64,000 nucleotides of DNA, from the NCBI RefSeq assembly GCF_900105765.1, contig NZ_FNTX01000002.1, forward strand, positions 806,001 through 870,000, in the 5' to 3' direction. Under the pieces are notes generated by a model. It was not told where the DNA came from and did not search any database. It worked only from the letters and a program-made list of their open reading frames with translations. Every line of letters begins with the position of its first letter. Within the stretch, counting starts at the first letter, position 1. Source of the stretch: Ruania alba. Lineage in GTDB: Bacteria; Actinomycetota; Actinomycetes; Actinomycetales; Beutenbergiaceae. A program made the position numbers and the translations under genes. Below, piece by piece: positions 1 through 64,000 of the stretch.

Positions 1-1
1 G

Positions 2-505
2 GTGAGCGTGGGATCGACCCCGACGGCGCACGCCACCGCTGAGCTGACCGGCGTCACGGAGGTTCGGGCCGGCAACTTCGTGTTCTTCGACCTGGTCATG
101 GCCGGGATCGGGGTGTGCCGGGTGGCCGACCTTGCACTTTCAGTGGTGGTGACCGTGATCGGGCATCACGGCAACGAGGGGATCTTCACCGATGGCGGAT
201 GGATGGCCACCTCCCGCGACCGCGGCACCGCGCAGCAGGCGGTCGACCAGGGGTACGGGCTCGTTGCTGACATCGACGGAGTGCTGATCCCCGACCTGCT
301 GATGGTCGGAGCCAGCCAGGAGCACGGCGTCCTCTCGATCCGACCAGGGAGCTCCCGAAGGCTGCCCCATCTGCCGATCGGGACCCGCCTGCGCATCCTG
401 CCGAACCATGCGTGCGCCACCGCTGCCCAGCACAGCCGGTACCTCGTTCATCATGGTGGGAGCACCGACGTCGTCTCGCAGTGGCCGCGCCACAACGGGT
501 GGTGA
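2..505 (+). CDS. D-serine dehydratase-like / D-threonine aldolase-like protein, C-terminal part (5' truncated)
   Basis: This is the C-terminal 167 residues of a PLP-dependent enzyme of the fold-type III alanine racemase / D-serine dehydratase (DSD1-like) family; the reading frame is open to the window edge and the gene starts upstream. The visible part carries the family's C-terminal domain: an early GSTPTA stretch and, near the end, PNHACAT. In eukaryotic-type D-serine dehydratases the His and Cys of this PNHxC motif bind the catalytic zinc. Such enzymes dehydrate D-serine or cleave D-threonine-type 3-hydroxy-D-amino acids in the cytoplasm. The exact substrate cannot be told from this half. 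The next gene follows after 35 bp on the same strand, but the two do not obviously share a pathway. Confidence 0.8.
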   Translation: MSVGSTPTAHATAELTGVTEVRAGNFVFFDLVMAGIGVCRVADLALSVVVTVIGHHGNEGIFTDGGWMATSRDRGTAQQAVDQGYGLVADIDGVLIPDLLMVGASQEHGVLSIRPGSSRRLPHLPIGTRLRILPNHACATAAQHSRYLVHHGGSTDVVSQWPRHNGW

Positions 506-540
506 ACCGATGTCGGTGGCCGGTCCTAGGGTGACTGCCC

Positions 541-1098
541 ATGGGACGCATCCTCTTTGACACCGCGACCACCATCAACGGATTCATCGCTGACGAGCAG
601 AACTCCCTGGCGTGGCTCTTCGCCGTCGACGGGGGTGAACACCCAGACGAGGGCCTGTTCCCCAGCGGCGCGCGCGTGCTGGTCGAAGGCTCGACCACGT
701 ACGAGTGGCTCCTCGAACACGAGGACATCCTCGCCCACCCGGAGAAGTGGAGGGAGTTCCACGAAGACCGACCCGCCTTCGTGTTCACCACCCGCGATCT
801 GCCCGTGCCCGAGGGCGCCGACGTACGGTTCGTCTCTGGCTCCGTCGCCGACGCACTCCCTGCGATCCGGGAGGCAGCGGGCGACGGGGACATCTGGGTG
901 GTCGGCGGAGGCGACCTCGCCGGCCAGTTCCTCGACATCGGTGCACTCGACGAGATCGCACTGTCCGTCGCACCGGTGGCACTGCCCGGTGGAGCGCCGC
1001 TGCTGCCACGCCGGATCGAATCCGATCGTCTGCGCCTGAAATCGGCCGCGGCCGTCGGGCAGTTCGCGCGTGTGGTGTACGAGGTGCAGACCGGCTGA
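541..1098 (+). CDS. dihydrofolate reductase family (RibD C-terminal domain) protein
   Basis: This 185-residue single-domain protein belongs to the RibD_C/DHFR-like reductase family, which uses NADPH on folate- or pyrimidine-like substrates. It opens with GRILFDTATTINGFIAD, matching the family's first strand and 'S-x-DG-x-x-A' region. Further on it has a glycine-rich IWVVGGGDLAGQFL segment that forms the nucleotide-binding loop, and a typical VAPVALPGGAPLLP strand near the end. Length and order are normal for the stand-alone members found in many actinobacteria. Their physiological substrate is generally unknown, and they are not classical FolA. It converges on the LacI gene, whose stop lies 11 bp away. 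No clear terminator is visible between them. Confidence 0.8.
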   Translation: MGRILFDTATTINGFIADEQNSLAWLFAVDGGEHPDEGLFPSGARVLVEGSTTYEWLLEHEDILAHPEKWREFHEDRPAFVFTTRDLPVPEGADVRFVSGSVADALPAIREAAGDGDIWVVGGGDLAGQFLDIGALDEIALSVAPVALPGGAPLLPRRIESDRLRLKSAAAVGQFARVVYEVQTG

Positions 1099-1109
1099 CC
1101 TCGCGGTGT

Positions 1110-2114
1110 TCAGCGGGAGGACCCGCGCTCCACCAACTGAACGGGCGCGATCAGGTGCTCGGCCGCCGTCGGGGGCGAAGGGCTCATCCGGGCCTCCAGC
1201 AGACGGATGGCCTCGGTGATGATCCACTCGTTCCCGGGGTCGATCGTGGTCAGACCCGGACCGATGTGCGCCCCTAGGCGGAGGTTGTCGAAGCCGACCA
1301 CGCGGACATCCTCGGGTACGCGACGGCCCGCATCGGCCAATCCGGCGAGTGCACCGATGGCCACCTCATCGGTCACGCAGAACATCGCGTCGATCGTCGG
1401 ATCCTGTTCGACCGCGCGTGCCACCGTGCGGCGCGTGACCCCGGTATCGATGAACTCCAGTTCCAGGAGCAATCGCGGATCGACCTCCACACCGCGTGAT
1501 TGGTGTGCCTCCACCCAGCCGGCAGTGCGTGCGGACTGCATTCCGTCGGTGGGCTCACCGTGCCGGCCGCCGACGATCATCACGTGCCGTGCGCCCCGGT
1601 CGAGGAGATGCTCCGTCGCAAGGCGGGCGCCGGAGACGTTGCCCATCATGACGTGGTCGAAGCGCGCCGGGACCTCCTTCTCTCCGAGCAACACCACAGG
1701 GAGCGAGTCGCGGATCCGGTTGACCTCCGCGTTGCCCAGCCCCACCACGCTGAGGATGGCGCCGTCGTACTGATGTAGCCGCGCCAGCGACAAGGCGGCG
1801 AGTTCCCCCTCCTGGCTGGCGCTACTCTGCTCCACCACGAGGTGACGACCACGATCGATGACGGCGTCTGCCGCTATCGCGCCGAGCTGACCGAAGTAGG
1901 CGTGGTCCAGTCGCGGCACGATCAGCGCGACCGTGCCGCTCGAGCCCGAGCGTAACTGCTGCGCGGTCAGATCGACCTGATAGTCCAGCTCGGCCATCGC
2001 TGCCAACACACGCTCACGCGTGCCGGGGCTGACCTGAGGGCGCTGGTTGACGACGCGGGAGACCGTCATCATCGACACGCCCGCGAGCCGTGCGACGTCG
2101 CGGATCGTCGGCAT
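1110..2114 (-). CDS. LacI family transcriptional regulator
   Basis: This 334-residue LacI/GalR repressor has an N-terminal helix-turn-helix at about residues 2-50 (PTIRDVARLAGVSMMTVSRV). It is followed by a periplasmic-binding-protein-like effector domain (VALIVPRLDHAYFGQL, VVGFDNLRLG). I place the start at the ATG at 2114 because AGGAGG stands five bases upstream; a longer reading frame upstream has no such site. The protein should bind DNA as a dimer and release it on binding a sugar. It lies in tandem with a second LacI gene (87 bp gap) next to a rhamnoside importer and alpha-L-rhamnosidase, so control of that cassette is the likely role. The inducer is not identifiable from sequence. Confidence 0.88.
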   Translation of the reverse strand: MPTIRDVARLAGVSMMTVSRVVNQRPQVSPGTRERVLAAMAELDYQVDLTAQQLRSGSSGTVALIVPRLDHAYFGQLGAIAADAVIDRGRHLVVEQSSASQEGELAALSLARLHQYDGAILSVVGLGNAEVNRIRDSLPVVLLGEKEVPARFDHVMMGNVSGARLATEHLLDRGARHVMIVGGRHGEPTDGMQSARTAGWVEAHQSRGVEVDPRLLLELEFIDTGVTRRTVARAVEQDPTIDAMFCVTDEVAIGALAGLADAGRRVPEDVRVVGFDNLRLGAHIGPGLTTIDPGNEWIITEAIRLLEARMSPSPPTAAEHLIAPVQLVERGSSR

Positions 2115-2201
2115 CGGCTCCTCCTGATTCGGCCGCATCGGCGCTCCGCGCACCATTGCACCACACCAGGCGCGCCAAACACCCGCCTATTTCCGCCGGT
2201 G

Positions 2202-3332
2202 CTACGGCTGTCGAGGCGACGCTGTCGACCTCCGCACCCTCAGGTGCACATCTTCTTCCACCTGTACCGATTCGGTGCGTCCCCCGATCCGTTCCAGAAG
2301 GAGCCGGACCGCTTCGCTCCCGATCTGCGACCCGGACTGGTCCACGCTGGTGAGCGAGACCATCGGATGACTGGCCATCGTGATGTCGTCGTAGCCGACG
2401 ACGGAGACATCCTCGGGACCGAGTCCCGCTGCTGCGATCGCGCGGAGGCTGCCCATGGCCAGCGTGTCATTTCCGGCAAAGATGGCGGTCGGCGGGTCAT
2501 TCGTCGTGAGCAGTTCCGCGGTCACCGTCTGGGCCTCGAGCTCGTCACCGCCTGTATACGTCACCTGTGGATCCAGTCCCCGACGGCGCATGTGGTCGAT
2601 GTAGACCGCGCGCCGGATGGAGTGTGGCTCCAGATCCGACCGGTGCCAGTTCGTGGGGTCGTTGATGATGGTCTCGTGGTGGATGGCCTCCGTCGTCAGG
2701 TGTGTGATGCGACGGTGCCCGAGGTCGAAGAGATGCGTCATGACCTGATCCGTGCCGGAACGGTCCGCCCCGGTGACCGTGTCGTAGTGCGTGGAGACGT
2801 CGTGGCGGCCGATGATGACGACGGGAATCCGGTCGCTCAGGTCCTCCAGCCACGACTCGCCGACCATCGGCGAGATGGCCATGATCCCGTCGACCTGACG
2901 ATCGGCGAGGCTTTGCAATGCTGCGCCGGCCTCGCTCGGTCTCCGGATGGGGGCCACGACCAACTGATAGGGAGTCGGAGCCAGAGCATCGAGGGCGCCT
3001 TGGACGATCATGGTGAGGAACTCGTTGCTCACCTGGGCGATCTCAATTCCGAGCGTGTACGAGGTGCCGCGCATCGCCCGGGCGGCGATGCGGGGCCGGT
3101 AGTCCAGGCGCGCGATCGCCGCCTCCACGCGGGTCCGCATCTTCGGACTCACGCCGTAGGCGTTGCGGATGACCTTGGAGACGGCGGCCTTGGAGACCCC
3201 TGCTGCGTCTGCCACGTCCTGGATCGTGGCGTTCCGAACTGTCCCACGCGCAGGGCCAGAGTTGGGTGAGGGCACGGCGTCGCGCAGCACGGACTCCCCA
3301 TCTCTGTCGACGGCGTCCGGATCGCTGACCAT
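2202..3332 (-). CDS. LacI family transcriptional regulator
   Basis: This 376-residue LacI/GalR repressor carries an unusual N-terminal extension of about 33 residues before the helix-turn-helix (ATIQDVADAAGVSKAAVSKV). A ligand-binding domain follows, containing TAIFAGNDTLAMGSLRA and VSVVGYDDITMASH. The start ATG at 3332 has no good Shine-Dalgarno sequence, so a leaderless or weakly translated mRNA is possible. I see no better internal start before the HTH. It is transcribed divergently from the binding-protein gene at 3464, and the shared 131-bp intergenic region holds a palindrome-like motif that also precedes the second cassette. It is therefore the better candidate of the two LacI proteins for controlling both rhamnoside cassettes. 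Confidence 0.88.
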   Translation of the reverse strand: MVSDPDAVDRDGESVLRDAVPSPNSGPARGTVRNATIQDVADAAGVSKAAVSKVIRNAYGVSPKMRTRVEAAIARLDYRPRIAARAMRGTSYTLGIEIAQVSNEFLTMIVQGALDALAPTPYQLVVAPIRRPSEAGAALQSLADRQVDGIMAISPMVGESWLEDLSDRIPVVIIGRHDVSTHYDTVTGADRSGTDQVMTHLFDLGHRRITHLTTEAIHHETIINDPTNWHRSDLEPHSIRRAVYIDHMRRRGLDPQVTYTGGDELEAQTVTAELLTTNDPPTAIFAGNDTLAMGSLRAIAAAGLGPEDVSVVGYDDITMASHPMVSLTSVDQSGSQIGSEAVRLLLERIGGRTESVQVEEDVHLRVRRSTASPRQP

Positions 3333-3351
3333 AGATCACAGGTTAGTACCA

Positions 3352-3374
3352 AAAGTGTAGACCGGTTGACGAAG
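3352..3374. promoter_or_regulatory. candidate LacI-type operator upstream of rhamnoside cassette 1
   Basis: A 23-bp stretch with a central ACCGGT matches 17 of 23 positions of a stretch at 13140-13162, upstream of the second copy of the same cassette. Both read AAAGT-n-T-n-GACCGG-n-T-n-AC-n-AA. The core is partly symmetrical around CG, as LacI-family operators are. It lies between the divergent LacI gene (3332) and the binding protein (3464). The role is inferred. Confidence 0.45.
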
Positions 3375-3463
3375 AGTCGGCAGACCACTTATCGTCGATC
3401 GTGAAAGGATTCAGTGAGCGAGCAGAACGTGCTGTCGCTCCGTCTTTGCGAGGAGGCAAAGTG

Positions 3464-4774
3464 ATGAACCCCAGCTCTTTCCGACGTCGTCGTCTCGGTG
3501 TGGGAGCCGCATCGGTCGCCGCCGCAGCGCTCGTACTGTCCGCATGCTCCGGTGGTGGCAGTGACGACGGCAGTGTCGAGATCACGTTCTTGTCCACGTC
3601 AGACGAGGACAACACCGCACTCGCAGAAGCGCTGATCGAGGCGTTCGAAGCCGAGAACCCGGACATCACCGTCAACTTGGACGGTCGGCCTGGAGGCACC
3701 GAGGGTGACAACCTCATCAAGACCCGGCTGGCCACGGGCGAGATGGCCGAGGTGTTCAACTACAACTCGGGATCGCTGTTCCAGGCGCTGAACCCCGACC
3801 AGAACCTGCTGGACCTGAGTGATCGACCCTGGGTGGAGAACCTGACCGACGACTTCACGAGCGTGGTGAGTACTGAGAACGGGATCTACGGCGGATCCTA
3901 CGGAAGCTCGTTCGCCGGCGGCATCGTTTACAACGGTGCGATCTACGATGAGCTCGGTCTGGAGGTCCCTGAGTCGTGGGACGACTTCATGGCGAACAAT
4001 GAGGAGATCGCTGCGGCGGGTTATGACCCGATCGTCCAGACCTATGGGGACACCTGGACCAGCCAGCTCTTCGTGCTGGGTGACTACGCGAACGTGCATG
4101 CGGCGGATCCGGAGTGGGCGGAGCAGTACACGGCGCACGAGCGCTTCTACGCCGACGAGCCGGCGCTCGCGGGATTCCGCCACCATCAGGAGGCCTACGA
4201 GTCCGGCTACTTCAACGAGAACTATCCGTCAGCGACCTTCGAGGACGGTGGCGCGATGCTCGCCGAGGGAACTGGCGTGCACTACCCGATCCTCACCACG
4301 ATCCTCAGCTCGATCCGGTTCAACCACCCGGACGCCGTTGAGGACATGCGCTTCATGGCAATCCCGGCCGATGACCCGGCGAACACCTCGGCCACGATCT
4401 GGCAGCCGGACGGTCTGTACGTCCCGAACAGTGTCGAAGGTGCCGAACGCGACGCCGCGCTCGCATTCGTCGACTTCGTGACCGGACCCGACGCGTGCTC
4501 GGTCTTCATCGAGGCGGTCAACCCCACGGGTCCGTATGTGAATGGTTGCGAACTGCCGGCGGATGTGCCGCCGTTGGTGCAGGACGTGCAGTCGTACTTT
4601 GATGCGGGGAACACGGCGCCGGCGTTGGAGTTCCTCTCCCCGATCAAGGGCCCGAACCTGGAGAACATCACCGTCGAGGTCGGTTCCGGCATCCGGGATG
4701 CTGAGGAGGCTGCGGCGAACTATGACCGTGACGTGGAGAACCAGGCGCGTCAGTTGGGTCTCGAGGGCTGGTGA
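3464..4774 (+). CDS. CUT1 ABC importer sugar-binding lipoprotein (rhamnoside cassette 1)
   Basis: This extracellular solute-binding protein of 436 residues should capture an oligosaccharide or glycoside and deliver it to the permeases encoded just downstream. The start ATG at 3464 follows AGGAGG by seven bases. The N-terminus has an arginine run, a hydrophobic segment and the lipobox LSAC with Cys28 for lipid attachment, then a Gly/Ser linker. The mature part has family features such as VEITFLSTS, the SWDDF segment and a C-terminal EEAAANYDRD helix. The 3' end overlaps the first permease by four bases (GTGA). A paralogue lies at 13248. Around 3940-4060 the two genes are almost identical at DNA level, while upstream parts differ strongly. 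A rhamnose-containing ligand is inferred from the neighbouring GH78 enzyme. Confidence 0.9.
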   Translation: MNPSSFRRRRLGVGAASVAAAALVLSACSGGGSDDGSVEITFLSTSDEDNTALAEALIEAFEAENPDITVNLDGRPGGTEGDNLIKTRLATGEMAEVFNYNSGSLFQALNPDQNLLDLSDRPWVENLTDDFTSVVSTENGIYGGSYGSSFAGGIVYNGAIYDELGLEVPESWDDFMANNEEIAAAGYDPIVQTYGDTWTSQLFVLGDYANVHAADPEWAEQYTAHERFYADEPALAGFRHHQEAYESGYFNENYPSATFEDGGAMLAEGTGVHYPILTTILSSIRFNHPDAVEDMRFMAIPADDPANTSATIWQPDGLYVPNSVEGAERDAALAFVDFVTGPDACSVFIEAVNPTGPYVNGCELPADVPPLVQDVQSYFDAGNTAPALEFLSPIKGPNLENITVEVGSGIRDAEEAAANYDRDVENQARQLGLEGW

Positions 4775-5688
4775 CAGCTGAGGCCACCGAGGTGCGGGCC
4801 AGCAGGGTTCGTCAGGCCCGCACCTTGGGTGTTGCTCGTCATGCGTATCCGCTGTGGTTCTACCTGCCTGCGGCGGTGTTGTTCCTGGTGTTCTTCGCAA
4901 TACCGACCTTCGCCTCGTTCTACTTCAGCCTCACCCGCTGGACGTTGTTCGACCAGGAGTTCATCGGGCTTGAGAACTACATCCAGTTCTTCCGTGAGCC
5001 GCAGCTGTACCAGAGCTTCATCAACACCTTGATCTACGGGTTCGTCACCTCGGGGCTGAAGGTCGTGATCGGGTTAGCGTTGGGGGTGCTGCTGACCTCG
5101 GCGCTGGTGGGTCGTAACTATCTGCGGTCGGTGATCTTCTTCCCGGTGCTGGTCTCCACGATCGGTGTGGGGATCATGTTCAAAGCACTGCTGGACCCCT
5201 TCGATGGTGTGGTCAACGGCGCCTTGGAGGTGCTCGGGATCACCGGTCCGGGATGGCTGACCGACCCGAACCTCGCGCTGTTGACGATCGCCGGGATCGA
5301 TGTCTGGAAGGGGCTCGGGATCGCGTGCCTGATCTATATCGCCGGGCTGGTGGCGATCCCGAGTGAGTACTACGAGGCCGCCCGGGTTGATGGGGCGAGC
5401 AAGTGGGCGGTGTTCAAGAGCATTACGTTGCCCCTGGTCAAACCCGCGACCGGGACGGTCATCATCCTCTCCCTCATTGGCGGGCTGCGGTCCTTCGACC
5501 TGATCTGGGCCACCACCGGTGGCGGACCCGGCTTCAGCTCGGACGTGATCGGGTCGGTCATCTACAAGCAGTACCAGGCCGGCTTCTACGGCCTCTCCAC
5601 CGCCGGCAACGTGGTGCTGTTCCTCGTGGTGACCGCGATCATGGTCCCGATTTCTTTGATGTTGAACCGCCGGGAGGTGGAACAATGA
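4771..5688 (+). CDS. CUT1 ABC importer permease, MalF/UgpA-like (cassette 1)
   Basis: This 305-residue inner-membrane permease of a carbohydrate-uptake-1 importer has about six transmembrane helices, the first at about residues 30-50. The coupling motif EYYEAARVDGASKWAVFKS sits in the cytoplasmic loop that contacts the ATPase. Translation starts at a GTG overlapping the stop of the binding-protein gene (GTGA), and the next permease overlaps its stop (ATGA), so translation is coupled. It differs from the paralogue at 14549 at only eight residues by my count. No ATP-binding subunit is encoded nearby, so a shared MsmK/MalK-like ATPase from elsewhere in the genome is needed. Confidence 0.92.
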   Translation: MTAEATEVRASRVRQARTLGVARHAYPLWFYLPAAVLFLVFFAIPTFASFYFSLTRWTLFDQEFIGLENYIQFFREPQLYQSFINTLIYGFVTSGLKVVIGLALGVLLTSALVGRNYLRSVIFFPVLVSTIGVGIMFKALLDPFDGVVNGALEVLGITGPGWLTDPNLALLTIAGIDVWKGLGIACLIYIAGLVAIPSEYYEAARVDGASKWAVFKSITLPLVKPATGTVIILSLIGGLRSFDLIWATTGGGPGFSSDVIGSVIYKQYQAGFYGLSTAGNVVLFLVVTAIMVPISLMLNRREVEQ

Positions 5689-6518
5689 GGCGCGAACGGG
5701 TCATGCGGTGGGTGATCGGGATCGGGGCCGTGGTGGCGTCGATCGTGATCTTTATTCTGCCGTTTGCGTTCATCGTGATTCAGGCGATGAAGACGCGGCA
5801 GGAAGCGTCGGAACTATCGTTCACCTGGCCGAGCCAGCTGGCCTTCGTGGAGAACTTCATCGAGGTCATCACTCAGCGTGATTTCATCGTGGCTCGAGCG
5901 TTCGTGAACTCGACCGTGCTGACCGTGGTGAGTGTGACGTTCTTGGTGATCATCGCGGCGATGGTCGGGTATGTGATGCAGCGGCGTGCGTCGAAGATTC
6001 GCACGGTGGCGAACTTCTTCGTCCTGGCTGGTCTGATCGTGCCGCCCGCGGTGGTGCCCACGGTGTGGGTGCTGCAGACGGTGGGTCTGTTCGGCACGCT
6101 GCCGGGGTTGATCCTGATCGAGATCACCTTCGGTCTCGCGTTCTCGATCCTGTTGTTCCGGGCGTTCGTGTCCACGATTCCACGGTCATTGGATGAGGCG
6201 GCGATCATTGATGGGGCGAGTCCGTTCCGGATCTTCTTCGGGGTGATCCTGCCGTTGATGAAGCCCACGGTGGTCACGGTGATCGTGGTGCAGGCGGTGC
6301 AGATCTTCAACGATTTCGCGAATCCGTTGTACTTCCTGCCCGGTGATGACAATGCGACCGTGCAGCTGACGTTGTACAACTTCCAGAGTCAGAGCAATAA
6401 CCAGTGGAACCTGTTGTTCATGGATATCCTGCTCATCACGATTCCGCCACTGGTGATGTATATCTTCTTCAACCGCCAGATTGTCGCCGGTATGACTGCC
6501 GGTGCTGTGAAGGGCTGA
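5685..6518 (+). CDS. CUT1 ABC importer permease, MalG/UgpE-like (cassette 1)
   Basis: This second permease (277 residues) pairs with the product of 4771. It starts at the ATG at 5685, which overlaps the previous stop as ATGA; a longer in-frame extension upstream is only the shadow of the first permease. Six membrane segments are expected, beginning with IGIGAVVASIVIFILPFAF. The EAA-type loop is SLDEAAIIDGASPFRIF. It is the same length as its paralogue at 15463. The two copies diverge most in the first 60 residues and are much closer after ITQRDFIVARAFVNSTVL. Confidence 0.92.
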   Translation: MRRERVMRWVIGIGAVVASIVIFILPFAFIVIQAMKTRQEASELSFTWPSQLAFVENFIEVITQRDFIVARAFVNSTVLTVVSVTFLVIIAAMVGYVMQRRASKIRTVANFFVLAGLIVPPAVVPTVWVLQTVGLFGTLPGLILIEITFGLAFSILLFRAFVSTIPRSLDEAAIIDGASPFRIFFGVILPLMKPTVVTVIVVQAVQIFNDFANPLYFLPGDDNATVQLTLYNFQSQSNNQWNLLFMDILLITIPPLVMYIFFNRQIVAGMTAGAVKG

Positions 6519-6544
6519 TCAGCAAGGAAATGGGGAATTCTCAG

Positions 6545-9334
6545 ATGAACGCCCGTGTCACCCGGGTTCGGGTGGAACGACGTAATGACGCACCATTGGC
6601 CGATGTGCCGGCGCCGCGGCTGAGCTGGATCGTCGAGTCCGACCAACCGTGGCGCCAGGCAGCGGCCGAGCTCCGGTTGGACGGCGGTGACCCGGTTCGG
6701 TTGGAGACGGGCGAGTCAGTGTTCGTGGACTGGCCATTCCCGCCCCTGGCTCCGCACGCTCGGCACGAGTTACAGGTGCGCACCACCTCTACCGATGGGG
6801 TGAGGACGGAGTGGTCCGAGCCGCTGACCGTGCGCAGCACCTTCCTTGCTGACGGCGAATGGCAGGCCTCGTTCATCGGGCTCGCCGAGCCTGCTGGTGT
6901 GGCCTGCCCAGGCCGGGCACGGACGGAAGTCGAGGTTGCGCAGGATGTCGTCCGGGCGACCCTGTATGCCACCGGTGGTGGCGTCTATCAGGTGAGCATC
7001 AATGGCGCGGATGTCGATGATGCGGTGTTGAAGCCGGGGTGGACGGACTATCACGAGCGGCTGGTGCACGAGGCCACTGATGTGACCGGCCTGGTGCGCA
7101 CAGGTACGAACGCGATCGGGATCCGGTTCGCCGGCGCTTGGTGGACCGAAGAGTTCGGCTTCCACGGAGGCGGCCGTCGGATCTATGGTGATCAGCCGGT
7201 GGTGGCGGCGCAGTTGCACCTCGAGCTCGCGGACGGGACCACCCAGGTGATCGTGACGGACGAGTCCTGGCGAGGGGCCGCCGTCGGGCCGATCACGGCG
7301 AGCAGCCTCTACCAGGGTGAGGCGATCGATGCCCGGCGCGCGTTGCCGGGCTGGGACCAGGCCGGCTTTGACGACAGCGGCTGGCCGGCCGCCGTCGTGA
7401 GCGATATCTCCGTGGTGCCGGAGGCTGATCCGGCCGAGCCGGTGCGACGTGTGGGCGAGGTTTCTGTGGCTGAGGTGATCGCCACGCCGTCGGGTAAGAC
7501 CGTGCTCGACTTCGGGCAGAACCTCGTGGGACGACTGCGGGTGCGGGTCACCGGTCTGGAGGGCCACACGATCACCCTGCGGCACGCGGAAGTGCTCGAG
7601 CACGGTGAGCTAGGGACTCGCCCGTTGCGGTACGCCAAGGCCACCGACACACTCACCTGTTCTGGCGGGGCGGATGTGTTCGAACCGGAGTTCACCTTCC
7701 ACGGGTTCCGGTATGCGGAGGTGGAGAACTGGCCCGGGGAGGTCGACCCGGGTGCGTTCACCGCGGTGGTGATCAGCTCGGACATGCGCCGCACCGGGTG
7801 GTTCGAGTCCTCGCACGAGCTGGTGAACCGGCTGCACGAGAACGTGGTCTGGGGAATGAAGGGCAACTTCGTCTCCATCCCCACCGACTGCCCCCAGCGG
7901 GATGAGCGCCTTGGCTGGACTGGCGACATCCAGGTCTTCTCCCCCACCGCAGCGACCCTGTTCGACTCCGACGGCTTCCTGACCTCGTGGCTGCGCGACG
8001 TCGCCCTCGAACAGGCGAGGAGTGGTGGGGTCTGCCCCTTCGTGGTGCCGAACGTCCTTGGTGACCCGAAGCCGGCCACCGCGTGGGGTGACGCGGCCAC
8101 GGTGGTGCCGATGGTGCTGTTCCAGCGCTTTGGGGATCGTGCCGCATTGGCCGAGCACTATCCCTCGATGAAGGCCTGGATGGAGGTGCTCGTCGACCTG
8201 GCCGGGGACCGGCTGCTCTGGGAGGGTGACTTCCAGTTCGGCGACTGGCTCGACCCGGCCGCACCCCCGGACCAGCCGGGCGGCGCGCGCACGGACAAGG
8301 ACATCGTGGCCAGTGCGCACGTGGTGCGTTCGGCCACCCTGCTGGCTGAGGCAGCCACGATCCTCGGTCATGGTGAGGATGCGGCCCACTACGGCGACTA
8401 CGCCGAGCGGGCCCGGCAGGCCTGGGTGAACGAGTACGTCACCGGCGCCGGGCGGATCGTGTCCGACTCCCAGACCGCGTATGCGATGGCGATCTCCTAC
8501 GGTCTCGTCGACGCCGAGACCACCCAGGCGATGGGGGACCGCCTCGCCGAGATCGTCCGCCGAGACGGGTACATCATCGGCACCGGGTTCGTCGGCACCC
8601 CGATCATCGCCGACGCACTGTCTGTGACTGGGCATGCCGATGCGGCGGGGCGGTTGTTGCTGCAGACCGGGCTGCCGTCGTGGCTGTATGCGGTGACGAT
8701 GGGGGCGACCACGATCTGGGAGCGGTGGGACTCCATGCTCCCCGATGGCACCATCAACCCCGGCGAGATGACCTCCTTCAACCACTACGCCTTCGGCGCG
8801 ATCGCCGACTGGCTGCACCATGGCCTCGCCGGTCTCGCTGCGGCGGCACCGGGATACCGCGCGATCACGATCGCCCCGCTACCGATCGAGGGCATCGAGC
8901 ACGCCTCGGTTCGCCAGGAAACCCCGTACGGGCTGGCCGAATCCGGTTGGGCCGAAACGGGTGAGGGCACCCTGCGGGTGCACGCCACCATCCCCGCGAA
9001 CACGACGGCGCAGGTCACCCTGCCCGGGCGCGAGCCGTTCGAGGTGGGGTCAGGATCGCACGAGTGGGAGGTGGCCGACCCGCGGACCGTTTCGTCGGTC
9101 GAGTCGATCGGCTGGGGCACACCCCTCGGGGCGATCGTGGACGACCGCCGCGCGCACGAGGCACTCCTGGCCGAGGTGGCCGCCGTGGACGCCGAGCTCG
9201 GGGACCGGCTACGGCACGGCACCGCATGGGCCGACGGTCAGCCGTTGGAGACGATGCTGTTCGGTGTACCCGGCGAGGTACGCGAGCAGCTGCCGGCAGC
9301 GTTCGAGCGGGTGAACGCAGTACTCGCGCGCTGA
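6545..9334 (+). CDS. alpha-L-rhamnosidase, GH78 (cassette 1)
   Basis: This 929-residue glycoside hydrolase family 78 enzyme removes terminal alpha-L-rhamnose from oligosaccharides or glycosides. In order it has an N-terminal beta-domain with fibronectin-like start, a central beta-sandwich (KTVLDFGQNLVGRLRVRV), the six-hairpin (alpha/alpha)6 catalytic domain and a C-terminal beta-domain. The catalytic-domain hallmark is PTDCPQRDERLGWTGD, with the probable general acid Glu454. The second conserved glutamate, Glu726, lies in TTIWERWDS. No signal peptide is visible, so the enzyme acts in the cytoplasm on imported substrate. I chose ATG 6545 by alignment with the second copy; ATG 6530 is an alternative closer to AAGGA. 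Compared with the paralogue at 16318 it has about 60 extra C-terminal residues. Confidence 0.93.
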   Translation: MNARVTRVRVERRNDAPLADVPAPRLSWIVESDQPWRQAAAELRLDGGDPVRLETGESVFVDWPFPPLAPHARHELQVRTTSTDGVRTEWSEPLTVRSTFLADGEWQASFIGLAEPAGVACPGRARTEVEVAQDVVRATLYATGGGVYQVSINGADVDDAVLKPGWTDYHERLVHEATDVTGLVRTGTNAIGIRFAGAWWTEEFGFHGGGRRIYGDQPVVAAQLHLELADGTTQVIVTDESWRGAAVGPITASSLYQGEAIDARRALPGWDQAGFDDSGWPAAVVSDISVVPEADPAEPVRRVGEVSVAEVIATPSGKTVLDFGQNLVGRLRVRVTGLEGHTITLRHAEVLEHGELGTRPLRYAKATDTLTCSGGADVFEPEFTFHGFRYAEVENWPGEVDPGAFTAVVISSDMRRTGWFESSHELVNRLHENVVWGMKGNFVSIPTDCPQRDERLGWTGDIQVFSPTAATLFDSDGFLTSWLRDVALEQARSGGVCPFVVPNVLGDPKPATAWGDAATVVPMVLFQRFGDRAALAEHYPSMKAWMEVLVDLAGDRLLWEGDFQFGDWLDPAAPPDQPGGARTDKDIVASAHVVRSATLLAEAATILGHGEDAAHYGDYAERARQAWVNEYVTGAGRIVSDSQTAYAMAISYGLVDAETTQAMGDRLAEIVRRDGYIIGTGFVGTPIIADALSVTGHADAAGRLLLQTGLPSWLYAVTMGATTIWERWDSMLPDGTINPGEMTSFNHYAFGAIADWLHHGLAGLAAAAPGYRAITIAPLPIEGIEHASVRQETPYGLAESGWAETGEGTLRVHATIPANTTAQVTLPGREPFEVGSGSHEWEVADPRTVSSVESIGWGTPLGAIVDDRRAHEALLAEVAAVDAELGDRLRHGTAWADGQPLETMLFGVPGEVREQLPAAFERVNAVLAR

Positions 9335-9339
9335 TCGCC

Positions 9340-9380
9340 AGACACGCCCTCCCCCCTGACCTGGGGTGGAGGGCGTGTCT
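9340..9380 (+). terminator. intrinsic-type terminator after cassette 1
   Basis: A perfect 13-bp inverted repeat (AGACACGCCCTCC, matched at 9368-9380) encloses a loop with further CCCC/GGGG pairing. It lies six bases after the rhamnosidase stop and just before the convergent AraC gene's stop. There is no T-run, as is common in actinobacterial terminators, and it may serve both strands. A related GGACACGCCCTCC-type hairpin follows the second cassette. Confidence 0.7.
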
Positions 9381-9395
9381 GCGCGGTGTCGTTGC

Positions 9396-10256
9396 TTATG
9401 GCCGGAGCTGTGCGGCGGCGTATCGACTCGGCGGCACGCCGAACACTGCCCGAAACGCCCGGGAGAAGTAGAGCGGGTCTGCGAAGCCGACGCGCTTCGC
9501 GACCTCATTCACGCGCATTCCGGTGGTGCGAAGCAGAAGGGCAGCCTCGTCGATCTGCCGTCGCCTCGTCCAGGCCAGCACGGACTGGCCGGTGTACCGC
9601 GCGAACAGTCGCTGTGCTGTGGTCGTGCTGCAGCCACCGGCTCTGGCGATGTCATCGACGGTCAGTGCGCGATCAAGGTGTGCCCGGACATGCTCCATCA
9701 TGACCTCGAGAACCGCGGGCACACCGGTGTCCTTCGGGGAACTGGCGTACACACTCGCCTCGGCGACCAGGACGCCCAGAGCGCGGAGCGCATCGTCGTC
9801 CAACGGTCCTTCAAGGAAACGTTCTATCGCGTAAGAGCCCATGGTGACGATGTGACGGCCAGAACCATCGAGCCGGCTCAGCAGCTGTGGATACTCGCCC
9901 TGCTCACCGCGACGCCAGTCCGCATACAACAGCGGCTCTCCTGGGCGATGCGCCACCTGTTGGGAGACGGGCACCTCATCGTGATGCCAGGGCACGAGAT
10001 GGACCGTGCCGACCTTGAACGGTGATCGTTCGTCCGCCACGTACTCGACATCGTGGCGCCAGGGCAGCCGCAGGAGGCAGGTCGAATCCAGGTGGAACCG
10101 CTGCCCTCGGCTCGTGATCTGACCCGAGCCGGTCAGTGGCCAGATGAAGGCGACACTCGCCACCTCCGCGTGACGGATCTGCTCTCCCGCCACAAACCGA
10201 TACCAGTTCGCTCCGACGATGGCCGGTCCGCCCGATGGCGCGGATTCTCCAGGCAT
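9396..10256 (-). CDS. AraC family transcriptional regulator
   Basis: This 286-residue regulator has an N-terminal cupin-like sensing domain (FIWPLTGSGQITSRGQRFHLD) and a C-terminal double helix-turn-helix of the AraC/XylS type. The latter includes LTVDDIARAGGCSTTTAQRLF and the diagnostic RVNEVAKRVGFADPLYFSRA. I place the start at ATG 10256, preceded by GGAGGG; the upstream in-frame extension lacks this. It reads away from the ferredoxin / reductase / P450 operon across a 242-bp intergenic region, a classic activator-target layout. It may equally act on the rhamnoside cassettes on both sides, since AraC proteins often control rhamnose genes. The target is inferred. Confidence 0.88.
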   Translation of the reverse strand: MPGESAPSGGPAIVGANWYRFVAGEQIRHAEVASVAFIWPLTGSGQITSRGQRFHLDSTCLLRLPWRHDVEYVADERSPFKVGTVHLVPWHHDEVPVSQQVAHRPGEPLLYADWRRGEQGEYPQLLSRLDGSGRHIVTMGSYAIERFLEGPLDDDALRALGVLVAEASVYASSPKDTGVPAVLEVMMEHVRAHLDRALTVDDIARAGGCSTTTAQRLFARYTGQSVLAWTRRRQIDEAALLLRTTGMRVNEVAKRVGFADPLYFSRAFRAVFGVPPSRYAAAQLRP

Positions 10257-10317
10257 TGGACCCTCCCTTCGCGGACAGAACGATCTGAAATGCGCGAATC
10301 CATTGTTGAACATCGGA

Positions 10318-10332
10318 TCAGTCTTGGACTGA
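10318..10332. promoter_or_regulatory. inverted repeat in AraC/P450 intergenic region
   Basis: The site is TCAGTC-TTG-GACTGA, with perfect 6-bp arms around a 3-bp spacer, 62 bp upstream of the AraC start and 167 bp upstream of the ferredoxin. It is a plausible regulator-binding site. Binding by this AraC protein is only inferred, because AraC proteins more often use direct repeats. Confidence 0.35.
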
Positions 10333-10498
10333 ACTCATCGCCGAGCTGCTTGTATCGTCCATATTCTGCCCGATGTTGCCATGGTCACATCGGCGCCTCC
10401 TTCCTACGGTTGAGACAACGTGTTGCTGGCAGGGATCGACTCCTCACTCGTGCGTCGGAACCAGCGAGCATTCCCTCAGACAGCCGGAGAGACGACTC

Positions 10499-10690
10499 AT
10501 GCACATCAGTGTGGACCGCTCGGCCTGCGTCGGAGCCGGGCAGTGTGCCCTCGTGGCCGACGAGGTCTTCGATCAGGACGACGATGGCATCGTTGACCTG
10601 ATCGAGGCCGAGCCCTCGGCCGCCGACCAGCCTGCCGCCCGGCGTGCCGCAGCGCTCTGCCCGGCTCGTGCGATCTCCATCGAGATGTGA
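10499..10690 (+). CDS. small ferredoxin, [3Fe-4S] P450-type
   Basis: This 63-residue ferredoxin is of the single-cluster type that donates electrons to bacterial cytochromes P450. It has three cysteines, Cys10 and Cys16 in the first motif (CVGAGQC) and Cys54 followed by proline. The usual additional cysteine of a [4Fe-4S] site is replaced by alanine, which predicts a [3Fe-4S] cluster. The chain is acidic in the middle (DQDDDG), as expected for docking. The start ATG follows GGAGAG. The ferredoxin reductase gene starts four bases after its stop and the P450 follows, making a complete class I electron-transfer chain. Confidence 0.9.
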   Translation: MHISVDRSACVGAGQCALVADEVFDQDDDGIVDLIEAEPSAADQPAARRAAALCPARAISIEM

Positions 10691-10694
10691 CGTC

Positions 10695-11924
10695 ATGCAA
10701 CTCACGAAGAGTGGAACCGGCACGCCGCACATCGTGATCGTCGGAGCATCCCTGTCCGGCCTTACGACAGCAGAAGCTCTCCGCGAGCGTGGAGAGAAGG
10801 CGCCGATCACCCTCATCGGCGCCGAACAGCACCTGCCCTACAACAGGCCGGCCTTGTCCAAGCAGGTGCTGCTCGGCACGTGGACCCCTGAACAGGCGGC
10901 CATCACCGATCGGGTTCGCCTCGACGCACTCGACGTGCAGTTTCTGCCAGGAATGCGCGCCGAATCGCTCGATCTGGCATCGCGCACCGTCAGCCTCGAT
11001 GGACGCGACGTCCCTTACAGCACGCTCATCGTGGCGACCGGTGCTCGTCCGCGAACGTTGCCGCACGTGCCCAGCGCGCACACCGTGCGCACACTGGACG
11101 ACGCCGCCGCTCTCCGGGCAGCCTTCGATCGAGCGTCTCGAGTGGTCATCGTGGGAGCGGGAGTCCTCGGATGTGAGATTGCTGCCGCGGCCCGCTCGCA
11201 GGGCCTTGAGGTCACACTGCTCGGACGCGGGGACGCGGTACGGCTTGGCGCAGTCGGGAACCTCCTGGAGCACCGGGTCGACAAACTTCTCGGCGAGCAC
11301 GGCGTCGATCTCAGGCTGTCCCGCGAGGTGCTTGGCGCCCACGAGGGATCCGACCACACCACGCTGTACCTTGCAGACGGTCAGCTGCGCGCCGATCTGG
11401 TCGTGGGAGCCATCGGCTGCGAACCTGAGGTGGAGTGGTTGCGCGGAAGCGGTCTCGCTCTCGATGACGGCATCCTCTGTGACGCAACAGGACGCGCGGC
11501 GCCAGGGGTGTTCGCGGTCGGTGACGTCGCACGGTGGACCGATGCGGCCACGGGTGCGCCCATCCGGGTCGAACACCAACTCAGGGGTATCGAACATGCC
11601 CGCGCCGTTGCTGAGCAGATCGCCACCGGCACATCGAGCCCGGTAGGGCACCCGTTCTACTGGACGGAGCTGTTCGGAACCCGAATTCAGGTGCTCGGCA
11701 CGTTCCCTGGCGACGTCGAGCTACGGCCCGAGGCCGGGGACATGAACGGAGACCGGTTCGTGGCGGTCGCATACGTCGGTGACACGGCGACGGGTGTCAT
11801 CGGATGGAACATGGCGCGTGCCTTTCGGGCCGCACGCCTGAGGCTGCCGGACCCCCTCACACACTCGCCCGCCCAGGACGTCACCTCGATACCCGACCTC
11901 GTCGGCTCCGGGAAAGGACTGTGA
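10695..11924 (+). CDS. NAD(P)H-dependent FAD ferredoxin reductase
   Basis: This 409-residue FAD/NAD(P) oxidoreductase is of the putidaredoxin-reductase type. It should pass electrons from NAD(P)H to the adjacent ferredoxin. An N-terminal FAD Rossmann motif is present (IVIVGASLSGLTTAEAL). A second dinucleotide fold for NAD(P)H follows at mid-protein (VVIVGAGVLGCEIAAAA), and the conserved GVFAVGDVARW segment contacts FAD. The C-terminal dimerisation domain is complete. The first ATG after the ferredoxin stop is at 10695, so the two genes are probably translationally coupled. The stop overlaps the P450 start by one base (TGATG). The reading frame and neighbours leave little doubt about the role; nucleotide preference cannot be told. 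Confidence 0.9.
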   Translation: MQLTKSGTGTPHIVIVGASLSGLTTAEALRERGEKAPITLIGAEQHLPYNRPALSKQVLLGTWTPEQAAITDRVRLDALDVQFLPGMRAESLDLASRTVSLDGRDVPYSTLIVATGARPRTLPHVPSAHTVRTLDDAAALRAAFDRASRVVIVGAGVLGCEIAAAARSQGLEVTLLGRGDAVRLGAVGNLLEHRVDKLLGEHGVDLRLSREVLGAHEGSDHTTLYLADGQLRADLVVGAIGCEPEVEWLRGSGLALDDGILCDATGRAAPGVFAVGDVARWTDAATGAPIRVEHQLRGIEHARAVAEQIATGTSSPVGHPFYWTELFGTRIQVLGTFPGDVELRPEAGDMNGDRFVAVAYVGDTATGVIGWNMARAFRAARLRLPDPLTHSPAQDVTSIPDLVGSGKGL

Positions 11925-13126
11925 TGAGCTCGACCGCTCGATGCCCCATGCATGGCGTACGAACGCTGCCCGATGACGGCACCCCGTTGCGCCCATCCCG
12001 CACACTCAATGACTGGCGCGACGAGGCTGCAGCCACACCCCTTCGATACGCTGACGGGCACGACGGGCTGATAGTGACCAGACATGAGCTCGCCCAGGCC
12101 GTGCTCGCGGACCCGCGATTCAGCCAACAGCCACAGCGCATGCCGCTCGAGACGGAGTCGAGTGCGGATCCGCCTGATCTCGCGGCACAGCGATCGATGA
12201 GAGAGGCGGGCTTGTTGGGGTTGGATGGGGGCGAGCACGCACGACTGCGGCGGGCAATCACCAGCCGGTTCTCGGTGCGTGCGGTACGCGGAATCCGCGA
12301 CGTCGTGGCCTCCACTGTCAGCGACCAGCTGCAGCGCCTACTGATGGGCGGCTCGCCGGCCAATGTGACGACCGCATATGCCGAACCCATATCTGCTCGG
12401 ATGCACTGCCACGTGCTCGGCATACCGAACGAGTTCGCGGACACCTTCAGCACGCTGTTCGTCGGAGGCGGGACCACTCAGCAGAAGTTCGACTTCATCC
12501 GGGAGGTGATCGACGCCAAGCGCTCGCACCCTGGCGAGGACGTCCTCAGTGACCTCGTTCGTGGAGAACTGAGTCAGTCAGAGATCGAGGGCCTGGCATT
12601 GGTCTTGATGGCCTCGGGCCGCGACTCTGTCGCATACATGATCGCCACCACGACGGTGGCGTTGCTGACGCACCCGGACCAGCGTGCCGTGCTTCGCACT
12701 GACCCTGCGCTGATGAAGGGGGCTGTCGAGGAGTTCATGCGCTACGGGGCGATGTTCCTGACGCTCTTTCCCCGCACCGCACTCGAAGACGTCGAGCTCG
12801 ACGGCGTACGGATCAGGGCCGGCCAGTCCGTCTCCGTCTCATCGGTCGGTGCGAATCGTGACGAGCGTAGATTCGAGGACCCGGACCGATTTGACGTGAA
12901 GCGCGACGCCTTCGGCCACCTCGGATTCGGGCATGGGCGCCACGGATGTGTGGGTCAGCAGTTGGCGCGCGTGGAGATTACCGAAGCAATCAGCCAACTT
13001 TTTGCCACCGTACCTGATATGCGTCTCGTCGAGGCGGAACAGATGTCCCCACAGCCCTTCGCAAATCCTGTAGGTACGTATGAGGCGGGCGACGTGATCG
13101 TCGCCTGGGGTGGTATGTCGTCGTAG
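11924..13126 (+). CDS. cytochrome P450
   Basis: This 400-residue soluble bacterial P450 is a monooxygenase that takes electrons from the preceding ferredoxin and reductase. It has the heme-ligand signature FGHGRHGCVGQQLAR with Cys342. The ExxR motif (EEFMR) is in the K helix. The I-helix oxygen-activation motif is ASGRDS, a slight variant of AGxDT. No membrane anchor is present, so it acts in the cytoplasm. The ATG at 11924 overlaps the reductase stop and follows AAAGGA. The CYP family and substrate are not assignable by eye. Its position between two intracellular rhamnosidase cassettes suggests, as inference, oxidation of an aglycone released from an imported rhamnoside, for example a terpenoid, steroid or flavonoid. 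Confidence 0.93.
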   Translation: MSSTARCPMHGVRTLPDDGTPLRPSRTLNDWRDEAAATPLRYADGHDGLIVTRHELAQAVLADPRFSQQPQRMPLETESSADPPDLAAQRSMREAGLLGLDGGEHARLRRAITSRFSVRAVRGIRDVVASTVSDQLQRLLMGGSPANVTTAYAEPISARMHCHVLGIPNEFADTFSTLFVGGGTTQQKFDFIREVIDAKRSHPGEDVLSDLVRGELSQSEIEGLALVLMASGRDSVAYMIATTTVALLTHPDQRAVLRTDPALMKGAVEEFMRYGAMFLTLFPRTALEDVELDGVRIRAGQSVSVSSVGANRDERRFEDPDRFDVKRDAFGHLGFGHGRHGCVGQQLARVEITEAISQLFATVPDMRLVEAEQMSPQPFANPVGTYEAGDVIVAWGGMSS

Positions 13127-13139
13127 CAGACCGATCGCC

Positions 13140-13162
13140 AAAGTATCGACCGGGTCACCAAT
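13140..13162. promoter_or_regulatory. candidate operator upstream of rhamnoside cassette 2
   Basis: This is the counterpart of the site at 3352-3374, sharing 17 of 23 positions including GACCGG. It starts 13 bp after the P450 stop and 86 bp before the Shine-Dalgarno region of the second binding protein. It indicates that cassette 2 can be transcribed independently of the P450 operon under the same regulator as cassette 1. Confidence 0.45.
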
Positions 13163-13247
13163 GCGGTGCGCCCGGAGGAACGAGAACAGTTTCCACACAG
13201 TGGGGCGGAGAAGCGCCCCACATCGTCCTTTGCAAGGAGGCAAGGAA

Positions 13248-14552
13248 ATGAACACCACTCCCTTTCGACGCTGGACCGGTACGGCCGCGGCTACTGCCGC
13301 CGCTGCCCTGGCTCTGGCCGCATGCTCCGGCGGCGGTAATACTGACGGAAACGTCGAGATCACGTTTCTCACGAGTGCGGGTGACCTGAGCATCGCCACC
13401 GGGGAGGCACTGATCGAGGCTTTCGAGGCCGAGAATCCCGGAATTGTGGTCAACCTGGACACCAAGCCCGACGGCACTGATGGTGACAATCTCGTCAAGA
13501 CGCGCTTGTCTACTGGAGAGATGGCAGACGTCTTCATGTATAACTCGGGATCGTTGTTCCAAGCTCTGAATCCGGAGCAGAATCTCGTAGAGATGAGCGA
13601 TTTTGCGTTCGCAGACTCGCTGACGGACGATTTCGCCTCCGTCGTCAGTACGGAGAACGGCCTGTATGGCGGTGCATACGGGGCGTCACTGGCGGGAGGG
13701 ATCGCCTATAACGGTGCGATCTACGATGAGCTCGGTCTGGAGGTGCCTGAGTCGTGGGACGACTTCATGGCGAACAATGAGGAGATCGCTGCGGCGGGTT
13801 ATGACCCGATCATCCAGACCTATGGGGACACGTGGACCGCTCAGCTGTTCGTGCTCGCTGACTTCGCGAACGTCAATGCCGCGGACCCTGAGTGGGCGCA
13901 GGGGTATACCGCACACGAGAAGTTCTACGCGGAGCAGCCAGCCCTGGCTGGCTTCGTGCACCATCAGGAGGCCTACGAGGCTGGGTACTTCAATGAGAAC
14001 TACCCCTCGGCCACATACGAGGACGGGGCGCGGATGCTCGCCGAGGGCACGGGTGTGCACTACCCGATTCTGACCGGAGTGATGGACACTATTCGGGCCA
14101 ACCATCCGGATGCCGTCGGTGATATTCGATTCATGGCCCTGCCGGCCGATGACCCGGCGAACACCTCGGCCACGATCTGGCAGCCGAGCGGCGTCTATAT
14201 CCCGCAGACCACTGAGGGCGAAGAGCGTGAGGCAGCTCAGGCGTTCGTGGAGTTCGTGAACAGCACGGAGGCCTGTGAGATCTTCACCGCGCAGGGGGCG
14301 CCGACCGGTCCGTATGTGAACGGGTGCGAGCTTCCCGGTGATGTGGATCCGTTGGTTGCGGATGTGCAGGCGTACTTTGATTCTGGGCGGACTGCTCCGG
14401 CGTTGGAGTTCCTCTCCCCGATCAAGGGCCCGAACCTCTCCCAGATCACGGTCGAGGTGGGTTCCGGTATTCGTGGCGCCGAGGAGGCTGCGGCGAACTA
14501 TGACCGTGACGTGGAGAACCAGGCTCAGCAGCTGGGCCTCGAGGGCTGGTGA
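13248..14552 (+). CDS. CUT1 ABC importer sugar-binding lipoprotein (rhamnoside cassette 2)
   Basis: This 434-residue solute-binding lipoprotein is paralogous to the product of 3464. The start ATG lies seven bases after AAGGAGG. A signal peptide ends in the lipobox LAAC followed by a Gly-rich linker. The first 150 residues differ considerably from the paralogue in the region that should line the ligand pocket. The segment from GAIYDELGLEVPESWDDF to IQTYGDTWT is virtually identical even in silent positions. This pattern fits gene conversion together with diversification of ligand specificity. The stop overlaps the permease GTG (GTGA). The ligand is probably a rhamnosylated compound related to, but not the same as, that of cassette 1. 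Confidence 0.9.
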   Translation: MNTTPFRRWTGTAAATAAAALALAACSGGGNTDGNVEITFLTSAGDLSIATGEALIEAFEAENPGIVVNLDTKPDGTDGDNLVKTRLSTGEMADVFMYNSGSLFQALNPEQNLVEMSDFAFADSLTDDFASVVSTENGLYGGAYGASLAGGIAYNGAIYDELGLEVPESWDDFMANNEEIAAAGYDPIIQTYGDTWTAQLFVLADFANVNAADPEWAQGYTAHEKFYAEQPALAGFVHHQEAYEAGYFNENYPSATYEDGARMLAEGTGVHYPILTGVMDTIRANHPDAVGDIRFMALPADDPANTSATIWQPSGVYIPQTTEGEEREAAQAFVEFVNSTEACEIFTAQGAPTGPYVNGCELPGDVDPLVADVQAYFDSGRTAPALEFLSPIKGPNLSQITVEVGSGIRGAEEAAANYDRDVENQAQQLGLEGW

Positions 14553-15466
14553 CAGCTGAGACCACCGAGGTGCGGGCCAGCAGGGTTCGTCAGGTCCGCA
14601 CCTTGGGCACTGTTCGCCATGCGTATCCGCTGTGGTTCTACCTGCCTGCGGCGGTGTTGTTCCTGGTGTTCTTCGCGATCCCGACCTTCGCCTCGTTCTA
14701 CTTCAGCCTGACCCGCTGGACGTTGTTCGATCAGGAGTTCATCGGGTTGGAGAACTACATCCAGTTCTTCCGTGAGCCGCAGCTGTACCAGAGCTTCATC
14801 AACACCTTGATCTACGGGTTCGTGACCTCGGGGTTGAAGGTGGTGATCGGGTTAGCGTTGGGGGTGCTGCTGACCTCGGCGCTGGTGGGTCGTAACTATC
14901 TGCGGTCGGTGATCTTCTTCCCGGTGCTGGTCTCCACGATCGGTGTGGGGATCATGTTCAAGGCGCTGCTGGACCCCTTCGATGGTGTGGTCAACGGGGC
15001 CTTGGAGGCCTTGGGGATCACTGGTCCGGGGTGGTTGACGGACCCGAGTCTGGCGTTGTTGACGATCGCCGGGATCGATGTGTGGAAGGGCCTGGGTATC
15101 GCGTGCCTGATCTATATCGCTGGTCTGGTGGCGATCCCGAGTGAGTACTACGAGGCCGCTCGGGTTGATGGGGCGAGCAAGTGGGCCGTGTTCACGTCGA
15201 TCACGCTGCCGCTGGTCAAACCCGCCACCGGCACCGTGCTCATCTTGTCCTTGATCGGCGGGTTGCGGTCGTTCGACCTGATCTGGGCGACCACCGGTGG
15301 CGGGCCGGGCTTCAGCTCGGACGTGATCGGGTCGGTGATCTACAAGCAGTACCAGGCCGGCTTCTACGGCCTGTCCACCGCCGGGAACGTGGTGTTGTTC
15401 CTCGTGGTGACGGCAATCATGGTGCCGATCTCACTGATGCTGAACAGGCGGGAGGTCGAGCAGTGA
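14549..15466 (+). CDS. CUT1 ABC importer permease, MalF/UgpA-like (cassette 2)
   Basis: This 305-residue permease is nearly identical to the product of 4771, with eight substitutions by eye, mostly in the N-terminal cytoplasmic tail. It has the same EAA coupling loop (EYYEAARVDGASKWAVF) and the same six-helix layout. It overlaps the binding-protein stop by four bases and the next permease by four bases. Conservation of a channel that need not discriminate ligands, next to diverged binding proteins, fits the usual evolution of paralogous CUT1 systems. Confidence 0.92.
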   Translation: MTAETTEVRASRVRQVRTLGTVRHAYPLWFYLPAAVLFLVFFAIPTFASFYFSLTRWTLFDQEFIGLENYIQFFREPQLYQSFINTLIYGFVTSGLKVVIGLALGVLLTSALVGRNYLRSVIFFPVLVSTIGVGIMFKALLDPFDGVVNGALEALGITGPGWLTDPSLALLTIAGIDVWKGLGIACLIYIAGLVAIPSEYYEAARVDGASKWAVFTSITLPLVKPATGTVLILSLIGGLRSFDLIWATTGGGPGFSSDVIGSVIYKQYQAGFYGLSTAGNVVLFLVVTAIMVPISLMLNRREVEQ

Positions 15467-16296
15467 AACGCGAACGCACCATGCGCTGGGTGACTGGAAT
15501 CGCTGCCATCGCTGTCTCGATCGTCGTGTTCATCCTGCCGTTCGTCTTCATCCTTCTTCAGGCAGCGAAGACGCGCCGTGGGGCTGCCGAGCTGTCGTTC
15601 AGTTGGCCGACGGAGTGGGTATTCCTGGATAACCTGATCGAGGTCATCACCCAACGCGACTTCATCGTCGCTCGCGCCTTCGTGAACTCCACGGTCTTGA
15701 CGGTGGTGAGTGTGACGGTGCTGGTGGTGATTGCCGCGATGGTGGGCTTCGTCATGCAGCGACGTGCTTCCACGATTCGCACGGTGGCGAACTTCTTCGT
15801 CCTGGCCGGTCTGATCGTGCCGCCGGCCGTTGTGCCCACGGTCTGGGTGCTGCAGACCGTGGGTCTGTTCGGCACTCTGCCGGGTCTGATCCTGATCGAG
15901 ATCACCTTCGGTCTCGCGTTCTCGATCCTGTTGTTCCGGGCGTTCGTGAGCACCATCCCACGGTCATTGGATGAGGCAGCAATCATTGATGGGGCGAGCT
16001 CCTTCCGATTGTTCTTCTCGGTGATTATTCCGTTGATGAGGCCCATCGCGATCACGGTGATCGTCGTGCAGTCCGTCGCGATCTTCAATGACTTCGCCAA
16101 CCCGCTGTACTTCCTGCCCGGGGACGACAATGCGACCGTCCAGCTGACGCTCTACAACTTCCAGAGTCGGTCGTCGAACCAGTGGAACCTGCTCTTCATG
16201 GACATTCTGCTGATCACCATTCCACCGCTGATCATGTACATCTTCTTCAACCGCCAGATCGTTGCCGGAATGACCTCCGGCGCCGTCAAGGGCTGA
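15463..16296 (+). CDS. CUT1 ABC importer permease, MalG/UgpE-like (cassette 2)
   Basis: This 277-residue partner permease begins at a GTG that overlaps the previous stop (GTGA). It is paralogous to the product of 5685 and identical in length. The N-terminal 60 residues differ (for example KRERTMRWVTGIAAIAVSI), while the central transmembrane region and the loop SLDEAAIIDGASSFRLF are close. The rhamnosidase gene follows after 21 bp with a GGAAGGAA ribosome-binding site. Confidence 0.92.
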   Translation: MKRERTMRWVTGIAAIAVSIVVFILPFVFILLQAAKTRRGAAELSFSWPTEWVFLDNLIEVITQRDFIVARAFVNSTVLTVVSVTVLVVIAAMVGFVMQRRASTIRTVANFFVLAGLIVPPAVVPTVWVLQTVGLFGTLPGLILIEITFGLAFSILLFRAFVSTIPRSLDEAAIIDGASSFRLFFSVIIPLMRPIAITVIVVQSVAIFNDFANPLYFLPGDDNATVQLTLYNFQSRSSNQWNLLFMDILLITIPPLIMYIFFNRQIVAGMTSGAVKG

Positions 16297-16317
16297 CCAG
16301 TTCCGGAAGGAATCTTT

Positions 16318-18918
16318 GTGAGTATCCAGATCCGTCGTGTCCGTGTCGAACGTCGTACCGATGACGCCCTCGCGGATAGCCCGACCCCGCGTATCAGCTG
16401 GGAAGTGACATCCGACGTCACCGATTGGCACCAGCGCAGCGCAGAATTGCGGCTGGACGGCGAGCATGTAGCAGCTATCACGTCTGCCGACTCGGTCTTC
16501 GTGGACTGGCCGTTCGAGCCGCTGGTTCCGCACGCCCGGCACACGCTCGAGGTACGGGTGACCGGCATTGACGGCGTCACGTCGCCATGGAGCGAGCCCG
16601 TGGTCATGCGAAGCGCGTTTCTCGACGACGGCGAGTGGCAGGCCGCGTTCGTGGCCCTCGCCGAGCCAAGAGGCATGGCGTGCCCGGGCCAGGTTCGTAC
16701 CGAGTTCGCGGTGACAGGGTCCCTGCGTTCAGCCACCCTGTATGCCAGCGCCTGCGGCGCCTATCAGGCGAGCATCAACTCCCGCGATGTGGACGATGCC
16801 GTACTCAAGCCTGGGTGGACGGTCTACCAGGAACGTCTGGTGTACGAGGCCACCGATGTGACGGATCTGGTGCGCCAGGGGACGAACGCCATCGGGATCC
16901 GATGTGCCGGCGCCTGGTGGACGGAGGAGTACGGCTTCGACGGGAACATACGCCGCTTCTATGGCGACCAGCCGCGTGTTGCGGCGCAGCTGCACCTGGT
17001 CTTCGAGGATGGGGCAACCCAGGTCGTTGGTACCGACGGGAGCTGGCGCGGTGCCGCCGTCGGGCCAGTCACGGCCAGCTCGATCTACCACGGTGAACAG
17101 GTGGATGCCCGGCGCGTGCTGCCCGGCTGGGACGCCCCCGGATTCGACGACTCGGAATGGCCGGCCGTTGCCGTGGCGCCGGACGTCTCCGTGGTGCCGG
17201 AGCCGGACGTGGCCGAACCGGTGCGGCGTGTGGGCGAGGTTTCTGTGGCTGAGGTGATCACGACGCCGTCGGGTAAGACGGTGCTCGACTTCGGGCAGAA
17301 CCTTGTGGGCCGACTGCGGGTTCGGGTCACCGGTCCGGAAGGCCACACGATTACCCTGCGGCACGCGGAAGTGCTCGAGCACGGGGAACTCGGCACCCGG
17401 CCACTGCGTGCTGCAGAGGCCTCCGACATGCTCACCTGCTCCGGAGGGGAGGATGTCTTCGAACCCGAGTTCACCTTCCACGGGTTCCGGTATGCCGAGG
17501 TGGAGAACTGGCCGGGCGAGCTTGACCCACGTGCTCTGACGGCCGTGGTGGTGGGTAGCGATATGCGTCGCACCGGGTGGTTCGAGTCCTCGCATGAGCT
17601 GGTGAACCGGCTGCACGAGAATGTGGTCTGGGGGATGAAGGGGAACTTCCTTTCGCTGCCTACCGACTGCCCCCAGCGCGACGAGCGCCTCGGCTGGACC
17701 GGCGACATCCAGGTGTTCTCCCCGACGGCGGCCACCCTCTTCGACTCGGACGGCTTCCTCACCTCCTGGCTGCGGGACGTGGCGATCGAGCAGGCGAGGA
17801 GCGGCGGGGTCTGCCCGTTCGTGGTACCCAGCGTGATCGATGAACCGAAGGCAGCGGCGGCGTGGGGTGATGCGGCCACCATAGTGCCGATGGTGCTCTT
17901 CGAACGCTTTGGCGACCGGGCTGTGCTCGAGGATCAGTATCCCTCGATGAAGGCGTGGGTGGACGTGCTGGTCGGCCTGGCTGGCGACCGGCTGCTCTGG
18001 GAGGGCGACTTCCAGTTCGGGGACTGGCTCGACCCGGCCGCACCGCCCGACCGGGCCGATGGGGGGCTGACGAACAAGGACATCGTGGCCAGCGCGCACG
18101 TGGTCCGCTCGGCAACGGTGCTGACCGAGACGGCCACCATCCTGGGATACTCCGAGGATGCCGCGCACTACGGCGACTATGCCGAGCGCGCCCGGCAGGC
18201 GTGGGTGAACGAGTACGTCACCGGGTCGGGGCGGATTGCCTCCGACTCCCAGACTGCTTACGCCATGGCGATCTCCTACGGCCTTGTGGATGGCGAGAGC
18301 ACCCAGGCGATGGGGGACCGGTTGGCCGAGATCGTCCGCCGGGACGGGTATGTGATCGGTACCGGTTTCGTCGGCACCCCGGTCATCGCCGACGCGCTGT
18401 GTTCCACAGGCCACGCTGATGTTGCAGGCCGACTGCTGCTACAGACGGGGGTGCCGTCCTGGCTGTATGCGGTGACGATGGGCGCCACCACGATCTGGGA
18501 ACGATGGGACTCCATGCTCCCCGACGGCACCATCAACCCCGGCGAGATGACCTCCTTCAACCACTACGCCTTCGGCGCGATCGCCGACTGGTTGCACCGC
18601 GGCCTGGCTGGACTGGCCCCCGCGGCGCCGGGCTACAAGAGGTTGCGGATCGCGCCGACTCCGATCGAGGGCATCGAGCATGCCTCGGCCCGGCAGGAGA
18701 CCCCCTATGGGCTCGCCGAGTCCGGCTGGGCCGAGATCGGTGAGGGCACCCTGCGGGTGCACGCCACCATCCCGGCCAACACGACGGCGGAGGTCGCCCT
18801 CCCCGGGAAGGAGCCGTTCGACGTGGGGTCGGGTGTGCATGAATGGACCGTCGACGATCCACGTGGGAGATCGACAGTGGGTCGGCATGACGACCTGCCG
18901 GCGGGTGTGACCGGGTAG
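16318..18918 (+). CDS. alpha-L-rhamnosidase, GH78 (cassette 2)
   Basis: This 866-residue GH78 enzyme starts at a GTG five bases after GGAAGGAA. Its domain order matches the paralogue at 6545. The catalytic hallmark PTDCPQRDERLGWTGD carries Glu456, and TTIWERWDS carries Glu728. No signal peptide is present, so it acts inside the cell. The N-terminal sugar-contacting beta-domains differ more from the paralogue than the catalytic domain does. The C-terminus ends about 20 residues after the shared beta-domain, in the unrelated string GRSTVGRHDDLPAGVTG, whereas the paralogue continues with a helical tail of about 60 residues. A shared intracellular role on a different rhamnoside is likely. Confidence 0.93.
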   Translation: MSIQIRRVRVERRTDDALADSPTPRISWEVTSDVTDWHQRSAELRLDGEHVAAITSADSVFVDWPFEPLVPHARHTLEVRVTGIDGVTSPWSEPVVMRSAFLDDGEWQAAFVALAEPRGMACPGQVRTEFAVTGSLRSATLYASACGAYQASINSRDVDDAVLKPGWTVYQERLVYEATDVTDLVRQGTNAIGIRCAGAWWTEEYGFDGNIRRFYGDQPRVAAQLHLVFEDGATQVVGTDGSWRGAAVGPVTASSIYHGEQVDARRVLPGWDAPGFDDSEWPAVAVAPDVSVVPEPDVAEPVRRVGEVSVAEVITTPSGKTVLDFGQNLVGRLRVRVTGPEGHTITLRHAEVLEHGELGTRPLRAAEASDMLTCSGGEDVFEPEFTFHGFRYAEVENWPGELDPRALTAVVVGSDMRRTGWFESSHELVNRLHENVVWGMKGNFLSLPTDCPQRDERLGWTGDIQVFSPTAATLFDSDGFLTSWLRDVAIEQARSGGVCPFVVPSVIDEPKAAAAWGDAATIVPMVLFERFGDRAVLEDQYPSMKAWVDVLVGLAGDRLLWEGDFQFGDWLDPAAPPDRADGGLTNKDIVASAHVVRSATVLTETATILGYSEDAAHYGDYAERARQAWVNEYVTGSGRIASDSQTAYAMAISYGLVDGESTQAMGDRLAEIVRRDGYVIGTGFVGTPVIADALCSTGHADVAGRLLLQTGVPSWLYAVTMGATTIWERWDSMLPDGTINPGEMTSFNHYAFGAIADWLHRGLAGLAPAAPGYKRLRIAPTPIEGIEHASARQETPYGLAESGWAEIGEGTLRVHATIPANTTAEVALPGKEPFDVGSGVHEWTVDDPRGRSTVGRHDDLPAGVTG

Positions 18919-18939
18919 CGGAGATGCTCGGCCAGTGAC

Positions 18940-18989
18940 CCGCGGACACGCCCTCCGGACCCGGACATGGACGGGGGACGTGTCCGCGG
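18940..18989. terminator. terminator between cassette 2 and the XRE gene
   Basis: An 11-bp perfect inverted repeat (CCGCGGACACG and its complement) is extended by partial CCCTCC/GGGGG pairing around a short loop. It directly precedes the end of the convergent XRE gene and probably terminates both strands. The GGACACGCCCTCC element is also found in the terminator of cassette 1, consistent with duplication. Confidence 0.7.
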
Positions 18990-18990
18990 C

Positions 18991-19179
18991 TCACGGCTCA
19001 AATAGATCCTCGATCCGGCACTCGAACACCTCAGCGAGGCGGAACGCGAGGGGGAGCGAGGGGTCGAACCGCCCCTTCTCGATGGAGATCACGGTCTGCC
19101 GGGAGACGCCGAGCTGTTCCGCGAGATGCTGCTGGGACCAGCCGTTCTCCTGACGGCGTGCCGTGAGTGAGTTCTGCAT
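18991..19179 (-). CDS. small XRE family transcriptional regulator
   Basis: This 62-residue protein consists of almost nothing but a Cro/CI-type helix-turn-helix (NGWSQQHLAEQLGVSRQTVISIEKG). It resembles the small YozG-like repressors that are co-transcribed with a short membrane protein. It starts four bases after the stop of the membrane-protein gene at 19183, so it is the second gene of a two-gene operon. Autoregulation through the GTCAAG-n4-CTTGAC sites upstream of the operon is the likely arrangement. Confidence 0.88.
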   Translation of the reverse strand: MQNSLTARRQENGWSQQHLAEQLGVSRQTVISIEKGRFDPSLPLAFRLAEVFECRIEDLFEP

Positions 19180-19182
19180 CCC

Positions 19183-19662
19183 TCACCCGGCCCGGCGGGC
19201 CAGTGCATACCGCACGGCGACGTCGGCGGCGATGAGTCCTCCGAGGACCATCAGGGCGACCGCTCCGGTGACTTCCCAGTCGGTCAGGCTCAGTACGGCG
19301 GCGCCGACGCCGGCGAGGACGAAGGTGTCATAGAGCGTGTGCTGGGTCGCCTTGTCCCACCAGTTGTTCTCGACCGATTCCTCCGGGCGATCCACCGCGC
19401 CTCGGATCGTCGATCGGTCGACCACCAGGACCCAGGCCAGCGCCAGGCTCGGGCCGGCGAAGCACAGCATGCCGATCCCGAGGGCGAGCCGGCGCTGCTC
19501 GGCATCGAAGCCGATGAGGCTGAAGGCGAGCGCGAAGACCACGGCGAGCACGATCCCGACCGGGGCGGCATGCCACCAGGCCGCTGGACGAGGGCTCCCC
19601 CAGCGGGAACGCCCCCAGCGGCTGCGCTGATCGGTCGGGGTGGATGATGAGTTGTCGGTCAT
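19183..19662 (-). CDS. four-helix membrane protein of an XRE-linked pair
   Basis: This 159-residue protein has no recognised catalytic motif. It has a basic, tryptophan-rich N-terminus and four hydrophobic segments at about residues 33-53, 59-82, 113-128 and 131-150. A charged cytosolic or extracytosolic loop (DRPEESVENNWWDKATQH) lies between the second and third. It resembles the DUF2178-like membrane partners commonly paired with small XRE repressors in actinobacteria, but I cannot assign a function. It is the first gene of the pair, with AGGAGG-like spacing upstream (plus-strand CGACCTCC). Confidence 0.75.
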   Translation of the reverse strand: MTDNSSSTPTDQRSRWGRSRWGSPRPAAWWHAAPVGIVLAVVFALAFSLIGFDAEQRRLALGIGMLCFAGPSLALAWVLVVDRSTIRGAVDRPEESVENNWWDKATQHTLYDTFVLAGVGAAVLSLTDWEVTGAVALMVLGGLIAADVAVRYALARRAG

Positions 19663-19676
19663 GGCGACCTCCTTTC

Positions 19677-19726
19677 TGTCAAGGACACTTCACATCACGT
19701 CGGTCGTGATGTCAAGGTCGCTTGAC
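19677..19726 (-). promoter_or_regulatory. tandem operator candidates for the XRE pair
   Basis: Two copies of a dyad start 33 bp apart: GTCAAG-GACA-CTTCAC (19678-19693, imperfect) and GTCAAG-GTCG-CTTGAC (19711-19726, perfect 6-bp arms). Between them lies a further inverted repeat, CATCACG / CGTGATG (19693-19711). The position directly before the membrane-protein/XRE operon, and dyads spaced by about three helical turns, suggest autoregulatory sites. Confidence 0.55.
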
Positions 19727-19796
19727 GTGCCTGCGCGAAGGTGCGGGACGCCGTCGGGGGTGGTGCAACGGCGAACGGCGTGCCACTCTCGACACC

Positions 19797-20081
19797 ATGT
19801 GCCGCAACATTCGAACCCTGCATAACTTCGAGCCGCACGCCACCTCCGAGGAGGTGCGTGCCGCCGCGCTGCAGTACGTGCGCAAGGTGAGCGGGATGAC
19901 CAAGCCGTCTGCCGCGAACCAGGAGATCTTCGACCAGGCGGTGGCCGAGATCGCCCACACCACCGAGCACCTGCTCGCCGACCTCGTCACGAAAGCCCCG
20001 CCGAAGGATCGCGAGGTCGAGGCTGCCAAGGCCAAGGAGCGGGCTGCGAAGCGCTACGGGACCCAGGTCGCCAGCGCTTGA
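19797..20081 (+). CDS. DUF2277 family protein
   Basis: This 94-residue protein matches the DUF2277 family, recognisable from the N-terminal MCRNIRTLHNFEPHATSEEV and the following RAAALQYVRKVSG and PSAANQEIFDQAV segments. The C-terminus is a charged helix rich in Lys and Ala. The family is widespread in actinobacteria and has no known function. The conserved Cys-Arg-Asn-Ile start fixes the initiation codon at 19797. It lies alone, just upstream of the palindrome at 20089. A possible role in DNA binding has been suggested only by its size and charge; nothing in the sequence proves it. Confidence 0.85.
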   Translation: MCRNIRTLHNFEPHATSEEVRAAALQYVRKVSGMTKPSAANQEIFDQAVAEIAHTTEHLLADLVTKAPPKDREVEAAKAKERAAKRYGTQVASA

Positions 20082-20088
20082 ACCTTTA

Positions 20089-20105
20089 TGTTGGCTACGC
20101 CAACA
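20089..20105. promoter_or_regulatory. 17-bp palindromic operator, candidate ROK-regulator site
   Basis: TGTTGGC-TAC-GCCAACA is a perfect 7-bp inverted repeat ending 20 bp before the Gfo/Idh start. A near copy, TGTTTGC-ACC-GCCAACA, lies at 29457-29473 in the divergent GMC/importer promoter region, and both are followed by AAG. The only regulator inside this locus is the ROK protein at 22258, so it is the likely binder. Confidence 0.65.
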
Positions 20106-20125
20106 AAGTGTGACAACATGGGAGT

Positions 20126-21247
20126 ATGGCTTCCAGTGTCGCGCCCCGTCCTGCCGTCGCGCTGATCGGCGCCGGGGCCATCGCGGCGGTTCACGTCCGC
20201 GCGATCAGGGCAGCTGGCGCCCGCCTCGTCGGCGTGCTGTCCTCTACCTCTGCCCGATCCAGCGCTGCTGCGGAACGGCTCGGCGCCGAGCGCTCTTATC
20301 CCCGTCTCGACGCACTGCTTGCTGACGATGCCGTCGAGGTTGTCCATATATGCAGCCCGCCCGGGGCGCACAACGAGCATGTGCGAGCCGCTCTCGCCGC
20401 CGGAAAGCACGTGGTCTGCGAGAAGCCGCTCGCCACCACGCCTGCTGAGGCTGCCGATCTCGCGGACCTCGCCGCACTGTCGGGTCGTGTCTGTGCGGTC
20501 CCGTTCGCCTACCGCTATCACCCGATGGCCGTCGAAGCACACACTCGGGCTCGGACCGGGAAGCTGGGACGCATCGTCAGCCTCCGTGGCGCCTATCAGC
20601 AAGAGTGGCGCCTGGTCTACGACGAGGACGGCTGGTGGAGCGATCCCGGGCAGACCGGGCCCTCTCGCGCCTTCGCCGACATCGGTTCCCATCTCGTGGA
20701 CCTGGTGGAGTTCACCTCGGCCGAGCGGATCGCCCGTGTGCACGCGGTGATGCGCACCGTGCTCCCGCAGAGCCCCGCCGGTCACGTGCTGACCACCGAG
20801 GACGTCGCCGCGGTCACCGTCGAGACCACCAGCGGCGCGATCGGGACGCTGCAGGTTTCACAGATGAGCCTGGGTCGCAAGAACAGCCTGACCGTGGAGG
20901 TCTACGGCGCCGACGCTTCGCATACCTTCGACCAGGAGTCACCGGAGTCGCTGTGGACAGCCGATCGCCGCGGCGGGCGTGAGATCGTCCGGGACATCCC
21001 ATCGCTGTCAGACGCGTCCGCGCGCCTGTCGATCCTTCCCGGCGGACACCCGATGGGATACCAGGATGCGTTCACCGCGCTGGTGACTGACGCCTATGTG
21101 GCGACGACCGGCGCATGCCCGGCTGAGCTGCCCACTTTCGACGACGGCGCGCGTGCGGCGGCGGTCGTGGACGCCGTCGTCCGTTCGGCCAACCAGGGCA
21201 GCTGGACCGACGTGGCCGAGTCCCCGACCCTGAGGAGCACGACATGA
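20126..21247 (+). CDS. Gfo/Idh/MocA family oxidoreductase
   Basis: This 373-residue NAD(P)-dependent sugar oxidoreductase has an N-terminal Rossmann fold (VALIGAGAIAAVHVRAI). The family's EKP motif is in VVCEKPLATTPAEAADLA, where the lysine is catalytic. A C-terminal alpha/beta domain carries the substrate-site segment FADIGSHLVDLVEF with the conserved Asp-x-x-x-His. Family members oxidise or epimerise sugars, inositols or the 3-hydroxyl of glycosides in the cytoplasm. It is the first gene of an operon with a TIM-barrel isomerase (ATGA overlap) and a ROK regulator. The palindrome at 20089 stands just upstream. The substrate is presumably derived from the compound handled by the sulfatases further along. 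Confidence 0.9.
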   Translation: MASSVAPRPAVALIGAGAIAAVHVRAIRAAGARLVGVLSSTSARSSAAAERLGAERSYPRLDALLADDAVEVVHICSPPGAHNEHVRAALAAGKHVVCEKPLATTPAEAADLADLAALSGRVCAVPFAYRYHPMAVEAHTRARTGKLGRIVSLRGAYQQEWRLVYDEDGWWSDPGQTGPSRAFADIGSHLVDLVEFTSAERIARVHAVMRTVLPQSPAGHVLTTEDVAAVTVETTSGAIGTLQVSQMSLGRKNSLTVEVYGADASHTFDQESPESLWTADRRGGREIVRDIPSLSDASARLSILPGGHPMGYQDAFTALVTDAYVATTGACPAELPTFDDGARAAAVVDAVVRSANQGSWTDVAESPTLRSTT

Positions 21248-22242
21248 CCGCCGTTCGACCGATCACCCTCTTCACCGGGCAGTGGAGCGATACCCCGCTC
21301 GAGGACGTCATCGCCCAGGCAGCGAGCTGGGGCTACGACGGCGTGGAGATCGACTGCGGGGGAACCCATCTCGACACCCTGCGCGCGGAGGAAGACCCCG
21401 ACTATCTGGCCGGAATCCGGCGCCTGCTCGACCAGCATGGCCTCGGCGTCTGGGCTGTCTCGAACCACGCGGCCGGGCACGCCGTCGGACTCCCAGCCTT
21501 CGACTTCCGGCACGAACGGATGCTCGCCGCTCGGATCTGGGGTGACGGCAATGCTGACGGAATCCGAGAGCGTGCTCGGGAGGAGATGATCCGCACCGCG
21601 CGGGTGGCGCGCCGCCTCGGAGTGGACCGGGTGGTCGGCTTCTCCGGCTCCAGCATCTGGCCGTTCGTCGTAGGCTTCCCCGGAGTCGACGACGACGTGA
21701 TCGATGCGGGCTTCGAGGATTTCGCACGCTCGTGGACCCCAGTGCTCAATGCGTTCGCCCAGGAAGGCGTGGTCTTCGCGCACGAACCACATCCCGGCGA
21801 GATCGCCTTCGACTACTGGACCTGCCATCGTGCGGTCGACGCCATCGCCGGTCACCCGGCCTTCGGGTTCAACTGGGACCCGAGTCACCTGACCTGGCAG
21901 GGCATCGACACAGTCGCGTTCCTGCTGGATTTCGCCGAGCGGATCCACCATGTCGACTGCAAGGACACCCGTGTTCGGCCCGCCGACGGCCGTTCAGGCA
22001 TCCTCGGTTCGCACTTGCCCTGGGGGAGCGTGCGCCGAGCGTGGGACTTCGTGACCGTCGGGCGTGGGCAGGTCCGCTGGGACGATGCCCTCCGCGCACT
22101 GAACGAGATCGGGTACGACGGACCAGTATCGGTGGAGTGGGAGGACATGGCCATGACCCGAGAGGCCGGTGCCGCTGAGGCCGCCCAGTTCCTGCACGAG
22201 CTGCAGCGCACGCTTGCGGGTTCCACGACGACCGAGAAGTGA
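21244..22242 (+). CDS. sugar phosphate isomerase/epimerase (xylose isomerase-like TIM barrel)
   Basis: This 332-residue protein of the AP-endonuclease-2 / xylose-isomerase-like TIM-barrel superfamily includes IolE, IolI and many sugar epimerases. Metal-ligand candidates are the Glu of VEIDCGG, the Glu/His of FAHEPHPGEI, Asp/His of NWDPSHLTWQ and the final Glu in GPVSVEWEDMAM. It starts at an ATG overlapping the stop of the oxidoreductase (ATGA), so the pair probably act in sequence, for example oxidation followed by isomerisation or elimination. No signal peptide is present. The exact reaction is unknown. Confidence 0.88.
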   Translation: MTAVRPITLFTGQWSDTPLEDVIAQAASWGYDGVEIDCGGTHLDTLRAEEDPDYLAGIRRLLDQHGLGVWAVSNHAAGHAVGLPAFDFRHERMLAARIWGDGNADGIRERAREEMIRTARVARRLGVDRVVGFSGSSIWPFVVGFPGVDDDVIDAGFEDFARSWTPVLNAFAQEGVVFAHEPHPGEIAFDYWTCHRAVDAIAGHPAFGFNWDPSHLTWQGIDTVAFLLDFAERIHHVDCKDTRVRPADGRSGILGSHLPWGSVRRAWDFVTVGRGQVRWDDALRALNEIGYDGPVSVEWEDMAMTREAGAAEAAQFLHELQRTLAGSTTTEK

Positions 22243-22257
22243 GGTCCGGATAGAGTC

Positions 22258-23463
22258 ATGGCCATGCTCGAGACGCGGCGCACCGACGGGTCCGGGGGTG
22301 GCCGCACCGCGAACAGCCTCCGCCACAGCAACTTGGCGACCATCTTCGGAATGGTCCACCGAGCGGGAGCGCTCTCGCGGGCCGAGCTGACACGCCGCAC
22401 AGGCCTCAACCGCTCGACGATGGGTGAGTGCCTCAGCGACCTGGCAGATCTTGGCCTCGTGGTGGAGGCCCGTCCCGAGACCGGTTCCGGCCGTGGTCGC
22501 CCCAGTCCGATCATCCGGCCATACCCGGGCACCGTGGCCGTCACGGTCAACCCGGAGGTCGACGCGATCCGTATCGGCCTCGTCGCGATGGGTGGGCGGA
22601 TCATCGAGCAGGTACGTCTCGAGACCGACGGACCGGCAGACGCCAGCGAGGTTGTCCGCCGCAGCGCGGATGTCGTGGACCGGATGCTGGACGGGCAGCC
22701 GTACGTGGTTGCCGGCCTGGCCGTGGCGGTGCCCGGTCAGGTGCGGCTTTCCGACGGGCACGTGCGCGACGCCCCGCACTTCGGGTGGGTCGAGGAACCT
22801 CTCGCCGCAGACCTGGAGCGCGTCACCGGTCTGCCCACGTCGGCCGCGAACGCCGCCTTGCTGGGCATGTACGGCGAGTGCGCGTTCGGGTCGGGTCGCG
22901 GCGTTGACGACCTCGTCTACATGATCGGTGGAGCCAGTGGTATCGGAGGCGGAGTGCTCAGTGGAGGTGCCCTGGTGACCGGCTCGGCCGGCTATGCCGG
23001 AGAGCTGGGGCACCTATTCGTCCGGTCGGACGGCGCCAAGTGTCCCTGCGGCGCTCACGGTTGCCTCGAGGCCGAGGTCACCCAACCCGGCCTCCTCGAC
23101 GCCGTCGGACTCGCACCCGCACAGGTCGAGCGGCTCGAGGCCGAGCTCCTACGGGCCGAGGACCCGGCGGTGCACGAGCTGGTGGACCACGACCGGGACC
23201 TACTCGCAATCGCGGTGCGTTCCGTCGTCAACCTCTTCAACCCCAGCGTGGTGGTGCTCGGCGGATTCCTCTCGACCTTGCACCGCGTGCGGGCGGCCCC
23301 GTTGCTCAGCGAGCAGGCGATCCGCGCGAGCCGGGAGTGCGTGGAGGTTCGCGATGCCGAGCTTGGCGCCGACCAGCTCACCGTCGGGACGGCGGAGCTC
23401 GCCTTCTCCTCCTTGCTCGCCGATCCTGCCTCGGCTCAGCTGATCTCCCGGGCCTCCGCCTGA
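22258..23463 (+). CDS. ROK family transcriptional regulator
   Basis: This 401-residue regulator has an N-terminal winged helix (LATIFGMVHRAGALSRAELTRRTG) and a ROK (NagC/XylR-like) sugar-sensing domain. The zinc site is intact, with His252 in GELGHLF and the cysteine cluster CPCGAHGC at residues 262-269. It follows the isomerase gene by 15 bp and converges on the sulfatase operon, whose stop is six bases beyond its own. As the only regulator in the 20-33 kb locus, it is the probable repressor acting at the palindromes at 20089 and 29457, linking three transcription units. The inducer is expected to be a sugar made in the pathway. Confidence 0.9.
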   Translation: MAMLETRRTDGSGGGRTANSLRHSNLATIFGMVHRAGALSRAELTRRTGLNRSTMGECLSDLADLGLVVEARPETGSGRGRPSPIIRPYPGTVAVTVNPEVDAIRIGLVAMGGRIIEQVRLETDGPADASEVVRRSADVVDRMLDGQPYVVAGLAVAVPGQVRLSDGHVRDAPHFGWVEEPLAADLERVTGLPTSAANAALLGMYGECAFGSGRGVDDLVYMIGGASGIGGGVLSGGALVTGSAGYAGELGHLFVRSDGAKCPCGAHGCLEAEVTQPGLLDAVGLAPAQVERLEAELLRAEDPAVHELVDHDRDLLAIAVRSVVNLFNPSVVVLGGFLSTLHRVRAAPLLSEQAIRASRECVEVRDAELGADQLTVGTAELAFSSLLADPASAQLISRASA

Positions 23464-23469
23464 CCGGTC

Positions 23470-25224
23470 TCAGTCCAGGGTCGCCAGAGCGTGGCCCGCG
23501 GTGATGAGCCGTTCCCGTGTCAGGGTGCCGGTCCGGGCCAGGTCGAGCAGGCTCACCCCGGCGCGGGCGTGGACCAGCTCGGTCCCCAGCACCTCCGGAA
23601 GCGTTTCGCGCAGGATGGCGCGGGCCCCCGGATCTCCCGTGAGCGCCTCGACCGGGGCGGCGAGCCAGTGCCGACCCGGCAGGTCGGCAGCGGCCGGCAG
23701 CGGCTCGGCAACCGCCGCGGCCCGCTCGGCATGACGGCGGCAGAGCAGGTGCTCCGGGCCCGGTGGGCCGTGCCGGGGGAGGCCGAGGCGGTCGAACTGA
23801 CTGCCTGGGGCGTCGTGGTGGCGCAGCCGCTCGAGCAAGAGCTTGACCATGCCCAGCTCGAGAGTCTCATCGCACAGCGGGTGCTGCTGGCCCGGATCGG
23901 TCGCGAGGTCGAAGAGCAATGTTCCGTGTTGCCACGAGCTCACCCAGCTGGCCGCAGCAGGTACCCGCATCGTCCGCAGGCCCTTGGTGAAGGAGAACGG
24001 CTCGGCCGGCTCCCAGTCGCTGAGCTCGCTCACGCCGAAGCGCGACATCATGCGGGTGGGCATGAGGGTGAACTCTTCGAGCGGCTGATTCTCACGCTCG
24101 ACGGAGGACCGCATGTACACGTAGCGACCATCGGTGACGTTCACGTGGCCGCCGTGGCTACCGAACAGCACCGCCTCGTGCCCGTGCGTGAATCCCGACG
24201 GCGACCCGTCCTGTGCGAGCACCTCACCCAGGTCCTGGCCCACCATGTCGGGAGGCGGGTTCTCGCCGAACCACGTCAGGAGCGTCGGTGCAATGTCGAT
24301 GGTCTGAGCCAGGGCGTCGCATGCCGTGCCGGCGCGACCGACACGGGGGTCCCAGAGGAAGAACGGCAGGTGGACCAGCTCGTTGTACCAGGGCATCATC
24401 GCCTTGGCCCACCAGCCGTGCTCACCGAGCAGGTACCCGTGGTCGGTGTTGACGATGAGCATCGTGTCTTCCCACAGGTCGTGGGTGTCCATCGCGTCGA
24501 GCACCCGGCCGAGCGAGTGGTCGCACATGGAGACGAGGGCAGCGTAGTGCCGCCGCGCCTCGGCCACGTGCGCCCCCGCCTCCGTGACCTTCTCGTAGGG
24601 GGGCCAGTCGAAGCCGACGTCGTCGGTGTGCTGGCCGTAGCGATCACGGTAGTGCTGGTGGGCGAAGAAGGGCTCGTGCGGGTCGAACAGCTCCAGCTGC
24701 AGGAACCACCGGTCGGCCTCGGCGTTCGCCCGGAGGAACTCGATGCCGGCATCCACGGTGCGGGTCTGGGAATGTTCGGCCTCGGTCGGCATCGCCTGTC
24801 GGTTGAGGACGTTCTGGCGATTCTGTTGCGCCGGTCCCACCACCCCCCGCCACGGATCATTCTCCTGCCCCCGGAACCCCTCCCAGGTGCTGTAGCGGGT
24901 GTGGTAGGTCGCTCCGCCGTCCTCCCAGTAGTGGTGGTGGTCGGAGGCGAGGTGTGTGTGCACGCCGGCATCGTCGAGGAGCTGGGGCATCGAGTCGTCG
25001 AACGGTTCGAGTGGTCCCCAGGACCGGTGCAGGAAGTTGTGCCGCCCGGTGTGCAGCTCCCGACGTGCGGGCATGCACGGTAGCGACCCGGCGTAGAAGT
25101 TCGTCAGCCGCACCGACCGCTGCGCCAGCCGCTGGAAGTTCGGCGCCTTGACCATCGTCTCGGCCACGTACGGATTCAACATGTGCCGGTTCAGGCTGTC
25201 GAACATCAGCATGATCGCGCGCAT
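23470..25224 (-). CDS. type I sulfatase, cytoplasmic
   Basis: This 584-residue formylglycine-dependent sulfatase carries the CxPxR signature at Cys50 (CMPARRELHTGR). Its cysteine must be converted to formylglycine by a maturation enzyme encoded outside this window. Metal-binding residues include Asp9 of MLMFDSLN and the later DHGYLLGEHGWWAK segment typical of the family. There is no signal peptide, so desulfation takes place inside the cell. The C-terminal about 110 residues (RRHAERAAAVAEPLPAAADLP onward) extend beyond the core sulfatase fold and contain no motif I recognise. It is the last gene of the GMC / TIM-barrel / sulfatase / sulfatase operon. The sulfated substrate is probably a glycan or glycoside. 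Confidence 0.9.
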   Translation of the reverse strand: MRAIMLMFDSLNRHMLNPYVAETMVKAPNFQRLAQRSVRLTNFYAGSLPCMPARRELHTGRHNFLHRSWGPLEPFDDSMPQLLDDAGVHTHLASDHHHYWEDGGATYHTRYSTWEGFRGQENDPWRGVVGPAQQNRQNVLNRQAMPTEAEHSQTRTVDAGIEFLRANAEADRWFLQLELFDPHEPFFAHQHYRDRYGQHTDDVGFDWPPYEKVTEAGAHVAEARRHYAALVSMCDHSLGRVLDAMDTHDLWEDTMLIVNTDHGYLLGEHGWWAKAMMPWYNELVHLPFFLWDPRVGRAGTACDALAQTIDIAPTLLTWFGENPPPDMVGQDLGEVLAQDGSPSGFTHGHEAVLFGSHGGHVNVTDGRYVYMRSSVERENQPLEEFTLMPTRMMSRFGVSELSDWEPAEPFSFTKGLRTMRVPAAASWVSSWQHGTLLFDLATDPGQQHPLCDETLELGMVKLLLERLRHHDAPGSQFDRLGLPRHGPPGPEHLLCRRHAERAAAVAEPLPAAADLPGRHWLAAPVEALTGDPGARAILRETLPEVLGTELVHARAGVSLLDLARTGTLTRERLITAGHALATLD

Positions 25225-25236
25225 CGGGCGTCCTCG

Positions 25237-27048
25237 TCAGGTGAGAGAGTGGGTGAAGTCGGTCTGCTCGATGTCGAGCACGCGTGTGTCCGGGTCGTCG
25301 TGCCCGTCCAGTTGCAGCAGCAGGTAGCGCGCAGCGGTCCGCAGCGGCCGGCCCGGCTCGGCGGCGACGGTCGCCACGACGTCACGGTGGGGCGCCACCG
25401 CGTCGCTGGGGAGGGCAGTCAGGGCCTCGACAGCCCCGAGGCGGACGGCGGGACTCACGTCGGGCGTGAGGTGAGCCACCAACAGGTCGCACGGGACGTC
25501 GTCGCCGGTCTCGATCGCCCACACTTCGGCGGCCGATACCCGCACGTGAGGGTCGTCGTCGTGCTGAGCCGCCGCCGCCAGAGCCGCCACTGTCGACTGC
25601 GTGAGGCGGTGCGTGCTGCGATGTGCGTGCAGTGTCAGCGCCGCCCACCGGCGGATGGTCGCGTCGGGGTCGACGAGGGCCGTGACCAGGCGGTCCTGGA
25701 TGATCGGATCCGGCTCGAGTATCAGGTCGGTCAATGCCAGCAGCCGGGGCAGTGGATAGGCGCCCGGCACCCGGCTGTCGTCCCATCCCTGATGCGGGGA
25801 GTCCTCGTGCAGGAACCCGTTGTCCCAGGTGTTCAGCATGGATTCCCGTAGCCGGGCGGCGAGCTCACGCTCGATGGCGGCGACCTCGGGACGTCCGGCA
25901 AGGTTCTCGAGCTGGCCCGGGTCGGCCCAGGTGTCGTAGAGCTCCACCGGTGGACGTGGGTGCCAGAACGCCTCCGTGGGTCCGGTGAGCCCGCCGCAGC
26001 GATGAGCCCGGTCCCAGGCTCGATAGCCGGCGGCATGCCACGCGAATCCTTGGTGTCGCCCGTTGGGGCGGAACGGCTGGTAGTTGCGCACGTACCGGTA
26101 TCGCGAGCTACGGATCGTGCGCACCATGTCGTCGCGCTCGTCCATCCGGTTGCGCATCCCGACGGCGAACCCCTCCTGGGGGACGGAGCCGACCGTCAGC
26201 GGGCGGTGCTGCATGAACTCCGGCACGTCCGTTCCGGTGAGGGTGAGGATGGTCGGCGGGATGCTGATCGTCGAGACCGGGACCCTCACCCTGGAGCCCG
26301 GTGCGCCCAGCAGGTGAGCCCACCGCGGCGGAGCGGCGATGATCAGTGGCACATGCAGGCCGCTGTCGTAGCAGTAGCGTTTGGAGCGTGGGGCGACTCC
26401 GCCGTGGTCGGAGGTGTGGATGACGATCGTGGAGTCGGTGAGGCCGTCCTCGTCCAGTTGTGCAAGCAGGTCGCCCACGGCAGCGTCCATCCGGGCGATC
26501 CGGCCGTAGTACTGCGCGATGTCAGCACGGATCTCCGGCAGATCGGGCAGGCCCGGCGGGACGGTGACTTTGTCAGGCTCGACGGTGACGGTGTCCCGCG
26601 CGAACACCGCCGACTCGTGAGTGGTGTCCAGATTGACGACCGAGACGAAGGGGGTATCGGTGGGCCGGCTGCGCCAGTGCGCGGTGAGCGAGCTCTCATC
26701 CCACACAGCAGCCGGATCGACGTCACAGTTGTAGTCGGTCTTGGCGTTGTTCGTGCAGTGGTAGCCGCGACTGCGCAGGAGCTCTGGCCAGGTATGCAAC
26801 CAGGGCGGGAGCGCAGCGTTCGCGCGCATCTGGTGGGCAGGTGCGTGGCTCTGCGGGGGAACCCCGGTCAGCAGCGCGAACCGCGACGGCGCACAGACCG
26901 GCGCCGCGGAGTAGGCCTGGTCGAAGGTGACACCACGCGCAGCCAGCGCGTCCAGGTTCGGGGTTGCCGCCAGTGGGTCGCCGTAGCAGCCGAACCACGG
27001 CGGGCAGTCCTCGCTGACGGTGAGCAGGATGTGGGGATGATCAGTCAT
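25237..27048 (-). CDS. type I sulfatase with C-terminal HEAT-like repeats
   Basis: This 603-residue sulfatase resembles the N-sulfoglucosamine sulfohydrolase / arylsulfatase branch. The signature VCAPSRFALLTG places the formylglycine precursor at Cys52. A metal site HTSDHGGVAP follows. The catalytic part ends at about residue 450. After it come roughly 130 residues of helical repeats with Asp-Pro-x-x-x-Val-Arg turns (ALVDPDATIRRWAALTL, HDDDPHVRVSAAEVWAI, LTPDVSPAVRLGAVEAL), typical of HEAT/PBS repeats, which may recognise the substrate or a partner. There is no signal peptide. The ATG at 27048 overlaps the stop of the TIM-barrel gene. A longer in-frame extension upstream merely runs over that gene. 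Confidence 0.9.
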   Translation of the reverse strand: MTDHPHILLTVSEDCPPWFGCYGDPLAATPNLDALAARGVTFDQAYSAAPVCAPSRFALLTGVPPQSHAPAHQMRANAALPPWLHTWPELLRSRGYHCTNNAKTDYNCDVDPAAVWDESSLTAHWRSRPTDTPFVSVVNLDTTHESAVFARDTVTVEPDKVTVPPGLPDLPEIRADIAQYYGRIARMDAAVGDLLAQLDEDGLTDSTIVIHTSDHGGVAPRSKRYCYDSGLHVPLIIAAPPRWAHLLGAPGSRVRVPVSTISIPPTILTLTGTDVPEFMQHRPLTVGSVPQEGFAVGMRNRMDERDDMVRTIRSSRYRYVRNYQPFRPNGRHQGFAWHAAGYRAWDRAHRCGGLTGPTEAFWHPRPPVELYDTWADPGQLENLAGRPEVAAIERELAARLRESMLNTWDNGFLHEDSPHQGWDDSRVPGAYPLPRLLALTDLILEPDPIIQDRLVTALVDPDATIRRWAALTLHAHRSTHRLTQSTVAALAAAAQHDDDPHVRVSAAEVWAIETGDDVPCDLLVAHLTPDVSPAVRLGAVEALTALPSDAVAPHRDVVATVAAEPGRPLRTAARYLLLQLDGHDDPDTRVLDIEQTDFTHSLT

Positions 27049-27950
27049 CGGTGGCCGTGCGTGGTGGTGCGGTGGTGCTGCGCCGAGGTCACCCACGATG
27101 CGCTGCGCCGGACGCTCTCCACCGGCGGTAGGACGGACCAGTCGACCTCGACGACGATCCACACGTGCGAGGGGAGCACGTCCAGGGCCTCCTCCAGCGG
27201 GGCGTCGCCAGTGCCCGGCTCACGCCACACACCGGCCGCGGTGGTGCGGCGGTAGTCCCAGTTGTTCGTGCGCGCTTCGGTGAGGAGGTCCAGATCGTAA
27301 TCCTTGACGTGCACCCCGGCGATCGCCGCTCGGTGCCGTGTGAGTACGCCGCACACGTCAGCCCCGGCCCACGCGAGATGCCCCAGATCGGGACCGAACC
27401 CGATTCCGGAAGCGAGCACCTCGTCGATCTCTGATTCGGTCTCCACCCAAGATCCGACATGCGGGTGGAGGGCCGTGACCAGTCCTTCGGCCGCTGCTGC
27501 CTCGGCGGTGGCGACGAGGAGGTCTCGCGCCCGGGCCGTGCGATCGCCATCGGTGCTGTGCCCGTGTGCTGGACGATCAAAACGTGGGTGGCCGGGACCG
27601 GTGCCGAGGGAGAGGAAGGCGAGTGGCGATCCGAGCTCGGCCAGGCGGGCCGCGTCGACGCGTGCACGGGCGATGGTGTCCCGGTTCTGCGCAGGATCAT
27701 CGGACAGATCGAGCGAGAGATAGCCGGGACCTGCTCGCAGACCCGCTTGCCCCAGGGTGTGGGCGTAGTTGGAGACGGCTTCATCGGCTCCGAGGTCAGG
27801 TTGCACCGCCGTGAAGCCGGCACCGGCCACGATCTCCAGCACCTCCTCGCGTGGCGGCGCCAGGGATGGATCGAACCAGCCGTCCCGGCTGGCGAGGAAC
27901 TGCAGCGGGTTCACGGCCACGGGGTGCTGGCACAGGGCAGCCGCGCTCAT
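27045..27950 (-). CDS. xylose isomerase-like TIM-barrel protein
   Basis: This 301-residue sugar-isomerase-like TIM barrel carries candidate metal ligands in TALHPHVGSWVETESEI, GPDLGHLAWAG, GVHVKDYDL and WIVVEVDWS. It is read from an ATG overlapping the GMC stop, and its own stop overlaps the sulfatase start, so the three products are made together. Members next to GMC or Gfo/Idh sugar oxidases in glycoside-degrading bacteria act on oxidised (3-keto) sugars, as isomerases or as deglycosidases. That parallel is the main reason to suspect such a role here, and the exact reaction is not shown by the sequence. Confidence 0.85.
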   Translation of the reverse strand: MSAAALCQHPVAVNPLQFLASRDGWFDPSLAPPREEVLEIVAGAGFTAVQPDLGADEAVSNYAHTLGQAGLRAGPGYLSLDLSDDPAQNRDTIARARVDAARLAELGSPLAFLSLGTGPGHPRFDRPAHGHSTDGDRTARARDLLVATAEAAAAEGLVTALHPHVGSWVETESEIDEVLASGIGFGPDLGHLAWAGADVCGVLTRHRAAIAGVHVKDYDLDLLTEARTNNWDYRRTTAAGVWREPGTGDAPLEEALDVLPSHVWIVVEVDWSVLPPVESVRRSASWVTSAQHHRTTTHGHR

Positions 27951-29386
27951 GCGCCCGCCCCGGTGATCGTGCGTGCCGTTCGCAGCGCGAGCGCCACCAT
28001 GCTCAGGGTCGGGTTGCTGGTATTCCGGGTGCTCAGCACACCGTTGCCCGCCACGTAGACGTTGTCGGTCCCCCAGATGAGGCCGGTCGGGTCAGCTGAA
28101 CTGGTTTCGTCCGTCCCGATCCGGGTGCTCCCCATCAGGTGCAGGCTCCCCCCGGGGGCGGCCAGCGAGATGGAGAGGCCGTGGGTGCGGTCGCGGATGG
28201 CGTCGGCCACGCGCGCGTGATCGGCGTATGCCTCGTGCGTGCGGGCGCGATCGGTCTCCCCAAGACGGAACTGGGCCTGCACCGATGGCAGACCCCAGCG
28301 GTCGAGGTGATCGTCGTCGAAGACGAGACGGTTCCCGGGATCGGGGTCTACGCCGATGAACTGGCCGATGTCCGCGGTCTGCCACGCGGGCGTTCCTGGG
28401 AATGCCAGGCCGGTGGTCCAGCCGGGAACGACTTGTGTGTGGACCGGCCGCGAGGAGCTCGACGGTATCCATACGCCGAACAGCTCGTCCGTCTCCGTGA
28501 CGCCTTCTACGACCGGTTCGGCGAGCTTGACCCGGGAGCTGAGCATCGTGTGATCGGTGAGATAGCGCCCCAGCGCAGGTGGGCGGATGCCCGAGGCCCA
28601 CAGCACCGCTGGACTGGCGAGGGCCCCTGCAGCTACGACCACTACGTCGCCGGAGACTGCGACGGGGTTCGAGCCGTCCGCCCGGGCGGTGTGCACTGTG
28701 TGCGCACGACCACCGGTGTGGTCGATCCGGCGCGCAGGGTGCTCGGCGAGGATCTGGATCTCTCCCGCTCGGTCAGAGCCGTCCAGCAGCGCATCGATAC
28801 CCGAGAACTGCAATGATCCGTCAGCGGTGCGGCGCGCGCCGATGGGTAGCCCTTGCACCTCGCGGCCGGCCGGCAGATCACCGATCTCAGCCGTCAGCGC
28901 GGCGACGAGGCGCTGGTGACGTACTCCGCCGATGCCTGCCTCGCTCCACAGCAGTCGCGCGGCTTCGTCCCACAGCTCGACAAGCTCAGCGAGCGGGATC
29001 GATGGCTCGGCCTCCGTCGCCGCGTCGGGAACGGCGCAGACGTGCGACCAGAACGTCAGCATGCCGCCAACGGCGTGCGTGAATCGTTGCCCCCTGAGTC
29101 CGGGCAGCGGTTCGGGGTCGTGCTGGTAGGGCACCAGATTTGCGAGGATACGGGGGCCGAACTCGGTCTGCAGCTGGCTCTCGGCAGGGTAGGAGTTGCG
29201 GATGTGGGCACCGAGGTGCTGATCGTGCGGGAGGCCCCCGGCCTCGATCATCACGACGGAGGCGCCTGCACGGCTCACCTCACCGGCGACCGCGGCGCCG
29301 GCGGCACCGGAGCCGATGATCACCACATCCGCCCGCAGCGGTTCGTCAGCGTGGGTCAGCACGCGGATTCGATCGGTGGACGTCAT
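27947..29386 (-). CDS. GMC family FAD oxidoreductase (glucoside/pyranose oxidase-like)
   Basis: This 479-residue flavoprotein has an N-terminal ADP-binding motif VVIIGSGAAGAAVAGEV followed by an acidic strand end (MIEAGG). Its C-terminal GMC domain carries the His of HLMGSTRIGTDE and the Asn pair region GNGVLSTRNTSNPTLSM, the catalytic couple of pyranose-2-oxidase-like enzymes. Such enzymes oxidise a ring hydroxyl of a sugar or glycoside to a keto group. There is no signal peptide and no twin-arginine motif, so it acts in the cytoplasm. It is the first gene of the minus-strand operon and shares its promoter region, containing the 17-bp palindrome at 29457, with the importer. Confidence 0.9.
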   Translation of the reverse strand: MTSTDRIRVLTHADEPLRADVVIIGSGAAGAAVAGEVSRAGASVVMIEAGGLPHDQHLGAHIRNSYPAESQLQTEFGPRILANLVPYQHDPEPLPGLRGQRFTHAVGGMLTFWSHVCAVPDAATEAEPSIPLAELVELWDEAARLLWSEAGIGGVRHQRLVAALTAEIGDLPAGREVQGLPIGARRTADGSLQFSGIDALLDGSDRAGEIQILAEHPARRIDHTGGRAHTVHTARADGSNPVAVSGDVVVVAAGALASPAVLWASGIRPPALGRYLTDHTMLSSRVKLAEPVVEGVTETDELFGVWIPSSSSRPVHTQVVPGWTTGLAFPGTPAWQTADIGQFIGVDPDPGNRLVFDDDHLDRWGLPSVQAQFRLGETDRARTHEAYADHARVADAIRDRTHGLSISLAAPGGSLHLMGSTRIGTDETSSADPTGLIWGTDNVYVAGNGVLSTRNTSNPTLSMVALALRTARTITGAGA

Positions 29387-29456
29387 CGCTCCTCGTTCGA
29401 AAGTCGGACCGGATCTCAGCTTGGGGTTGCGTTCAGGGGCATCGCCGCGCTAGAAA

Positions 29457-29473
29457 TGTTTGCACCGCCAACA
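29457..29473. promoter_or_regulatory. 17-bp palindromic operator between GMC operon and importer
   Basis: TGTTTGC-ACC-GCCAACA matches the palindrome at 20089 except at one arm base and in the 3-bp spacer. It lies 71 bp upstream of the GMC start and about 230 bp upstream of the permease, so it could control both divergent units. The remaining 318-bp intergenic stretch shows no other gene I trust, apart from a 33-codon reading frame at 29607-29708 that overlaps the permease start. Confidence 0.6.
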
Positions 29474-29704
29474 AAGGATGTCAATCGGGTGCAAGGGCGC
29501 CATCCCGGATGCGGCCATCACCCCACCACACCACCCGGCACTCACGCCGGCACGTCGTCGCCGCGCTCGGCGCAGGCATCGACATCACGAAGGGAACGCC
29601 AGAGGCATGAGAGTGCACCAGGCACACCGGCCTGCCGGGGAAGGATCCTCGCACCGGCGCATCACCGCAGCCCGCCGCTGCGCTCCACCGCCGGGGAGAT
29701 CGGA

Positions 29705-30610
29705 GTGAGCGCCGCAACCGGAGCACCCAGAACCAGGCGCCGTCGCCGGGACTGGACCGGCTGGATCTTCGTCGGCCCTTTCATGGCGGTCTTCGTCGTC
29801 GTGATGGCTGCCCCGGTCGTGTACGCGATCTACCTCAGCCTGTTCCAGACACGCCTCATCGGCGGGACTGCCTTCGTCGGCCTGGCGAACTACCTCGATG
29901 CCCTGCAGGACCCGACCTTTCACACGGCACTGCTGCGAGTCATCGGCTACCTGCTCGTCCAGGTCCCGGTGATGCTTGTCCTTGCCGCGATCGCCGCTCT
30001 CGCGATCGACAGTGCCCGCCTCTACCTCTCCTCCGTCTTCCGGATCACGATCTTCCTGCCCTACGCGGTTCCGGCGGTCGTCGCCACCCTGATGTGGGGC
30101 TTCATGTACGGCACCCGATATGGGCTGATCGGCAACCTCAACGATGCGTTCGGGTGGAGCCTGCCGAACCCGTTGTCCGCCTCCTGGGTGATCGTGGCAA
30201 TCGGCAACATTGCCGTCTGGTCCTACGTCGGCTACAACATGTTGATCCTCTACTCGGCGTTGCAGCTGATCTCCAAGGACCTCTACGAGGCCGCCGAGAT
30301 CGACGGCGCCGGTACGTTCCGGGTGATCCGTGCGATCAAGTTGCCTGCCATGCGTCCCTCGCTGGTGGTCTGCATCGTCTTCTCGGTGATCGGTTCCTTC
30401 CAACTCTTCAACGAGCCGAACGTGCTCAAGACTTTGGCCCCGAACGCGATCGCCTCCGGCTACACCCCGAACATGTACGCGTACAACCTCGCGTTCGCAG
30501 GGCAGCAGTCGAGCTACGCCGCAGCAATTGCGATCGTGCTCGGCATCGTCACCGTGGTGGTCGCGTACATCGTGCAGGCCGTCGGCATGCGACGGGAGGG
30601 GACCCGATGA
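29705..30610 (+). CDS. CUT1 ABC importer permease, MalF/UgpA-like
   Basis: This 301-residue permease has six predicted helices, the first being IFVGPFMAVFVVVMAAPVVY. The coupling loop is DLYEAAEIDGAGTFRVIRA. The GTG start at 29705 is preceded by GGGGAG. An upstream in-frame extension of several hundred codons overlaps the divergent GMC gene and is not real. Here the permeases precede the binding protein, the reverse of the rhamnoside cassettes. It presumably imports the sulfated substrate of the neighbouring enzymes. The ATPase subunit is not encoded locally. Confidence 0.9.
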   Translation: MSAATGAPRTRRRRRDWTGWIFVGPFMAVFVVVMAAPVVYAIYLSLFQTRLIGGTAFVGLANYLDALQDPTFHTALLRVIGYLLVQVPVMLVLAAIAALAIDSARLYLSSVFRITIFLPYAVPAVVATLMWGFMYGTRYGLIGNLNDAFGWSLPNPLSASWVIVAIGNIAVWSYVGYNMLILYSALQLISKDLYEAAEIDGAGTFRVIRAIKLPAMRPSLVVCIVFSVIGSFQLFNEPNVLKTLAPNAIASGYTPNMYAYNLAFAGQQSSYAAAIAIVLGIVTVVVAYIVQAVGMRREGTR

Positions 30611-31533
30611 CCACGCAGACCTCCGCCCGCGCCACCACCTCGCATGCAGGCCCACGGGCTGCACGCCGGACACAGCCGTTGCGCGACCGACGTTCCGTCC
30701 TGGCCACCGGGCTGATGAGCGTGGTGCTTCTATACGCCATCGTGCCGTTGTTCTGGTTGGTGGTGAACTCCAGCAAGACCCGCGACGCGCTCTTCGGCTC
30801 TTTCGGCCTGTGGTTCTCAGGTGACTTCGCCCTCTGGGACAACATCGTTCAGACCTTCACCTACAACGGTGGCGAGTTCGGACGGTGGGTACTCAACACC
30901 CTGCTCTATGTGGCAGCCGGAGCGTTTGGTGCCACGGCACTGGCGGCGGTGGCCGGCTACGGGCTCGCTCGCTTCCGCTTCCCCGGGCGGCGCGGGGTGG
31001 TCGCCGTGGTGCTGGGCGCCGTCGCGATCCCTGCCACGGCGCTGGCCGTGCCGACGTTCTTGATGTTCAGCGCGTGGGGCCTCACCAACACCCCCTGGTC
31101 GGTCATCCTGCCCTCGTTGATGACACCCTTCGGGCTCTACTTGGTGTGGTTCTTCGCCGACGACGCCGTACCGGCTGAACTGCTCGAGGCGGCCCGTATC
31201 GACGGTGCTCGTGAGATGCGGATCTTTCGCTCCATCGCGCTCCGGCTGCTCATGCCAGGGCTCGTGCCCGTTCTGCTGTTCAACTTCGTCAACACCTGGA
31301 ACAACTACTTCTTGCCGCTGATCATGCTGAGCGAGTCGGACTGGTTCCCGCTCACCGTTGGCCTGAACAACTGGAGCCTGCTGAACACCCAGGCCGCTAC
31401 CGGCATCGGCGAACCGATCGACAACATCATCATCACCGGATCGCTCATCACGATCATCCCCACCGTTCTGCTCTTCCTGTTCCTGCAGCGCTTCTGGCAG
31501 ACGGGTCTGACAGCAGGAAGCGTCAAGCAATGA
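30607..31533 (+). CDS. CUT1 ABC importer permease, MalG/UgpE-like
   Basis: This 308-residue second permease has a start overlapping the previous stop as ATGA. A basic cytoplasmic N-tail is followed by a helix from about residue 33 (LATGLMSVVLLYAIVPLFWL). The EAA loop is LLEAARIDGAREMRIFRS. The C-terminus RFWQTGLTAGSVKQ is typical of the family. The binding-protein gene begins 25 bp downstream with GAGAGGA as ribosome-binding site. Confidence 0.92.
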   Translation: MTTQTSARATTSHAGPRAARRTQPLRDRRSVLATGLMSVVLLYAIVPLFWLVVNSSKTRDALFGSFGLWFSGDFALWDNIVQTFTYNGGEFGRWVLNTLLYVAAGAFGATALAAVAGYGLARFRFPGRRGVVAVVLGAVAIPATALAVPTFLMFSAWGLTNTPWSVILPSLMTPFGLYLVWFFADDAVPAELLEAARIDGAREMRIFRSIALRLLMPGLVPVLLFNFVNTWNNYFLPLIMLSESDWFPLTVGLNNWSLLNTQAATGIGEPIDNIIITGSLITIIPTVLLFLFLQRFWQTGLTAGSVKQ

Positions 31534-31558
31534 CCACCCCCACCGAGAGGAACACACG

Positions 31559-32914
31559 ATGACTCACGTGAAGAAGCGGTTGAGCCTCGTCGCGGCCGGC
31601 GTGACCGCGGTCGCCGCCCTGGCTGCTGCCGGCTGCAGCCCCGACTCCGAGGGCAGCACGGGCGGCAGCGATGCCGTCACCGACGAGGAGATCCAGGCGG
31701 CACTGTCCGAGGACGTCACGCTCGACTTCTGGTCCTGGTCTCCCCAGGCCGAGCCGATGGCCGAGGCATTCATGGCCGAGTACCCCAGTGTGACGGTCAA
31801 TGTCGAAAATATGGGCGACCCCGGCGTTCTCTACACCCGGCTGCAGAACGTCCTGCAAGCCGGGTCGGGTGTTCCTGACGTGACGTACATGGAGTACTTG
31901 GCGATGCCACAGTTCGTCCTGGGTGAGTCGATCTCGGACCTTACTCGGTTCGGTCTGGACGATCTCGAGAGTGAGTTCTCCTCGAGTGCCTGGGATCAGG
32001 TGCAGAGCGAGACCGGCGTGTACGGGCTGCCGGCCGACTCCGGTCCTCTTGTGATGTTCTATCGCGAGGACGTGTTCGCAGAGCTTGGGCTGGAGGCTCC
32101 ATCCACATGGCAGGAGTACGGCGAAGCTGCGGTCGCGATCCACGACGCTGATCCGAGCCGGTACATCGCGGCCGACACAGGTGACCCGAACGGAACAGTG
32201 GCGATGATCTGGCAGGCCGGTGGCCAGCCGTTCTCCTACGAAGGTTCCAACCTCACGGTCGACCTGGCTGATGAGGGCACGTTGCGCTGGGCACAGATGT
32301 GGGACGGGCTCCTCAAGGACGGACTGGTCGACACCGAGACGTCGATGTGGACTCCAGAGTGGTTGAGTGCACTCGAGGATGGTTCGATCGCCACCTGGGT
32401 GACTGGCGCTTGGGGCGGTGCTTCCCTTCAGACGCACGTACCGGGAGCCGCCGGACAGTGGCGGGTGGCGCCCGTGCCCACCTACGCCGACGGCGAGGCA
32501 GCCAGCGGCGTGTTCGGGGGTTCGGGACTCTCCGTTCTTTCCGAGAGTGACGAGCAACTCGCAGCGGCGGGATTCGTCGAGTGGATGACGACGAGCGAGC
32601 AGGCCATGGACATCTGGGTCCACGAGGCGGGCCAGTTCCCTGTGGTGAGCTCTGTGCTCGAGGATGAGGCGTGGTTGAGTGCACAGAGCGAGTACTTCGG
32701 GGATCAGGAAGTCAATCGCGTCTTTGTCGCTTCCGACGAAGCGGTTCTTCCCGGATGGCAGTACCTGCCGTTCGAGCCGTACGCGAACACCATCTTCAAC
32801 GACTCTGTGGGCGGTGCCTACGGCGGTGATCTCAGCATCGCCGATGGGTTGGTCGGCTGGCAGGAGGACATTGTGCAGTTTGGCCAGTCACAGGGGTTCA
32901 CCGTCAACGAGTGA
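31559..32914 (+). CDS. CUT1 ABC importer sugar-binding lipoprotein
   Basis: This 451-residue extracellular binding protein has a signal peptide with lipobox LAAAGC and a Ser/Gly linker. The mature domain starts VTLDFWSWSPQAEPMAEAF and contains the family's PDVTYMEYLAMPQF and GLPADSGPLVMFYRE segments. The ligand pocket should be rich in aromatic residues (many Trp in the second half). It is the last gene of the importer operon and ends before a clear hairpin. By context it binds a sulfated oligosaccharide or glycoside, or a desulfated counterpart. There is no direct evidence of the ligand. Confidence 0.92.
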   Translation: MTHVKKRLSLVAAGVTAVAALAAAGCSPDSEGSTGGSDAVTDEEIQAALSEDVTLDFWSWSPQAEPMAEAFMAEYPSVTVNVENMGDPGVLYTRLQNVLQAGSGVPDVTYMEYLAMPQFVLGESISDLTRFGLDDLESEFSSSAWDQVQSETGVYGLPADSGPLVMFYREDVFAELGLEAPSTWQEYGEAAVAIHDADPSRYIAADTGDPNGTVAMIWQAGGQPFSYEGSNLTVDLADEGTLRWAQMWDGLLKDGLVDTETSMWTPEWLSALEDGSIATWVTGAWGGASLQTHVPGAAGQWRVAPVPTYADGEAASGVFGGSGLSVLSESDEQLAAAGFVEWMTTSEQAMDIWVHEAGQFPVVSSVLEDEAWLSAQSEYFGDQEVNRVFVASDEAVLPGWQYLPFEPYANTIFNDSVGGAYGGDLSIADGLVGWQEDIVQFGQSQGFTVNE

Positions 32915-32925
32915 TCAGGAGGTTC

Positions 32926-32958
32926 GCCGGCGTACCCGCCTTGCGCGGGTGCGTCGGC
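32926..32958. terminator. terminator after importer operon
   Basis: A 14-bp inverted repeat (GCCGGCGTACCCGC against GCGGGTGCGTCGGC, with two G-U pairs) lies around a short loop 12 bases after the stop. It stands directly before the end of the convergent LysR gene, so it probably works in both directions. Confidence 0.75.
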
Positions 32959-32969
32959 GTTGTGCAGGT

Positions 32970-33857
32970 TCAGACTGGCTGGGCCGCCGGCAGTAGGTCC
33001 AACAGATAGGTCGCGGGCGACTCGGTCTGGTCCCAGGCCGAACTGAGCACCGAGACCGTCCAGCGCGGCGAGTCCGCCTGGGCGAGCGGCCGGATGGCCA
33101 GCGTCTCGGCCCGTGGTTTCGAGGCCACGTGCTGCGGCACCACGGCGATCCCCAACCCGCGCCCGACCAGGTCCAGCAGCGTGTGCACGTCGTTCACCGT
33201 GCAGCGCACCCGCCGGTGCAGCCCGCGGCTGCTGAACGCGTCGTCGTTCAGGGTACGCACGCCCCAGGACGTGCCGAAATCCACGAAATCCTGGTCCTGC
33301 AGCGCTTCCCAGGGGATGTCGGTGAGCCCGGCGAGCGGGTGGTCCGGTGGCGCCACCACCACGAGCGGCTCCTGCCCGATCGTGGCGTGCCGGAGCGAGC
33401 CGAGGTGCTTCTCAGTGGCCACGAAGGCCACGTCCAGCGACCCGGACCGGATCATCGCCACCAGATCCAGTGATCCGGCCTGGGCGAAGTGCGTCTCCAC
33501 GAGGGGGTGCCGCCGGTGGAACCGCTCAAGCAGCCCGTTCACGTCCACCATGCCGAGGCACTGCTCCGCGCCGATGCGCAGCCGCCCGGAAAGGGCCGCC
33601 CCGGCGCGCACGACGGCGTCCCTCGCCCCCGCGGCCTGCTCCAGCATGGATCGGGCGTACGGGAGCAGGGCGTAGCCGGCCTCGGTGGGCTCCACCTTGC
33701 GGGTGGTGCGGGTGAACAGGCTCGTGCCCAACTCGCTCTCCAGGCTGCGGATCGCCGCGGACAGGCCCGACTGGGAGATCCCGGCGACCACGGCCGCCCG
33801 GGTGAAGTGACGTTCGTCGGCCAGGGCAACGAGGTACTCCATCTGCCGCAGATCCAT
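32970..33857 (-). CDS. LysR family transcriptional regulator
   Basis: This 295-residue LysR-type regulator has an N-terminal winged helix (QMEYLVALADERHFTRAAVVAGISQSGLSAAI read in two parts). A C-terminal periplasmic-binding-like effector domain follows, with GRLRIGAEQCLG, LDVAFVATE and GLGIAVVPQHVA. I start at ATG 33857; a GTG one codon upstream is equally possible. It is divergent from two aldo/keto reductase genes. The 117-bp spacer is unusually AT-rich for this window and holds repeated TTCTCAATC elements, so control of the reductases is the natural expectation. Confidence 0.9.
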   Translation of the reverse strand: MDLRQMEYLVALADERHFTRAAVVAGISQSGLSAAIRSLESELGTSLFTRTTRKVEPTEAGYALLPYARSMLEQAAGARDAVVRAGAALSGRLRIGAEQCLGMVDVNGLLERFHRRHPLVETHFAQAGSLDLVAMIRSGSLDVAFVATEKHLGSLRHATIGQEPLVVVAPPDHPLAGLTDIPWEALQDQDFVDFGTSWGVRTLNDDAFSSRGLHRRVRCTVNDVHTLLDLVGRGLGIAVVPQHVASKPRAETLAIRPLAQADSPRWTVSVLSSAWDQTESPATYLLDLLPAAQPV

Positions 33858-33865
33858 CACATCAC

Positions 33866-33925
33866 CCTAGGTTCTCAATCTCATTCGAGAGAGTTGTTGG
33901 ACTTCTCAATCGCGAGGTTCCTAGG
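33866..33925. promoter_or_regulatory. LysR/aldo-keto reductase control region with repeats
   Basis: Two CCTAGG hexamers (33866-33871 and 33920-33925) bracket two direct copies of TTCTCAATC (33872-33880 and 33903-33911) starting 31 bp apart. Between them lies TCTC-n10-GAGA. Half-site repeats on one helix face in a divergent LysR promoter are the usual layout for LysR binding at recognition and activation sites. Confidence 0.45.
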
Positions 33926-33974
33926 CTAGAGCACGGTGACAGACCGTCGCACTCGTCTCGTGGAGGAGATCGCC

Positions 33975-34835
33975 ATGCAGGAACGCAAGATCGGTAACCG
34001 TCGTGTGTCCGCCGTCGGGCTGGGTGCGATGCCCATGTCGATCGAGGGGCGCCCCGACCCGGAGCGCTCGATCGCCACGATCCACGCCGCGCTGGACGCC
34101 GGTGTCACCCTCATCGACACAGCCAACTCCTACCACCGCGACGCCGGCGAGGAGGGCCACAACGAAGAGCTGGTCGCCCGCGCGCTCCGCCAGCGCAGCG
34201 TCAGCCCGGATGAGGTGCTGGTGGCCACCAAGGGCGGCACGCAGCGCCCCGGCGACGGGTCCTGGATCAAGAACGGCCGACCGGAACGGCTGAAGGAAGC
34301 CGCGAAGGACTCCGCCCGCCGGCTCGGGGTGGAGGCGATCGGCCTGTACCAGTTCCACCGGCCCGACCCCGAGGTCCCCTTCGCCGACTCGATGGGCGCG
34401 ATCGCCGAGCTGCTGGACGAGGGCGTGATCCAGATGGCCGGCATCTCCAACACCGACATCGCCCAGATCGACGAGGCGAACGAGATCCTCGGCGGCCGCC
34501 TGGCCAGCGTGCAGAACCAGTTCTCCCCGCGGTTCCGCTCCAGCCAGGGCGAGCTCGAGCACTGCGCGCAGCTCGGCGTCGCGTTCCTGCCGTGGAGCCC
34601 GCTCGGTGGCATCGCCAACGCCGCCGAGCTCGGCGAGCAGCACGCCACCTTCCAGGCCGTGGCCGACGAGCTCGGCGTCAGCGTCTACCAGGCCACGCTC
34701 GCCTGGCACCTCGCCCTCGCCCCCGAGGTGGTGCCGATCCCCGGCGCCTCCCGCCCGGAGAGCATCATCGACTCCGTGGGCGCCGCCGACGTCCAGCTCA
34801 CCAGCGAGCAGGTCGCCCGGCTCTCCGCCGCCTGA
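33975..34835 (+). CDS. aldo/keto reductase
   Basis: This 286-residue NADPH-dependent aldo/keto reductase has the catalytic tetrad visible. Asp and Tyr are in LIDTANSYHRDAG, Lys in VLVATKGG and His in LYQFHRPDP. The C-terminal cofactor-binding region reads VPIPGASRPESIIDSV. The start ATG follows GGAGGAG at a six-base spacing; a 13-codon in-frame extension upstream lacks such a site. Family members reduce sugar aldehydes and ketones or other carbonyls in the cytoplasm. A second reductase follows 35 bp downstream. Confidence 0.9.
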   Translation: MQERKIGNRRVSAVGLGAMPMSIEGRPDPERSIATIHAALDAGVTLIDTANSYHRDAGEEGHNEELVARALRQRSVSPDEVLVATKGGTQRPGDGSWIKNGRPERLKEAAKDSARRLGVEAIGLYQFHRPDPEVPFADSMGAIAELLDEGVIQMAGISNTDIAQIDEANEILGGRLASVQNQFSPRFRSSQGELEHCAQLGVAFLPWSPLGGIANAAELGEQHATFQAVADELGVSVYQATLAWHLALAPEVVPIPGASRPESIIDSVGAADVQLTSEQVARLSAA

Positions 34836-34870
34836 GCTGCCTGACACCCGCACTCCCACCAGGAGCACTC

Positions 34871-35806
34871 ATGAAGACCTTCACCATGCCCGGCACCGAC
34901 CTCACCGCACCGAACGTGGTGCTCGGTCTGATGCGCATCCAGGACAAGTCCGACGAGGAGGTGCGCACCCTGGTGCGCACCGCCACCGACGCCGGCATCA
35001 CCTTCCTCGACCACGCCGACATCTACGGCTCGGCCACGCACGGCTGCGAGCGACGCTTCGCCGAGGCGATGCAGCTGAGCAGCTCCCAGCGCGAACAGCT
35101 GATCATCCAGTCCAAGACTGGCATCGTCCGCGAGGACGGGCCCTACTTCGACTTCTCCTACGAGCACATCATCTCCGGGGTGAACGGGTCGCTCGAGGCG
35201 CTGGGCACCGACTACCTGGACATCCTGCTGCTGCACCGGCCGGACGCCCTGGTCGAGCCGGAGGAGGTGGCCCGCGCCTTCGACGAGCTCGCCGCCGCCG
35301 GAAAGGTGCGTCATTTCGGCGTCTCCAATCACACTCCGCGCCAGATCGACCTGCTGAAGACCGCGGTCACGCAGCCGATCGTGGCGAACCAGATGCAGCT
35401 GTCCATCACGCACTCGCCGATGATCGCCCAGGGTGTGGCGGCGAACATGCAGAACCTCGACCAGTCGATCGCACGCGAGGACGGCCTGATCGACTACTGC
35501 CGCCTGAACGGCATCACCGTCCAGGCGTGGTCGCCGTTCCAGGCCGGGTTCTTCGACGGCCCGTTCCTCGGGTCCGAGCGCTATCCGGAGCTGAACGCGG
35601 TGATCGATCGGCTCGCGGCGAAGTACGACGTGCCTGCCATCGCGATCGCGGTCGCGTGGATCACCCGCCACCCGGCGCAGATGCAGGTGGTCATCGGCAC
35701 CACCACACCGGAGCGGGTCACGGCCTCAGCGGCCGGCTCGGACATCCCGCTCACCCGGGCCGAGTGGTACGAGCTGTTCCGCGCCGCCGGGTACACCGTC
35801 CCCTGA
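34871..35806 (+). CDS. aldo/keto reductase, YdhF-like
   Basis: This 311-residue aldo/keto reductase is of the AKR11/12-like branch that includes YdhF. Its tetrad residues lie in FLDHADIYGSATHGCE, LIIQSKTGI and LDILLLHRPDALV. The cofactor-binding end is VVIGTTTPERVTASAAG. It follows the preceding reductase with its own AGGAG ribosome-binding site ten bases from ATG and is presumably in the same LysR-linked operon. The substrate is unknown. Inositol operon genes converge on it across a strong hairpin. Confidence 0.9.
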   Translation: MKTFTMPGTDLTAPNVVLGLMRIQDKSDEEVRTLVRTATDAGITFLDHADIYGSATHGCERRFAEAMQLSSSQREQLIIQSKTGIVREDGPYFDFSYEHIISGVNGSLEALGTDYLDILLLHRPDALVEPEEVARAFDELAAAGKVRHFGVSNHTPRQIDLLKTAVTQPIVANQMQLSITHSPMIAQGVAANMQNLDQSIAREDGLIDYCRLNGITVQAWSPFQAGFFDGPFLGSERYPELNAVIDRLAAKYDVPAIAIAVAWITRHPAQMQVVIGTTTPERVTASAAGSDIPLTRAEWYELFRAAGYTVP

Positions 35807-35813
35807 GGGCTTC

Positions 35814-35860
35814 GGCACGGTGGTGGTCGCTTTCGGCCGGAAAGTGGCCACCACCGTGCC
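35814..35860. terminator. bidirectional terminator between reductases and inositol operon
   Basis: A perfect 13-bp inverted repeat (GGCACGGTGGTGG and complement) is extended inward by GCTTTC/GAAAGT pairing around a GGCCG loop. It lies between the convergent aldo/keto reductase (stop 35806) and iolD (stop 35887). The strong stem without flanking A or T runs is in the usual style of this genome. Confidence 0.8.
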
Positions 35861-35886
35861 CCACCGGGGGATGCCCGACGGCGGCC

Positions 35887-37797
35887 CTACAGGTAGTGCC
35901 GCTGCCTCGCTCTGAGCTCGGCGTAGGCGGCGTAGGCGGCCCGGGTGCTCTCCAGCCGGGCCACCTCGGCCACTGGCACGTCCCACCCGTTCGTCGCCGG
36001 CGGGTTGGGGCCGACCGGGTCGGTCTCGATCACGATCACCGTGGCATCGTCGGCCGCCGCAGCCTCGGTGTACGCCTCGCGGAAGTCCGCGATCGTGTCC
36101 ACCGAGACGGTCCGCACCCCGAAGCTGGCGGCGTTCGCGGCCAGGTCCACGCCCACATGCTCGCCCGCGAGCCGGCCGGAATCGTCCCGCATCCGGTACT
36201 CGGTGCCGAACCGCTGCGAGCCCACCGACTCCGACAGCGCCCCGATCGAGGCGAACCCGTGGTTCTGCAGCACCACCACGATCACCTTGAGGCCCTCGGC
36301 CACGATGGTCGCCAGCTCGGTCGGCATCATCTGATACGTGCCGTCCCCGACGATCGCCACCACCTGATGCTCCGGCTCGGGCCGCGCCAGCCGCACCCCG
36401 ACCGCGGCGGGCAGCTCGTACCCCATGCAGGAGTAGCCGTACTCCAGGTGGTACTGCGCCGGACCGGCGGCCCGCCACAGGGCCTGCAGGTCCCCGGGCA
36501 TCGACCCGGCGGCATTGATCACCACGTCCTCGGCACCCATCAGCTCGTTCAGCGCGCCGAAGACCTCCACCTGGGCCGGGAGCCCGCCCGGCGCACCCTG
36601 ACCGGGATGGGTGAGCTCCGCCGTCACGCGTGCCCAGTCCTCGGTGCGGGTGCGTGCCTCGTTCGCGTACCCCTCGTCCACGCGGTACCCCTCCAACGCC
36701 GCATGGAGCGCCGTCAGCCCCTCCCGGGCATCGGCCACCAACATGGAGGCGCTGTGCTTGGCGGCATCGAAGGAGGCCACGTTCAGGTTCACGAAACGCA
36801 CGTCCGGGTCCGCGAATGCGGTGTGGGACGCCGTCGTGAAGTCCGAGTAGCGGGTCCCCACACCGATCACCACATCGGCCTGCGCGGCGAGCGCGTTCGC
36901 GGAGGCCGCGCCCGTGGAGCCCACACCGCCGACCGCGCACTCGTGGTCCGCGGGCAGCGCTCCCTTGCCGGCCTGGGTGTCTGCCACCGGGATGCCCGTG
37001 GCGTCGGCGAAGGCGGCGAGCGCCGCGCTGGCGCCAGAGTAGATCGCACCGCCACCGGCGATGAGCAGCGGCCGCTTCGCCGAGCGGATCACGTCGGCGG
37101 CACGCTCCAGCGCGGCCGGTTCGGGCACGGGGCGGGCCACGTGCCAGGTGCGCTCACGGAAGAGCTCGAGCGGGAAGTCATGCGCCTCGGCCTGCACGTC
37201 CTGCGGCAGGCACAGGGTGACCGCACCGGTCTCGGCCGGGTCGGTGAGCACCCGCATCGCCTGCGGCAGCGAGGCGATCAGCTGCTCGGGCCGGGTGATC
37301 CGGTCCCAGAACCGCGAGACCGGTCGGAACGCGTCGTTCACGCTTACCTCGGGGGAGCGCGGGTCCTCAAGCTGTTGCAGCACCGGGTCCGGACGGCGGG
37401 TGGCGAAGATGTCCGAGGGCAGCAGCAGCACCGGCACCCGGTTGATCGTCGCCAGCGCGGCCCCGGTCACCATATTCGTCGAGCCCGGGCCGATCGAGGC
37501 GGTGCAGGCGAAGGTCTGCAGCCGATTCCGGCTCCGGGAGAACCCGACGGCGGAGTGCACCATCGCCTGCTCGTTGCGCACCAGATAGTACGGCAGGGCC
37601 TCCTCGCCGTCAGCAGGATCCACCGCGTTCTGCAGCAGTGCCTGCCCCACCCCGGCCACGTTCCCGTGCCCGAAGATCCCGAACGCACCGGGGATCAGCC
37701 GCTGGCGCACCCCGTCGCGCTCGGTGTACTGCACGGAGAGGAAGCGCACCAGGGCCTGCGCCACGGTCAGCCGCACGGTCTCGTTCTGCACGGTCAT
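35887..37797 (-). CDS. iolD: 3D-(3,5/4)-trihydroxycyclohexane-1,2-dione hydrolase
   Basis: IolD (636 residues) is a thiamine-diphosphate enzyme that opens the ring of trihydroxycyclohexanedione to 5-deoxy-D-glucuronate in myo-inositol breakdown. The N-terminal PYR domain, central NAD-like domain and C-terminal PP domain are all present. The ThDP motif is GDGTYQMMPTELATIV followed by the QNHGFASIGALSES segment. Length matches the family. The ATG at 37797 overlaps the iolB stop (ATGA). It is the last gene of the operon iolC / aldolase / iolB / iolD. The earlier dehydrogenase and dehydratase steps (iolG, iolE) are not in this window. Confidence 0.93.
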   Translation of the reverse strand: MTVQNETVRLTVAQALVRFLSVQYTERDGVRQRLIPGAFGIFGHGNVAGVGQALLQNAVDPADGEEALPYYLVRNEQAMVHSAVGFSRSRNRLQTFACTASIGPGSTNMVTGAALATINRVPVLLLPSDIFATRRPDPVLQQLEDPRSPEVSVNDAFRPVSRFWDRITRPEQLIASLPQAMRVLTDPAETGAVTLCLPQDVQAEAHDFPLELFRERTWHVARPVPEPAALERAADVIRSAKRPLLIAGGGAIYSGASAALAAFADATGIPVADTQAGKGALPADHECAVGGVGSTGAASANALAAQADVVIGVGTRYSDFTTASHTAFADPDVRFVNLNVASFDAAKHSASMLVADAREGLTALHAALEGYRVDEGYANEARTRTEDWARVTAELTHPGQGAPGGLPAQVEVFGALNELMGAEDVVINAAGSMPGDLQALWRAAGPAQYHLEYGYSCMGYELPAAVGVRLARPEPEHQVVAIVGDGTYQMMPTELATIVAEGLKVIVVVLQNHGFASIGALSESVGSQRFGTEYRMRDDSGRLAGEHVGVDLAANAASFGVRTVSVDTIADFREAYTEAAAADDATVIVIETDPVGPNPPATNGWDVPVAEVARLESTRAAYAAYAELRARQRHYL

Positions 37798-38702
37798 GCC
37801 CGTGTCTCCTCGGAGCGGCCCGCGAGCGGCAGCCGCGGGTCCACGGTCTGCTCCGGCCACGTCTCGCGCACCCAGGTGTAGTGCGGGTCGTCGGTCATCT
37901 TCCACACGCCGTCCCGTTCCGGACCGGCCATCACGTTCAGGTAGTACATGTCATAACCCGGCGGCACCATGCACGGCCCGTGATACCCGTGCGGCACGAG
38001 CACCGTGTCCCCGTTGCGCACCTCCGCGAGCAGCTCCATCGGACGCTCCGGCGTGCCGTGCTGACGGTGATAGCCGACCCCCTCGCTGCCGGCCGCCTCG
38101 GGCGCGTGCGAGCGGATCCGGAAGTGGTAGATCTCCTCCAGGATGCGCTCGTCCTCGGTGTGCTCGTCGTGCTTGTGCGGCGGGTAGGAGCTCCAGTTCC
38201 CGCCCGGGGTGATCACCTCCACCGCGAGCAGGCGGTCCGTCTGGACCGCGTTGCCGAGGGCGTAGTTGCGCACCTCCCGCGAGGCCATCCCGGAACCGCG
38301 CAGCTCGAGCCGCACCTCGTCGCTGGAATGGTAGGAGGCGGTGAGCGTCTCCTCGGCGCGGGCGGTGGGCACGGCGAGCCGGCTGGTGGTCAGGTCACCG
38401 GTCGCGCGCACCTCGGCCGTGGTGCCGCGCGGCAGGTACAGATAATCGGTGAGCGTGGAGAACTCGTCGGGCCGCCCGTGCAGGGCGAACGTCTGCTCGC
38501 CCACGGTGATCTCGTAGGACCCCGCCATCGGCAGGGCGAGGGCCTCGTCGTGCTGCGTGGAGATCGTCACGGCAGCCCCGGTGGACATCTCCAGGACCTT
38601 CAGCCCCGAGTATGCCCAGCCGGCGCGCTCGGGCGTGATCTCCAACACGTACGGGCCGTTCGGCGCGCTTCCCGCCTGCACCAGCAGCTCGGCATCACCC
38701 AT
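37794..38702 (-). CDS. iolB: 5-deoxy-glucuronate isomerase
   Basis: This 302-residue bicupin enzyme isomerises 5-deoxy-D-glucuronate to 2-deoxy-5-keto-D-gluconate, directly after IolD in the pathway. Characteristic segments are NWSSYPPHKHDEHT, whose histidines and glutamate form the metal site, then EEIYHFRI, and DTVLVPHGYHGPCMVPPGYDMYYLNVMAG near the C-terminus (read in two halves). Length agrees with the family. An AGGAGG stands about ten bases before the ATG. It is coupled to iolD by a four-base overlap. Confidence 0.94.
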   Translation of the reverse strand: MGDAELLVQAGSAPNGPYVLEITPERAGWAYSGLKVLEMSTGAAVTISTQHDEALALPMAGSYEITVGEQTFALHGRPDEFSTLTDYLYLPRGTTAEVRATGDLTTSRLAVPTARAEETLTASYHSSDEVRLELRGSGMASREVRNYALGNAVQTDRLLAVEVITPGGNWSSYPPHKHDEHTEDERILEEIYHFRIRSHAPEAAGSEGVGYHRQHGTPERPMELLAEVRNGDTVLVPHGYHGPCMVPPGYDMYYLNVMAGPERDGVWKMTDDPHYTWVRETWPEQTVDPRLPLAGRSEETRA

Positions 38703-38762
38703 GATGTGCGATCCTCCTCGGTCGTTCTGATCAGTTCACAGCAGTCGTGCGAGCAGTGCTCG

Positions 38763-39647
38763 TCAGAGCAGCCCGACGGCGGCGTCCACCGCCGCTGCCA
38801 CGTCACCGGACGGTGGGTACAGCAAGGTCCGCCCGATCACCAGGCCCAGCACGTTCGGGCAGGCGAGCGTGGCCTGCCAGCCTGCCATCGCGACGTCGGG
38901 GTTCTCCGGCACCTCCCCGCCGAGGATGAGGCTCGGCATCGTGGTGGCGGCCATCACCCGCTCCGGTTCGGCCACGGAGGGCAGCTTCAACCAGGTGTGC
39001 GCTGAGGTGCGGCCGAGCCCGCTGGCCACCGCGATGGAACGGATCACCGCATCCGGGGAGAGGTCGTTGCGCAGGCGGCCGTTCTCGGTATGGCTCCAGA
39101 ACGGTTCCACCATCGAGACGAGCTCACGGTCGGCGAGGTCGTTCACCGCGTCCGCGCAGGCGGTCAGCGTGGCGGCGGTCCCGGGTTCGTCCGGAGCCAC
39201 CCGCAGCAGCATCTTCCCGCCGTTCAGCCCGGCATCGGCGATCCCGCGCGCGTCATAGCCGGTGAACCGGTCGTCGGCCTCGAACACCGCCCCGGGCAGC
39301 CCACCACGGTTCATCGAGCCGAACACGAGCTTGCCCTCGAGGGCACCGAGCAGCGCCAGGTCCTCGATCAGATCGGCGGTGCCGAGGAAGCCGTGCACGC
39401 CGGGGCGGGACAGCGCCTCCATGATGCGGCCGAGCAGATCCGTGCGGTCGGCCATCGCCATGGCGTCCGGGCCGGCGCCGAGGGAGCCCCGGGCCGGGTG
39501 GTCGGCGGCGATGATCATCAGCTGCTCGCCGGGGGAGGGCATCCGCCCGGGCGCACGGGCGGCGAGCGCCTCGGCGATCCGCCGGGGCGTGTGCGCGCGG
39601 ATCTGCGGCAGATCCGCGATCAGCGCCGGTGCCGTGGTGGCCGTCAT
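38763..39647 (-). CDS. Cgl0159-like (beta/alpha)8 aldolase family protein in inositol operon
   Basis: This 294-residue TIM-barrel protein is related to class I/DeoC-type aldolases and to the Cgl0159-like proteins of corynebacterial inositol clusters. It contains LMIIAADHPARGSLG, where a Schiff-base aldolase has its first active-site strand. Further on are GGKMLLRVAPDEPG, SMVEPFWSHTENGR and LILGGEVPENPD. In this position it probably cleaves 2-deoxy-5-keto-gluconate 6-phosphate, the IolJ step, although no classical iolJ is present. It lies between iolC and iolB with a GGAGGAG ribosome-binding site. The enzymatic role is inferred from context. Confidence 0.8.
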   Translation of the reverse strand: MTATTAPALIADLPQIRAHTPRRIAEALAARAPGRMPSPGEQLMIIAADHPARGSLGAGPDAMAMADRTDLLGRIMEALSRPGVHGFLGTADLIEDLALLGALEGKLVFGSMNRGGLPGAVFEADDRFTGYDARGIADAGLNGGKMLLRVAPDEPGTAATLTACADAVNDLADRELVSMVEPFWSHTENGRLRNDLSPDAVIRSIAVASGLGRTSAHTWLKLPSVAEPERVMAATTMPSLILGGEVPENPDVAMAGWQATLACPNVLGLVIGRTLLYPPSGDVAAAVDAAVGLL

Positions 39648-39699
39648 CGGTGCTCTCCTCCGTGTGAACGCTCCGGTGCCGGGCAGTGGCGGGCCTGGT

Positions 39700-40671
39700 T
39701 CATCGACCGGCCTGCGCGTTCACCTCGGTGACCGGGGTGCCCGCGAGCACGGCCTCCACCTCGGCCAGGGTCGGCATCGCGGTGGAGCACTCCAGGCGGG
39801 AGGCGACGATGGCCCCGGCGGCGCTCGCAGCCTCGATCATGCGCTGCAGCGGCCAGTCGTTGACCAGCGCGTGCACCAGGGCGCCGCCGAAGGCGTCCCC
39901 GGCGCCCAGGCCGTTCACCACCTCGATCGCGGTGGGGGGAACCTCGACCCGCTCGGTCGCCGTCTTGGCCAGCGTCCCGGCCGGTCCCTGCTTCACGATC
40001 GCCAGCCGCACACCGGCCGCGAGGAGGGCGTCAGCGGCACGTTCGGGCTCGGTCTCCCCGATGGCCACCTCGCACTCCTCCCGGTTTCCGACGGCGACGC
40101 TCACGTGGGCGAGTGCCTCCTGCATCTGCGCCGTCGCCTCACCCGGCTCGGGCCAGAACATCGGCCGATAGTCGAGGTCGAGCACGGTGTGGCCCTGCCC
40201 GTGCGCGGCGCGGTGCGCGAGGGCGGCGTGGTGCGCGGACCGGCTCGGCTCGGTGCAGAACCCCGTGCCGGACACCCAGAAGAGGTCGGCCTCGGCGATC
40301 TGGGTCATCGGCATGTCCGCCACGCGCAGCTGCAGGTCCGGGGCGCTGGGGCGGCGGTAAAAGTAGAGCGGGAAGTCGTCGGGCGGGAAGATCTCGCACA
40401 GCGTGATCGGGGTGGGCAGGTCCGAGTCCGTCACCACGTGCTCGTCGCTGACACCGAGCCGGCGCATCTCCTGGCGGACGTACCGGCCGAACGGGTCGTC
40501 ACCCACTCCGGTGAGCACGGCGGCGGGGCTGCCCATCCTGGTGGCGGCCACGGCCACGTTGGTGGGGCTACCGCCGAGGAACTTGCCGAAGGACTGCACG
40601 TCCTCCAGGCCCACCCCGACCTGCAGCGGGTAGAGGTCGACGCCGGAGCGTCCCATCGTGACGACCTTCAT
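39700..40671 (-). CDS. iolC: 5-dehydro-2-deoxygluconokinase
   Basis: This 323-residue PfkB-family kinase phosphorylates 2-deoxy-5-keto-D-gluconate in inositol catabolism. The substrate motif KFLGGSPTNVAVAATRMG near the N-terminus and the ATP/anion-hole motif NGLGAGDAFGGALVHAL are intact, with the catalytic Asp in GAGD. I start at ATG 40671 after AAAGG; six upstream codons are in frame but unlikely. It is the first gene of the minus-strand iol operon and is divergent from the GntR regulator. A site matching the known corynebacterial IolR consensus lies in the spacer. Confidence 0.92.
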   Translation of the reverse strand: MKVVTMGRSGVDLYPLQVGVGLEDVQSFGKFLGGSPTNVAVAATRMGSPAAVLTGVGDDPFGRYVRQEMRRLGVSDEHVVTDSDLPTPITLCEIFPPDDFPLYFYRRPSAPDLQLRVADMPMTQIAEADLFWVSGTGFCTEPSRSAHHAALAHRAAHGQGHTVLDLDYRPMFWPEPGEATAQMQEALAHVSVAVGNREECEVAIGETEPERAADALLAAGVRLAIVKQGPAGTLAKTATERVEVPPTAIEVVNGLGAGDAFGGALVHALVNDWPLQRMIEAASAAGAIVASRLECSTAMPTLAEVEAVLAGTPVTEVNAQAGR

Positions 40672-40769
40672 GACCAACCTTTCCAGCACTCATGCGGTGT
40701 GCGTCGGTGCCGCCCGCGCGGCCCGATCCCCATGATTGTGCCCTACTCAGGCCGATTGGTACACCCGAT

Positions 40770-40779
40770 TGTCCTAACA
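40770..40779. promoter_or_regulatory. IolR-like operator
   Basis: TGTCCTAACA fits the consensus KGWCHTRACA described for the GntR-type regulator IolR of Corynebacterium glutamicum at every position. It lies in the 171-bp region between iolC and the divergent GntR gene, 99 bp from the iolC start. The consensus is quoted from memory of the published work. Confidence 0.55.
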
Positions 40780-40842
40780 TAGTGTGCTGTCACGTGTAGT
40801 TTGTATGCTCAGACATATGTGACGTGCGACCAAGGAGGCGTG

Positions 40843-41592
40843 ATGGGGTCCGACGAGACCGCCATCTTGCGGGTGGAGCTGGACCGAACGAGCGCCACAC
40901 CGCTGTATCAGCAGCTCGCCACCGCGATCGAGCAGGCCATCGAGGGCGGGGCGCTGGTGCCGGGCCAGCGATTGGAGAACGAGATCGCGCTCGCCGAGCG
41001 GCTGCGCGTCTCACGCCCGACGGCGAGACGAGCCCTGGCCGAGCTGGTGGACCTGGGCATGCTGGTGCGCAAGCGTGGCGTCGGGACCCAGGTCGCGCCC
41101 GTACGGGTGCGCCGCAAGGTCGACCTGTCCAGCCTGTACGACGATCTCGAGCGGTCCGGACGTAAGCCCACCACCTCCGTGCTGGATTACAGCGTGGGGC
41201 CCGGCTCGGCCGAGATCACGGCGGCACTGGACCTGCCCGACGGAGCGGACGTCGTCACCATCCGGCGCATCCGTAAGGCCGACGGTGAGCCGCTCGCCCT
41301 GATGACCAACTACATCGCCCTCGAGCTGGCGCCCAGTTACGAACAGCTCGGAGCCGTGGGTCTGTACCACGCGCTGCGGGAGGCCGGGGTGGAGATCCAC
41401 ATGGCACACCAGCAGATTGGCGCCCGTGCGGCGACCGCTGCCGAGGCGCGAGTGCTCGAGGACAAGCCGAAGACGGCCGTGCTCACCATGGAGCGGACCG
41501 CCTTCGACGCCACCGGGCGTGCGATCGAGCACGGCCAGCACATCTACCGCGCGAACCGCTACAGCTTCTCCACCACCCTGTTCGCCCAGTAG
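40843..41592 (+). CDS. GntR family (HutC subfamily) transcriptional regulator, probable inositol regulator
   Basis: This 249-residue regulator has an N-terminal winged helix (PLYQQLATAIEQAIEGG, then RLRVSRPTARRALAELVDLG) and a UTRA effector domain (VTIRRIRKADGEPLALMTNYI, VLTMERTAFDATGRAIEHG). Start ATG 40843 follows AAGGAGG by four bases. Divergence from iolC and the IolR-like site between them make it the likely repressor of the inositol operon, comparable to IolR. The effector is probably an inositol intermediate. Confidence 0.88.
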   Translation: MGSDETAILRVELDRTSATPLYQQLATAIEQAIEGGALVPGQRLENEIALAERLRVSRPTARRALAELVDLGMLVRKRGVGTQVAPVRVRRKVDLSSLYDDLERSGRKPTTSVLDYSVGPGSAEITAALDLPDGADVVTIRRIRKADGEPLALMTNYIALELAPSYEQLGAVGLYHALREAGVEIHMAHQQIGARAATAAEARVLEDKPKTAVLTMERTAFDATGRAIEHGQHIYRANRYSFSTTLFAQ

Positions 41593-41682
41593 CCGGCACG
41601 CCCCGACGCCTGCGCCAGATCGACGGGTAATTTCGTGCTACTCGAAGGGCTGGCAACCGGCGTGCGTGTCAGGATCGAGGGT

Positions 41683-42639
41683 ATGACCAACGCCCAGGAA
41701 CCGACCGCGCGGTGGTCGGCGCCACGCCGTCTCCAGCTGCCGATGTGGCTGTACCCGCTGGTGGGCGTGACCGCGGTACTCGTGGGCCTGCTGCCCTGGT
41801 TCCGCCGTGGCTTGCGGTTGCCGGTGCAGAACCTCTGGGCCGGCGAGCTGCCGGGGACGATGCCGTTCGCTCTGCTGCCGCTGAACCAGTACTACCTCAC
41901 CGCCATCCTCGGGCTGATGGTGACCGCTGGGCTCCTCGCCGGGCTGGTGGTGCACGCAGCGCCTGCGAAAGAACGTTCCAGGGCCACGGCGCTCACCGCC
42001 CTCGGCGTCAGCATCGGCTACCTCGGCGCAGGTCTGCAGAGCGGGTGGGTGTTGGCCCACGGACTGCAGGAGAGCACCCTCGCCCGCGCCTACCTGGCCT
42101 TCGTGATCGGCTGGACCGTGGTCAGCGCCTTCGGCGGGCTGATCGTTCTCGGCCTGCTGGGCCGAGGGCGTCGGGGTGGAGTCCCGTTGGCGGTGGCGCT
42201 CGCCGCCCCCGCGCTGGGCGCCTGGGCCGCGATGCTGATCTCGCCCTCCCCGGCGACCGCGACACCGTTCGCGTGGGACGCCGTCGAGATCTTGCGGTGG
42301 CTGCCCGCTGTGGCGGTGGGCGTGGCACTGGGTTGGTGCGGCGCGCGCACCGTGGGGCGCCTCGGCGCCTGGATGCTCAGTCTGGTGCTGCTCTACGTGC
42401 TGCCGGGGGTGCTGACGGCAATCTCCTCCGCGGCGGGCTATCGGGTGGCCGGTGACCCGTCGGAGCTGATCGCTGCCGGCCTGGACGCGCTCTCTGCGGC
42501 GCTCGCCCCGGATGTGGCGGGCCCACCCGTACTGGTGGCCGTGTCCATCGCGATCGTGGGAGCGATCATCGAGGCCGTGCTGGCCTGGCGCCGGTCCAAG
42601 CAGCCACGCGCACCGCGGCCCGCGGCGGGTGAACAATAG
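41683..42639 (+). CDS. multi-pass membrane protein of unknown function
   Basis: This 318-residue protein has about seven hydrophobic segments (for example LYPLVGVTAVLVGLLPWF, YLTAILGLMVTAGLLAGLVV, AYLAFVIGWTVVSAFGGLIV, VPLAVALAAPALGAWAAML and PVLVAVSIAIVGAIIEAVL) and a basic Pro-rich C-terminal tail. No family motif is recognised. The start ATG at 41683 is preceded by GGATCGAGG. An ABC exporter ATPase gene starts 40 bp downstream on the same strand, but no functional link is evident. Confidence 0.75.
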   Translation: MTNAQEPTARWSAPRRLQLPMWLYPLVGVTAVLVGLLPWFRRGLRLPVQNLWAGELPGTMPFALLPLNQYYLTAILGLMVTAGLLAGLVVHAAPAKERSRATALTALGVSIGYLGAGLQSGWVLAHGLQESTLARAYLAFVIGWTVVSAFGGLIVLGLLGRGRRGGVPLAVALAAPALGAWAAMLISPSPATATPFAWDAVEILRWLPAVAVGVALGWCGARTVGRLGAWMLSLVLLYVLPGVLTAISSAAGYRVAGDPSELIAAGLDALSAALAPDVAGPPVLVAVSIAIVGAIIEAVLAWRRSKQPRAPRPAAGEQ

Positions 42640-42679
42640 GTTCTCGCTGTGTCGGTGGGCAGTCGTAGAGTGCCATCTT

Positions 42680-43606
42680 GTGACCGAACCAGTGATCAGC
42701 GCCCGGGGGCTGCGCAAGACGTACGGTGATTTCGCGGCCGTGGACGGGATCGACTTCGAGGTCCGGCCCGGTGAGAGTTTCGGGCTGCTCGGACCCAACG
42801 GAGCCGGCAAGTCGACCACGATGCGGATGATCGGCGGCACCCTGGACCGCACCGGCGGGGACCTGTCGGTGCTCGGGCTGGACCCGGGGCCGGACGGACC
42901 TACGGTGCGTGCGCACCTGGGGGTGATCCCGCAGCAGGACAACCTCGATGAGGAGCTCCGCGTGCGGGAGAACATCGTCATGTACGGGCGCTACTTCGGC
43001 CTCTCCCGCTCGTTCCTGGCGGCGAAGGCGGACGAGCTGCTCGCGTTCGCCCAGCTCGAGGCGAAGGCCAAGGAGAAGGTGCAGGCTCTCTCCGGCGGGA
43101 TGAAGCGGCGCCTGACGATCGCGAGGGGACTGGTGAACGAGCCCCAGATCCTGCTGCTCGACGAACCCACGACCGGCCTGGACCCGCAGGCACGGCACGT
43201 GCTCTGGGACCGTCTGTTCCGGCTGAAAGAGGCCGGTACCACGCTGGTGGTGACCACCCACTTCATGGACGAGGCCGAACAGCTCTGCGACCGGCTCATC
43301 GTGGTCGATCACGGCCGCATCATGGCCGAGGGCAGCCCGCGGCAGCTGATCCGGGAGCACTCCACCCGGGAGGTGGTCGAGTTGCGCTTCGGCTCGGCTC
43401 GTAACGCTGAGGTCGTGGCCGAGATCTCCGGGATCGGGAGCCGGATCGAGGTGCTCCCGGACCGGGTGCTGATCTACGCCGATGACGGCGAAGCCGCCCT
43501 GGAAGAGGTGGCTCGCCGTGGCCTGACCCCAGTGACGTCGTTGGTGCGCCGTTCCTCGCTGGAGGACGTGTTCCTCCGCCTCACGGGAAGGTCACTCATT
43601 GACTGA
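42680..43606 (+). CDS. ABC-2 type exporter ATP-binding protein, NodI/DrrA-like
   Basis: This 308-residue ATPase of a drug/lipo-oligosaccharide exporter shows all motifs in order. They are Walker A GPNGAGKST, Q-loop VIPQQDNLDEEL, signature LSGGMKRRL, Walker B ILLLDEPTTGLDP and H-loop TTHFMDEAEQL. A C-terminal regulatory domain of about 80 residues follows. The start is a GTG at 42680 with a poor ribosome-binding site; no better start is visible before the conserved strand. It overlaps the next gene by eight bases. The system should export a hydrophobic compound or glycolipid, and the substrate is unknown. Confidence 0.9.
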   Translation: MTEPVISARGLRKTYGDFAAVDGIDFEVRPGESFGLLGPNGAGKSTTMRMIGGTLDRTGGDLSVLGLDPGPDGPTVRAHLGVIPQQDNLDEELRVRENIVMYGRYFGLSRSFLAAKADELLAFAQLEAKAKEKVQALSGGMKRRLTIARGLVNEPQILLLDEPTTGLDPQARHVLWDRLFRLKEAGTTLVVTTHFMDEAEQLCDRLIVVDHGRIMAEGSPRQLIREHSTREVVELRFGSARNAEVVAEISGIGSRIEVLPDRVLIYADDGEAALEEVARRGLTPVTSLVRRSSLEDVFLRLTGRSLID

Positions 43607-44480
43607 CCGACCTGTGGTGGGCCACCACCACGATGATCTGGACACGACCGCCCTGGCCTACTCCGGGCAGGCGCCCAGTCACGCCGAGATGGCACGACGG
43701 GTCCGCCGGTTCGGGGCCTGGTACTACGCCGAGGCCACGTTGCGCGGGATGCGTGCCTACCTGGTGCCGATCACGCTCACGGCGATCGGCCAGCCGCTGC
43801 TGTACATCATCGCGATGGGCTTGGGCCTCGGCGCCCTGGTGGGCAGCGGTGTGGGCACCGTGGACGGGGTGGACTACCTGACCTTCGTGGCACCGGCGCT
43901 GTTGGTCTCCACGGTGGTGATGTCGGTGACCGGAGAGATGACCTACCCGGTGATGGGCGGGTTCAAGTGGAAGCGGACCTACTTCGGCGCCAGTGCCACC
44001 GGGCTGGCACCGAGTCAGATCGCTCTCGGGCACCTGTTCGCGGTGGTGATCCGGTTCGTGGCGCAGGCCGGGATCTTCTGGATCGTGGCGGTGGCCTTCG
44101 GTGCCACGCCGCTGGGCCTGTCGGTGCTGATGGTGCCGATCGGGGTGCTCGCCGCCCTCGCCTTCGGCGCCCCGTTGCAGGCGTATGCGGCAAGCATCGA
44201 GGGGGAGGGGTTCCAGTTCTCCTTCGTACAGCGGTTCATCGTGATGCCGATGTTCCTGTTCTCCGGCACGTTCTTCCCGCTGAGCGTGATGCCGATCTAC
44301 CTGCAGTGGATCGGGTGGCTCTCACCGGTCTGGCACGGCACCCAGCTCGCCCGGGTGGCCGCCTACGGCGCGGACGTGCCCGGCTGGCTCATCGCCGTGC
44401 ACCTGGTGGTGCTTGCCGCGGCCGCGATGGCCGGGATCTGGTGGGCGCGGAAGGTCTACACGCGGAGGTTGACCTCATGA
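43599..44480 (+). CDS. ABC-2 type exporter permease, NodJ/DrrB-like
   Basis: This 293-residue membrane component starts at TTG, inside the ATPase gene's end, after GGGAAGG. It has six helices, with the first hydrophobic segment at about residue 55 (YLVPITLTAIGQPLLYIIAMGLG). It contains the ABC-2 region FVQRFIVMPMFLFSGTFFPLSVMP. A histidine-rich N-terminus (VGHHHDDL) is a minor oddity. Its stop overlaps the second permease (ATGA). Two different permeases following one ATPase suggest a heterodimeric channel. Confidence 0.9.
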   Translation: MTDRPVVGHHHDDLDTTALAYSGQAPSHAEMARRVRRFGAWYYAEATLRGMRAYLVPITLTAIGQPLLYIIAMGLGLGALVGSGVGTVDGVDYLTFVAPALLVSTVVMSVTGEMTYPVMGGFKWKRTYFGASATGLAPSQIALGHLFAVVIRFVAQAGIFWIVAVAFGATPLGLSVLMVPIGVLAALAFGAPLQAYAASIEGEGFQFSFVQRFIVMPMFLFSGTFFPLSVMPIYLQWIGWLSPVWHGTQLARVAAYGADVPGWLIAVHLVVLAAAAMAGIWWARKVYTRRLTS

Positions 44481-45310
44481 GTGTGCTGGACCGGACCGGA
44501 GCGGGTGGATCGGCGGCGCGGAAGCCGCTGGCCGAACCGGGCGCTCGCAGCAGCGTGGCCTCGGTACTGGAGCGCGGGTTCACGGTAATCCGCAACCAGA
44601 ACTGGATCATCCTGGTCTCCGGCTTCTTCGAGCCGGTCTTCTTCCTGCTCGCGATGGGCATCGGGATGGGCATGCTCGTGGGCGCGGTCGAAGGGCCGGG
44701 CGGCCGGGAGGTCACCTATGCGGCCTTCATCGCCCCGGCACTGCTGGCCACCTCGGCCATGAACGGCGCCTTCTACGACTCCACCTGGAACGTCTTCTTC
44801 AAGCTGCGCCTCGCGAAGCTGTACGAGGCGATGCTGCAGACCTCGCTCTCCCCCTGGAACGTGGCGCTCGGAGAGATCCTGATGGCGCTCTTCCGGGGCC
44901 TGCTCTACGCCGTCGGGTTCCTCGGGGTGCTCGCGATCCTGGGCCTGGTGACCTCCTGGTGGGCGCTCGCGATGGTGCCGGTGGCGGTGCTGATCGCCTT
45001 CGGGTTCGCCGCGCTCGGGATGGGCGTGACCAGCTACCTCACCCGATTCCAGCAGATGGACCTGCTGAACTTCGTGATGCTGCCGATGTTCCTGTTCTCG
45101 GCCACCCTCTACCCGATCACCGTCTACCCCGAAGCCGTGCAATGGGTCGTGATGGCGCTCCCGCTGTGGCACGCGGTGGAACTGATGCGCCAGCTCTCCG
45201 TCGGGTACCTCACCTGGACCACCGCCGTGCACGTGGCCTACTTCGTCGGGATGGCCGGGGCGGGCCTGTGGTTGACGACGACCCGGCTCCGGGCGCTGTT
45301 CCTGCGGTGA
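44477..45310 (+). CDS. ABC-2 type exporter permease, second subunit
   Basis: This 277-residue ABC-2 permease is homologous to the preceding one: both have the FMLPMFLFSxTxxP-type segment before the last helices (here FVMLPMFLFSATLYPITV). The start overlaps the previous stop as ATGA. Six hydrophobic segments are visible. It ends the exporter operon and faces the GntR gene across a small hairpin. Confidence 0.9.
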   Translation: MSVLDRTGAGGSAARKPLAEPGARSSVASVLERGFTVIRNQNWIILVSGFFEPVFFLLAMGIGMGMLVGAVEGPGGREVTYAAFIAPALLATSAMNGAFYDSTWNVFFKLRLAKLYEAMLQTSLSPWNVALGEILMALFRGLLYAVGFLGVLAILGLVTSWWALAMVPVAVLIAFGFAALGMGVTSYLTRFQQMDLLNFVMLPMFLFSATLYPITVYPEAVQWVVMALPLWHAVELMRQLSVGYLTWTTAVHVAYFVGMAGAGLWLTTTRLRALFLR

Positions 45311-45343
45311 GGTGGGTGCAACTATCGACTGTCCTGAGCGCCA

Positions 45344-45363
45344 TGCTGCCCTATTCGGCAGCA
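45344..45363. terminator. weak bidirectional terminator candidate
   Basis: The 7-bp inverted repeat TGCTGCC-CTATTC-GGCAGCA lies in the 77-bp gap between the convergent exporter permease and FCD regulator genes. The stem is short, so the call is tentative. Confidence 0.45.
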
Positions 45364-45387
45364 GATCGCTCAACGCCGTCGATACTC

Positions 45388-46056
45388 TCAGGCCTCGGGG
45401 AGTTCCAGCTGCCGCAGCCGGGAGTACGCCCCGCGCATGTGGTCGGCCACAGCCTCCCGGGCCGCCGCCGGGTCGCCTGAGGCGAGGATGTCCCGCAGCT
45501 CCTTGTGCTCGGGATAGCCGACGGTGGGGAAGTCGGGGAAGTTGATATTGCGGGTGTGCAGGAAGAAGGCCACCTGGCTGCGGATCGAGGTCCACACGCG
45601 CAGCAGCCGCACGTGGTCGGCGGCGTCGTAGATCACGTCGTGGAAGGCGAGATCCAGCGCCACGGCCTCCTCCGGCTGCACGGCCCCCGAGGTGCTCTTC
45701 ATCTCCTCGAGCACCCGGTCCAGCTCGGCCAGGTGCGCCGCGGTGAGCCGGGTGGCGGCCCGCTCACCGGCGAGGGTCTCGACGGCGGTGCGCAGTGTGT
45801 GCACCTCGTCCACGTCGCGCTGGGTCAGGATCGAGACGAACGCGCCGCGGTGCCGTTTGATCTCCACCTGCCCCTCGGCCTCGAGCAGGGCGAGAGCCTC
45901 GCGCACCGGTCCACGGCTGACGTCCAGCGCCTCGGCGATCTCGGCCTCACGCAGCCGGGCGCCCGGGGCCAGTTCCCCGCTGGCCATCTTCTCCCGGAGG
46001 ATCTGCACCACGTGCTCGCTCAGGGACGTGCGCGGACCGATGGTCCCCAGCGTCAT
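45388..46056 (-). CDS. GntR family (FadR/FCD subfamily) transcriptional regulator
   Basis: This 222-residue regulator has an N-terminal winged helix (GARLREAEIAEALDVSRGPVREALALLE). An all-helical FCD effector domain follows, whose metal-binding residues are probably in DLAFHDVIYDAADH, PEHKEL and VADHMRG. The start is ATG 46056 after GAGGGAGGGG. It is divergent from the GH39 glycosidase operon across 240 bp. Regulators of this type commonly respond to sugar acids or uronates, which fits the oxidoreductases in that operon. Confidence 0.9.
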   Translation of the reverse strand: MTLGTIGPRTSLSEHVVQILREKMASGELAPGARLREAEIAEALDVSRGPVREALALLEAEGQVEIKRHRGAFVSILTQRDVDEVHTLRTAVETLAGERAATRLTAAHLAELDRVLEEMKSTSGAVQPEEAVALDLAFHDVIYDAADHVRLLRVWTSIRSQVAFFLHTRNINFPDFPTVGYPEHKELRDILASGDPAAAREAVADHMRGAYSRLRQLELPEA

Positions 46057-46188
46057 CGCGTGCCCCTCCCTCGTCGTCGGTTCGTCCGGTCTGCGGTGCG
46101 CTCTCCGGCCCGTGCTCTCATGATCGCCTCTTTCGCCCGTGGGTGCCCATCATTCCGACGCGACACCCTTGATGTAGAAAATATAGCG

Positions 46189-46218
46189 TTGACAATCTGC
46201 AACTGGCCAGACTAGCGT
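46189..46218 (+). promoter_or_regulatory. sigma70-type promoter candidate for the GH39 operon
   Basis: TTGACA (46189-46194) and TAGCGT (46213-46218) are separated by 18 bp in the regulator/GH39 spacer. An AT-rich stretch (GTAGAAAATATAG) lies just upstream and may belong to the FCD regulator's operator. The -35 box is perfect; the -10 box is only partial. Confidence 0.4.
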
Positions 46219-46296
46219 CATCGCAAGCGTCGTCACCGAGGACGACCGCCCCACTTGCGGGGCCGGCGCCGAATCACCGAGAGGCATCCACCGACC

Positions 46297-48033
46297 GTGA
46301 GCTTTCGCACCGAGACACCGCCGCAGCACACCGGTAACGACACCGGCGCCTCGCCGTACCCGAGGTCCGCACCGAGCGATCCCTCCGCCGCTCATGTGCA
46401 CCAGGCCCAGGTGCGTGTGGACGCCACCGCCGACGCGGGCCCGATCGCCCGGATCTGGGAGAGCATCGGCTACGACGAGTTCAACTGGACCTACACCTCC
46501 ACCGGTCGCACCCTGCTGCAGACCTTCGGCGAGATGACCGAGCGCGGCTACCACGTGCGCCCGCACTACGTGTTCTGCTCCGGCAGCGGCTTCGGCATCC
46601 CGCACTGGGGCAACGGCAACGTGTACCACGAGGACGCCGAGGGCAACATCTCCTACGACTTCACCATGGTGGACCAGGCCTATGACGCGATCGTCGAGGC
46701 CGGGCACCACGTGCTCGTCGAGCTCGCCTTCACCCCGCGGGACCTGTTGCCCGATCACGCCGACGAGCTCACCGTGGTGCCCAGTCCCACGGTGTACAGC
46801 CCGTACGAGGCCGGCCAGTGGGCCTACCCGCCGCGGGACTACGGCCGCTGGGGCGACCTGGTGGCCGCGCACGCCCAGCACTGCCTGGACCGCTACGGCG
46901 CCGACGAGGTGGACACCTGGTTGTGGGAGCTGTGGAACGAGCCGGACATCTCCTACTGGCGCGGCACCCCGCAGGAGTTCTACGACCTGTACTCGGTCAC
47001 CGCCCGCGCCGTGCGGCGCGTGCTGCCGCAGGCCAAGGTCGGCGGCCCGGCCGTGACCGGCGCAGGGGTGGAGTTCATGCGCGGGTTCCTGCAGCACACC
47101 CGCGCCCAGTCCGACCCCCTGGACTTCGTCTCCTTCCACACCAAGGGGTCGGCGTTCACCCCGTGGCGCGCCTACGGGCACACCGGGGCTGAGGCTGCGG
47201 AGCGGCAGAACCCCTCGGCGAACAAGATGATCTTCGAGGTGCAGCGCCTGCTCCGGGTGATCGGCGAGTTCCCCGAGTACCACGGCCTGCCCGCGATCGT
47301 GGACGAGTGCGACGCCGGCGTTCCCGCGCACTACTCCTTCTACGACAACGGCAACTTCGCCTTCCAGAACACCGAGTACTTCCCGGTGTTCCAGGCCAAG
47401 CTGATGAAGAAGCTGCTCGACCTGAATGCCCTCGAAGAGGTGCAGGTGGCCGAGGCGACCTCCTGGAGCTTCTACTTCGAGGGTGAGCGCTACTTCGAGG
47501 GCACCCGCGCCTTCCTCACCGCCGGGGGCATCGAGAAGCCGCTGCTGAACGCCTACCGGATGCTCGCCCACCTGGGCCAGCGCCGGCTCGCCGCCACCAG
47601 CGACGCGGCGGTATCCGTGGCCGAGATCGACCACGCCAGCGGCGCCAGCATGCCCGAAGAGGTGGACGCGCTCGCCACCGCCACCGAGGACGGCCAGGTC
47701 GCCCTCCTGGTGTGGCGGCACACCGACGACCAGTACGCCACGGACGAGGTCCAGACCGAGGTGAGCATCGCCGTCGACGGGCTCAGCGGGACCGGATACA
47801 CGCTGCGGCACTGGCGCATCGACGCCGACCACTCGAACGCGCACACCCGGTGGAACGAGCTCGGTTCGCCGCAGCTGCTCAGCGATGACCAGCTCGCCAC
47901 CATCAAGGCCCGGCAGGGCTTGGAAGAGCTCGAACCGCCACAACAGATCACGACGGCGGAGGGCACCTTCGCCACGACGGTCACCCTGCCGTTGCCGTCA
48001 GTGTCGCTGCTGGTGCTGGAGCCAAACTCATGA
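46297..48033 (+). CDS. GH39 glycoside hydrolase (beta-xylosidase-like)
   Basis: This 578-residue glycoside hydrolase of clan GH-A resembles family 39 beta-xylosidases and related enzymes. The TIM barrel contains the acid/base Glu215 in LWNEPDISYWRG and the nucleophile Glu337 in IVDECDAG. The nearby SFHTKGSAF and GFGIPHWGNGN segments are typical of the family. A C-terminal beta-sandwich starts at about residue 430. There is no signal peptide, so it acts on imported oligosaccharide. The GTG start at 46297 is chosen over an upstream in-frame ATG because family similarity starts later and GAGAGG stands nearby; the ribosome-binding site is not strong. An aldo/keto reductase overlaps its stop. Confidence 0.88.
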   Translation: MSFRTETPPQHTGNDTGASPYPRSAPSDPSAAHVHQAQVRVDATADAGPIARIWESIGYDEFNWTYTSTGRTLLQTFGEMTERGYHVRPHYVFCSGSGFGIPHWGNGNVYHEDAEGNISYDFTMVDQAYDAIVEAGHHVLVELAFTPRDLLPDHADELTVVPSPTVYSPYEAGQWAYPPRDYGRWGDLVAAHAQHCLDRYGADEVDTWLWELWNEPDISYWRGTPQEFYDLYSVTARAVRRVLPQAKVGGPAVTGAGVEFMRGFLQHTRAQSDPLDFVSFHTKGSAFTPWRAYGHTGAEAAERQNPSANKMIFEVQRLLRVIGEFPEYHGLPAIVDECDAGVPAHYSFYDNGNFAFQNTEYFPVFQAKLMKKLLDLNALEEVQVAEATSWSFYFEGERYFEGTRAFLTAGGIEKPLLNAYRMLAHLGQRRLAATSDAAVSVAEIDHASGASMPEEVDALATATEDGQVALLVWRHTDDQYATDEVQTEVSIAVDGLSGTGYTLRHWRIDADHSNAHTRWNELGSPQLLSDDQLATIKARQGLEELEPPQQITTAEGTFATTVTLPLPSVSLLVLEPNS

Positions 48034-48878
48034 GCGGGCAGACCTTCGCCCGGCAGGTGCCACTGAGCTCGGGCACCTCGATCCCGCAGCTCGGCCTGGG
48101 CGTGTTCCAGGTGGGTCCGGACGAGGCACAGGCCGTGGTGGAGCAGGCCCTGGAGGTCGGCTACCGGCACATCGACACTGCCGCCGCGTACGTGAACGAG
48201 TCCGGGGTGGGGGCGGCCATCCGCGCCAGCGGGCTGCCCCGTGAGGAGGTCTTCGTCACCTCCAAGCTGCGCAACGGCGACCAGGGCCATGACTCCACGC
48301 TGCGCGCCTACGCCGACACCTGCTCCCGGCTCGGCCTGGACCGACTGGACCTGTACCTGATCCACTGGCCGAACCCGGCCGCCGGGCTCTGGCAGGACAG
48401 CTGGCGCGCGATGGCGAGCCTGGCAGAGGCGGGTGAGGTGGCCGCCGTCGGGGTGTCGAACTTCCTGGTCGAGCACCTGGAGGAGCTGGCGGGCCTGACC
48501 GAGGTGAGCCCCGCCGTCAACCAGATCGAGGTGCACCCCACCTACGCCCAGCGTGAGCTGCGGGACTACTGCCGGCAGCGGCAGATCGCCGTCGAGGCGT
48601 ACTCCCCGCTCGGGCAGGGCACCGATCTGGGGCACGAGACCATCACCGGGATCGCCGAGCGCCTCGGCGTCACGCCCGCGCAGGTGATCCTGCGCTGGCA
48701 CCTGGACTCCGGGCACATCGTGATCCCGAAGACGGTCTCGACCGAGCGGATGCGCAGCAACGCCGACCTCGACGGCGTACCGCTCACCACTGAGGACCTG
48801 GCAGCCATCGACGCGCTCGAGGCCGGGCTGCGCACCGGCAACGACCCGCGCACGTTCGCCAAGTCCCAGATCCGCTGA
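48030..48878 (+). CDS. aldo/keto reductase, 2,5-didehydrogluconate reductase-like
   Basis: This 282-residue AKR5-type reductase has all its tetrad residues: Asp and Tyr in YRHIDTAAAYVNE, Lys in VFVTSKLRNGD and His in LYLIHWPNPA. The cofactor end is IVIPKTVSTERMRSNADL. The start overlaps the GH39 stop by four bases (ATGA), so it is made together with the glycosidase. It could reduce the released sugar or keto-sugar acid. The importer genes follow after 25 bp. Confidence 0.9.
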   Translation: MSGQTFARQVPLSSGTSIPQLGLGVFQVGPDEAQAVVEQALEVGYRHIDTAAAYVNESGVGAAIRASGLPREEVFVTSKLRNGDQGHDSTLRAYADTCSRLGLDRLDLYLIHWPNPAAGLWQDSWRAMASLAEAGEVAAVGVSNFLVEHLEELAGLTEVSPAVNQIEVHPTYAQRELRDYCRQRQIAVEAYSPLGQGTDLGHETITGIAERLGVTPAQVILRWHLDSGHIVIPKTVSTERMRSNADLDGVPLTTEDLAAIDALEAGLRTGNDPRTFAKSQIR

Positions 48879-48903
48879 CCCACCCACCCGTTCGGAGAAC
48901 TCG

Positions 48904-49881
48904 ATGGCGAGTCCCACTCTGATCGCCGAGACGGCTACCCGGTCCGGCTCGGCGTCTGGCAAGACGGTCAAGCGCCCCGGCCAGCGCGTCCGGGAGCGCC
49001 GCCGCAACCTGTGGATCTACGCGTTCCTGCTTCCCACCTTCGTGCTCTACGGCCTGTACACGCTCTACCCGATGGTGGCCAGTTACTGGTACTCGCTGGT
49101 GGAGTGGAACGGCTTCTCCAGCCAGCAGACGTTCGTCGGGATCGAGAACTACCGGCGGGTCTTCGCCGACCCGCTGTTCTGGTCCTCGGTGAAGGTGACG
49201 TTGCTGTTCATGCTGATAGTGGCGCCGCTGCGGGTGTTCGGTGCGTTCTTGCTGGCGATCCTGCTGAACTCCCCGAAGCTGCCGTTGCGCTCGTTCTTCC
49301 GCACTGCCTACTTCCTGCCGGTGGTGACCACCACGGCCATCGTCGGTGTGGTGATGCGGTTCATCTTCGACCCGGCCAGCGGCCCGACGGCGGCGCTCGC
49401 GACCATCTTCGGGTTGGGCCCGATCGATCTACTGGGATCGTCCGAGACGGCGCTGATCACCGCTGGGGTGATCTACGTGTGGAAGTTCTTCGGCATCACG
49501 CTGATCTACTGGCTGGCGGCGCTGCAGACCATCCCGGCGGATCTGTACGAGGCGGCCCGCATCGACGGTGCCGGCCCGGTGCGGCTGTTCCGCTACATCA
49601 CCCTGCCGATGCTGATCCCGTTCCTGCTGATCATCTCGGTGCTCACGATCGAGGACTGCTTCCACGCCTTCGACCTGATGCAGACGATGACCGCGGGTGG
49701 GCCGTTCTTCAGCACCGAGATCATCGAGATCTACATCTACCGGTGGGCCTTCGCGGCCTCCATCCCGCAGCTCGGGTTCGCTTCGGCGGCGGCCGTGCTG
49801 TTCGGGGTGATCGTGCTCCTGGTGGTCATCCTGCAGGTGTGGGCGACGGTGGTTTCACGACGGATGCGAGGTCGAGCATGA
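48904..49881 (+). CDS. CUT1 ABC importer permease, MalF/UgpA-like
   Basis: This 325-residue permease has a long basic cytoplasmic N-tail and then six helices, the first being WIYAFLLPTFVLYGLYTLYP. The coupling loop is DLYEAARIDGAGPVRLFRY. The next permease gene overlaps its stop (ATGA). It lies in the GH39 operon and probably imports xylo-oligosaccharides or a related substrate. No ATPase subunit is encoded here. Confidence 0.92.
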   Translation: MASPTLIAETATRSGSASGKTVKRPGQRVRERRRNLWIYAFLLPTFVLYGLYTLYPMVASYWYSLVEWNGFSSQQTFVGIENYRRVFADPLFWSSVKVTLLFMLIVAPLRVFGAFLLAILLNSPKLPLRSFFRTAYFLPVVTTTAIVGVVMRFIFDPASGPTAALATIFGLGPIDLLGSSETALITAGVIYVWKFFGITLIYWLAALQTIPADLYEAARIDGAGPVRLFRYITLPMLIPFLLIISVLTIEDCFHAFDLMQTMTAGGPFFSTEIIEIYIYRWAFAASIPQLGFASAAAVLFGVIVLLVVILQVWATVVSRRMRGRA

Positions 49882-50750
49882 GTGCCACGACGGCGGAGCG
49901 CACGCCCCGCACGACGCGTCGCCTGGGCCGCCGGTTCTGGTGGTGGGTACTGACCGCCCTGCTGCTCGCGCTGGCGTTCGTGTGGGTGTTCCCCTTCATC
50001 TGGATGGTCTCGGCCTCGCTGAAAACCTCCGGAGAGATCTTCGGCGGTGGACTCGGGCTCATCCCGGAGGCCTTGCAGTGGGAGAACTACTCGCGTGCCT
50101 GGATCGATGGGCAGTTCAACGTCTACCTCCTGAACACGGTGATCGTGACCGTGGCGACCACGGCGATCGTGGTGGTGCGGTGCGCCCTGGCCGGCTATGT
50201 ACTGGGGCGGTACCGGTTCCCGGGGTCGCGGCTGGTGATCGCGATCCTGGTGGCGACGTTATTCGTGCCGACCGGCTACACGATCATCCCGGTGGTCAAA
50301 CTCTCCATGGAGCTGGGACTGCTGGACAGTCTCGCCGGGATGATCCTGGCGCTCGCGGGGGCGGCGAACGTGGCCTCGATCCTCATCTATGCCGGGTACT
50401 TCCGGGGGATGCCCGCCGAGCTCGAGGAAGCCTCGATCGTCGACGGCGCCGGCTTCGTGCGCACGTTCACCCAGATCATGCTGCCGTTGTCGATGCCGGT
50501 GACGGCGACCGTCGGCATCCTGACCTTCCTGTTCACCTGGAACGCGTTCTTCCTGCCCCTGGTGTTCTCGTTCTCCAACCCGGCGCTGCGCACCGTCAGT
50601 GTCGGCATGCAGGCCTTCGTCGGGGAGAACTCCACCGACTGGCCGGGAATGGCCGCAGCGGGCGTGATCTCGTTGCTGCCCATCGTGGCGCTGTTCGTGT
50701 TCATGCAGCGCTACTTCGTCGAAGGAATCGCCGGGGCGGTGAAGTCCTGA
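49878..50750 (+). CDS. CUT1 ABC importer permease, MalG/UgpE-like
   Basis: This 290-residue partner permease starts within the previous stop (ATGA). The first helix is WVLTALLLALAFVWVFPFIW. The EAA-type loop is ELEEASIVDGAGFVRTFTQ. The C-terminus QRYFVEGIAGAVKS is typical. The binding-protein gene follows 62 bp downstream with its own GAGGAG site, an arrangement that often allows higher expression of the binding protein. Confidence 0.92.
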   Translation: MSATTAERTPRTTRRLGRRFWWWVLTALLLALAFVWVFPFIWMVSASLKTSGEIFGGGLGLIPEALQWENYSRAWIDGQFNVYLLNTVIVTVATTAIVVVRCALAGYVLGRYRFPGSRLVIAILVATLFVPTGYTIIPVVKLSMELGLLDSLAGMILALAGAANVASILIYAGYFRGMPAELEEASIVDGAGFVRTFTQIMLPLSMPVTATVGILTFLFTWNAFFLPLVFSFSNPALRTVSVGMQAFVGENSTDWPGMAAAGVISLLPIVALFVFMQRYFVEGIAGAVKS

Positions 50751-50812
50751 CCGAACTCCCTTCGTCCCTGCCCCCTGTTCGATCCTTTTCCGATCTCGAT
50801 GAGGAGATTCAC

Positions 50813-52258
50813 ATGACTCGCAACGCACTGAGCCGCCGTCAACTGATGGGCGGCGCCGGACTCACCGGAATGGCCGGTCTGCTCGCCGCATGTGGCGGGG
50901 AGAGCCCGCCCCCGGACCCCGCCGGTGGTGGCGGTGGTGGCGGTAACGGTGAAGGCCTGCAGTGGTGGGACCACTTCGGTGGCCTGCAAGACCTGCATGG
51001 CGAATGGGCCACCACCGAGGGCGACCGCATCGGCGTCCCGATCGAGTACTCCTACAACGAGCCCAGCCAGACCACCGAGGCACTCCAGGTGGCGAACCAG
51101 ACCGATTCGCTGCCGGACATCTTCTCCAACGTGCTCGGCCTGCCGCTGCCGGCGCTGGTCGAGGCCGGCTGGCTCAGCCCGATCACCCTCTCCGACGAGG
51201 CGATGGCACGCCTTCCGGAGGGGACGTTCACCGAGGGCATCACCATGATGGACGGGGAGATCTACGGTCTTCCGGCCCTCTCGGACCGGCAGTACTGGGC
51301 CTGCACCTGGTACAACTCCGAGATCGCCGAGGAGGTCGGCTTCGAGCCACCGCAGAGCTACGACGAGCTGCGGGCGGCGTTGCAGGCGATCGCCGATCAC
51401 GGCGAGTACGCCCCGATGACGCTGGCCCTCGGCGCTGCCGGGCGGATCCGCGACCAGGTGGACGGGCTAGCCCAGGGTGGTGGCTTCCCGGGCTGGCAGG
51501 GCCTGCGCTACGACACCGGTGAGTACGAGTACCAGCACGACACCTACGTCAACGCGATCGAGCTGTTGAAGGAGATCTCCGACAACGGCTGGCTGCTGCC
51601 GGGAACCAACTCCTTCCAGATCCCCGATGCTCGTGGACGGTGGGCGGCCGGTCAGATCGGGTTCTTCATCGACGGCCCCTGGTCGCCGGGCGGGGTGCGC
51701 TCGCTGAACGCCGAGCACCTGCCCCGGATGGCCGTGGCCGGCATGCTGACCCCGGGCGGGGAGGAACTGATCATCACCCGCGGCGCCCCGGCGCCGACCT
51801 GGTTCATCGCCGGATCCAGCGCCAACCCTGAGGCCGCCAGTCAGCTGGTGGAGACCTTCACCCGGGACGACTACCAGCGGGCGCTGGCCGAAGCGATGGA
51901 CCAGCCGCCGTTGAACCTGGACGTGGTGGCCGAGGCGGACGTGATCGACCCCTACGCCTGGCTGATCGACGACTTCAAGGAGCGGGTCTTCCGTGCACCG
52001 GAGCCCGAGGTCCGCAACGTCGCCGCCACCGAGGCGCTGGCGCGCACCACCCCGATCGCCCCGCACCTGGGCGACATCATCCAGGGCTACCTGGGCGGGG
52101 ATATCAGCGATCTGCAGAGCGAGCTGGTCAAGCTGAGCGACGCGTTCAACTCCGACCTCGACTCGGCGATCGATTCCGCGGCTGCTGAAGGCTTCGAGGT
52201 CTCCCGCGATGACTGGGCGTTCAGCGACTGGCAGCGCGGCACCGACTACACCTACTGA
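50813..52258 (+). CDS. CUT1 ABC importer sugar-binding protein, Tat-type lipoprotein
   Basis: This 481-residue solute-binding protein has an N-terminus combining a twin-arginine motif (SRRQLMGG) with a lipobox (LLAAC). That suggests export in folded form by Tat and then lipidation. A Pro- and Gly-rich linker with a run of seven glycines precedes the mature domain, which contains LQWWDHFGGLQDLHGEWA and YGLPALSDRQYW. The start ATG follows GAGGAG. By operon context it binds the oligosaccharide cleaved by the GH39 enzyme. The other three binding proteins in the window lack the twin-arginine motif. Confidence 0.9.
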   Translation: MTRNALSRRQLMGGAGLTGMAGLLAACGGESPPPDPAGGGGGGGNGEGLQWWDHFGGLQDLHGEWATTEGDRIGVPIEYSYNEPSQTTEALQVANQTDSLPDIFSNVLGLPLPALVEAGWLSPITLSDEAMARLPEGTFTEGITMMDGEIYGLPALSDRQYWACTWYNSEIAEEVGFEPPQSYDELRAALQAIADHGEYAPMTLALGAAGRIRDQVDGLAQGGGFPGWQGLRYDTGEYEYQHDTYVNAIELLKEISDNGWLLPGTNSFQIPDARGRWAAGQIGFFIDGPWSPGGVRSLNAEHLPRMAVAGMLTPGGEELIITRGAPAPTWFIAGSSANPEAASQLVETFTRDDYQRALAEAMDQPPLNLDVVAEADVIDPYAWLIDDFKERVFRAPEPEVRNVAATEALARTTPIAPHLGDIIQGYLGGDISDLQSELVKLSDAFNSDLDSAIDSAAAEGFEVSRDDWAFSDWQRGTDYTY

Positions 52259-52283
52259 CCACATCGAGTACGGAGGACGAGGG

Positions 52284-53048
52284 ATGGACACCTTCCCCAA
52301 CGAACGCACGGCGATCGTGACCGGGGCCGGATCGCCCCGGGGGATCGGCCGCGCCGTGGCGCACCGGTTGGCCCGCGACGGCTGGGCGGTCGGGCTGCTG
52401 GACATCGACGACGACGCCGTCCGCGGCCTGGCCGAGGAGATCACGGCTGCGGGCGGTCGAGCCGCAGGTGCGGGGGTGGACGTCTCCGACCGCGACGCCG
52501 TGCGCACCGCGGTGGCCGAGGTGACGGGCGGACTACCGCCCGTGCTGGCGCTCGCGAACATCGCGGGCGTCAGCTCCCCGGTGCCCTACCTGGACCTCGA
52601 CGACGCCGAGTGGGAACGGGTGCTGCGCACGAACCTGTTCGGGGTGCACTACCTGACGGCGGAGGTCGCGCCGCTCATGGTGGCGGCCGGAGGTGGGCGG
52701 ATCGTCTCCATCTCCTCGGTCTCCGCCCAGCGAGGCGGCGGTACCTACTCCAAGACCCCGTACTCGGTGGCCAAGGCCGGCGTGATCGGGTTGACCCGGT
52801 CATTGGCGCGTGAGCTGGGGCCGCACGGGATCACCGCGAACGCGATCGCCCCGGGTCCCATCGACACCGACATCATGGGCGGCACCCTCTCCGAGGAGCG
52901 CAAGGCCGAGCTGGTGGGCGACCTGGTGGTGAACCGCGTGGGCACCGTGGAGGACATCGCCGCCTCCGTGGCCTTCCTGGTGGGAGAGGAGTCGGCGTAC
53001 ATCACCGGGCAGACGCTGAACGTGGACGGCGGGATGTATATGCACTGA
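52284..53048 (+). CDS. SDR family NAD(P)-dependent oxidoreductase
   Basis: This 254-residue classical short-chain dehydrogenase has the cofactor motif TGAGSPRGIGRAVA at the N-terminus. NIAG is present at mid-protein, and the active-site Tyr-x-x-x-Lys lies in PYSVAKAGVIG, preceded by the catalytic serine in ISSVS. The C-terminus GQTLNVDGGMYMH is the usual family ending. GGAGG stands before ATG 52284. As the last gene of the GH39 operon it probably oxidises or reduces a sugar or polyol from the substrate. A degenerate copy of its 3' end is found 770 bp downstream. Confidence 0.92.
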   Translation: MDTFPNERTAIVTGAGSPRGIGRAVAHRLARDGWAVGLLDIDDDAVRGLAEEITAAGGRAAGAGVDVSDRDAVRTAVAEVTGGLPPVLALANIAGVSSPVPYLDLDDAEWERVLRTNLFGVHYLTAEVAPLMVAAGGGRIVSISSVSAQRGGGTYSKTPYSVAKAGVIGLTRSLARELGPHGITANAIAPGPIDTDIMGGTLSEERKAELVGDLVVNRVGTVEDIAASVAFLVGEESAYITGQTLNVDGGMYMH

Positions 53049-53213
53049 TGCCAACAGTCCCATGTGCGGTGACGGCTTGGCGGAAGGTCAGTGGTACGTG
53101 CCGGATTAGCTTCGAGTGCAGGAGCACACCGGCCCCTCATGGCAGTCGGCAGAGCGTTGCCAGAGCGGCAAGATCTCATGGTGCAGATGGTTGGTCGTGC
53201 CAGGGTGGTGGGT

Positions 53214-53711
53214 ATGACCCCCACGAACCGGGCAGGCCGTCGAGATCATCCGCCTCCGCGGACCGGTCCGAGTGAGAAGGAGGTGCTTGTCGGGTTCTTG
53301 GACTACCTACGCGAGAGCGTCGCCGCCAAGGTCGACGGTGTACCCGAACCGGAGGTCAGGGAACCTGGGGTGCCATCGGGCACCAACCTGCTCGGCCTGA
53401 TCCACCACCTGACGCATGTGGAACGCGCACTGTTCCTCGGAGCGCAGGTGCGCAGTTGGCCCGCGACCTTCCGTGCACCCCGATTCTCCAGCGTCGAGGA
53501 CGTTGTCTCCGCCTACTATGACGCCGTCGACCAGTCGAACGCGGTGATCGACGCCTGTGCGGACCTGGCTGGATCGGATTGGCGGCCAGAGGCGAAAGAT
53601 TCCTGTCCGTCGCTGCGGTGGGCGTTGACCCACATGGTCGAAGAGACCGGCCGCCACGCCGGTCACGCAGACATCCTGCGCGAGCAGATCGACGGACGTA
53701 CCGGTCGTTGA
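53214..53711 (+). CDS. DinB/DUF664 family protein
   Basis: This 165-residue four-helix-bundle protein of the DinB-like DUF664 group includes putative mycothiol-dependent transferases of actinobacteria. The metal-binding histidines expected for the fold are in LIHHLTHVERALF and in ETGRHAGHADILREQI. The start ATG at 53214 follows GGGTGGTGGG. It stands alone between the SDR and the methyltransferase. Its exact reaction is unknown. Confidence 0.85.
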   Translation: MTPTNRAGRRDHPPPRTGPSEKEVLVGFLDYLRESVAAKVDGVPEPEVREPGVPSGTNLLGLIHHLTHVERALFLGAQVRSWPATFRAPRFSSVEDVVSAYYDAVDQSNAVIDACADLAGSDWRPEAKDSCPSLRWALTHMVEETGRHAGHADILREQIDGRTGR

Positions 53712-53760
53712 CGAGCGTGCGGGCCTGAGTCCGGACCGCCCAAGCCCAACCTCTGTGCGG

Positions 53761-53826
53761 GGATCGTATCGTGGAGACGTCACTGGGCAGATGTTCAAGG
53801 CGGACAGAGGGATGTATCTGCGCTGA
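53761..53826 (+). pseudogene. remnant of an SDR gene 3' end
   Basis: In one frame this stretch reads VTGQMFKADRGMYLR followed by a stop. It mirrors the SDR C-terminus at 53000-53048 (ITGQTLNVDGGMYMH and stop), and the DNA is similar through more than 45 bases. No start or body of an SDR gene is attached, so it is a decayed fragment. It could have been left by a duplication or by replacement of an adjacent SDR gene. Confidence 0.6.
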
Positions 53827-53850
53827 ACGGCGGTGTGTGCTGGGTAGCCT

Positions 53851-54600
53851 GTGAGCGTGAGCCACCCACACCGAGCTGACCCGTTCGGCACCTCCTTCGG
53901 AGCGGCGACCACCGCCTACGAGGCGGGCCGCCCGTCCTACCCGAGGGCAGCCGTCGACTGGCTGCTCGCCGGTACCCAGGTGAGGGACATCGCCGACGTC
54001 GGTGCGGGGACCGGCAAACTGACTGCGTCCCTGGTCGGCCCTGGCAGGAGCGTCACCGCCATCGACCCGGACCAGGCGATGCTCACCACCTTGGCGAGCA
54101 ATCTGCCGGAGGTGAGCACCGCCGTCGGGACGGCCGAGAACCTGCCGCTGGCGGAGGCGAGCCAGGACGCCGTGGTGCTCGGGCAGGCCTGGCACTGGGT
54201 GGATCCGGCGGCAGCGTCGGCGGAGATCGCGCGCGTGCTGCGCCCGGGCGGCGTGCTCGGCCTGATCTGGAACATCCGCGACGAACGCACCGAGTGGGTG
54301 GCCCGGATGGGCCGCATCATCCACCTCAGTGCCGCTGAACAGCTCATCTCCGGGGCCGGGCCGCAGATCGCCGACCCGTTCGGTGAGGTGGAGCAGCACC
54401 GGATCGAGTGGTCCCGCACCTTGGATCGCGCGACGATCGAGGCGATGGTGGCCTCGCGGAGCTACTACATCACCGCGGCCGCGGAGGATCGGCGGCGGAT
54501 CGATGAGGGTCTGGCCGCGCTGCTGGACGAGTTGGGCCTGACAGGCGACGCGACCATTGACTTCCCCTACGTCACGGTGGCCTACCGCGCCACACGCTGA
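53851..54600 (+). CDS. class I SAM-dependent methyltransferase
   Basis: This 249-residue methyltransferase of the Methyltransf_11 type has the AdoMet motif IADVGAGTGKLTASL. Motif II is acidic (AIDPDQAMLTTL), followed by VGTAENLPLAEASQDAVVLGQAWHW. It begins at a GTG; a second GTG two codons later is equally possible. The last 19 bases overlap the end of the convergent MFS gene. Substrate unknown; this type methylates small molecules. Confidence 0.88.
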   Translation: MSVSHPHRADPFGTSFGAATTAYEAGRPSYPRAAVDWLLAGTQVRDIADVGAGTGKLTASLVGPGRSVTAIDPDQAMLTTLASNLPEVSTAVGTAENLPLAEASQDAVVLGQAWHWVDPAAASAEIARVLRPGGVLGLIWNIRDERTEWVARMGRIIHLSAAEQLISGAGPQIADPFGEVEQHRIEWSRTLDRATIEAMVASRSYYITAAAEDRRRIDEGLAALLDELGLTGDATIDFPYVTVAYRATR

Positions 54601-55841
54601 TCCGCCTCAGGCATGTCCGGCGCAACGTCTGGTGCCGCGACCGGTGCAATGTCGCGTGGGCGCATGATGACGAGCGCCACTACGGTCATCACCGCCCAGA
54701 GTGCGGCGATCACTGCGACCGCGCCCTGCAGGCTCCACGCCTCGGTCAGCGCCGCGGCACCCATGATGCCGATGGCCGGTGCGAGGCTCAGCAGCGCGTT
54801 CTGTGTGCCGATGACGCGCCCGCGGAGCGCGTCCGGGATGTGTTCGAGGGAGAGCACCCCGAGGAGTCCCCCGAACAGTCCGCTGGCCAGGCCCACCACG
54901 AATGCGCCGATGAGGATCAGCGGTGTGGAGTGCAGGGTGGCGATGAGGATGAAGCCGAGGGTGGCGCCGACCATCCCCGTGCGCAGCCAGGCAGCACGAC
55001 GCCCCTCGGGCTTGGCCAGGGCCGCGTAGATGCCACTGCCGATCAGCAGCCCGACGGCGAGCGAGCTGAGCACGAACCCGAGCATCGCCGTCTGATTCAC
55101 AGCAGTGAAGTGCACGGGAAGAACGAGGCCCTGCAAACCGGTCAGCACCACTGCGCTGACCAGGCTGATCGCGGTGAGCAGGATCAGGATCCGGCTGCGC
55201 ATCAGCACGAGCCAGCCCTCGCGGAACTGATGGACGGCGCTACGTGGTGCGGCCGTGCCCGCGACGGTGGTGATGGCGCCGAGGCGGCGCGGAATCGTGA
55301 GCGTGATGAGTGCGGCGACCAGGGAGGTGCCGGCCGTCACCCACAGCACGCTCGACCCTTCCAGCAGCGCCACGAGGGTGCCAGCGATGGCCGGGCCCAC
55401 CACGAGCACGGCGGCGCCGATCGACTCCCGGATCCCGAGCAGCCGTTCCTTCGAGAGCCCGCTCTCGGCCACGATCGCCGGCAGCAGCGCCTCACGGGCG
55501 GTCTGCCCGGGGATGTCGCCGAGTGAGCCGATCACCCCGAACAGCACGAAGATGCCGACCGTGAGATCCGTGAACAGGTCGATGAACGGCAACGCGGCCA
55601 CCGAGGCGGCCGAGACCAGGTCGGTCACCACCGAGGAGGTGCGCCGGTTGATCCGGTCGATCACCACGCCCATGAAGATCCCCGCCAGGAAGGCCGGGAC
55701 CGCTGTGGCCGCGGCCACGGTGCCCGCACCCAGCACGCTGCCGGTGCTCTGCAGCACCACGAGCGGGATGGCGATCGAGGCGATCGAGTTCCCGAGCAGG
55801 GAGAAGACGTAGGACGCGAAGTAGGTGAGGGAGTAGCGCAT
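54582..55841 (-). CDS. MFS transporter (drug exporter-like)
   Basis: This 419-residue major facilitator has about twelve hydrophobic segments. The inter-helix motif A variant is MGVVIDRINRRTSSVVTD, typical of MFS_3/enterobactin-exporter-like drug transporters. It lies 46 bp downstream of a MerR gene on the same strand, an arrangement common for multidrug exporters controlled by a MerR activator. It converges on, and slightly overlaps, the methyltransferase gene. Confidence 0.9.
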   Translation of the reverse strand: MRYSLTYFASYVFSLLGNSIASIAIPLVVLQSTGSVLGAGTVAAATAVPAFLAGIFMGVVIDRINRRTSSVVTDLVSAASVAALPFIDLFTDLTVGIFVLFGVIGSLGDIPGQTAREALLPAIVAESGLSKERLLGIRESIGAAVLVVGPAIAGTLVALLEGSSVLWVTAGTSLVAALITLTIPRRLGAITTVAGTAAPRSAVHQFREGWLVLMRSRILILLTAISLVSAVVLTGLQGLVLPVHFTAVNQTAMLGFVLSSLAVGLLIGSGIYAALAKPEGRRAAWLRTGMVGATLGFILIATLHSTPLILIGAFVVGLASGLFGGLLGVLSLEHIPDALRGRVIGTQNALLSLAPAIGIMGAAALTEAWSLQGAVAVIAALWAVMTVVALVIMRPRDIAPVAAPDVAPDMPEADQRVAR

Positions 55842-55887
55842 GCCCTCATCTGAAACTATGACGTTACGACAAGGTCAAGGCCCGTGG

Positions 55888-56607
55888 TCAAGGCTCACGG
55901 TCGAGGCGTGCGAGGACGTCGAGCTGCGGCTCGGTAAACGCCTGCGCCCGGTACTGCTCGACGAGGTCGTTGACCCGGGTGTTCTGCAGGTCAGGCATCG
56001 GTGCGGCGGCGATCAGAGTCCGCAGTTCGTTCGCGATCCGATCCCGCTCTGCCTCGGGTGTGGACTCGGTGACGGCCAGCAATCCGCCTATCGCTGCGGA
56101 CAGCAGGTCCCGCAGCCGCGGATCGGCTCCCATGGCCTCGGCGTGTGCGCGCACCTGCGCATGGGTGGCCGGATCGCCGGCGGTCATCAACAGGGTGAGA
56201 TCGGCCTCGAGGCGTCTCGCTGCGGCGTTGGTGAGCAGGCTGCGCGCCAGCTCGTCCAACTCCCCGTAGTTCGCCGGCGCTTCGGGTAGCGGTGAGCTCC
56301 GGGCCGCGCGGACGATCTCGAGCTGGCGGGTGAGCGTGGCGATCTGATCACTCAGAGCCGCCTCGAGGCCGGCGAGCTCGTCCTCGATGCCGGTGCCGGG
56401 TGGATCGAGGAGCCCGCGGATGCGATCGAGCCCTAGCCCGAGTCCGACGAGATGGCGGATGCGCAGGAGGCGCGTCGCGTCCAGCACGGAGTACTCGCGG
56501 TAGCCGTTGATCCGCCGCTCCGGCTCCGGCAGCAATCCGATCTGGTGATAGTGCCGCACAGTGCGCGAAGTGACGCCCGCGAGCTCGGCCAGCTCTCCGA
56601 TCCGCAT
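55888..56607 (-). CDS. MerR family transcriptional regulator
   Basis: This 239-residue regulator has a MerR winged-helix N-terminus (RIGELAELAGVTSRTVRHYHQIGLLP) and a dimerising helix. A C-terminal domain of about 130 residues follows, larger than in metal sensors and similar to drug-responsive members. I choose ATG 56607, five bases after AGGAGG; a GTG two codons upstream is in frame. It is co-directional with the MFS gene 46 bp downstream and probably activates it. Confidence 0.9.
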   Translation of the reverse strand: MRIGELAELAGVTSRTVRHYHQIGLLPEPERRINGYREYSVLDATRLLRIRHLVGLGLGLDRIRGLLDPPGTGIEDELAGLEAALSDQIATLTRQLEIVRAARSSPLPEAPANYGELDELARSLLTNAAARRLEADLTLLMTAGDPATHAQVRAHAEAMGADPRLRDLLSAAIGGLLAVTESTPEAERDRIANELRTLIAAAPMPDLQNTRVNDLVEQYRAQAFTEPQLDVLARLDREP

Positions 56608-56662
56608 CCGCACCTCCTGATGGCAGCCTATGCGGTGGTCATGACCCCCTGATATCTACGGA

Positions 56663-56723
56663 TCTCGCCGTTTCACCACACCATGCTCGCCGTTCTGCCA
56701 GGCCCGGCTCGCCGTTCTGCCAG
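56663..56723. repeat. three tandem 22-bp repeats upstream of MerR gene
   Basis: Two exact copies of GCTCGCCGTTCTGCCAG start at 56685 and 56707, and a decayed copy (TCTCGCCGTTTCACCAC) starts at 56663, giving a constant 22-bp period. They lie between the MerR start and the end of the dehydrogenase gene. They may be regulator sites on one helix face, or simply a tandem slippage product. Confidence 0.6.
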
Positions 56724-56741
56724 CGTGTGCGCGAGCCCTTA

Positions 56742-57716
56742 CTACGCCGGGGGCGTGCGCTTTGGTGCGGGACCGAGGTCGCTGAGCAGGTCGCCCATGC
56801 GCTTGTATGCGCGGTTGCGGTAGGCGATCAACTCGGCCTTGGTCTCCTCGTCGAAGTCACCGGTGAGGCCCTTGCCGTTCTTCGCGCCGTGCCGTCCGGC
56901 CGCCACGGCGTCGGAGATCAACGACGGCGTCCCGAGTCTCTCCCCGTACGCCTCGCCCAGGGTGGTGTAGCCATTGGCGTAGACGTCCAGGCCGGCCTGG
57001 TCGGCGATCGCGAACGGGCCGAAGAAGCCCAGCCGGAAGCCGAACGTCGTACGCACAATCGTGTCGACGTCCTCGACGGTGGCCACACCCTCCTCGACGA
57101 CGGCGGTCGCCTCCTTGAGCAGGGCGTACTGCAGGCGGTTCAGCACCATTCCGGGGGTGTCGGCCACCTGGGCGCCCTCCCGGCCGATGCGCACCAGGAG
57201 AGCCTTGATGGCCTCGACGACCTCCGCCGTCGTGGCCTCGCCGGCGACCAGCTCGACGCCCGGGATGAAGGGGGCAGGGTTGGAGAAGTGCACGGTGAGG
57301 AAGCGCTCGGGGCCCTGCACGGCAGGGACGAGCACGTGCACGGGGATGGTGGAGGTGTTGGTGCCGATGATCGCGTCGGGGCGGGCGGCGGCGCTGATGC
57401 GGGCGAGCACGTCGTGCTTGACGTCGGCGCGCTCGAAGACGGCTTCCTCGATGAGGTCCACGTCCGCCACGGCCTCCTCGAGGGAGTCGGCGGCGGTGAG
57501 GTTCGCGCGGATCCGTTCGGTGCTGCCCGGCTCGTAGAGGCCGTCGGCTTCGAACTCGGCGGCCTCGCGCAGGAGTCGCTCCAGGCCGGCTTGGGTGGCC
57601 TCGGGGGTGGTGTCGACGATCGTGGTGCGGATTCCGGCGTTGGCGAAGATCTGCGCGATCCCGCCGCCCATGTAGCCGGCGCCGACGACGGTGACGGTCT
57701 CGATGGTCCTGCTCAT
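56742..57716 (-). CDS. 3-hydroxyacyl-CoA dehydrogenase / L-gulonate 3-dehydrogenase family protein
   Basis: This 324-residue NAD-dependent dehydrogenase has the N-terminal dinucleotide motif VVGAGYMGGGIAQIFA and the family's active-site region FLTVHFSNPAPFIPGVELV with catalytic His and Glu. A C-terminal helical domain starts near residue 190 (DTPGMVLNRLQYAL). Length and the absence of any hydratase domain fit the stand-alone branch that includes L-gulonate 3-dehydrogenase (lambda-crystallin). Its stop-to-start overlap with a sugar-isomerase-like gene (ATGA) argues for a sugar-acid substrate rather than acyl-CoA. That assignment is inference. Confidence 0.87.
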   Translation of the reverse strand: MSRTIETVTVVGAGYMGGGIAQIFANAGIRTTIVDTTPEATQAGLERLLREAAEFEADGLYEPGSTERIRANLTAADSLEEAVADVDLIEEAVFERADVKHDVLARISAAARPDAIIGTNTSTIPVHVLVPAVQGPERFLTVHFSNPAPFIPGVELVAGEATTAEVVEAIKALLVRIGREGAQVADTPGMVLNRLQYALLKEATAVVEEGVATVEDVDTIVRTTFGFRLGFFGPFAIADQAGLDVYANGYTTLGEAYGERLGTPSLISDAVAAGRHGAKNGKGLTGDFDEETKAELIAYRNRAYKRMGDLLSDLGPAPKRTPPA

Positions 57717-58717
57717 GCGGAGGCTCCCTGCTGGTTGGTGGGCAGGTCCGGGCGGTTCAGCGCCGAACCCAGCACCTGACGGATGTAGTCACGATTCTCC
57801 GCGCACACGCCGATGGAGTCGCTGCCGTAGTGCTCGGTGCAGAACGGGCCGCGGTAGCCCAGCTCCAGGGCGCGGCGGATGACCGCGCGGTAGTTGATCA
57901 CGCCGTACTTCAGCGGCACGGGGGCGGAGGAGTAGGAACCGGTGGTCGGATCCTCGTCGCGGGTGTAGCTCTTGATGTGCCAGAAGTTGCAGTACGGCAG
58001 CACGGTCTCGAACAGGTCGATCATGCCGGGCGAGCTGGGGATCGGGCGGTGCAAGCGCACCAGGTTGCCGATGTCCGGATTGAGACCGACGGCGTCATGG
58101 CCGACGTCCTTGACGAACTGGACGGCGTCCTCGGGGGTGCCGACGTAGGTGTCCTCGTACATCTCCAGGCTGAGCTGGATGCCGTTGGCGGCGGCGTGGT
58201 CGCCGAGCTCGCGGATGCGTTCGATGGCGAGCGGGCGCAGCTCCGGGTCGTCCACGTGCCCGGGCTCGAGCCAGAACCACAGTGCCTTCTGCTGCGCCGC
58301 GGTCAGGCCCTGCATGAACCCGACGTTGACGATCGAGGCGCCGACCTCGGGGGCGATGTCGAGGAAGCGGTGCGCGTCGGCGAGGTTCTGCTCGCCGTTC
58401 TTGCGGTCGACCACGCTGCTGCGGGTCATGGAGATGGAGGAGATGCCCAGGCCCTCGTCGGCGAGCACGCTGCGGAACTCGTCCAGGCGCTCGGGGCTGA
58501 GCTTGGCCAGGGAGAGCCAGGCGTCGGTGGGGTCGATGTGGTCGAAGCCGAGCTCACGCACCTGGCGGAGCTGGCCGGCCCAGGTGACGGCGGGGGCGTC
58601 GATCGTGGGAGTGCCATCCGGCGTGGTAGCGCCGAAGGTGAGCATGTTGCAGGCGATCGGCCAGGTCTCGGCGGTCCAGTCTGCGGGGTCGGGGGGCGTC
58701 GTTGCTCGCGATTCCAT
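57713..58717 (-). CDS. sugar phosphate isomerase/epimerase (TIM barrel)
   Basis: This 334-residue xylose-isomerase-like TIM barrel has candidate metal ligands in ISLEMYED-type context (IQLSLEMYEDTYVG), GLNPDIGNLVRLHRP, WHIKSYTRDEDP and PFCTEHYGSD. The likely start ATG at 58717 has no Shine-Dalgarno sequence and lies inside an AT-rich palindrome, so an internal start such as the ATG before LTFGATTPDG (residue 25) cannot be excluded. It is the first gene of the pair with the dehydrogenase and probably acts in the same sugar-acid pathway. Confidence 0.85.
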   Translation of the reverse strand: MESRATTPPDPADWTAETWPIACNMLTFGATTPDGTPTIDAPAVTWAGQLRQVRELGFDHIDPTDAWLSLAKLSPERLDEFRSVLADEGLGISSISMTRSSVVDRKNGEQNLADAHRFLDIAPEVGASIVNVGFMQGLTAAQQKALWFWLEPGHVDDPELRPLAIERIRELGDHAAANGIQLSLEMYEDTYVGTPEDAVQFVKDVGHDAVGLNPDIGNLVRLHRPIPSSPGMIDLFETVLPYCNFWHIKSYTRDEDPTTGSYSSAPVPLKYGVINYRAVIRRALELGYRGPFCTEHYGSDSIGVCAENRDYIRQVLGSALNRPDLPTNQQGASA

Positions 58718-58731
58718 ATTATATAGAATAT
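58716..58731 (-). promoter_or_regulatory. AT-rich inverted repeat at start of the isomerase gene
   Basis: ATATT-ATATAG-AATAT overlaps the presumed ATG. On the minus strand TATAAT directly abuts the ATG. It is a striking AT island in high-GC surroundings and may be an operator or the -10 box of a promoter that starts within the annotated gene. Confidence 0.4.
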
Positions 58732-58854
58732 CACTCTCTGGTTTGGAGTGGGCCGGACCATGTGGGCGGTGATGCAGAGTCACCGGCCGTGTGCGTTCGA
58801 GTCGGCTCCGGGGACTGCCAGGATTTGAGGCTGCCCTGCGGTTGGTGCTGTGAT

Positions 58855-59241
58855 TCAGACCGGCGTGCGGCTCCAGTAACTGGCCTGGATCGACAAGACG
58901 TCCCCATCCGCTTCTCCCCAGAGGTAGGTGGTGCGCGGGTCGAGCACATTGCCTGTCAGCTCCAACGATGGCGCCGACCCGACCTCAGTGGCGAGCTCGT
59001 CTGGGGACTGCCCATCCGCCGGACGGACCTCGACTGTCAGCCAGCAGCCTCCACTACCGCAGTCGAGCTCCTCGCTCACGACCTGAGCGTCGTCAGGCAG
59101 TGGGATCGCTGAGGCGGGCGGCACATCACCCTCACGTGCTCCAACGACGAGGAGCAACACGTGGCCGGCGTAGGTGAGCGTGCACAACACCAGGGCAGCG
59201 GCCGCGCCGATCCAGACCGCTCGCTTGCGGGTGGGAGCCAT
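58855..59241 (-). CDS. hypothetical membrane-anchored protein
   Basis: This 128-residue protein has one N-terminal membrane segment (AVWIGAAAALVLCTLTYAGHVLLLVV) followed by an extracytoplasmic domain of about 90 residues. Two cysteines (CGSGGC) may form a disulfide. No family is recognised. The start ATG at 59241 has no obvious ribosome-binding site; a TTG one codon upstream is also in frame. It stands alone, next to the border with the lower-GC accessory segment. Confidence 0.65.
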   Translation of the reverse strand: MAPTRKRAVWIGAAAALVLCTLTYAGHVLLLVVGAREGDVPPASAIPLPDDAQVVSEELDCGSGGCWLTVEVRPADGQSPDELATEVGSAPSLELTGNVLDPRTTYLWGEADGDVLSIQASYWSRTPV

Positions 59242-59784
59242 CAAGGGAAACAGTACCGAGGGCAGCCAATGGGCTCCGGTAAGCCGTCTCTCCGAGTCGA
59301 ATGATGCTCAGACTCGGCTCTGCCCAGGGATAGACGCTCAGCGATACAGATGGCTCGTGCATGTGCTGTTCTAGTCGACCCGCTCGGCCTCATCGCAGGC
59401 GGAGCCGATCGTGAGCCATCGCGCTGTCGCCGGTTGGCGACCCATCACCGGGAACCTCTGCGGGCGGGTCCTGCGGGACGCTCCATTGTCAGGTGGGCGA
59501 CTCGGTCGGCGATGAGATTGCATGCATTCGGTGGAGGTTCGGCCTACGGGACGGGTCGGCAGGCATGGGGTGCGGTCCGCTGCATTCCGCCCAGAAGGAC
59601 GCTGCTATCTACTCAGCCATGAGCCCGATCGAGTAGTTCCGCAGACCCCTCTGCGCGCTGCGACGGCGTGCAGCCATTGCTACTCGGTATGGTGCCAGCA
59701 CCAGCTAGGATATGGACAGAGCCCGACGCGTCGGTAGCAAGCGGCGACACTGGGCGTGCCGCTCAACCCGAACGCGAGGAACAA
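59242..59784. other. 543-bp gap without a supported gene
   Basis: Short reading frames occur on both strands but none has a ribosome-binding site, a recognisable protein or consistent codon use. A possible -10 element (TAGGAT) lies at 59706 ahead of the ATPase-TIR gene. The stretch marks the change from high-GC core-like genes to the accessory segment. No tRNA or attachment-site-like repeat was found by eye. Confidence 0.5.
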
Positions 59785-61350
59785 ATGTCGTATGACCTAG
59801 GGAAGGTTTTCAACGAAGCGGGCCTGCCGGAGATCACATATGTGCCTCCGAGGGAGGCCCAGCAGCTGAAGGGCTCTTTGGCTACTCCGGGGAAGCATGT
59901 GACCTTGGTCGGCCCTTCAGGAAGCGGCAAGTCGACAGTCGCTGTGCGAACGCTCGCAGAATTGGGATTCAATGAACAGGAACTGCTACGCCTCAATGGT
60001 CGCAACTATGCGCAAGCTACGACCGTAACGGAAATATTTGGCGATGTGTTTGGTGTTGCGCCAAGCTTCGACGAAATCGAGCCATGGCTGAAACTCTACA
60101 AAATAGTTCTACTTGACGACGTGCACCACCTTAGGCCGGAAGCCCGAAATGAGCTCGCCAGCAAACTGAAACTGTGGCACGAGGATCATATCCGATTCTT
60201 CATGGTCGGTATAGCAAAAACCAGCGAGGCCATTCTTGGCCAAGACCCTGAACTCGCGATACGGAACGACGCCTGGCATCTAGATCGCCAAGATGACACA
60301 TTTATGGAGGCACTGCTTAGCAAGGGGGAGGGTGCGCTGAAGGTCGAGTTCACCCAGGCTGGGCGGCGCACCGCGATTGCCGCTGCACAGGGGTCGCCGT
60401 CCATCTTTCAGGCGATATGTAGGATCACCTGTGTCGCCGGTGATGTATTTCGAACACAGGATGAGGTCAAGGAGGTCGACGTTGATCTACCAACTATTCG
60501 CGAATCTGTAGTCCGTCAATACGACGGGAGATACTTGACGAAGATCGTCAGTCTCGCTCGTGGACGCCGACAGGCTCGATCGGTTCACGACACGTACTAC
60601 TCAATCGTCGAGCAAGTGGCACGGAGCGGCAAGCAGCAGATCTCTCAGGATGAGTTGTATCATAAAATCGTGGGGAGCGCGGATGCGCGCTTGAAGAGTA
60701 GAGCTCGAAACAGTTTCTACCGAGCTATGAAATCGCTGCCGAAAGTGATCGAAGAGAATAATCTCACGGATGTTCTAATTTTTGAGAATGGCACGCTCAG
60801 CATTGATGATCCGGTCTTTCGATTCTATCTCGACCACCTCGACTTTTCGCGTGTCCGCTCGCAAGTGAACATTCGTCGATTAGGCTACGAATACGATGTG
60901 GCAGTCTCCTTTGCCGGCTCCGACCGACCGATCGTCAGGGACCTAGTAGGACTGCTCGAGGAACGCGGGCTCGAGGTCTTCTACGATTTCGATGAGCAGG
61001 CGATGCTGTGGGGCAAGGACTTGCGCAAGGAACTAGCGAAAGTTTATGGGCAAGATGCCCAGTTCATGGTTGTCTGTCTCAGTAATGATTATCCGGAGCG
61101 CGACTGGCCATCGTTCGAATTGGAGATCGGACAAGACGCCTCAACTAAACGCACTGAAGACTACCTGCTTCCTCTGATCGTCGGCAACGAGCGGCCGAGC
61201 ATTATAGGGCTTCCAAACACGGTCGGGCACATTAGCGTGGCAGATCGGTCACTTGAAGAGGTGGCGGATCTGATTCAGGAGAAGATCGTGAACCTTCCTC
61301 CGGTACGGCCCGACGTCGACGTTGCGGACTCCGAGGACTCTGTAACATGA
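59785..61350 (+). CDS. P-loop ATPase-TIR domain protein, candidate defence gene
   Basis: This 521-residue protein has three parts. An N-terminal ATPase carries Walker A GPSGSGKST at residues 43-51 and Walker B KIVLLDD at 106-112. A middle winged-helix-like region (QISQDELYHKIV to DPVFRFYLDHL) follows. A C-terminal TIR domain from about residue 368 has YEYDVAVSFAGSDRP and VFYDFDEQAMLWGKDL. Glu445 in WPSFELEIG is positioned like the catalytic glutamate of bacterial TIR NADases. Such fusions sense infection through the ATPase and deplete NAD, a known abortive-infection strategy. The start ATG follows GAGGA. GC content and codon use are visibly lower than in the genes before it, a sign of transfer. 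Confidence 0.87.
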   Translation: MSYDLGKVFNEAGLPEITYVPPREAQQLKGSLATPGKHVTLVGPSGSGKSTVAVRTLAELGFNEQELLRLNGRNYAQATTVTEIFGDVFGVAPSFDEIEPWLKLYKIVLLDDVHHLRPEARNELASKLKLWHEDHIRFFMVGIAKTSEAILGQDPELAIRNDAWHLDRQDDTFMEALLSKGEGALKVEFTQAGRRTAIAAAQGSPSIFQAICRITCVAGDVFRTQDEVKEVDVDLPTIRESVVRQYDGRYLTKIVSLARGRRQARSVHDTYYSIVEQVARSGKQQISQDELYHKIVGSADARLKSRARNSFYRAMKSLPKVIEENNLTDVLIFENGTLSIDDPVFRFYLDHLDFSRVRSQVNIRRLGYEYDVAVSFAGSDRPIVRDLVGLLEERGLEVFYDFDEQAMLWGKDLRKELAKVYGQDAQFMVVCLSNDYPERDWPSFELEIGQDASTKRTEDYLLPLIVGNERPSIIGLPNTVGHISVADRSLEEVADLIQEKIVNLPPVRPDVDVADSEDSVT

Positions 61351-61496
61351 CGGGCATCCTCGAAGACAGCGTATACACCTAGAATTGTGGCCGAGGGACG
61401 CGGGGGCCGGGCCTGGGCGCTCAGGACCTCCACCACCGTGATTTCGATGGTCATGATGGTTAGTGAGGGTTTGAAGGCAGAGTCGGTGGCTGGTTA

Positions 61497-61706
61497 GATT
61501 CACACCTGACCGGTCGAGGGCAGCGGCACGCCCACCGGGTCGTCGAAGCGCTGGATACCCGAATCGATCCCGGGACCGCGCTCTTTACTTCCGACCTGCG
61601 ACGCACACGGCAGACAGCAGATGCGATCGCCTCGCGACTCGGTGTAACCCCGCGGGCTCTCTCGGAGTTGCGAGAGAAGTCATATGGCGAGGGTGAAGGC
61701 CAGCCC
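61497..61706 (+). pseudogene. histidine phosphatase superfamily gene fragment
   Basis: One frame reads DSHLTGRGQRHAHRVVEAL, then ALFTSDLRRTRQTADAIASR, then LSELREKSYGEGEGQP. These are the consecutive landmarks of a phosphoglycerate-mutase-like phosphatase. The essential N-terminal RHG motif and everything after the EGxP segment are missing, and no start codon serves the frame. It is a remnant cut at both ends. Its 3' end meets the GrpB fragment within about ten bases. Confidence 0.65.
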
Positions 61707-61717
61707 CAGTCTTGTTT

Positions 61718-61892
61718 CGACCGCCGTTTGCACGTCGATCACCGGTTTGGCCGCAAGTCCCGGCACCGCGGTAGAACCGACGTGCTCGGTTGGGGCTACC
61801 AGCCAACGGGAGAGGGTGGCATCCAGCTCCCGGCACAGGCGCGCACCTCGCTGCCACTCAACGTGAGGTGGCTGAACATGGACCTGCTCTGT
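61718..61892 (-). pseudogene. GrpB/UPF0157 family gene fragment
   Basis: The minus-strand frame contains TEHVGSTAVPGLAAKPVIDV, the hallmark of the GrpB (UPF0157) nucleotidyltransferase-like family, preceded by a plausible N-terminal helix (HVEWQRGARLCRELDATL). After the Asp-Val-Gln-Thr stretch the similarity stops abruptly and the frame ends at 61680. About 100 C-terminal residues of a normal GrpB are absent. The open frame extends to 61964, but the start is uncertain. It faces the phosphatase fragment tail to tail. Confidence 0.65.
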
Positions 61893-61996
61893 CGCCCACC
61901 TCGGCCACTCATGCATCAGGACATCGTGCCATTCGCCGATGGCAATCTGACACCCGTTCATCACCGAGCGTGGGTACCACTCGTTAACGTAAACGC

Positions 61997-62929
61997 ATGT
62001 CTGATGACCTGTTCGGTGGCTGCTGGCAGCGACTCGATCGCGCAGCTCGACACCGCGAAGATGGTATCCGGCTGTGGAACGAGTACCTTGAAACGCATCC
62101 CTACGACTACACCGTCATCAACAAGCATGACGGTACGTACGTCGGCAGGGTCATCCAGGAAGCCCCAGTCCCAGCCGAGCTCGGCATCCTCATTGGCGAG
62201 TGGCTGTACAACCTGCGAGCTGCTCTCGACAACGTCATCTGGGCAACTGCCGCGTACGTGGCCGGCACTATTCCGCCACCCAAACAGCATGTCCTCCAGT
62301 ATCCGATCTATGACACCGAGGGCGCCTGGACGAGGAATTTGTACCGGATCGCTGGCCTCGGTGACCATCATCAGCGAATGCTTCACCAGATGCAGCCCTA
62401 CAAGAGCGACGTTGACGCGAACTACCTCGGCTGGGTGAACCGCCTCGCACGGGACGATCGCCATCGCCACCCCAACGCGATCACGTCCTACATCGCTGAC
62501 CTCAGGCCCGTCGTAGCGCTCCCACCCGGCGCCCGAGCAACCCTCCAGTTCGGCGACCGCATCATCGACAACGGCGCCGCCGACTGCGTTCGTCTCACTG
62601 TCCACAACTGGGAACCTGACTTGGTGGTCAAGATCAACCCGCGCCTCGGGATCGACCCAGAAGTTCTCAACTGGTCAGCGTCTCCGTTCTGGCGCCGGTG
62701 GGACTTCAGTGAACGCCTTACGATGATGGAGATTTTGTCGCCGGCGAAGTGGCGGTGTACGAATATGACTGCACCGGCAACTCCCGCAAGGAGGATCTCC
62801 TTAGCGACGAATACAAGGCCGAGTGCGCCGGGCGCGGCCACCGCATGGCGCCAGTCCACGCCCATCGAGGTGGTGAGACCGAGTGGACCGAGCCCGAGAG
62901 CGGTAGGCCGGCCAGCGCGGAGACGATGA
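61997..62929 (+). CDS. hypothetical protein with probable 3' frameshift
   Basis: This 310-residue unrecognised protein contains LGILIGEWLYNLRAALDNVIWATA, similar in style to accessory-region proteins with an 'LRxALD' helix. Up to about residue 238 (FWRRWDFSERL) the sequence looks normal. After it the frame turns Ala/Pro/Arg-rich and shadow-like. In the frame beginning just after 62712 a more natural continuation exists (YDDGDFVAGEVAVYEYD onward to a stop at 62976). An indel near 62710-62720 has therefore probably split a gene of about 325 residues, or the assembly has an error there. The start at 61997 (ATG) lacks a strong ribosome-binding site. Confidence 0.6.
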   Translation: MSDDLFGGCWQRLDRAARHREDGIRLWNEYLETHPYDYTVINKHDGTYVGRVIQEAPVPAELGILIGEWLYNLRAALDNVIWATAAYVAGTIPPPKQHVLQYPIYDTEGAWTRNLYRIAGLGDHHQRMLHQMQPYKSDVDANYLGWVNRLARDDRHRHPNAITSYIADLRPVVALPPGARATLQFGDRIIDNGAADCVRLTVHNWEPDLVVKINPRLGIDPEVLNWSASPFWRRWDFSERLTMMEILSPAKWRCTNMTAPATPARRISLATNTRPSAPGAATAWRQSTPIEVVRPSGPSPRAVGRPARRR

Positions 62930-63231
62930 AGGAGGTCGGTTACCCGCGCGGACACGGGCCCGACAACGAACCATGACCTCCTCACGGCCGGATACTCGGC
63001 CGAGTACCGACAGTTAGAATCAGCACCCCGAAAGTTGAGATATCGAGCCTTGCCTGCTCTAGCTATCCAACCGTTCCAGGAGAGGATCCTCTCTGATCCC
63101 GTGTGTTGTCTCTGACGTGCCCCGGCGGTGAGGTGAGCACGACCGTCGCGGTGCGGGAGTGTTTCCCAGGTCCTCGTTCCCCAGAAAGTGCCTTTGTCTG
63201 CATGGTCGGGCTGAACCGCGCGACCCGTGAA

Positions 63232-63996
63232 TTATCTCCAGAGCGCACTCCCTCCTGGGCCAGAAGTGGGTGGGTCGTCAAGCTGAAACTGGGACCGCCA
63301 GTCCTCGACATCTGGGATGAGTTCGTCGTGGAACCGGTCATCGATACCTGCATACCGGGCCCATGGCAGGGATCGGTTGATGTGCCACAGTGCGCCTTTG
63401 TGCCAGCCCTGGCCGCGTCCGAGGGGGTCCATTGTGACGAGCCGCTCAGCGACTTCGAGGGTGACGTACGCCTCTTGCGGCCACGGGCGGAGACCGAGAT
63501 ACCCGCGGTCGGCCGCCATTGACAGGGGCCAGCGGCGAACCGTGCCGAACTCGTTAACGCGGTCCACCCACCCATACGGGTCGGGATCATCCATCTCGAA
63601 CAGACTGGTGCGCCGCTTGTCCCACCGATGAAGTTGGGGAAGCCACCAGCTAGCCGGTTTCCCGGCTCCCTCAGCTATCGCGGCACCGATCTCTTCGTCG
63701 ATATCGGCGTGGCTGTAAATGCCTGGACCTTGCGCACCCCCACCGGCAGCAGCGGCGACCAATTGCATCGCCAACTCTCCGCATATGAACACAGCAGGCA
63801 GGTGCGTACGAAGGTTTCGTTCCTCCGCCAGCGTGAGGGCGTCCGTGATAGCTGCAGCGGCGCGGTCCAGATGAGCCAACTTTTCAACGCTCTCGGCACG
63901 ACGCTCCGCCTGAGCTTCCTCTGCCTGAAGCCTGAGTTCCTCCCTCGCCACCTCCGGGCGTGCGATCTCGAGTAGCCGTTGGGCTGCGCGAGTCAC
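63232..63996 (-). CDS. hypothetical protein, start possibly beyond window
   Basis: This 254-residue protein is read from a GTG at 63996, four bases from the window end, so the true start may lie outside. The first 75 residues form a charged, Glu/Arg/Ala-rich helix likely to be a coiled coil (ELRLQAEEAQAERRAESVEK). The rest has aromatic-rich segments (ASWWLPQLHRWDKRRTSLFE, DPDPYGWVDRVNEFGTVRRW) and no motif I recognise. It is the last gene in the accessory segment. The preceding 255 bp (62977-63231) contain no supported gene, only a 14-bp palindrome (63080-63093). Confidence 0.6.
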   Translation of the reverse strand: MTRAAQRLLEIARPEVAREELRLQAEEAQAERRAESVEKLAHLDRAAAAITDALTLAEERNLRTHLPAVFICGELAMQLVAAAAGGGAQGPGIYSHADIDEEIGAAIAEGAGKPASWWLPQLHRWDKRRTSLFEMDDPDPYGWVDRVNEFGTVRRWPLSMAADRGYLGLRPWPQEAYVTLEVAERLVTMDPLGRGQGWHKGALWHINRSLPWARYAGIDDRFHDELIPDVEDWRSQFQLDDPPTSGPGGSALWR

Positions 63997-64000
63997 CGGA

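Follow-up and report, generated by a model that had tools for sequence, protein, structure and literature searches.

A Ruania alba locus encoding sulfatases together with a putative oxidative deglycosylation pathway

Gene content and operator sites

The locus comprises ten genes and two operator-like palindromes (Table 1) and lies within a window of 64,000 nucleotides, the whole stretch of Ruania alba DNA that was analysed. Each of the ten genes is an uninterrupted frame with third positions typical of coding DNA (GC3 0.79–0.89), and 4-base overlaps occur between the genes of the GMC flavoprotein and TIM2, TIM2 and sulfatase 2, Gfo/Idh and TIM1, and the two permeases. The importer, the two sulfatases, the GMC flavoprotein, the Gfo/Idh oxidoreductase and the two TIM barrel proteins listed in a preliminary description of this DNA were all recovered as such frames. 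The same description had stated that a glycosidase or lyase is missing. Pfam likewise gave no glycosidase or polysaccharide lyase among the ten products, but TIM2 is itself probably a lyase, and two GH78 rhamnosidase genes are located just outside the interval.

Table 1. Features of the locus and of its surroundings
Feature	Position	Strand	Basis or remark
GH78 rhamnosidase gene	6404-9334		outside the locus
GH78 rhamnosidase gene	16318-18918		outside the locus, ends 1.2 kb upstream
Operator-like palindrome 1	20088..20107		ends 19 positions ahead of the Gfo/Idh start
Gfo/Idh/MocA oxidoreductase	20126..21247	+	Pfam PF01408
TIM1, xylose-isomerase-like	21244..22242	+	phmmer vs 8ro4 (AtHYD), 2zds
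ROK-family regulator	22258..23463	+	PF00480 and N-terminal HTH match
Sulfatase 1, cytoplasmic type-I (formylglycine)	23470..25224	-	PF00884, CMPAR at 50
Sulfatase 2, S1_8, C-terminal HEAT repeats	25237..27048	-	PF00884, PF13646, CAPSR at 52
TIM2, IolE-fold TIM barrel	27045..27950	-	PF01261
GMC flavoprotein, pyranose oxidase / C-glycoside oxidase superfamily	27947..29386	-	
Operator-like palindrome 2	29456..29475		70 positions before the GMC start, 230 before permease 1
ABC sugar permease 1	29705..30610	+	PF00528; start chosen in this analysis
ABC sugar permease 2	30607..31533	+	PF00528; start set in this analysis
Solute-binding lipoprotein of the importer	31559..32914	+	PF01547
iolC, iolB, iolD genes	35887-40689		3 kb downstream; pass NCBIfam cut-offs
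GntR-type gene of the iol set	40801		

The palindrome TTGTTGGCNNNGCCAACAAA matches the window at two sites, each on both strands (four matches; 0.06 expected), and as many were reached in none of 100 shuffles. With up to two mismatches, no further site was detected in the 4.83 Mb genome. Three mismatches gave three further places (L014, L015 and L017), in comparison to four matches of a reversed control pattern; they are located in or beside transporter-like frames, and no glycosidase was recognised among the frames of the 3 kb seen at each. The palindrome common to the upstream regions of Gfo/Idh and GMC supports the regulon proposed before. No glycosidase gene carrying the operator was detected; a co-regulated glycosidase of this kind had been named as an observation that would speak against the proposal. 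In relatives, the loci of the TIM2 clade, of the GMC and of the sulfatases gave no convincing copy. One site with two mismatches occurs in the locus L197. The ROK regulator is presumed to bind both palindromes and would thereby control both promoters.

Predicted functions of the enzymes

The GMC flavoprotein retains the catalytic pair His416/Asn458, which was invariant in the alignment, and its structure model matched 7dve and 9fl2 in Foldseek (TM 0.82 each); fold and His-Asn pair are thus those of the pyranose oxidase (POx)/C-glycoside oxidase superfamily. In the tree it stood alone on a deep branch (end branch 2.33, with a long-branch warning) outside both the C-glycoside oxidase and the pyranose 2-oxidase groups, and it did not group with glycoside 3-oxidase/C-glycoside oxidase (POx clades III–IV). 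The region of the flavinylation motif reads LTFW-S and lacks the x-x-H-W followed by T of glycoside 3-oxidase/C-glycoside oxidase; H-W was present in 22 of the 23 compared sequences, 21 of which had H-W-T. The insertion-1 stretch between the anchors comprises 42 residues (44–73 in 23 relatives) and has low pLDDT, the confidence of the model being low at residues 69–113. In comparison to the Kitasatospora-type oxidase the arm stretch is absent, and the head stretch has 30 residues (54 in L157 from Kitasatospora aureofaciens), so that the arm and head of clade I pyranose 2-oxidases are not found here; short heads also occur in L154 and L156 of the Kitasatospora group (29 and 34 residues). According to the available part of PMC10807413, arm and head segments are linked to monosaccharide specificity in pyranose oxidases. 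The GMC flavoprotein represents an uncharacterised lineage and is predicted to be a sugar C3 (or C2) oxidase. Because it is a lone deep branch without the hallmarks of either characterised group, oxidation of a glycoside at C3, as opposed to that of a free sugar at C2, is something that we infer.

A scan of the genome collection with the GMC alone as query retrieved no relative; a second scan with an alignment as query gave 80 named GMC loci among the matches listed. CarB is present in 53 of these listed loci (35 when overlapping matches are dropped). TIM1 relatives (50–62%, E < 1e-50) were detected in 28 of the 80 listed loci within a flank of up to 10 kb, and in 25 of the 28, among the matches listed, a Gfo/Idh relative is located at most 1.5 kb from TIM1; in the control of 27 sulfatase loci, no TIM1 relative occurred. 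With phmmer at E ≤ 1e-3, TIM1 had only two matches in the PDB, 2zds (E 3.1e-116) and 8ro4 (E 3.7e-36), the latter being AtHYD, a 2-hydroxy-3-keto-glucal hydratase from Agrobacterium. TIM1 is predicted to be a 2-hydroxy-3-keto-glycal hydratase, and Gfo/Idh to be an NAD(P)H-dependent 3-keto-sugar reductase.

For TIM2 (AlphaFold model with pLDDT 91.9), the best Foldseek matches were IolE (TM 0.80), and epimerases were mixed among the lyases, which include the 3-keto-β-glucopyranoside-1,2-lyase AL1 (TM 0.67); phmmer likewise matched IolE, with no eliminase among its five matches at E ≤ 1. Residues H162, H164, D188, H214 and E268 correspond to the H-x-H, D, H, E set of the β-eliminase AtOGE, which is consistent with this function and not diagnostic of it, since the set is common to all 36 aligned IolE-superfamily sequences. 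TIM2 groups with 13 sequences (SH-aLRT 99), apart from the IolE-like and the Streptomyces GMC-associated proteins. TIM1 (56–61%) is also encoded in four of these 13 TIM2-clade loci and was not detected in nine, and one locus (L237) contains a 3-keto-disaccharide hydrolase (PF06439). The closest TIM2 found (47%) is encoded on a Streptomyces plasmid in the order ROK–Gfo/Idh–TIM–Gfo/Idh–TIM2–ABC. TIM2 is predicted to be a β-eliminase of a keto-glycoside.

Both sulfatases carry the C-x-P-x-R maturation motif (C50 in sulfatase 1, C52 in sulfatase 2), and neither has a hydrophobic leader. A formylglycine-generating enzyme is encoded in the genome by a frame without an evident leader. Sulfatase 2 matched S1_8C 9bba (200.3 bits), 9bbd (183 bits) and 9bb9 (161.1 bits), the best chain not named S1_8 reaching 79.6 bits; closest sequence and motif place it in S1_8. 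The S1_8 members described in the accessible part of PMC12549532 act at position 2, and by analogy sulfatase 2 is predicted to be a 2-O-sulfohydrolase. Relatives of sulfatase 2 were present in 25 plasmid records, six of them covering at least 80% of the query. Five of the six were opened: a GH3 or GH1 gene lies beside or near the sulfatase gene in three (L257, L258 and L260), and none was among the genes scanned in L259 and L261. Relatives of sulfatase 1 (50–67%) were found at E ≤ 1e-60 in 17 of 297 genomes of the order, its own genome counted. Two of their loci (L117 and L123) are modules of an importer and two sulfatases that give no clue to the substrate. In L104, a ROK gene and a different PF01261 TIM barrel, which matches neither TIM1 nor TIM2, are encoded 4–5 kb from the sulfatase gene, and sulfatase 1 may be loosely linked with other TIM barrels.

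The proposed pathway and its alternatives

Judged by homology, all four enzyme types of an oxidation–elimination–hydration–reduction pathway are encoded together. We read the locus as a pathway of desulfation plus oxidative deglycosylation, with a probability of roughly 0.55. The compound taken up by the importer would be a small glycoside or oligosaccharide that carries sulfate. In the cytoplasm its terminal sugar would lose a 2-O-sulfate to sulfatase 2 and a further sulfate to sulfatase 1, which would free the hydroxyls required by the following steps. The GMC flavoprotein would oxidise C3 of the desulfated glycoside, and TIM2, with its IolE-type metal site, would take the C2 proton, so that β-elimination releases the aglycone or the adjoining sugar from C1, followed by the putative hydratase TIM1 and the putative reductase Gfo/Idh. 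These four steps would replace the GH3/GH1 enzyme adjoining the sulfatase 2 relatives in three of the five plasmid loci. More tentatively, the substrate might be a 2-O-sulfated, perhaps aryl, glucoside that is desulfated at C2 in the cytoplasm, oxidised at C3 and eliminated across C1–C2, with a new FAD-oxidase lineage and an IolE-type β-eliminase in place of GH3/GH1. Flavone glucoside 2-sulfates, e.g. the thalassiolins of seagrasses, are a natural candidate substrate type.

Oxidative deglycosylation is favoured by the homology of TIM1 to AtHYD, the recurrence of TIM1 and Gfo/Idh beside the GMC family and, in part, beside the TIM2 clade, the retained His416/Asn458 pair together with the missing arm and head segments, the S1_8 identity of sulfatase 2, the formylglycine-generating enzyme and the PF06439 gene in L237. 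Against it count the lone branch, the LTFW-S motif and the low-confidence region of the GMC, the superfamily-wide residue set and the IolE-first ranking of TIM2, the nine TIM2-clade loci without a TIM1 match, the C2-oxidation context of the GMC–TIM pair in Streptomyces L198, the GH78 gene 1.2 kb upstream, and the restriction of the full set to this genome among those examined. The 3-keto-glycoside chemistry suggested previously has every enzyme type on its side and appears to be the best, if unproved, reading; for the sulfated-glycoside route, cleavage of the bond and a sulfated substrate are what we infer.

A second case of the whole gene set was found in no genome or locus examined, and the conservation of the six-gene set, proposed earlier as a check, was not observed. 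The GMC was searched in 59, 396 and 396 genomes (overlapping samples), sulfatase 2 in 396, sulfatase 1 in 297 and TIM2 in 198, and the 80 listed GMC loci were also covered; the large searches scored few candidates per genome under strict E limits, and the absence holds for these searches. A sulfatase was found in none of the 80 listed GMC loci, and neither TIM1 nor GMC in any of the 27 sulfatase loci. The locus joins two modules each known separately, the enzymes of oxidative deglycosylation and the sulfatases, and their combination appears to be unseen in the relatives examined. Among the titles and beginnings of abstracts listed, with subscription papers mostly outside, no publication joining a pyranose/C-glycoside oxidase pathway to sulfatases was found; the word sulfatase does not occur in seven papers on the oxidases, and the available part of a genome paper (PMC8194134) contains both words, oxidase and sulfatase.

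Alternatively, a free sulfated monosaccharide might be supplied by a glycosidase that does not belong to the regulon, or by the choice of the importer; after desulfation, the GMC would oxidise it at C2 (or C3), and the TIM proteins would isomerise or dehydrate the dicarbonyl. Such a pyranose 2-oxidase route seems unlikely. The five best GMC matches among those listed (L153–L157) do belong to the Kitasatospora oxidase group in the tree and have no CarB, but the GMC of the locus is without arm and head segments, even if two members of that group are also short-headed. An IolE-like gene follows the Kitasatospora-group GMC gene in L158, L159, L186, L194, L196, L198 and L217; TIM2, however, is outside the clade of the Streptomyces GMC-associated TIM proteins, and TIM1 belongs to the 3-keto-glucal hydratase family. 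In Streptomyces L198, an aldos-2-ulose dehydratase (AUDH) propeller beside the GMC–TIM pair provides a context of C2 oxidation, whereas this domain is absent from the ten locus products. The nearby GH78 genes would suit this route.

They are central to another improbable explanation, in which a GH78 or other glycosidase cleaves in trans and the role of Gfo/Idh, GMC and the TIM proteins is confined to converting the freed sugar by epimerisation via a keto intermediate. Binding-protein and permease genes adjoin both GH78 genes, and the Streptomyces locus of the closest TIM2 also encodes a GH78 (51%), but the operator is absent from both genes and two other frames lie between the nearer one and the locus. 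Moreover, a rhamnosidase removes rhamnose and leaves the sugar beneath, which also counts against this explanation. In its favour, epimerases are numerous among the TIM barrels of this fold; one of them is YcjR, a 3-keto-glucoside 4-epimerase found by Foldseek. Least probable is a sulfated cyclitol as substrate, with Gfo/Idh and TIM2 acting like IolG and IolE and feeding iolCBD: the iolC, iolB and iolD genes are located 3 kb downstream, and IolE is the best NCBIfam match of TIM2 and IolG the second best of Gfo/Idh, but both were rejected as the true enzymes far under the cut-offs (TIGR04379, inosose dehydratase, 76.8 of 290 bits; IolG 113 of 355 bits), the iol genes have no operator copy and their own GntR-type gene, a better IolE-like protein (146.9 bits, under the cut-off) is encoded elsewhere beside a methylmalonate-semialdehyde dehydrogenase, and the GMC sugar oxidase and second TIM protein would have no evident role.

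Comparison with known systems

Desulfation followed by oxidative deglycosylation resembles, in its last four steps, the GlycDH–AtOGE–AtHYD–Gfo operon of Agrobacterium, which in the part of PMC10628242 available comprises oxidation, elimination and hydration by two TIM barrels, the first of them metal-dependent, and reduction by Gfo/Idh, and whose AtHYD is homologous to TIM1. The first oxidation would here be performed by a POx-type GMC and not by GlycDH, TIM2 matches IolE and none of the eliminases, and sulfatases are present. The lgdA–B1–B2–C pathway for levoglucosan in Bacillus smithii follows the same four-step logic, as far as described in the accessible text of PMC7676230, but uses an anhydrosugar and no sulfatase. 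Levoglucosan enzymes in the locus were rejected by the curated NCBIfam cut-off; with 149.3 bits against the model NF052479 (cut-off 650), Gfo/Idh is not a levoglucosan dehydrogenase.

In the CarA–CarB/CarC systems (Microbacterium; Novosphingobium pSA2, L263), a GMC of the same superfamily, Gfo/Idh and TIM1 (50–62%) are clustered, and pSA2 also has a ROK regulator like the locus. Assignment of the locus to the Microbacterium type of C-glycoside system, which the preliminary description had cited among known 3-keto-glycoside pathways, was nevertheless rejected: neither CarB nor CarC had a tblastn match in the window at E ≤ 1e-3, the GMC is outside that clade, and sulfatases are added. The CarB/CGDB model PF19906 gave no match in the genome, nor did it give one in 14 control genomes; it does find proteins of L044 and L051. 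TIM2 shares its fold with the 3-keto-β-glucopyranoside-1,2-lyases of Bacteroides and Alistipes (8tct, 8tcd; TM 0.63–0.67) at only 13–14% identity, and that pathway is not known to include a POx-type GMC.

Sulfatase 2 belongs with the same S1_8 as the λ-carrageenan sulfatases of Pseudoalteromonas, which, according to the available part of PMC12549532, work in the periplasm, where they prepare the ends of chains for the hydrolases GH110 and GH2, whereas the sulfatases of the locus have no leader and the locus encodes no hydrolase. On a plasmid of Neorhizobium petrolearium (L258), both sulfatases have relatives (43% and 54%), accompanied by an ABC importer and by an annotated formylglycine-generating enzyme; unlike the locus, this plasmid has a GH3 gene, and its 29.8 kb read gave no match to GMC, TIM1, TIM2 or Gfo/Idh. 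In the usual view, the desulfation of sulfated glycosides serves to give a glycoside hydrolase access to them. If the locus works as we read it, desulfation also feeds the recently recognised route of oxidative deglycosylation, and the specificity of the sulfatases would be tied to the oxidation chemistry because this route needs free C2 and C3. Such loci would be missed by searches for known glycosidases, and the GMC lineage and the IolE-type clade are candidate tools for glycosides resistant to hydrolases.

Gene layout and shared palindromes

The preliminary gene list for this interval was borne out, as every listed gene is present (table below). The minus-strand row of GMC, TIM2, sulfatase 2 and sulfatase 1 converges on the row of Gfo/Idh, TIM1 and ROK and is operon-like: its genes overlap by 4 bases at two junctions and are 12 bases apart at the third. 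All ten locus genes have open frames and a GC3 of 0.79-0.89.

Genes of the locus (window positions)
Gene or product	Position	Strand	Arrangement
Gfo/Idh	20126-21247	+	first of three-gene plus-strand row
TIM1, xylose-isomerase-like TIM barrel	21244-22242	+	second of plus-strand row
ROK regulator	22258-23463	+	third of plus-strand row
Sulfatase 1	23470-25224	-	last of minus-strand row
Sulfatase 2	25237-27048	-	third of minus-strand row
TIM2, second TIM barrel	27045-27950	-	second of minus-strand row
GMC	27947-29386	-	first of minus-strand row
Two permeases and lipoprotein	29705-32914	+	divergent from GMC

A palindrome is common to the spaces upstream of Gfo/Idh and of GMC. Its pattern, TTGTTGGCNNNGCCAACAAA, yielded two sites in the window (four rows on both strands; 0.06 expected), a count equalled by none of 100 shuffles. 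With up to two mismatches, the whole genome contained no site beyond these two; three mismatches gave three further places, all inside or adjoining transporter-like frames, versus four for the reversed control. ROK is the presumed binder of both palindromes. With 70 positions separating the second site from GMC and 230 separating it from permease 1, we only infer that the importer is controlled through it. A site with two mismatches to the pattern was also seen in an Arthrobacter CGOx locus (L197:6389).

Elsewhere in the window, two parallel cassettes (3401-9334 and 13110-18918) each comprise a solute-binding protein, a permease and a GH78 alpha-L-rhamnosidase, the two rhamnosidases being 80% identical. 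AraC, pyridine-nucleotide reductase and P450 genes lie between them; here a small frame, which by eye may be a ferredoxin, a Pyr_redox_2 reductase and a cytochrome P450 occur in series (10373-13126), possibly for aglycone metabolism beside the glycoside genes. At 35887-40689, iolD, iolB, a Cgl0159-like gene and iolC are found with a divergent GntR-type gene, and neither iolG nor iolE is among them. A GH39 gene followed by aldo-keto reductase and transporter genes (46255-48033) forms a separate glycoside cluster.

Oxidative enzymes and their genomic context

GMC belongs to the pyranose oxidase/C-glycoside oxidase superfamily (7dve, E 2.3e-48). The top Foldseek matches were 9fl2, 8qve and 7dve (26-31% identity), and the catalytic residues His416 and Asn458 are present. 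Missing from GMC are the arm and head found in the Kitasatospora-type oxidase, two stretches tied to monosaccharide specificity in PMC10807413; the head stretch alone is weak evidence, because two members of the monosaccharide-type group (L154, L156) are short-headed too. At E ≤ 1e-20, GMC was not found in the other 23 Beutenbergiaceae genomes searched.

TIM1 aligns over nearly its full length with 2zds, a putative protein, and with AtHYD, the Agrobacterium 2-hydroxy-3-keto-glucal hydratase (E 3.7e-36 for AtHYD). Gfo/Idh is near levoglucosan and inositol dehydrogenases, yet far below both cut-offs. GMC relatives were compared in 80 named loci, the best 80 of 150 confirmed (26-38% identity). 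A TIM1 relative occurs in 28 of these (E < 1e-50, 50-62%), with a Gfo/Idh relative on the same strand within 1.5 kb of TIM1 in 25 of the 28 and a CarB-like match (CarB and CarC being parts of the C-glycoside deglycosidase) in 27. For example, Novosphingobium pSA2 carries ROK, GMC, DUF6379 (CarB), xylose isomerase (CarC), Gfo/Idh and TIM1 (58%), followed by aromatic-dioxygenase genes. This recurrence marks TIM1 plus Gfo/Idh as a standard final section of deglycosylation started by a GMC enzyme. The R. alba genome encodes another TIM1 (54%) accompanied by Gfo/Idh and ROK (L250 7128-10637; contig C2 near 2499135), and no GMC, TIM2 or sulfatase matches occur within the 19.9 kb read there.

CarB and CarC have no match in the window, and their place is taken by TIM2. 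This protein matches the IolE model weakly (76.8 bits, cut-off 290). Its structure model is good (pLDDT 91.9), and Foldseek placed IolE at the top (TM 0.80); 3-keto-beta-glucopyranoside-1,2-lyases of Alistipes and Bacteroides, several epimerases and AtHYD also figure among the top 50. Chemically, inosose dehydration does not differ from 3-keto-glycoside cleavage: in both, the group beta to a ketone is lost. According to our mapping, H162-x-H164, D188, H214 and E268 of TIM2 are the set given for the metal ligands and catalytic His of AtOGE, the Agrobacterium beta-eliminase, in parts of PMC10628242. Since all 36 aligned sequences have this set, it indicates that the metal site is intact and says nothing on which reaction is catalysed.

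TIM2 groups with 13 sequences of the order (SH-aLRT 99) on a long branch (1.78), separate from IolE-like sequences and from Streptomyces TIM proteins following GMC genes. In the 13 wider TIM2-clade loci (L233-L245), TIM1 was found in four (56-61%) and was absent from nine. Three of the four (L237, L238, L240) have Gfo/Idh (46-48%) adjoining TIM2 and a ROK gene, L237 also a PF06439 3-keto-disaccharide hydrolase; in the fourth (L233), a pair of Gfo/Idh genes accompanies an importer and a match to ROK. The nearest TIM2 found (47%) is on a Streptomyces plasmid (L253) in the order ROK, Gfo/Idh (49%), TIM, Gfo/Idh, TIM2, importer and, farther off, GH78, with aromatic-ring dioxygenase genes alongside. 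From these loci and this gene order, TIM2 seems to occupy the eliminase position in a variant of the pathway built on Gfo/Idh; in the window, GMC would provide the first oxidation.

Sulfatases and their relatives

Both sulfatases contain C-x-P-x-R and neither has a hydrophobic leader. A formylglycine-generating enzyme (FGE) is encoded in the genome (C1:593014, E 8.3e-77) in a frame without evident leader, so that sulfatase maturation in the cytoplasm is plausible. The genome (4.83 Mb) has 57 Pfam sulfatase matches, some being pieces of one gene, and looks sulfatase-rich for an actinobacterium.

Sulfatase 2 clearly belongs to S1_8 (9bba 200.3 bits versus 79.6 for the best other). In sections of PMC12549532, three S1_8 members are assigned position-2 sulfohydrolase activity on galactose, largely from structures, and xylose-2-sulfate and N-sulfoglucosamine are cited for other members. 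The sulfatase 1 type is widespread (17 of 297 Actinomycetales genomes at E ≤ 1e-60, including this one; at least four copies here; 66 plasmid records), and relatives are 50-67% identical.

In L117 and L123, importer genes precede a sulfatase-2-like gene (29-31%) and sulfatase 1. Sulfatase 2 relatives were found in 25 plasmid records, six of them covering 80% or more of the query, and five of these six were examined. In Neorhizobium petrolearium (L258), sulfatase 2 (43%) and sulfatase 1 (54%) occur with another sulfatase, an ABC importer, GH3 and FGE. Novosphingobium pentaromativorans (L257; 45%) has GH3, more sulfatases and protocatechuate dioxygenase genes, and Sphingobium (L260; 45%) an adjoining GH1 amid genes of aromatic catabolism. 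L259 (54%) encodes an MFS transporter and an aldo-keto reductase; no GH was detected among the scanned proteins of L259 and L261 (44%).

Our own sulfatase HMM, which recovered all 27 members of the positive set, found no sulfatase in the 80 named GMC loci (best 80 of 150) and 20 unnamed ones, with genomes partly shared, nor in the 13 TIM2 loci. Likewise, TIM1 and GMC were absent from 27 sulfatase loci of the order; in one sulfatase 1 locus (L104), a PF01261 TIM barrel of a different kind and a ROK gene lie a few kb off. Each module thus recurs, and within the searches made GMC, TIM1 and these sulfatases are joined only here.

Proposed pathway and comparison with known systems

Beyond the established gene content, families, palindromes and co-occurrence, we infer all activities, the step order and the substrate as follows. 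Sulfatase 2 would remove sulfate at C2 and sulfatase 1 elsewhere, whereupon GMC would oxidise the glycoside. TIM2 would carry out the elimination, TIM1 would hydrate the product and Gfo/Idh would perform the final reduction. Steps acting on C2-H and C3-OH would be impeded if C2 or C3 carried a sulfate, which would explain the grouping of sulfatases with oxidative enzymes. Desulfation followed by oxidative deglycosylation is slightly favoured, at a probability of roughly 0.55.

Against it stands GMC itself, which forms an isolated deep branch in the tree, seems to lack a full insertion-1 segment and reads LTFW-S at the flavinylation motif. A C2 context is indicated by L198, where a GMC-TIM pair adjoins an aldos-2-ulose dehydratase domain. 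Pairs of pyranose-oxidase-type GMC and IolE-like TIM barrel were observed in L158, L159, L186, L194, L196, L198 and L217 (five Streptomyces), and a bacterial osone pathway is possible in those loci. Two GH78 genes nearby, the closer of which stops 1.2 kb upstream of Gfo/Idh, also count against the oxidative route. The distant co-regulated glycosidase considered in the preliminary description lost ground, since none carries the operator at up to two mismatches genome-wide, though one might yet be co-controlled through a weaker site or by a different regulator.

The oxidation-elimination-hydration-reduction chemistry is already known, as parts of PMC10628242, PMC7676230 and PMC10646112 describe, and so are S1_8 sulfatases. 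At the level of titles and abstract openings, with partial coverage, no literature joining sulfatases to this oxidase pathway was found. Planctomycetes or Verrucomicrobia may well join sulfatases to keto-sugar enzymes. What is new in this locus is the combination of the sulfatases with the oxidative route, in which GMC falls outside the clades described so far and the eliminase is probably of IolE type.
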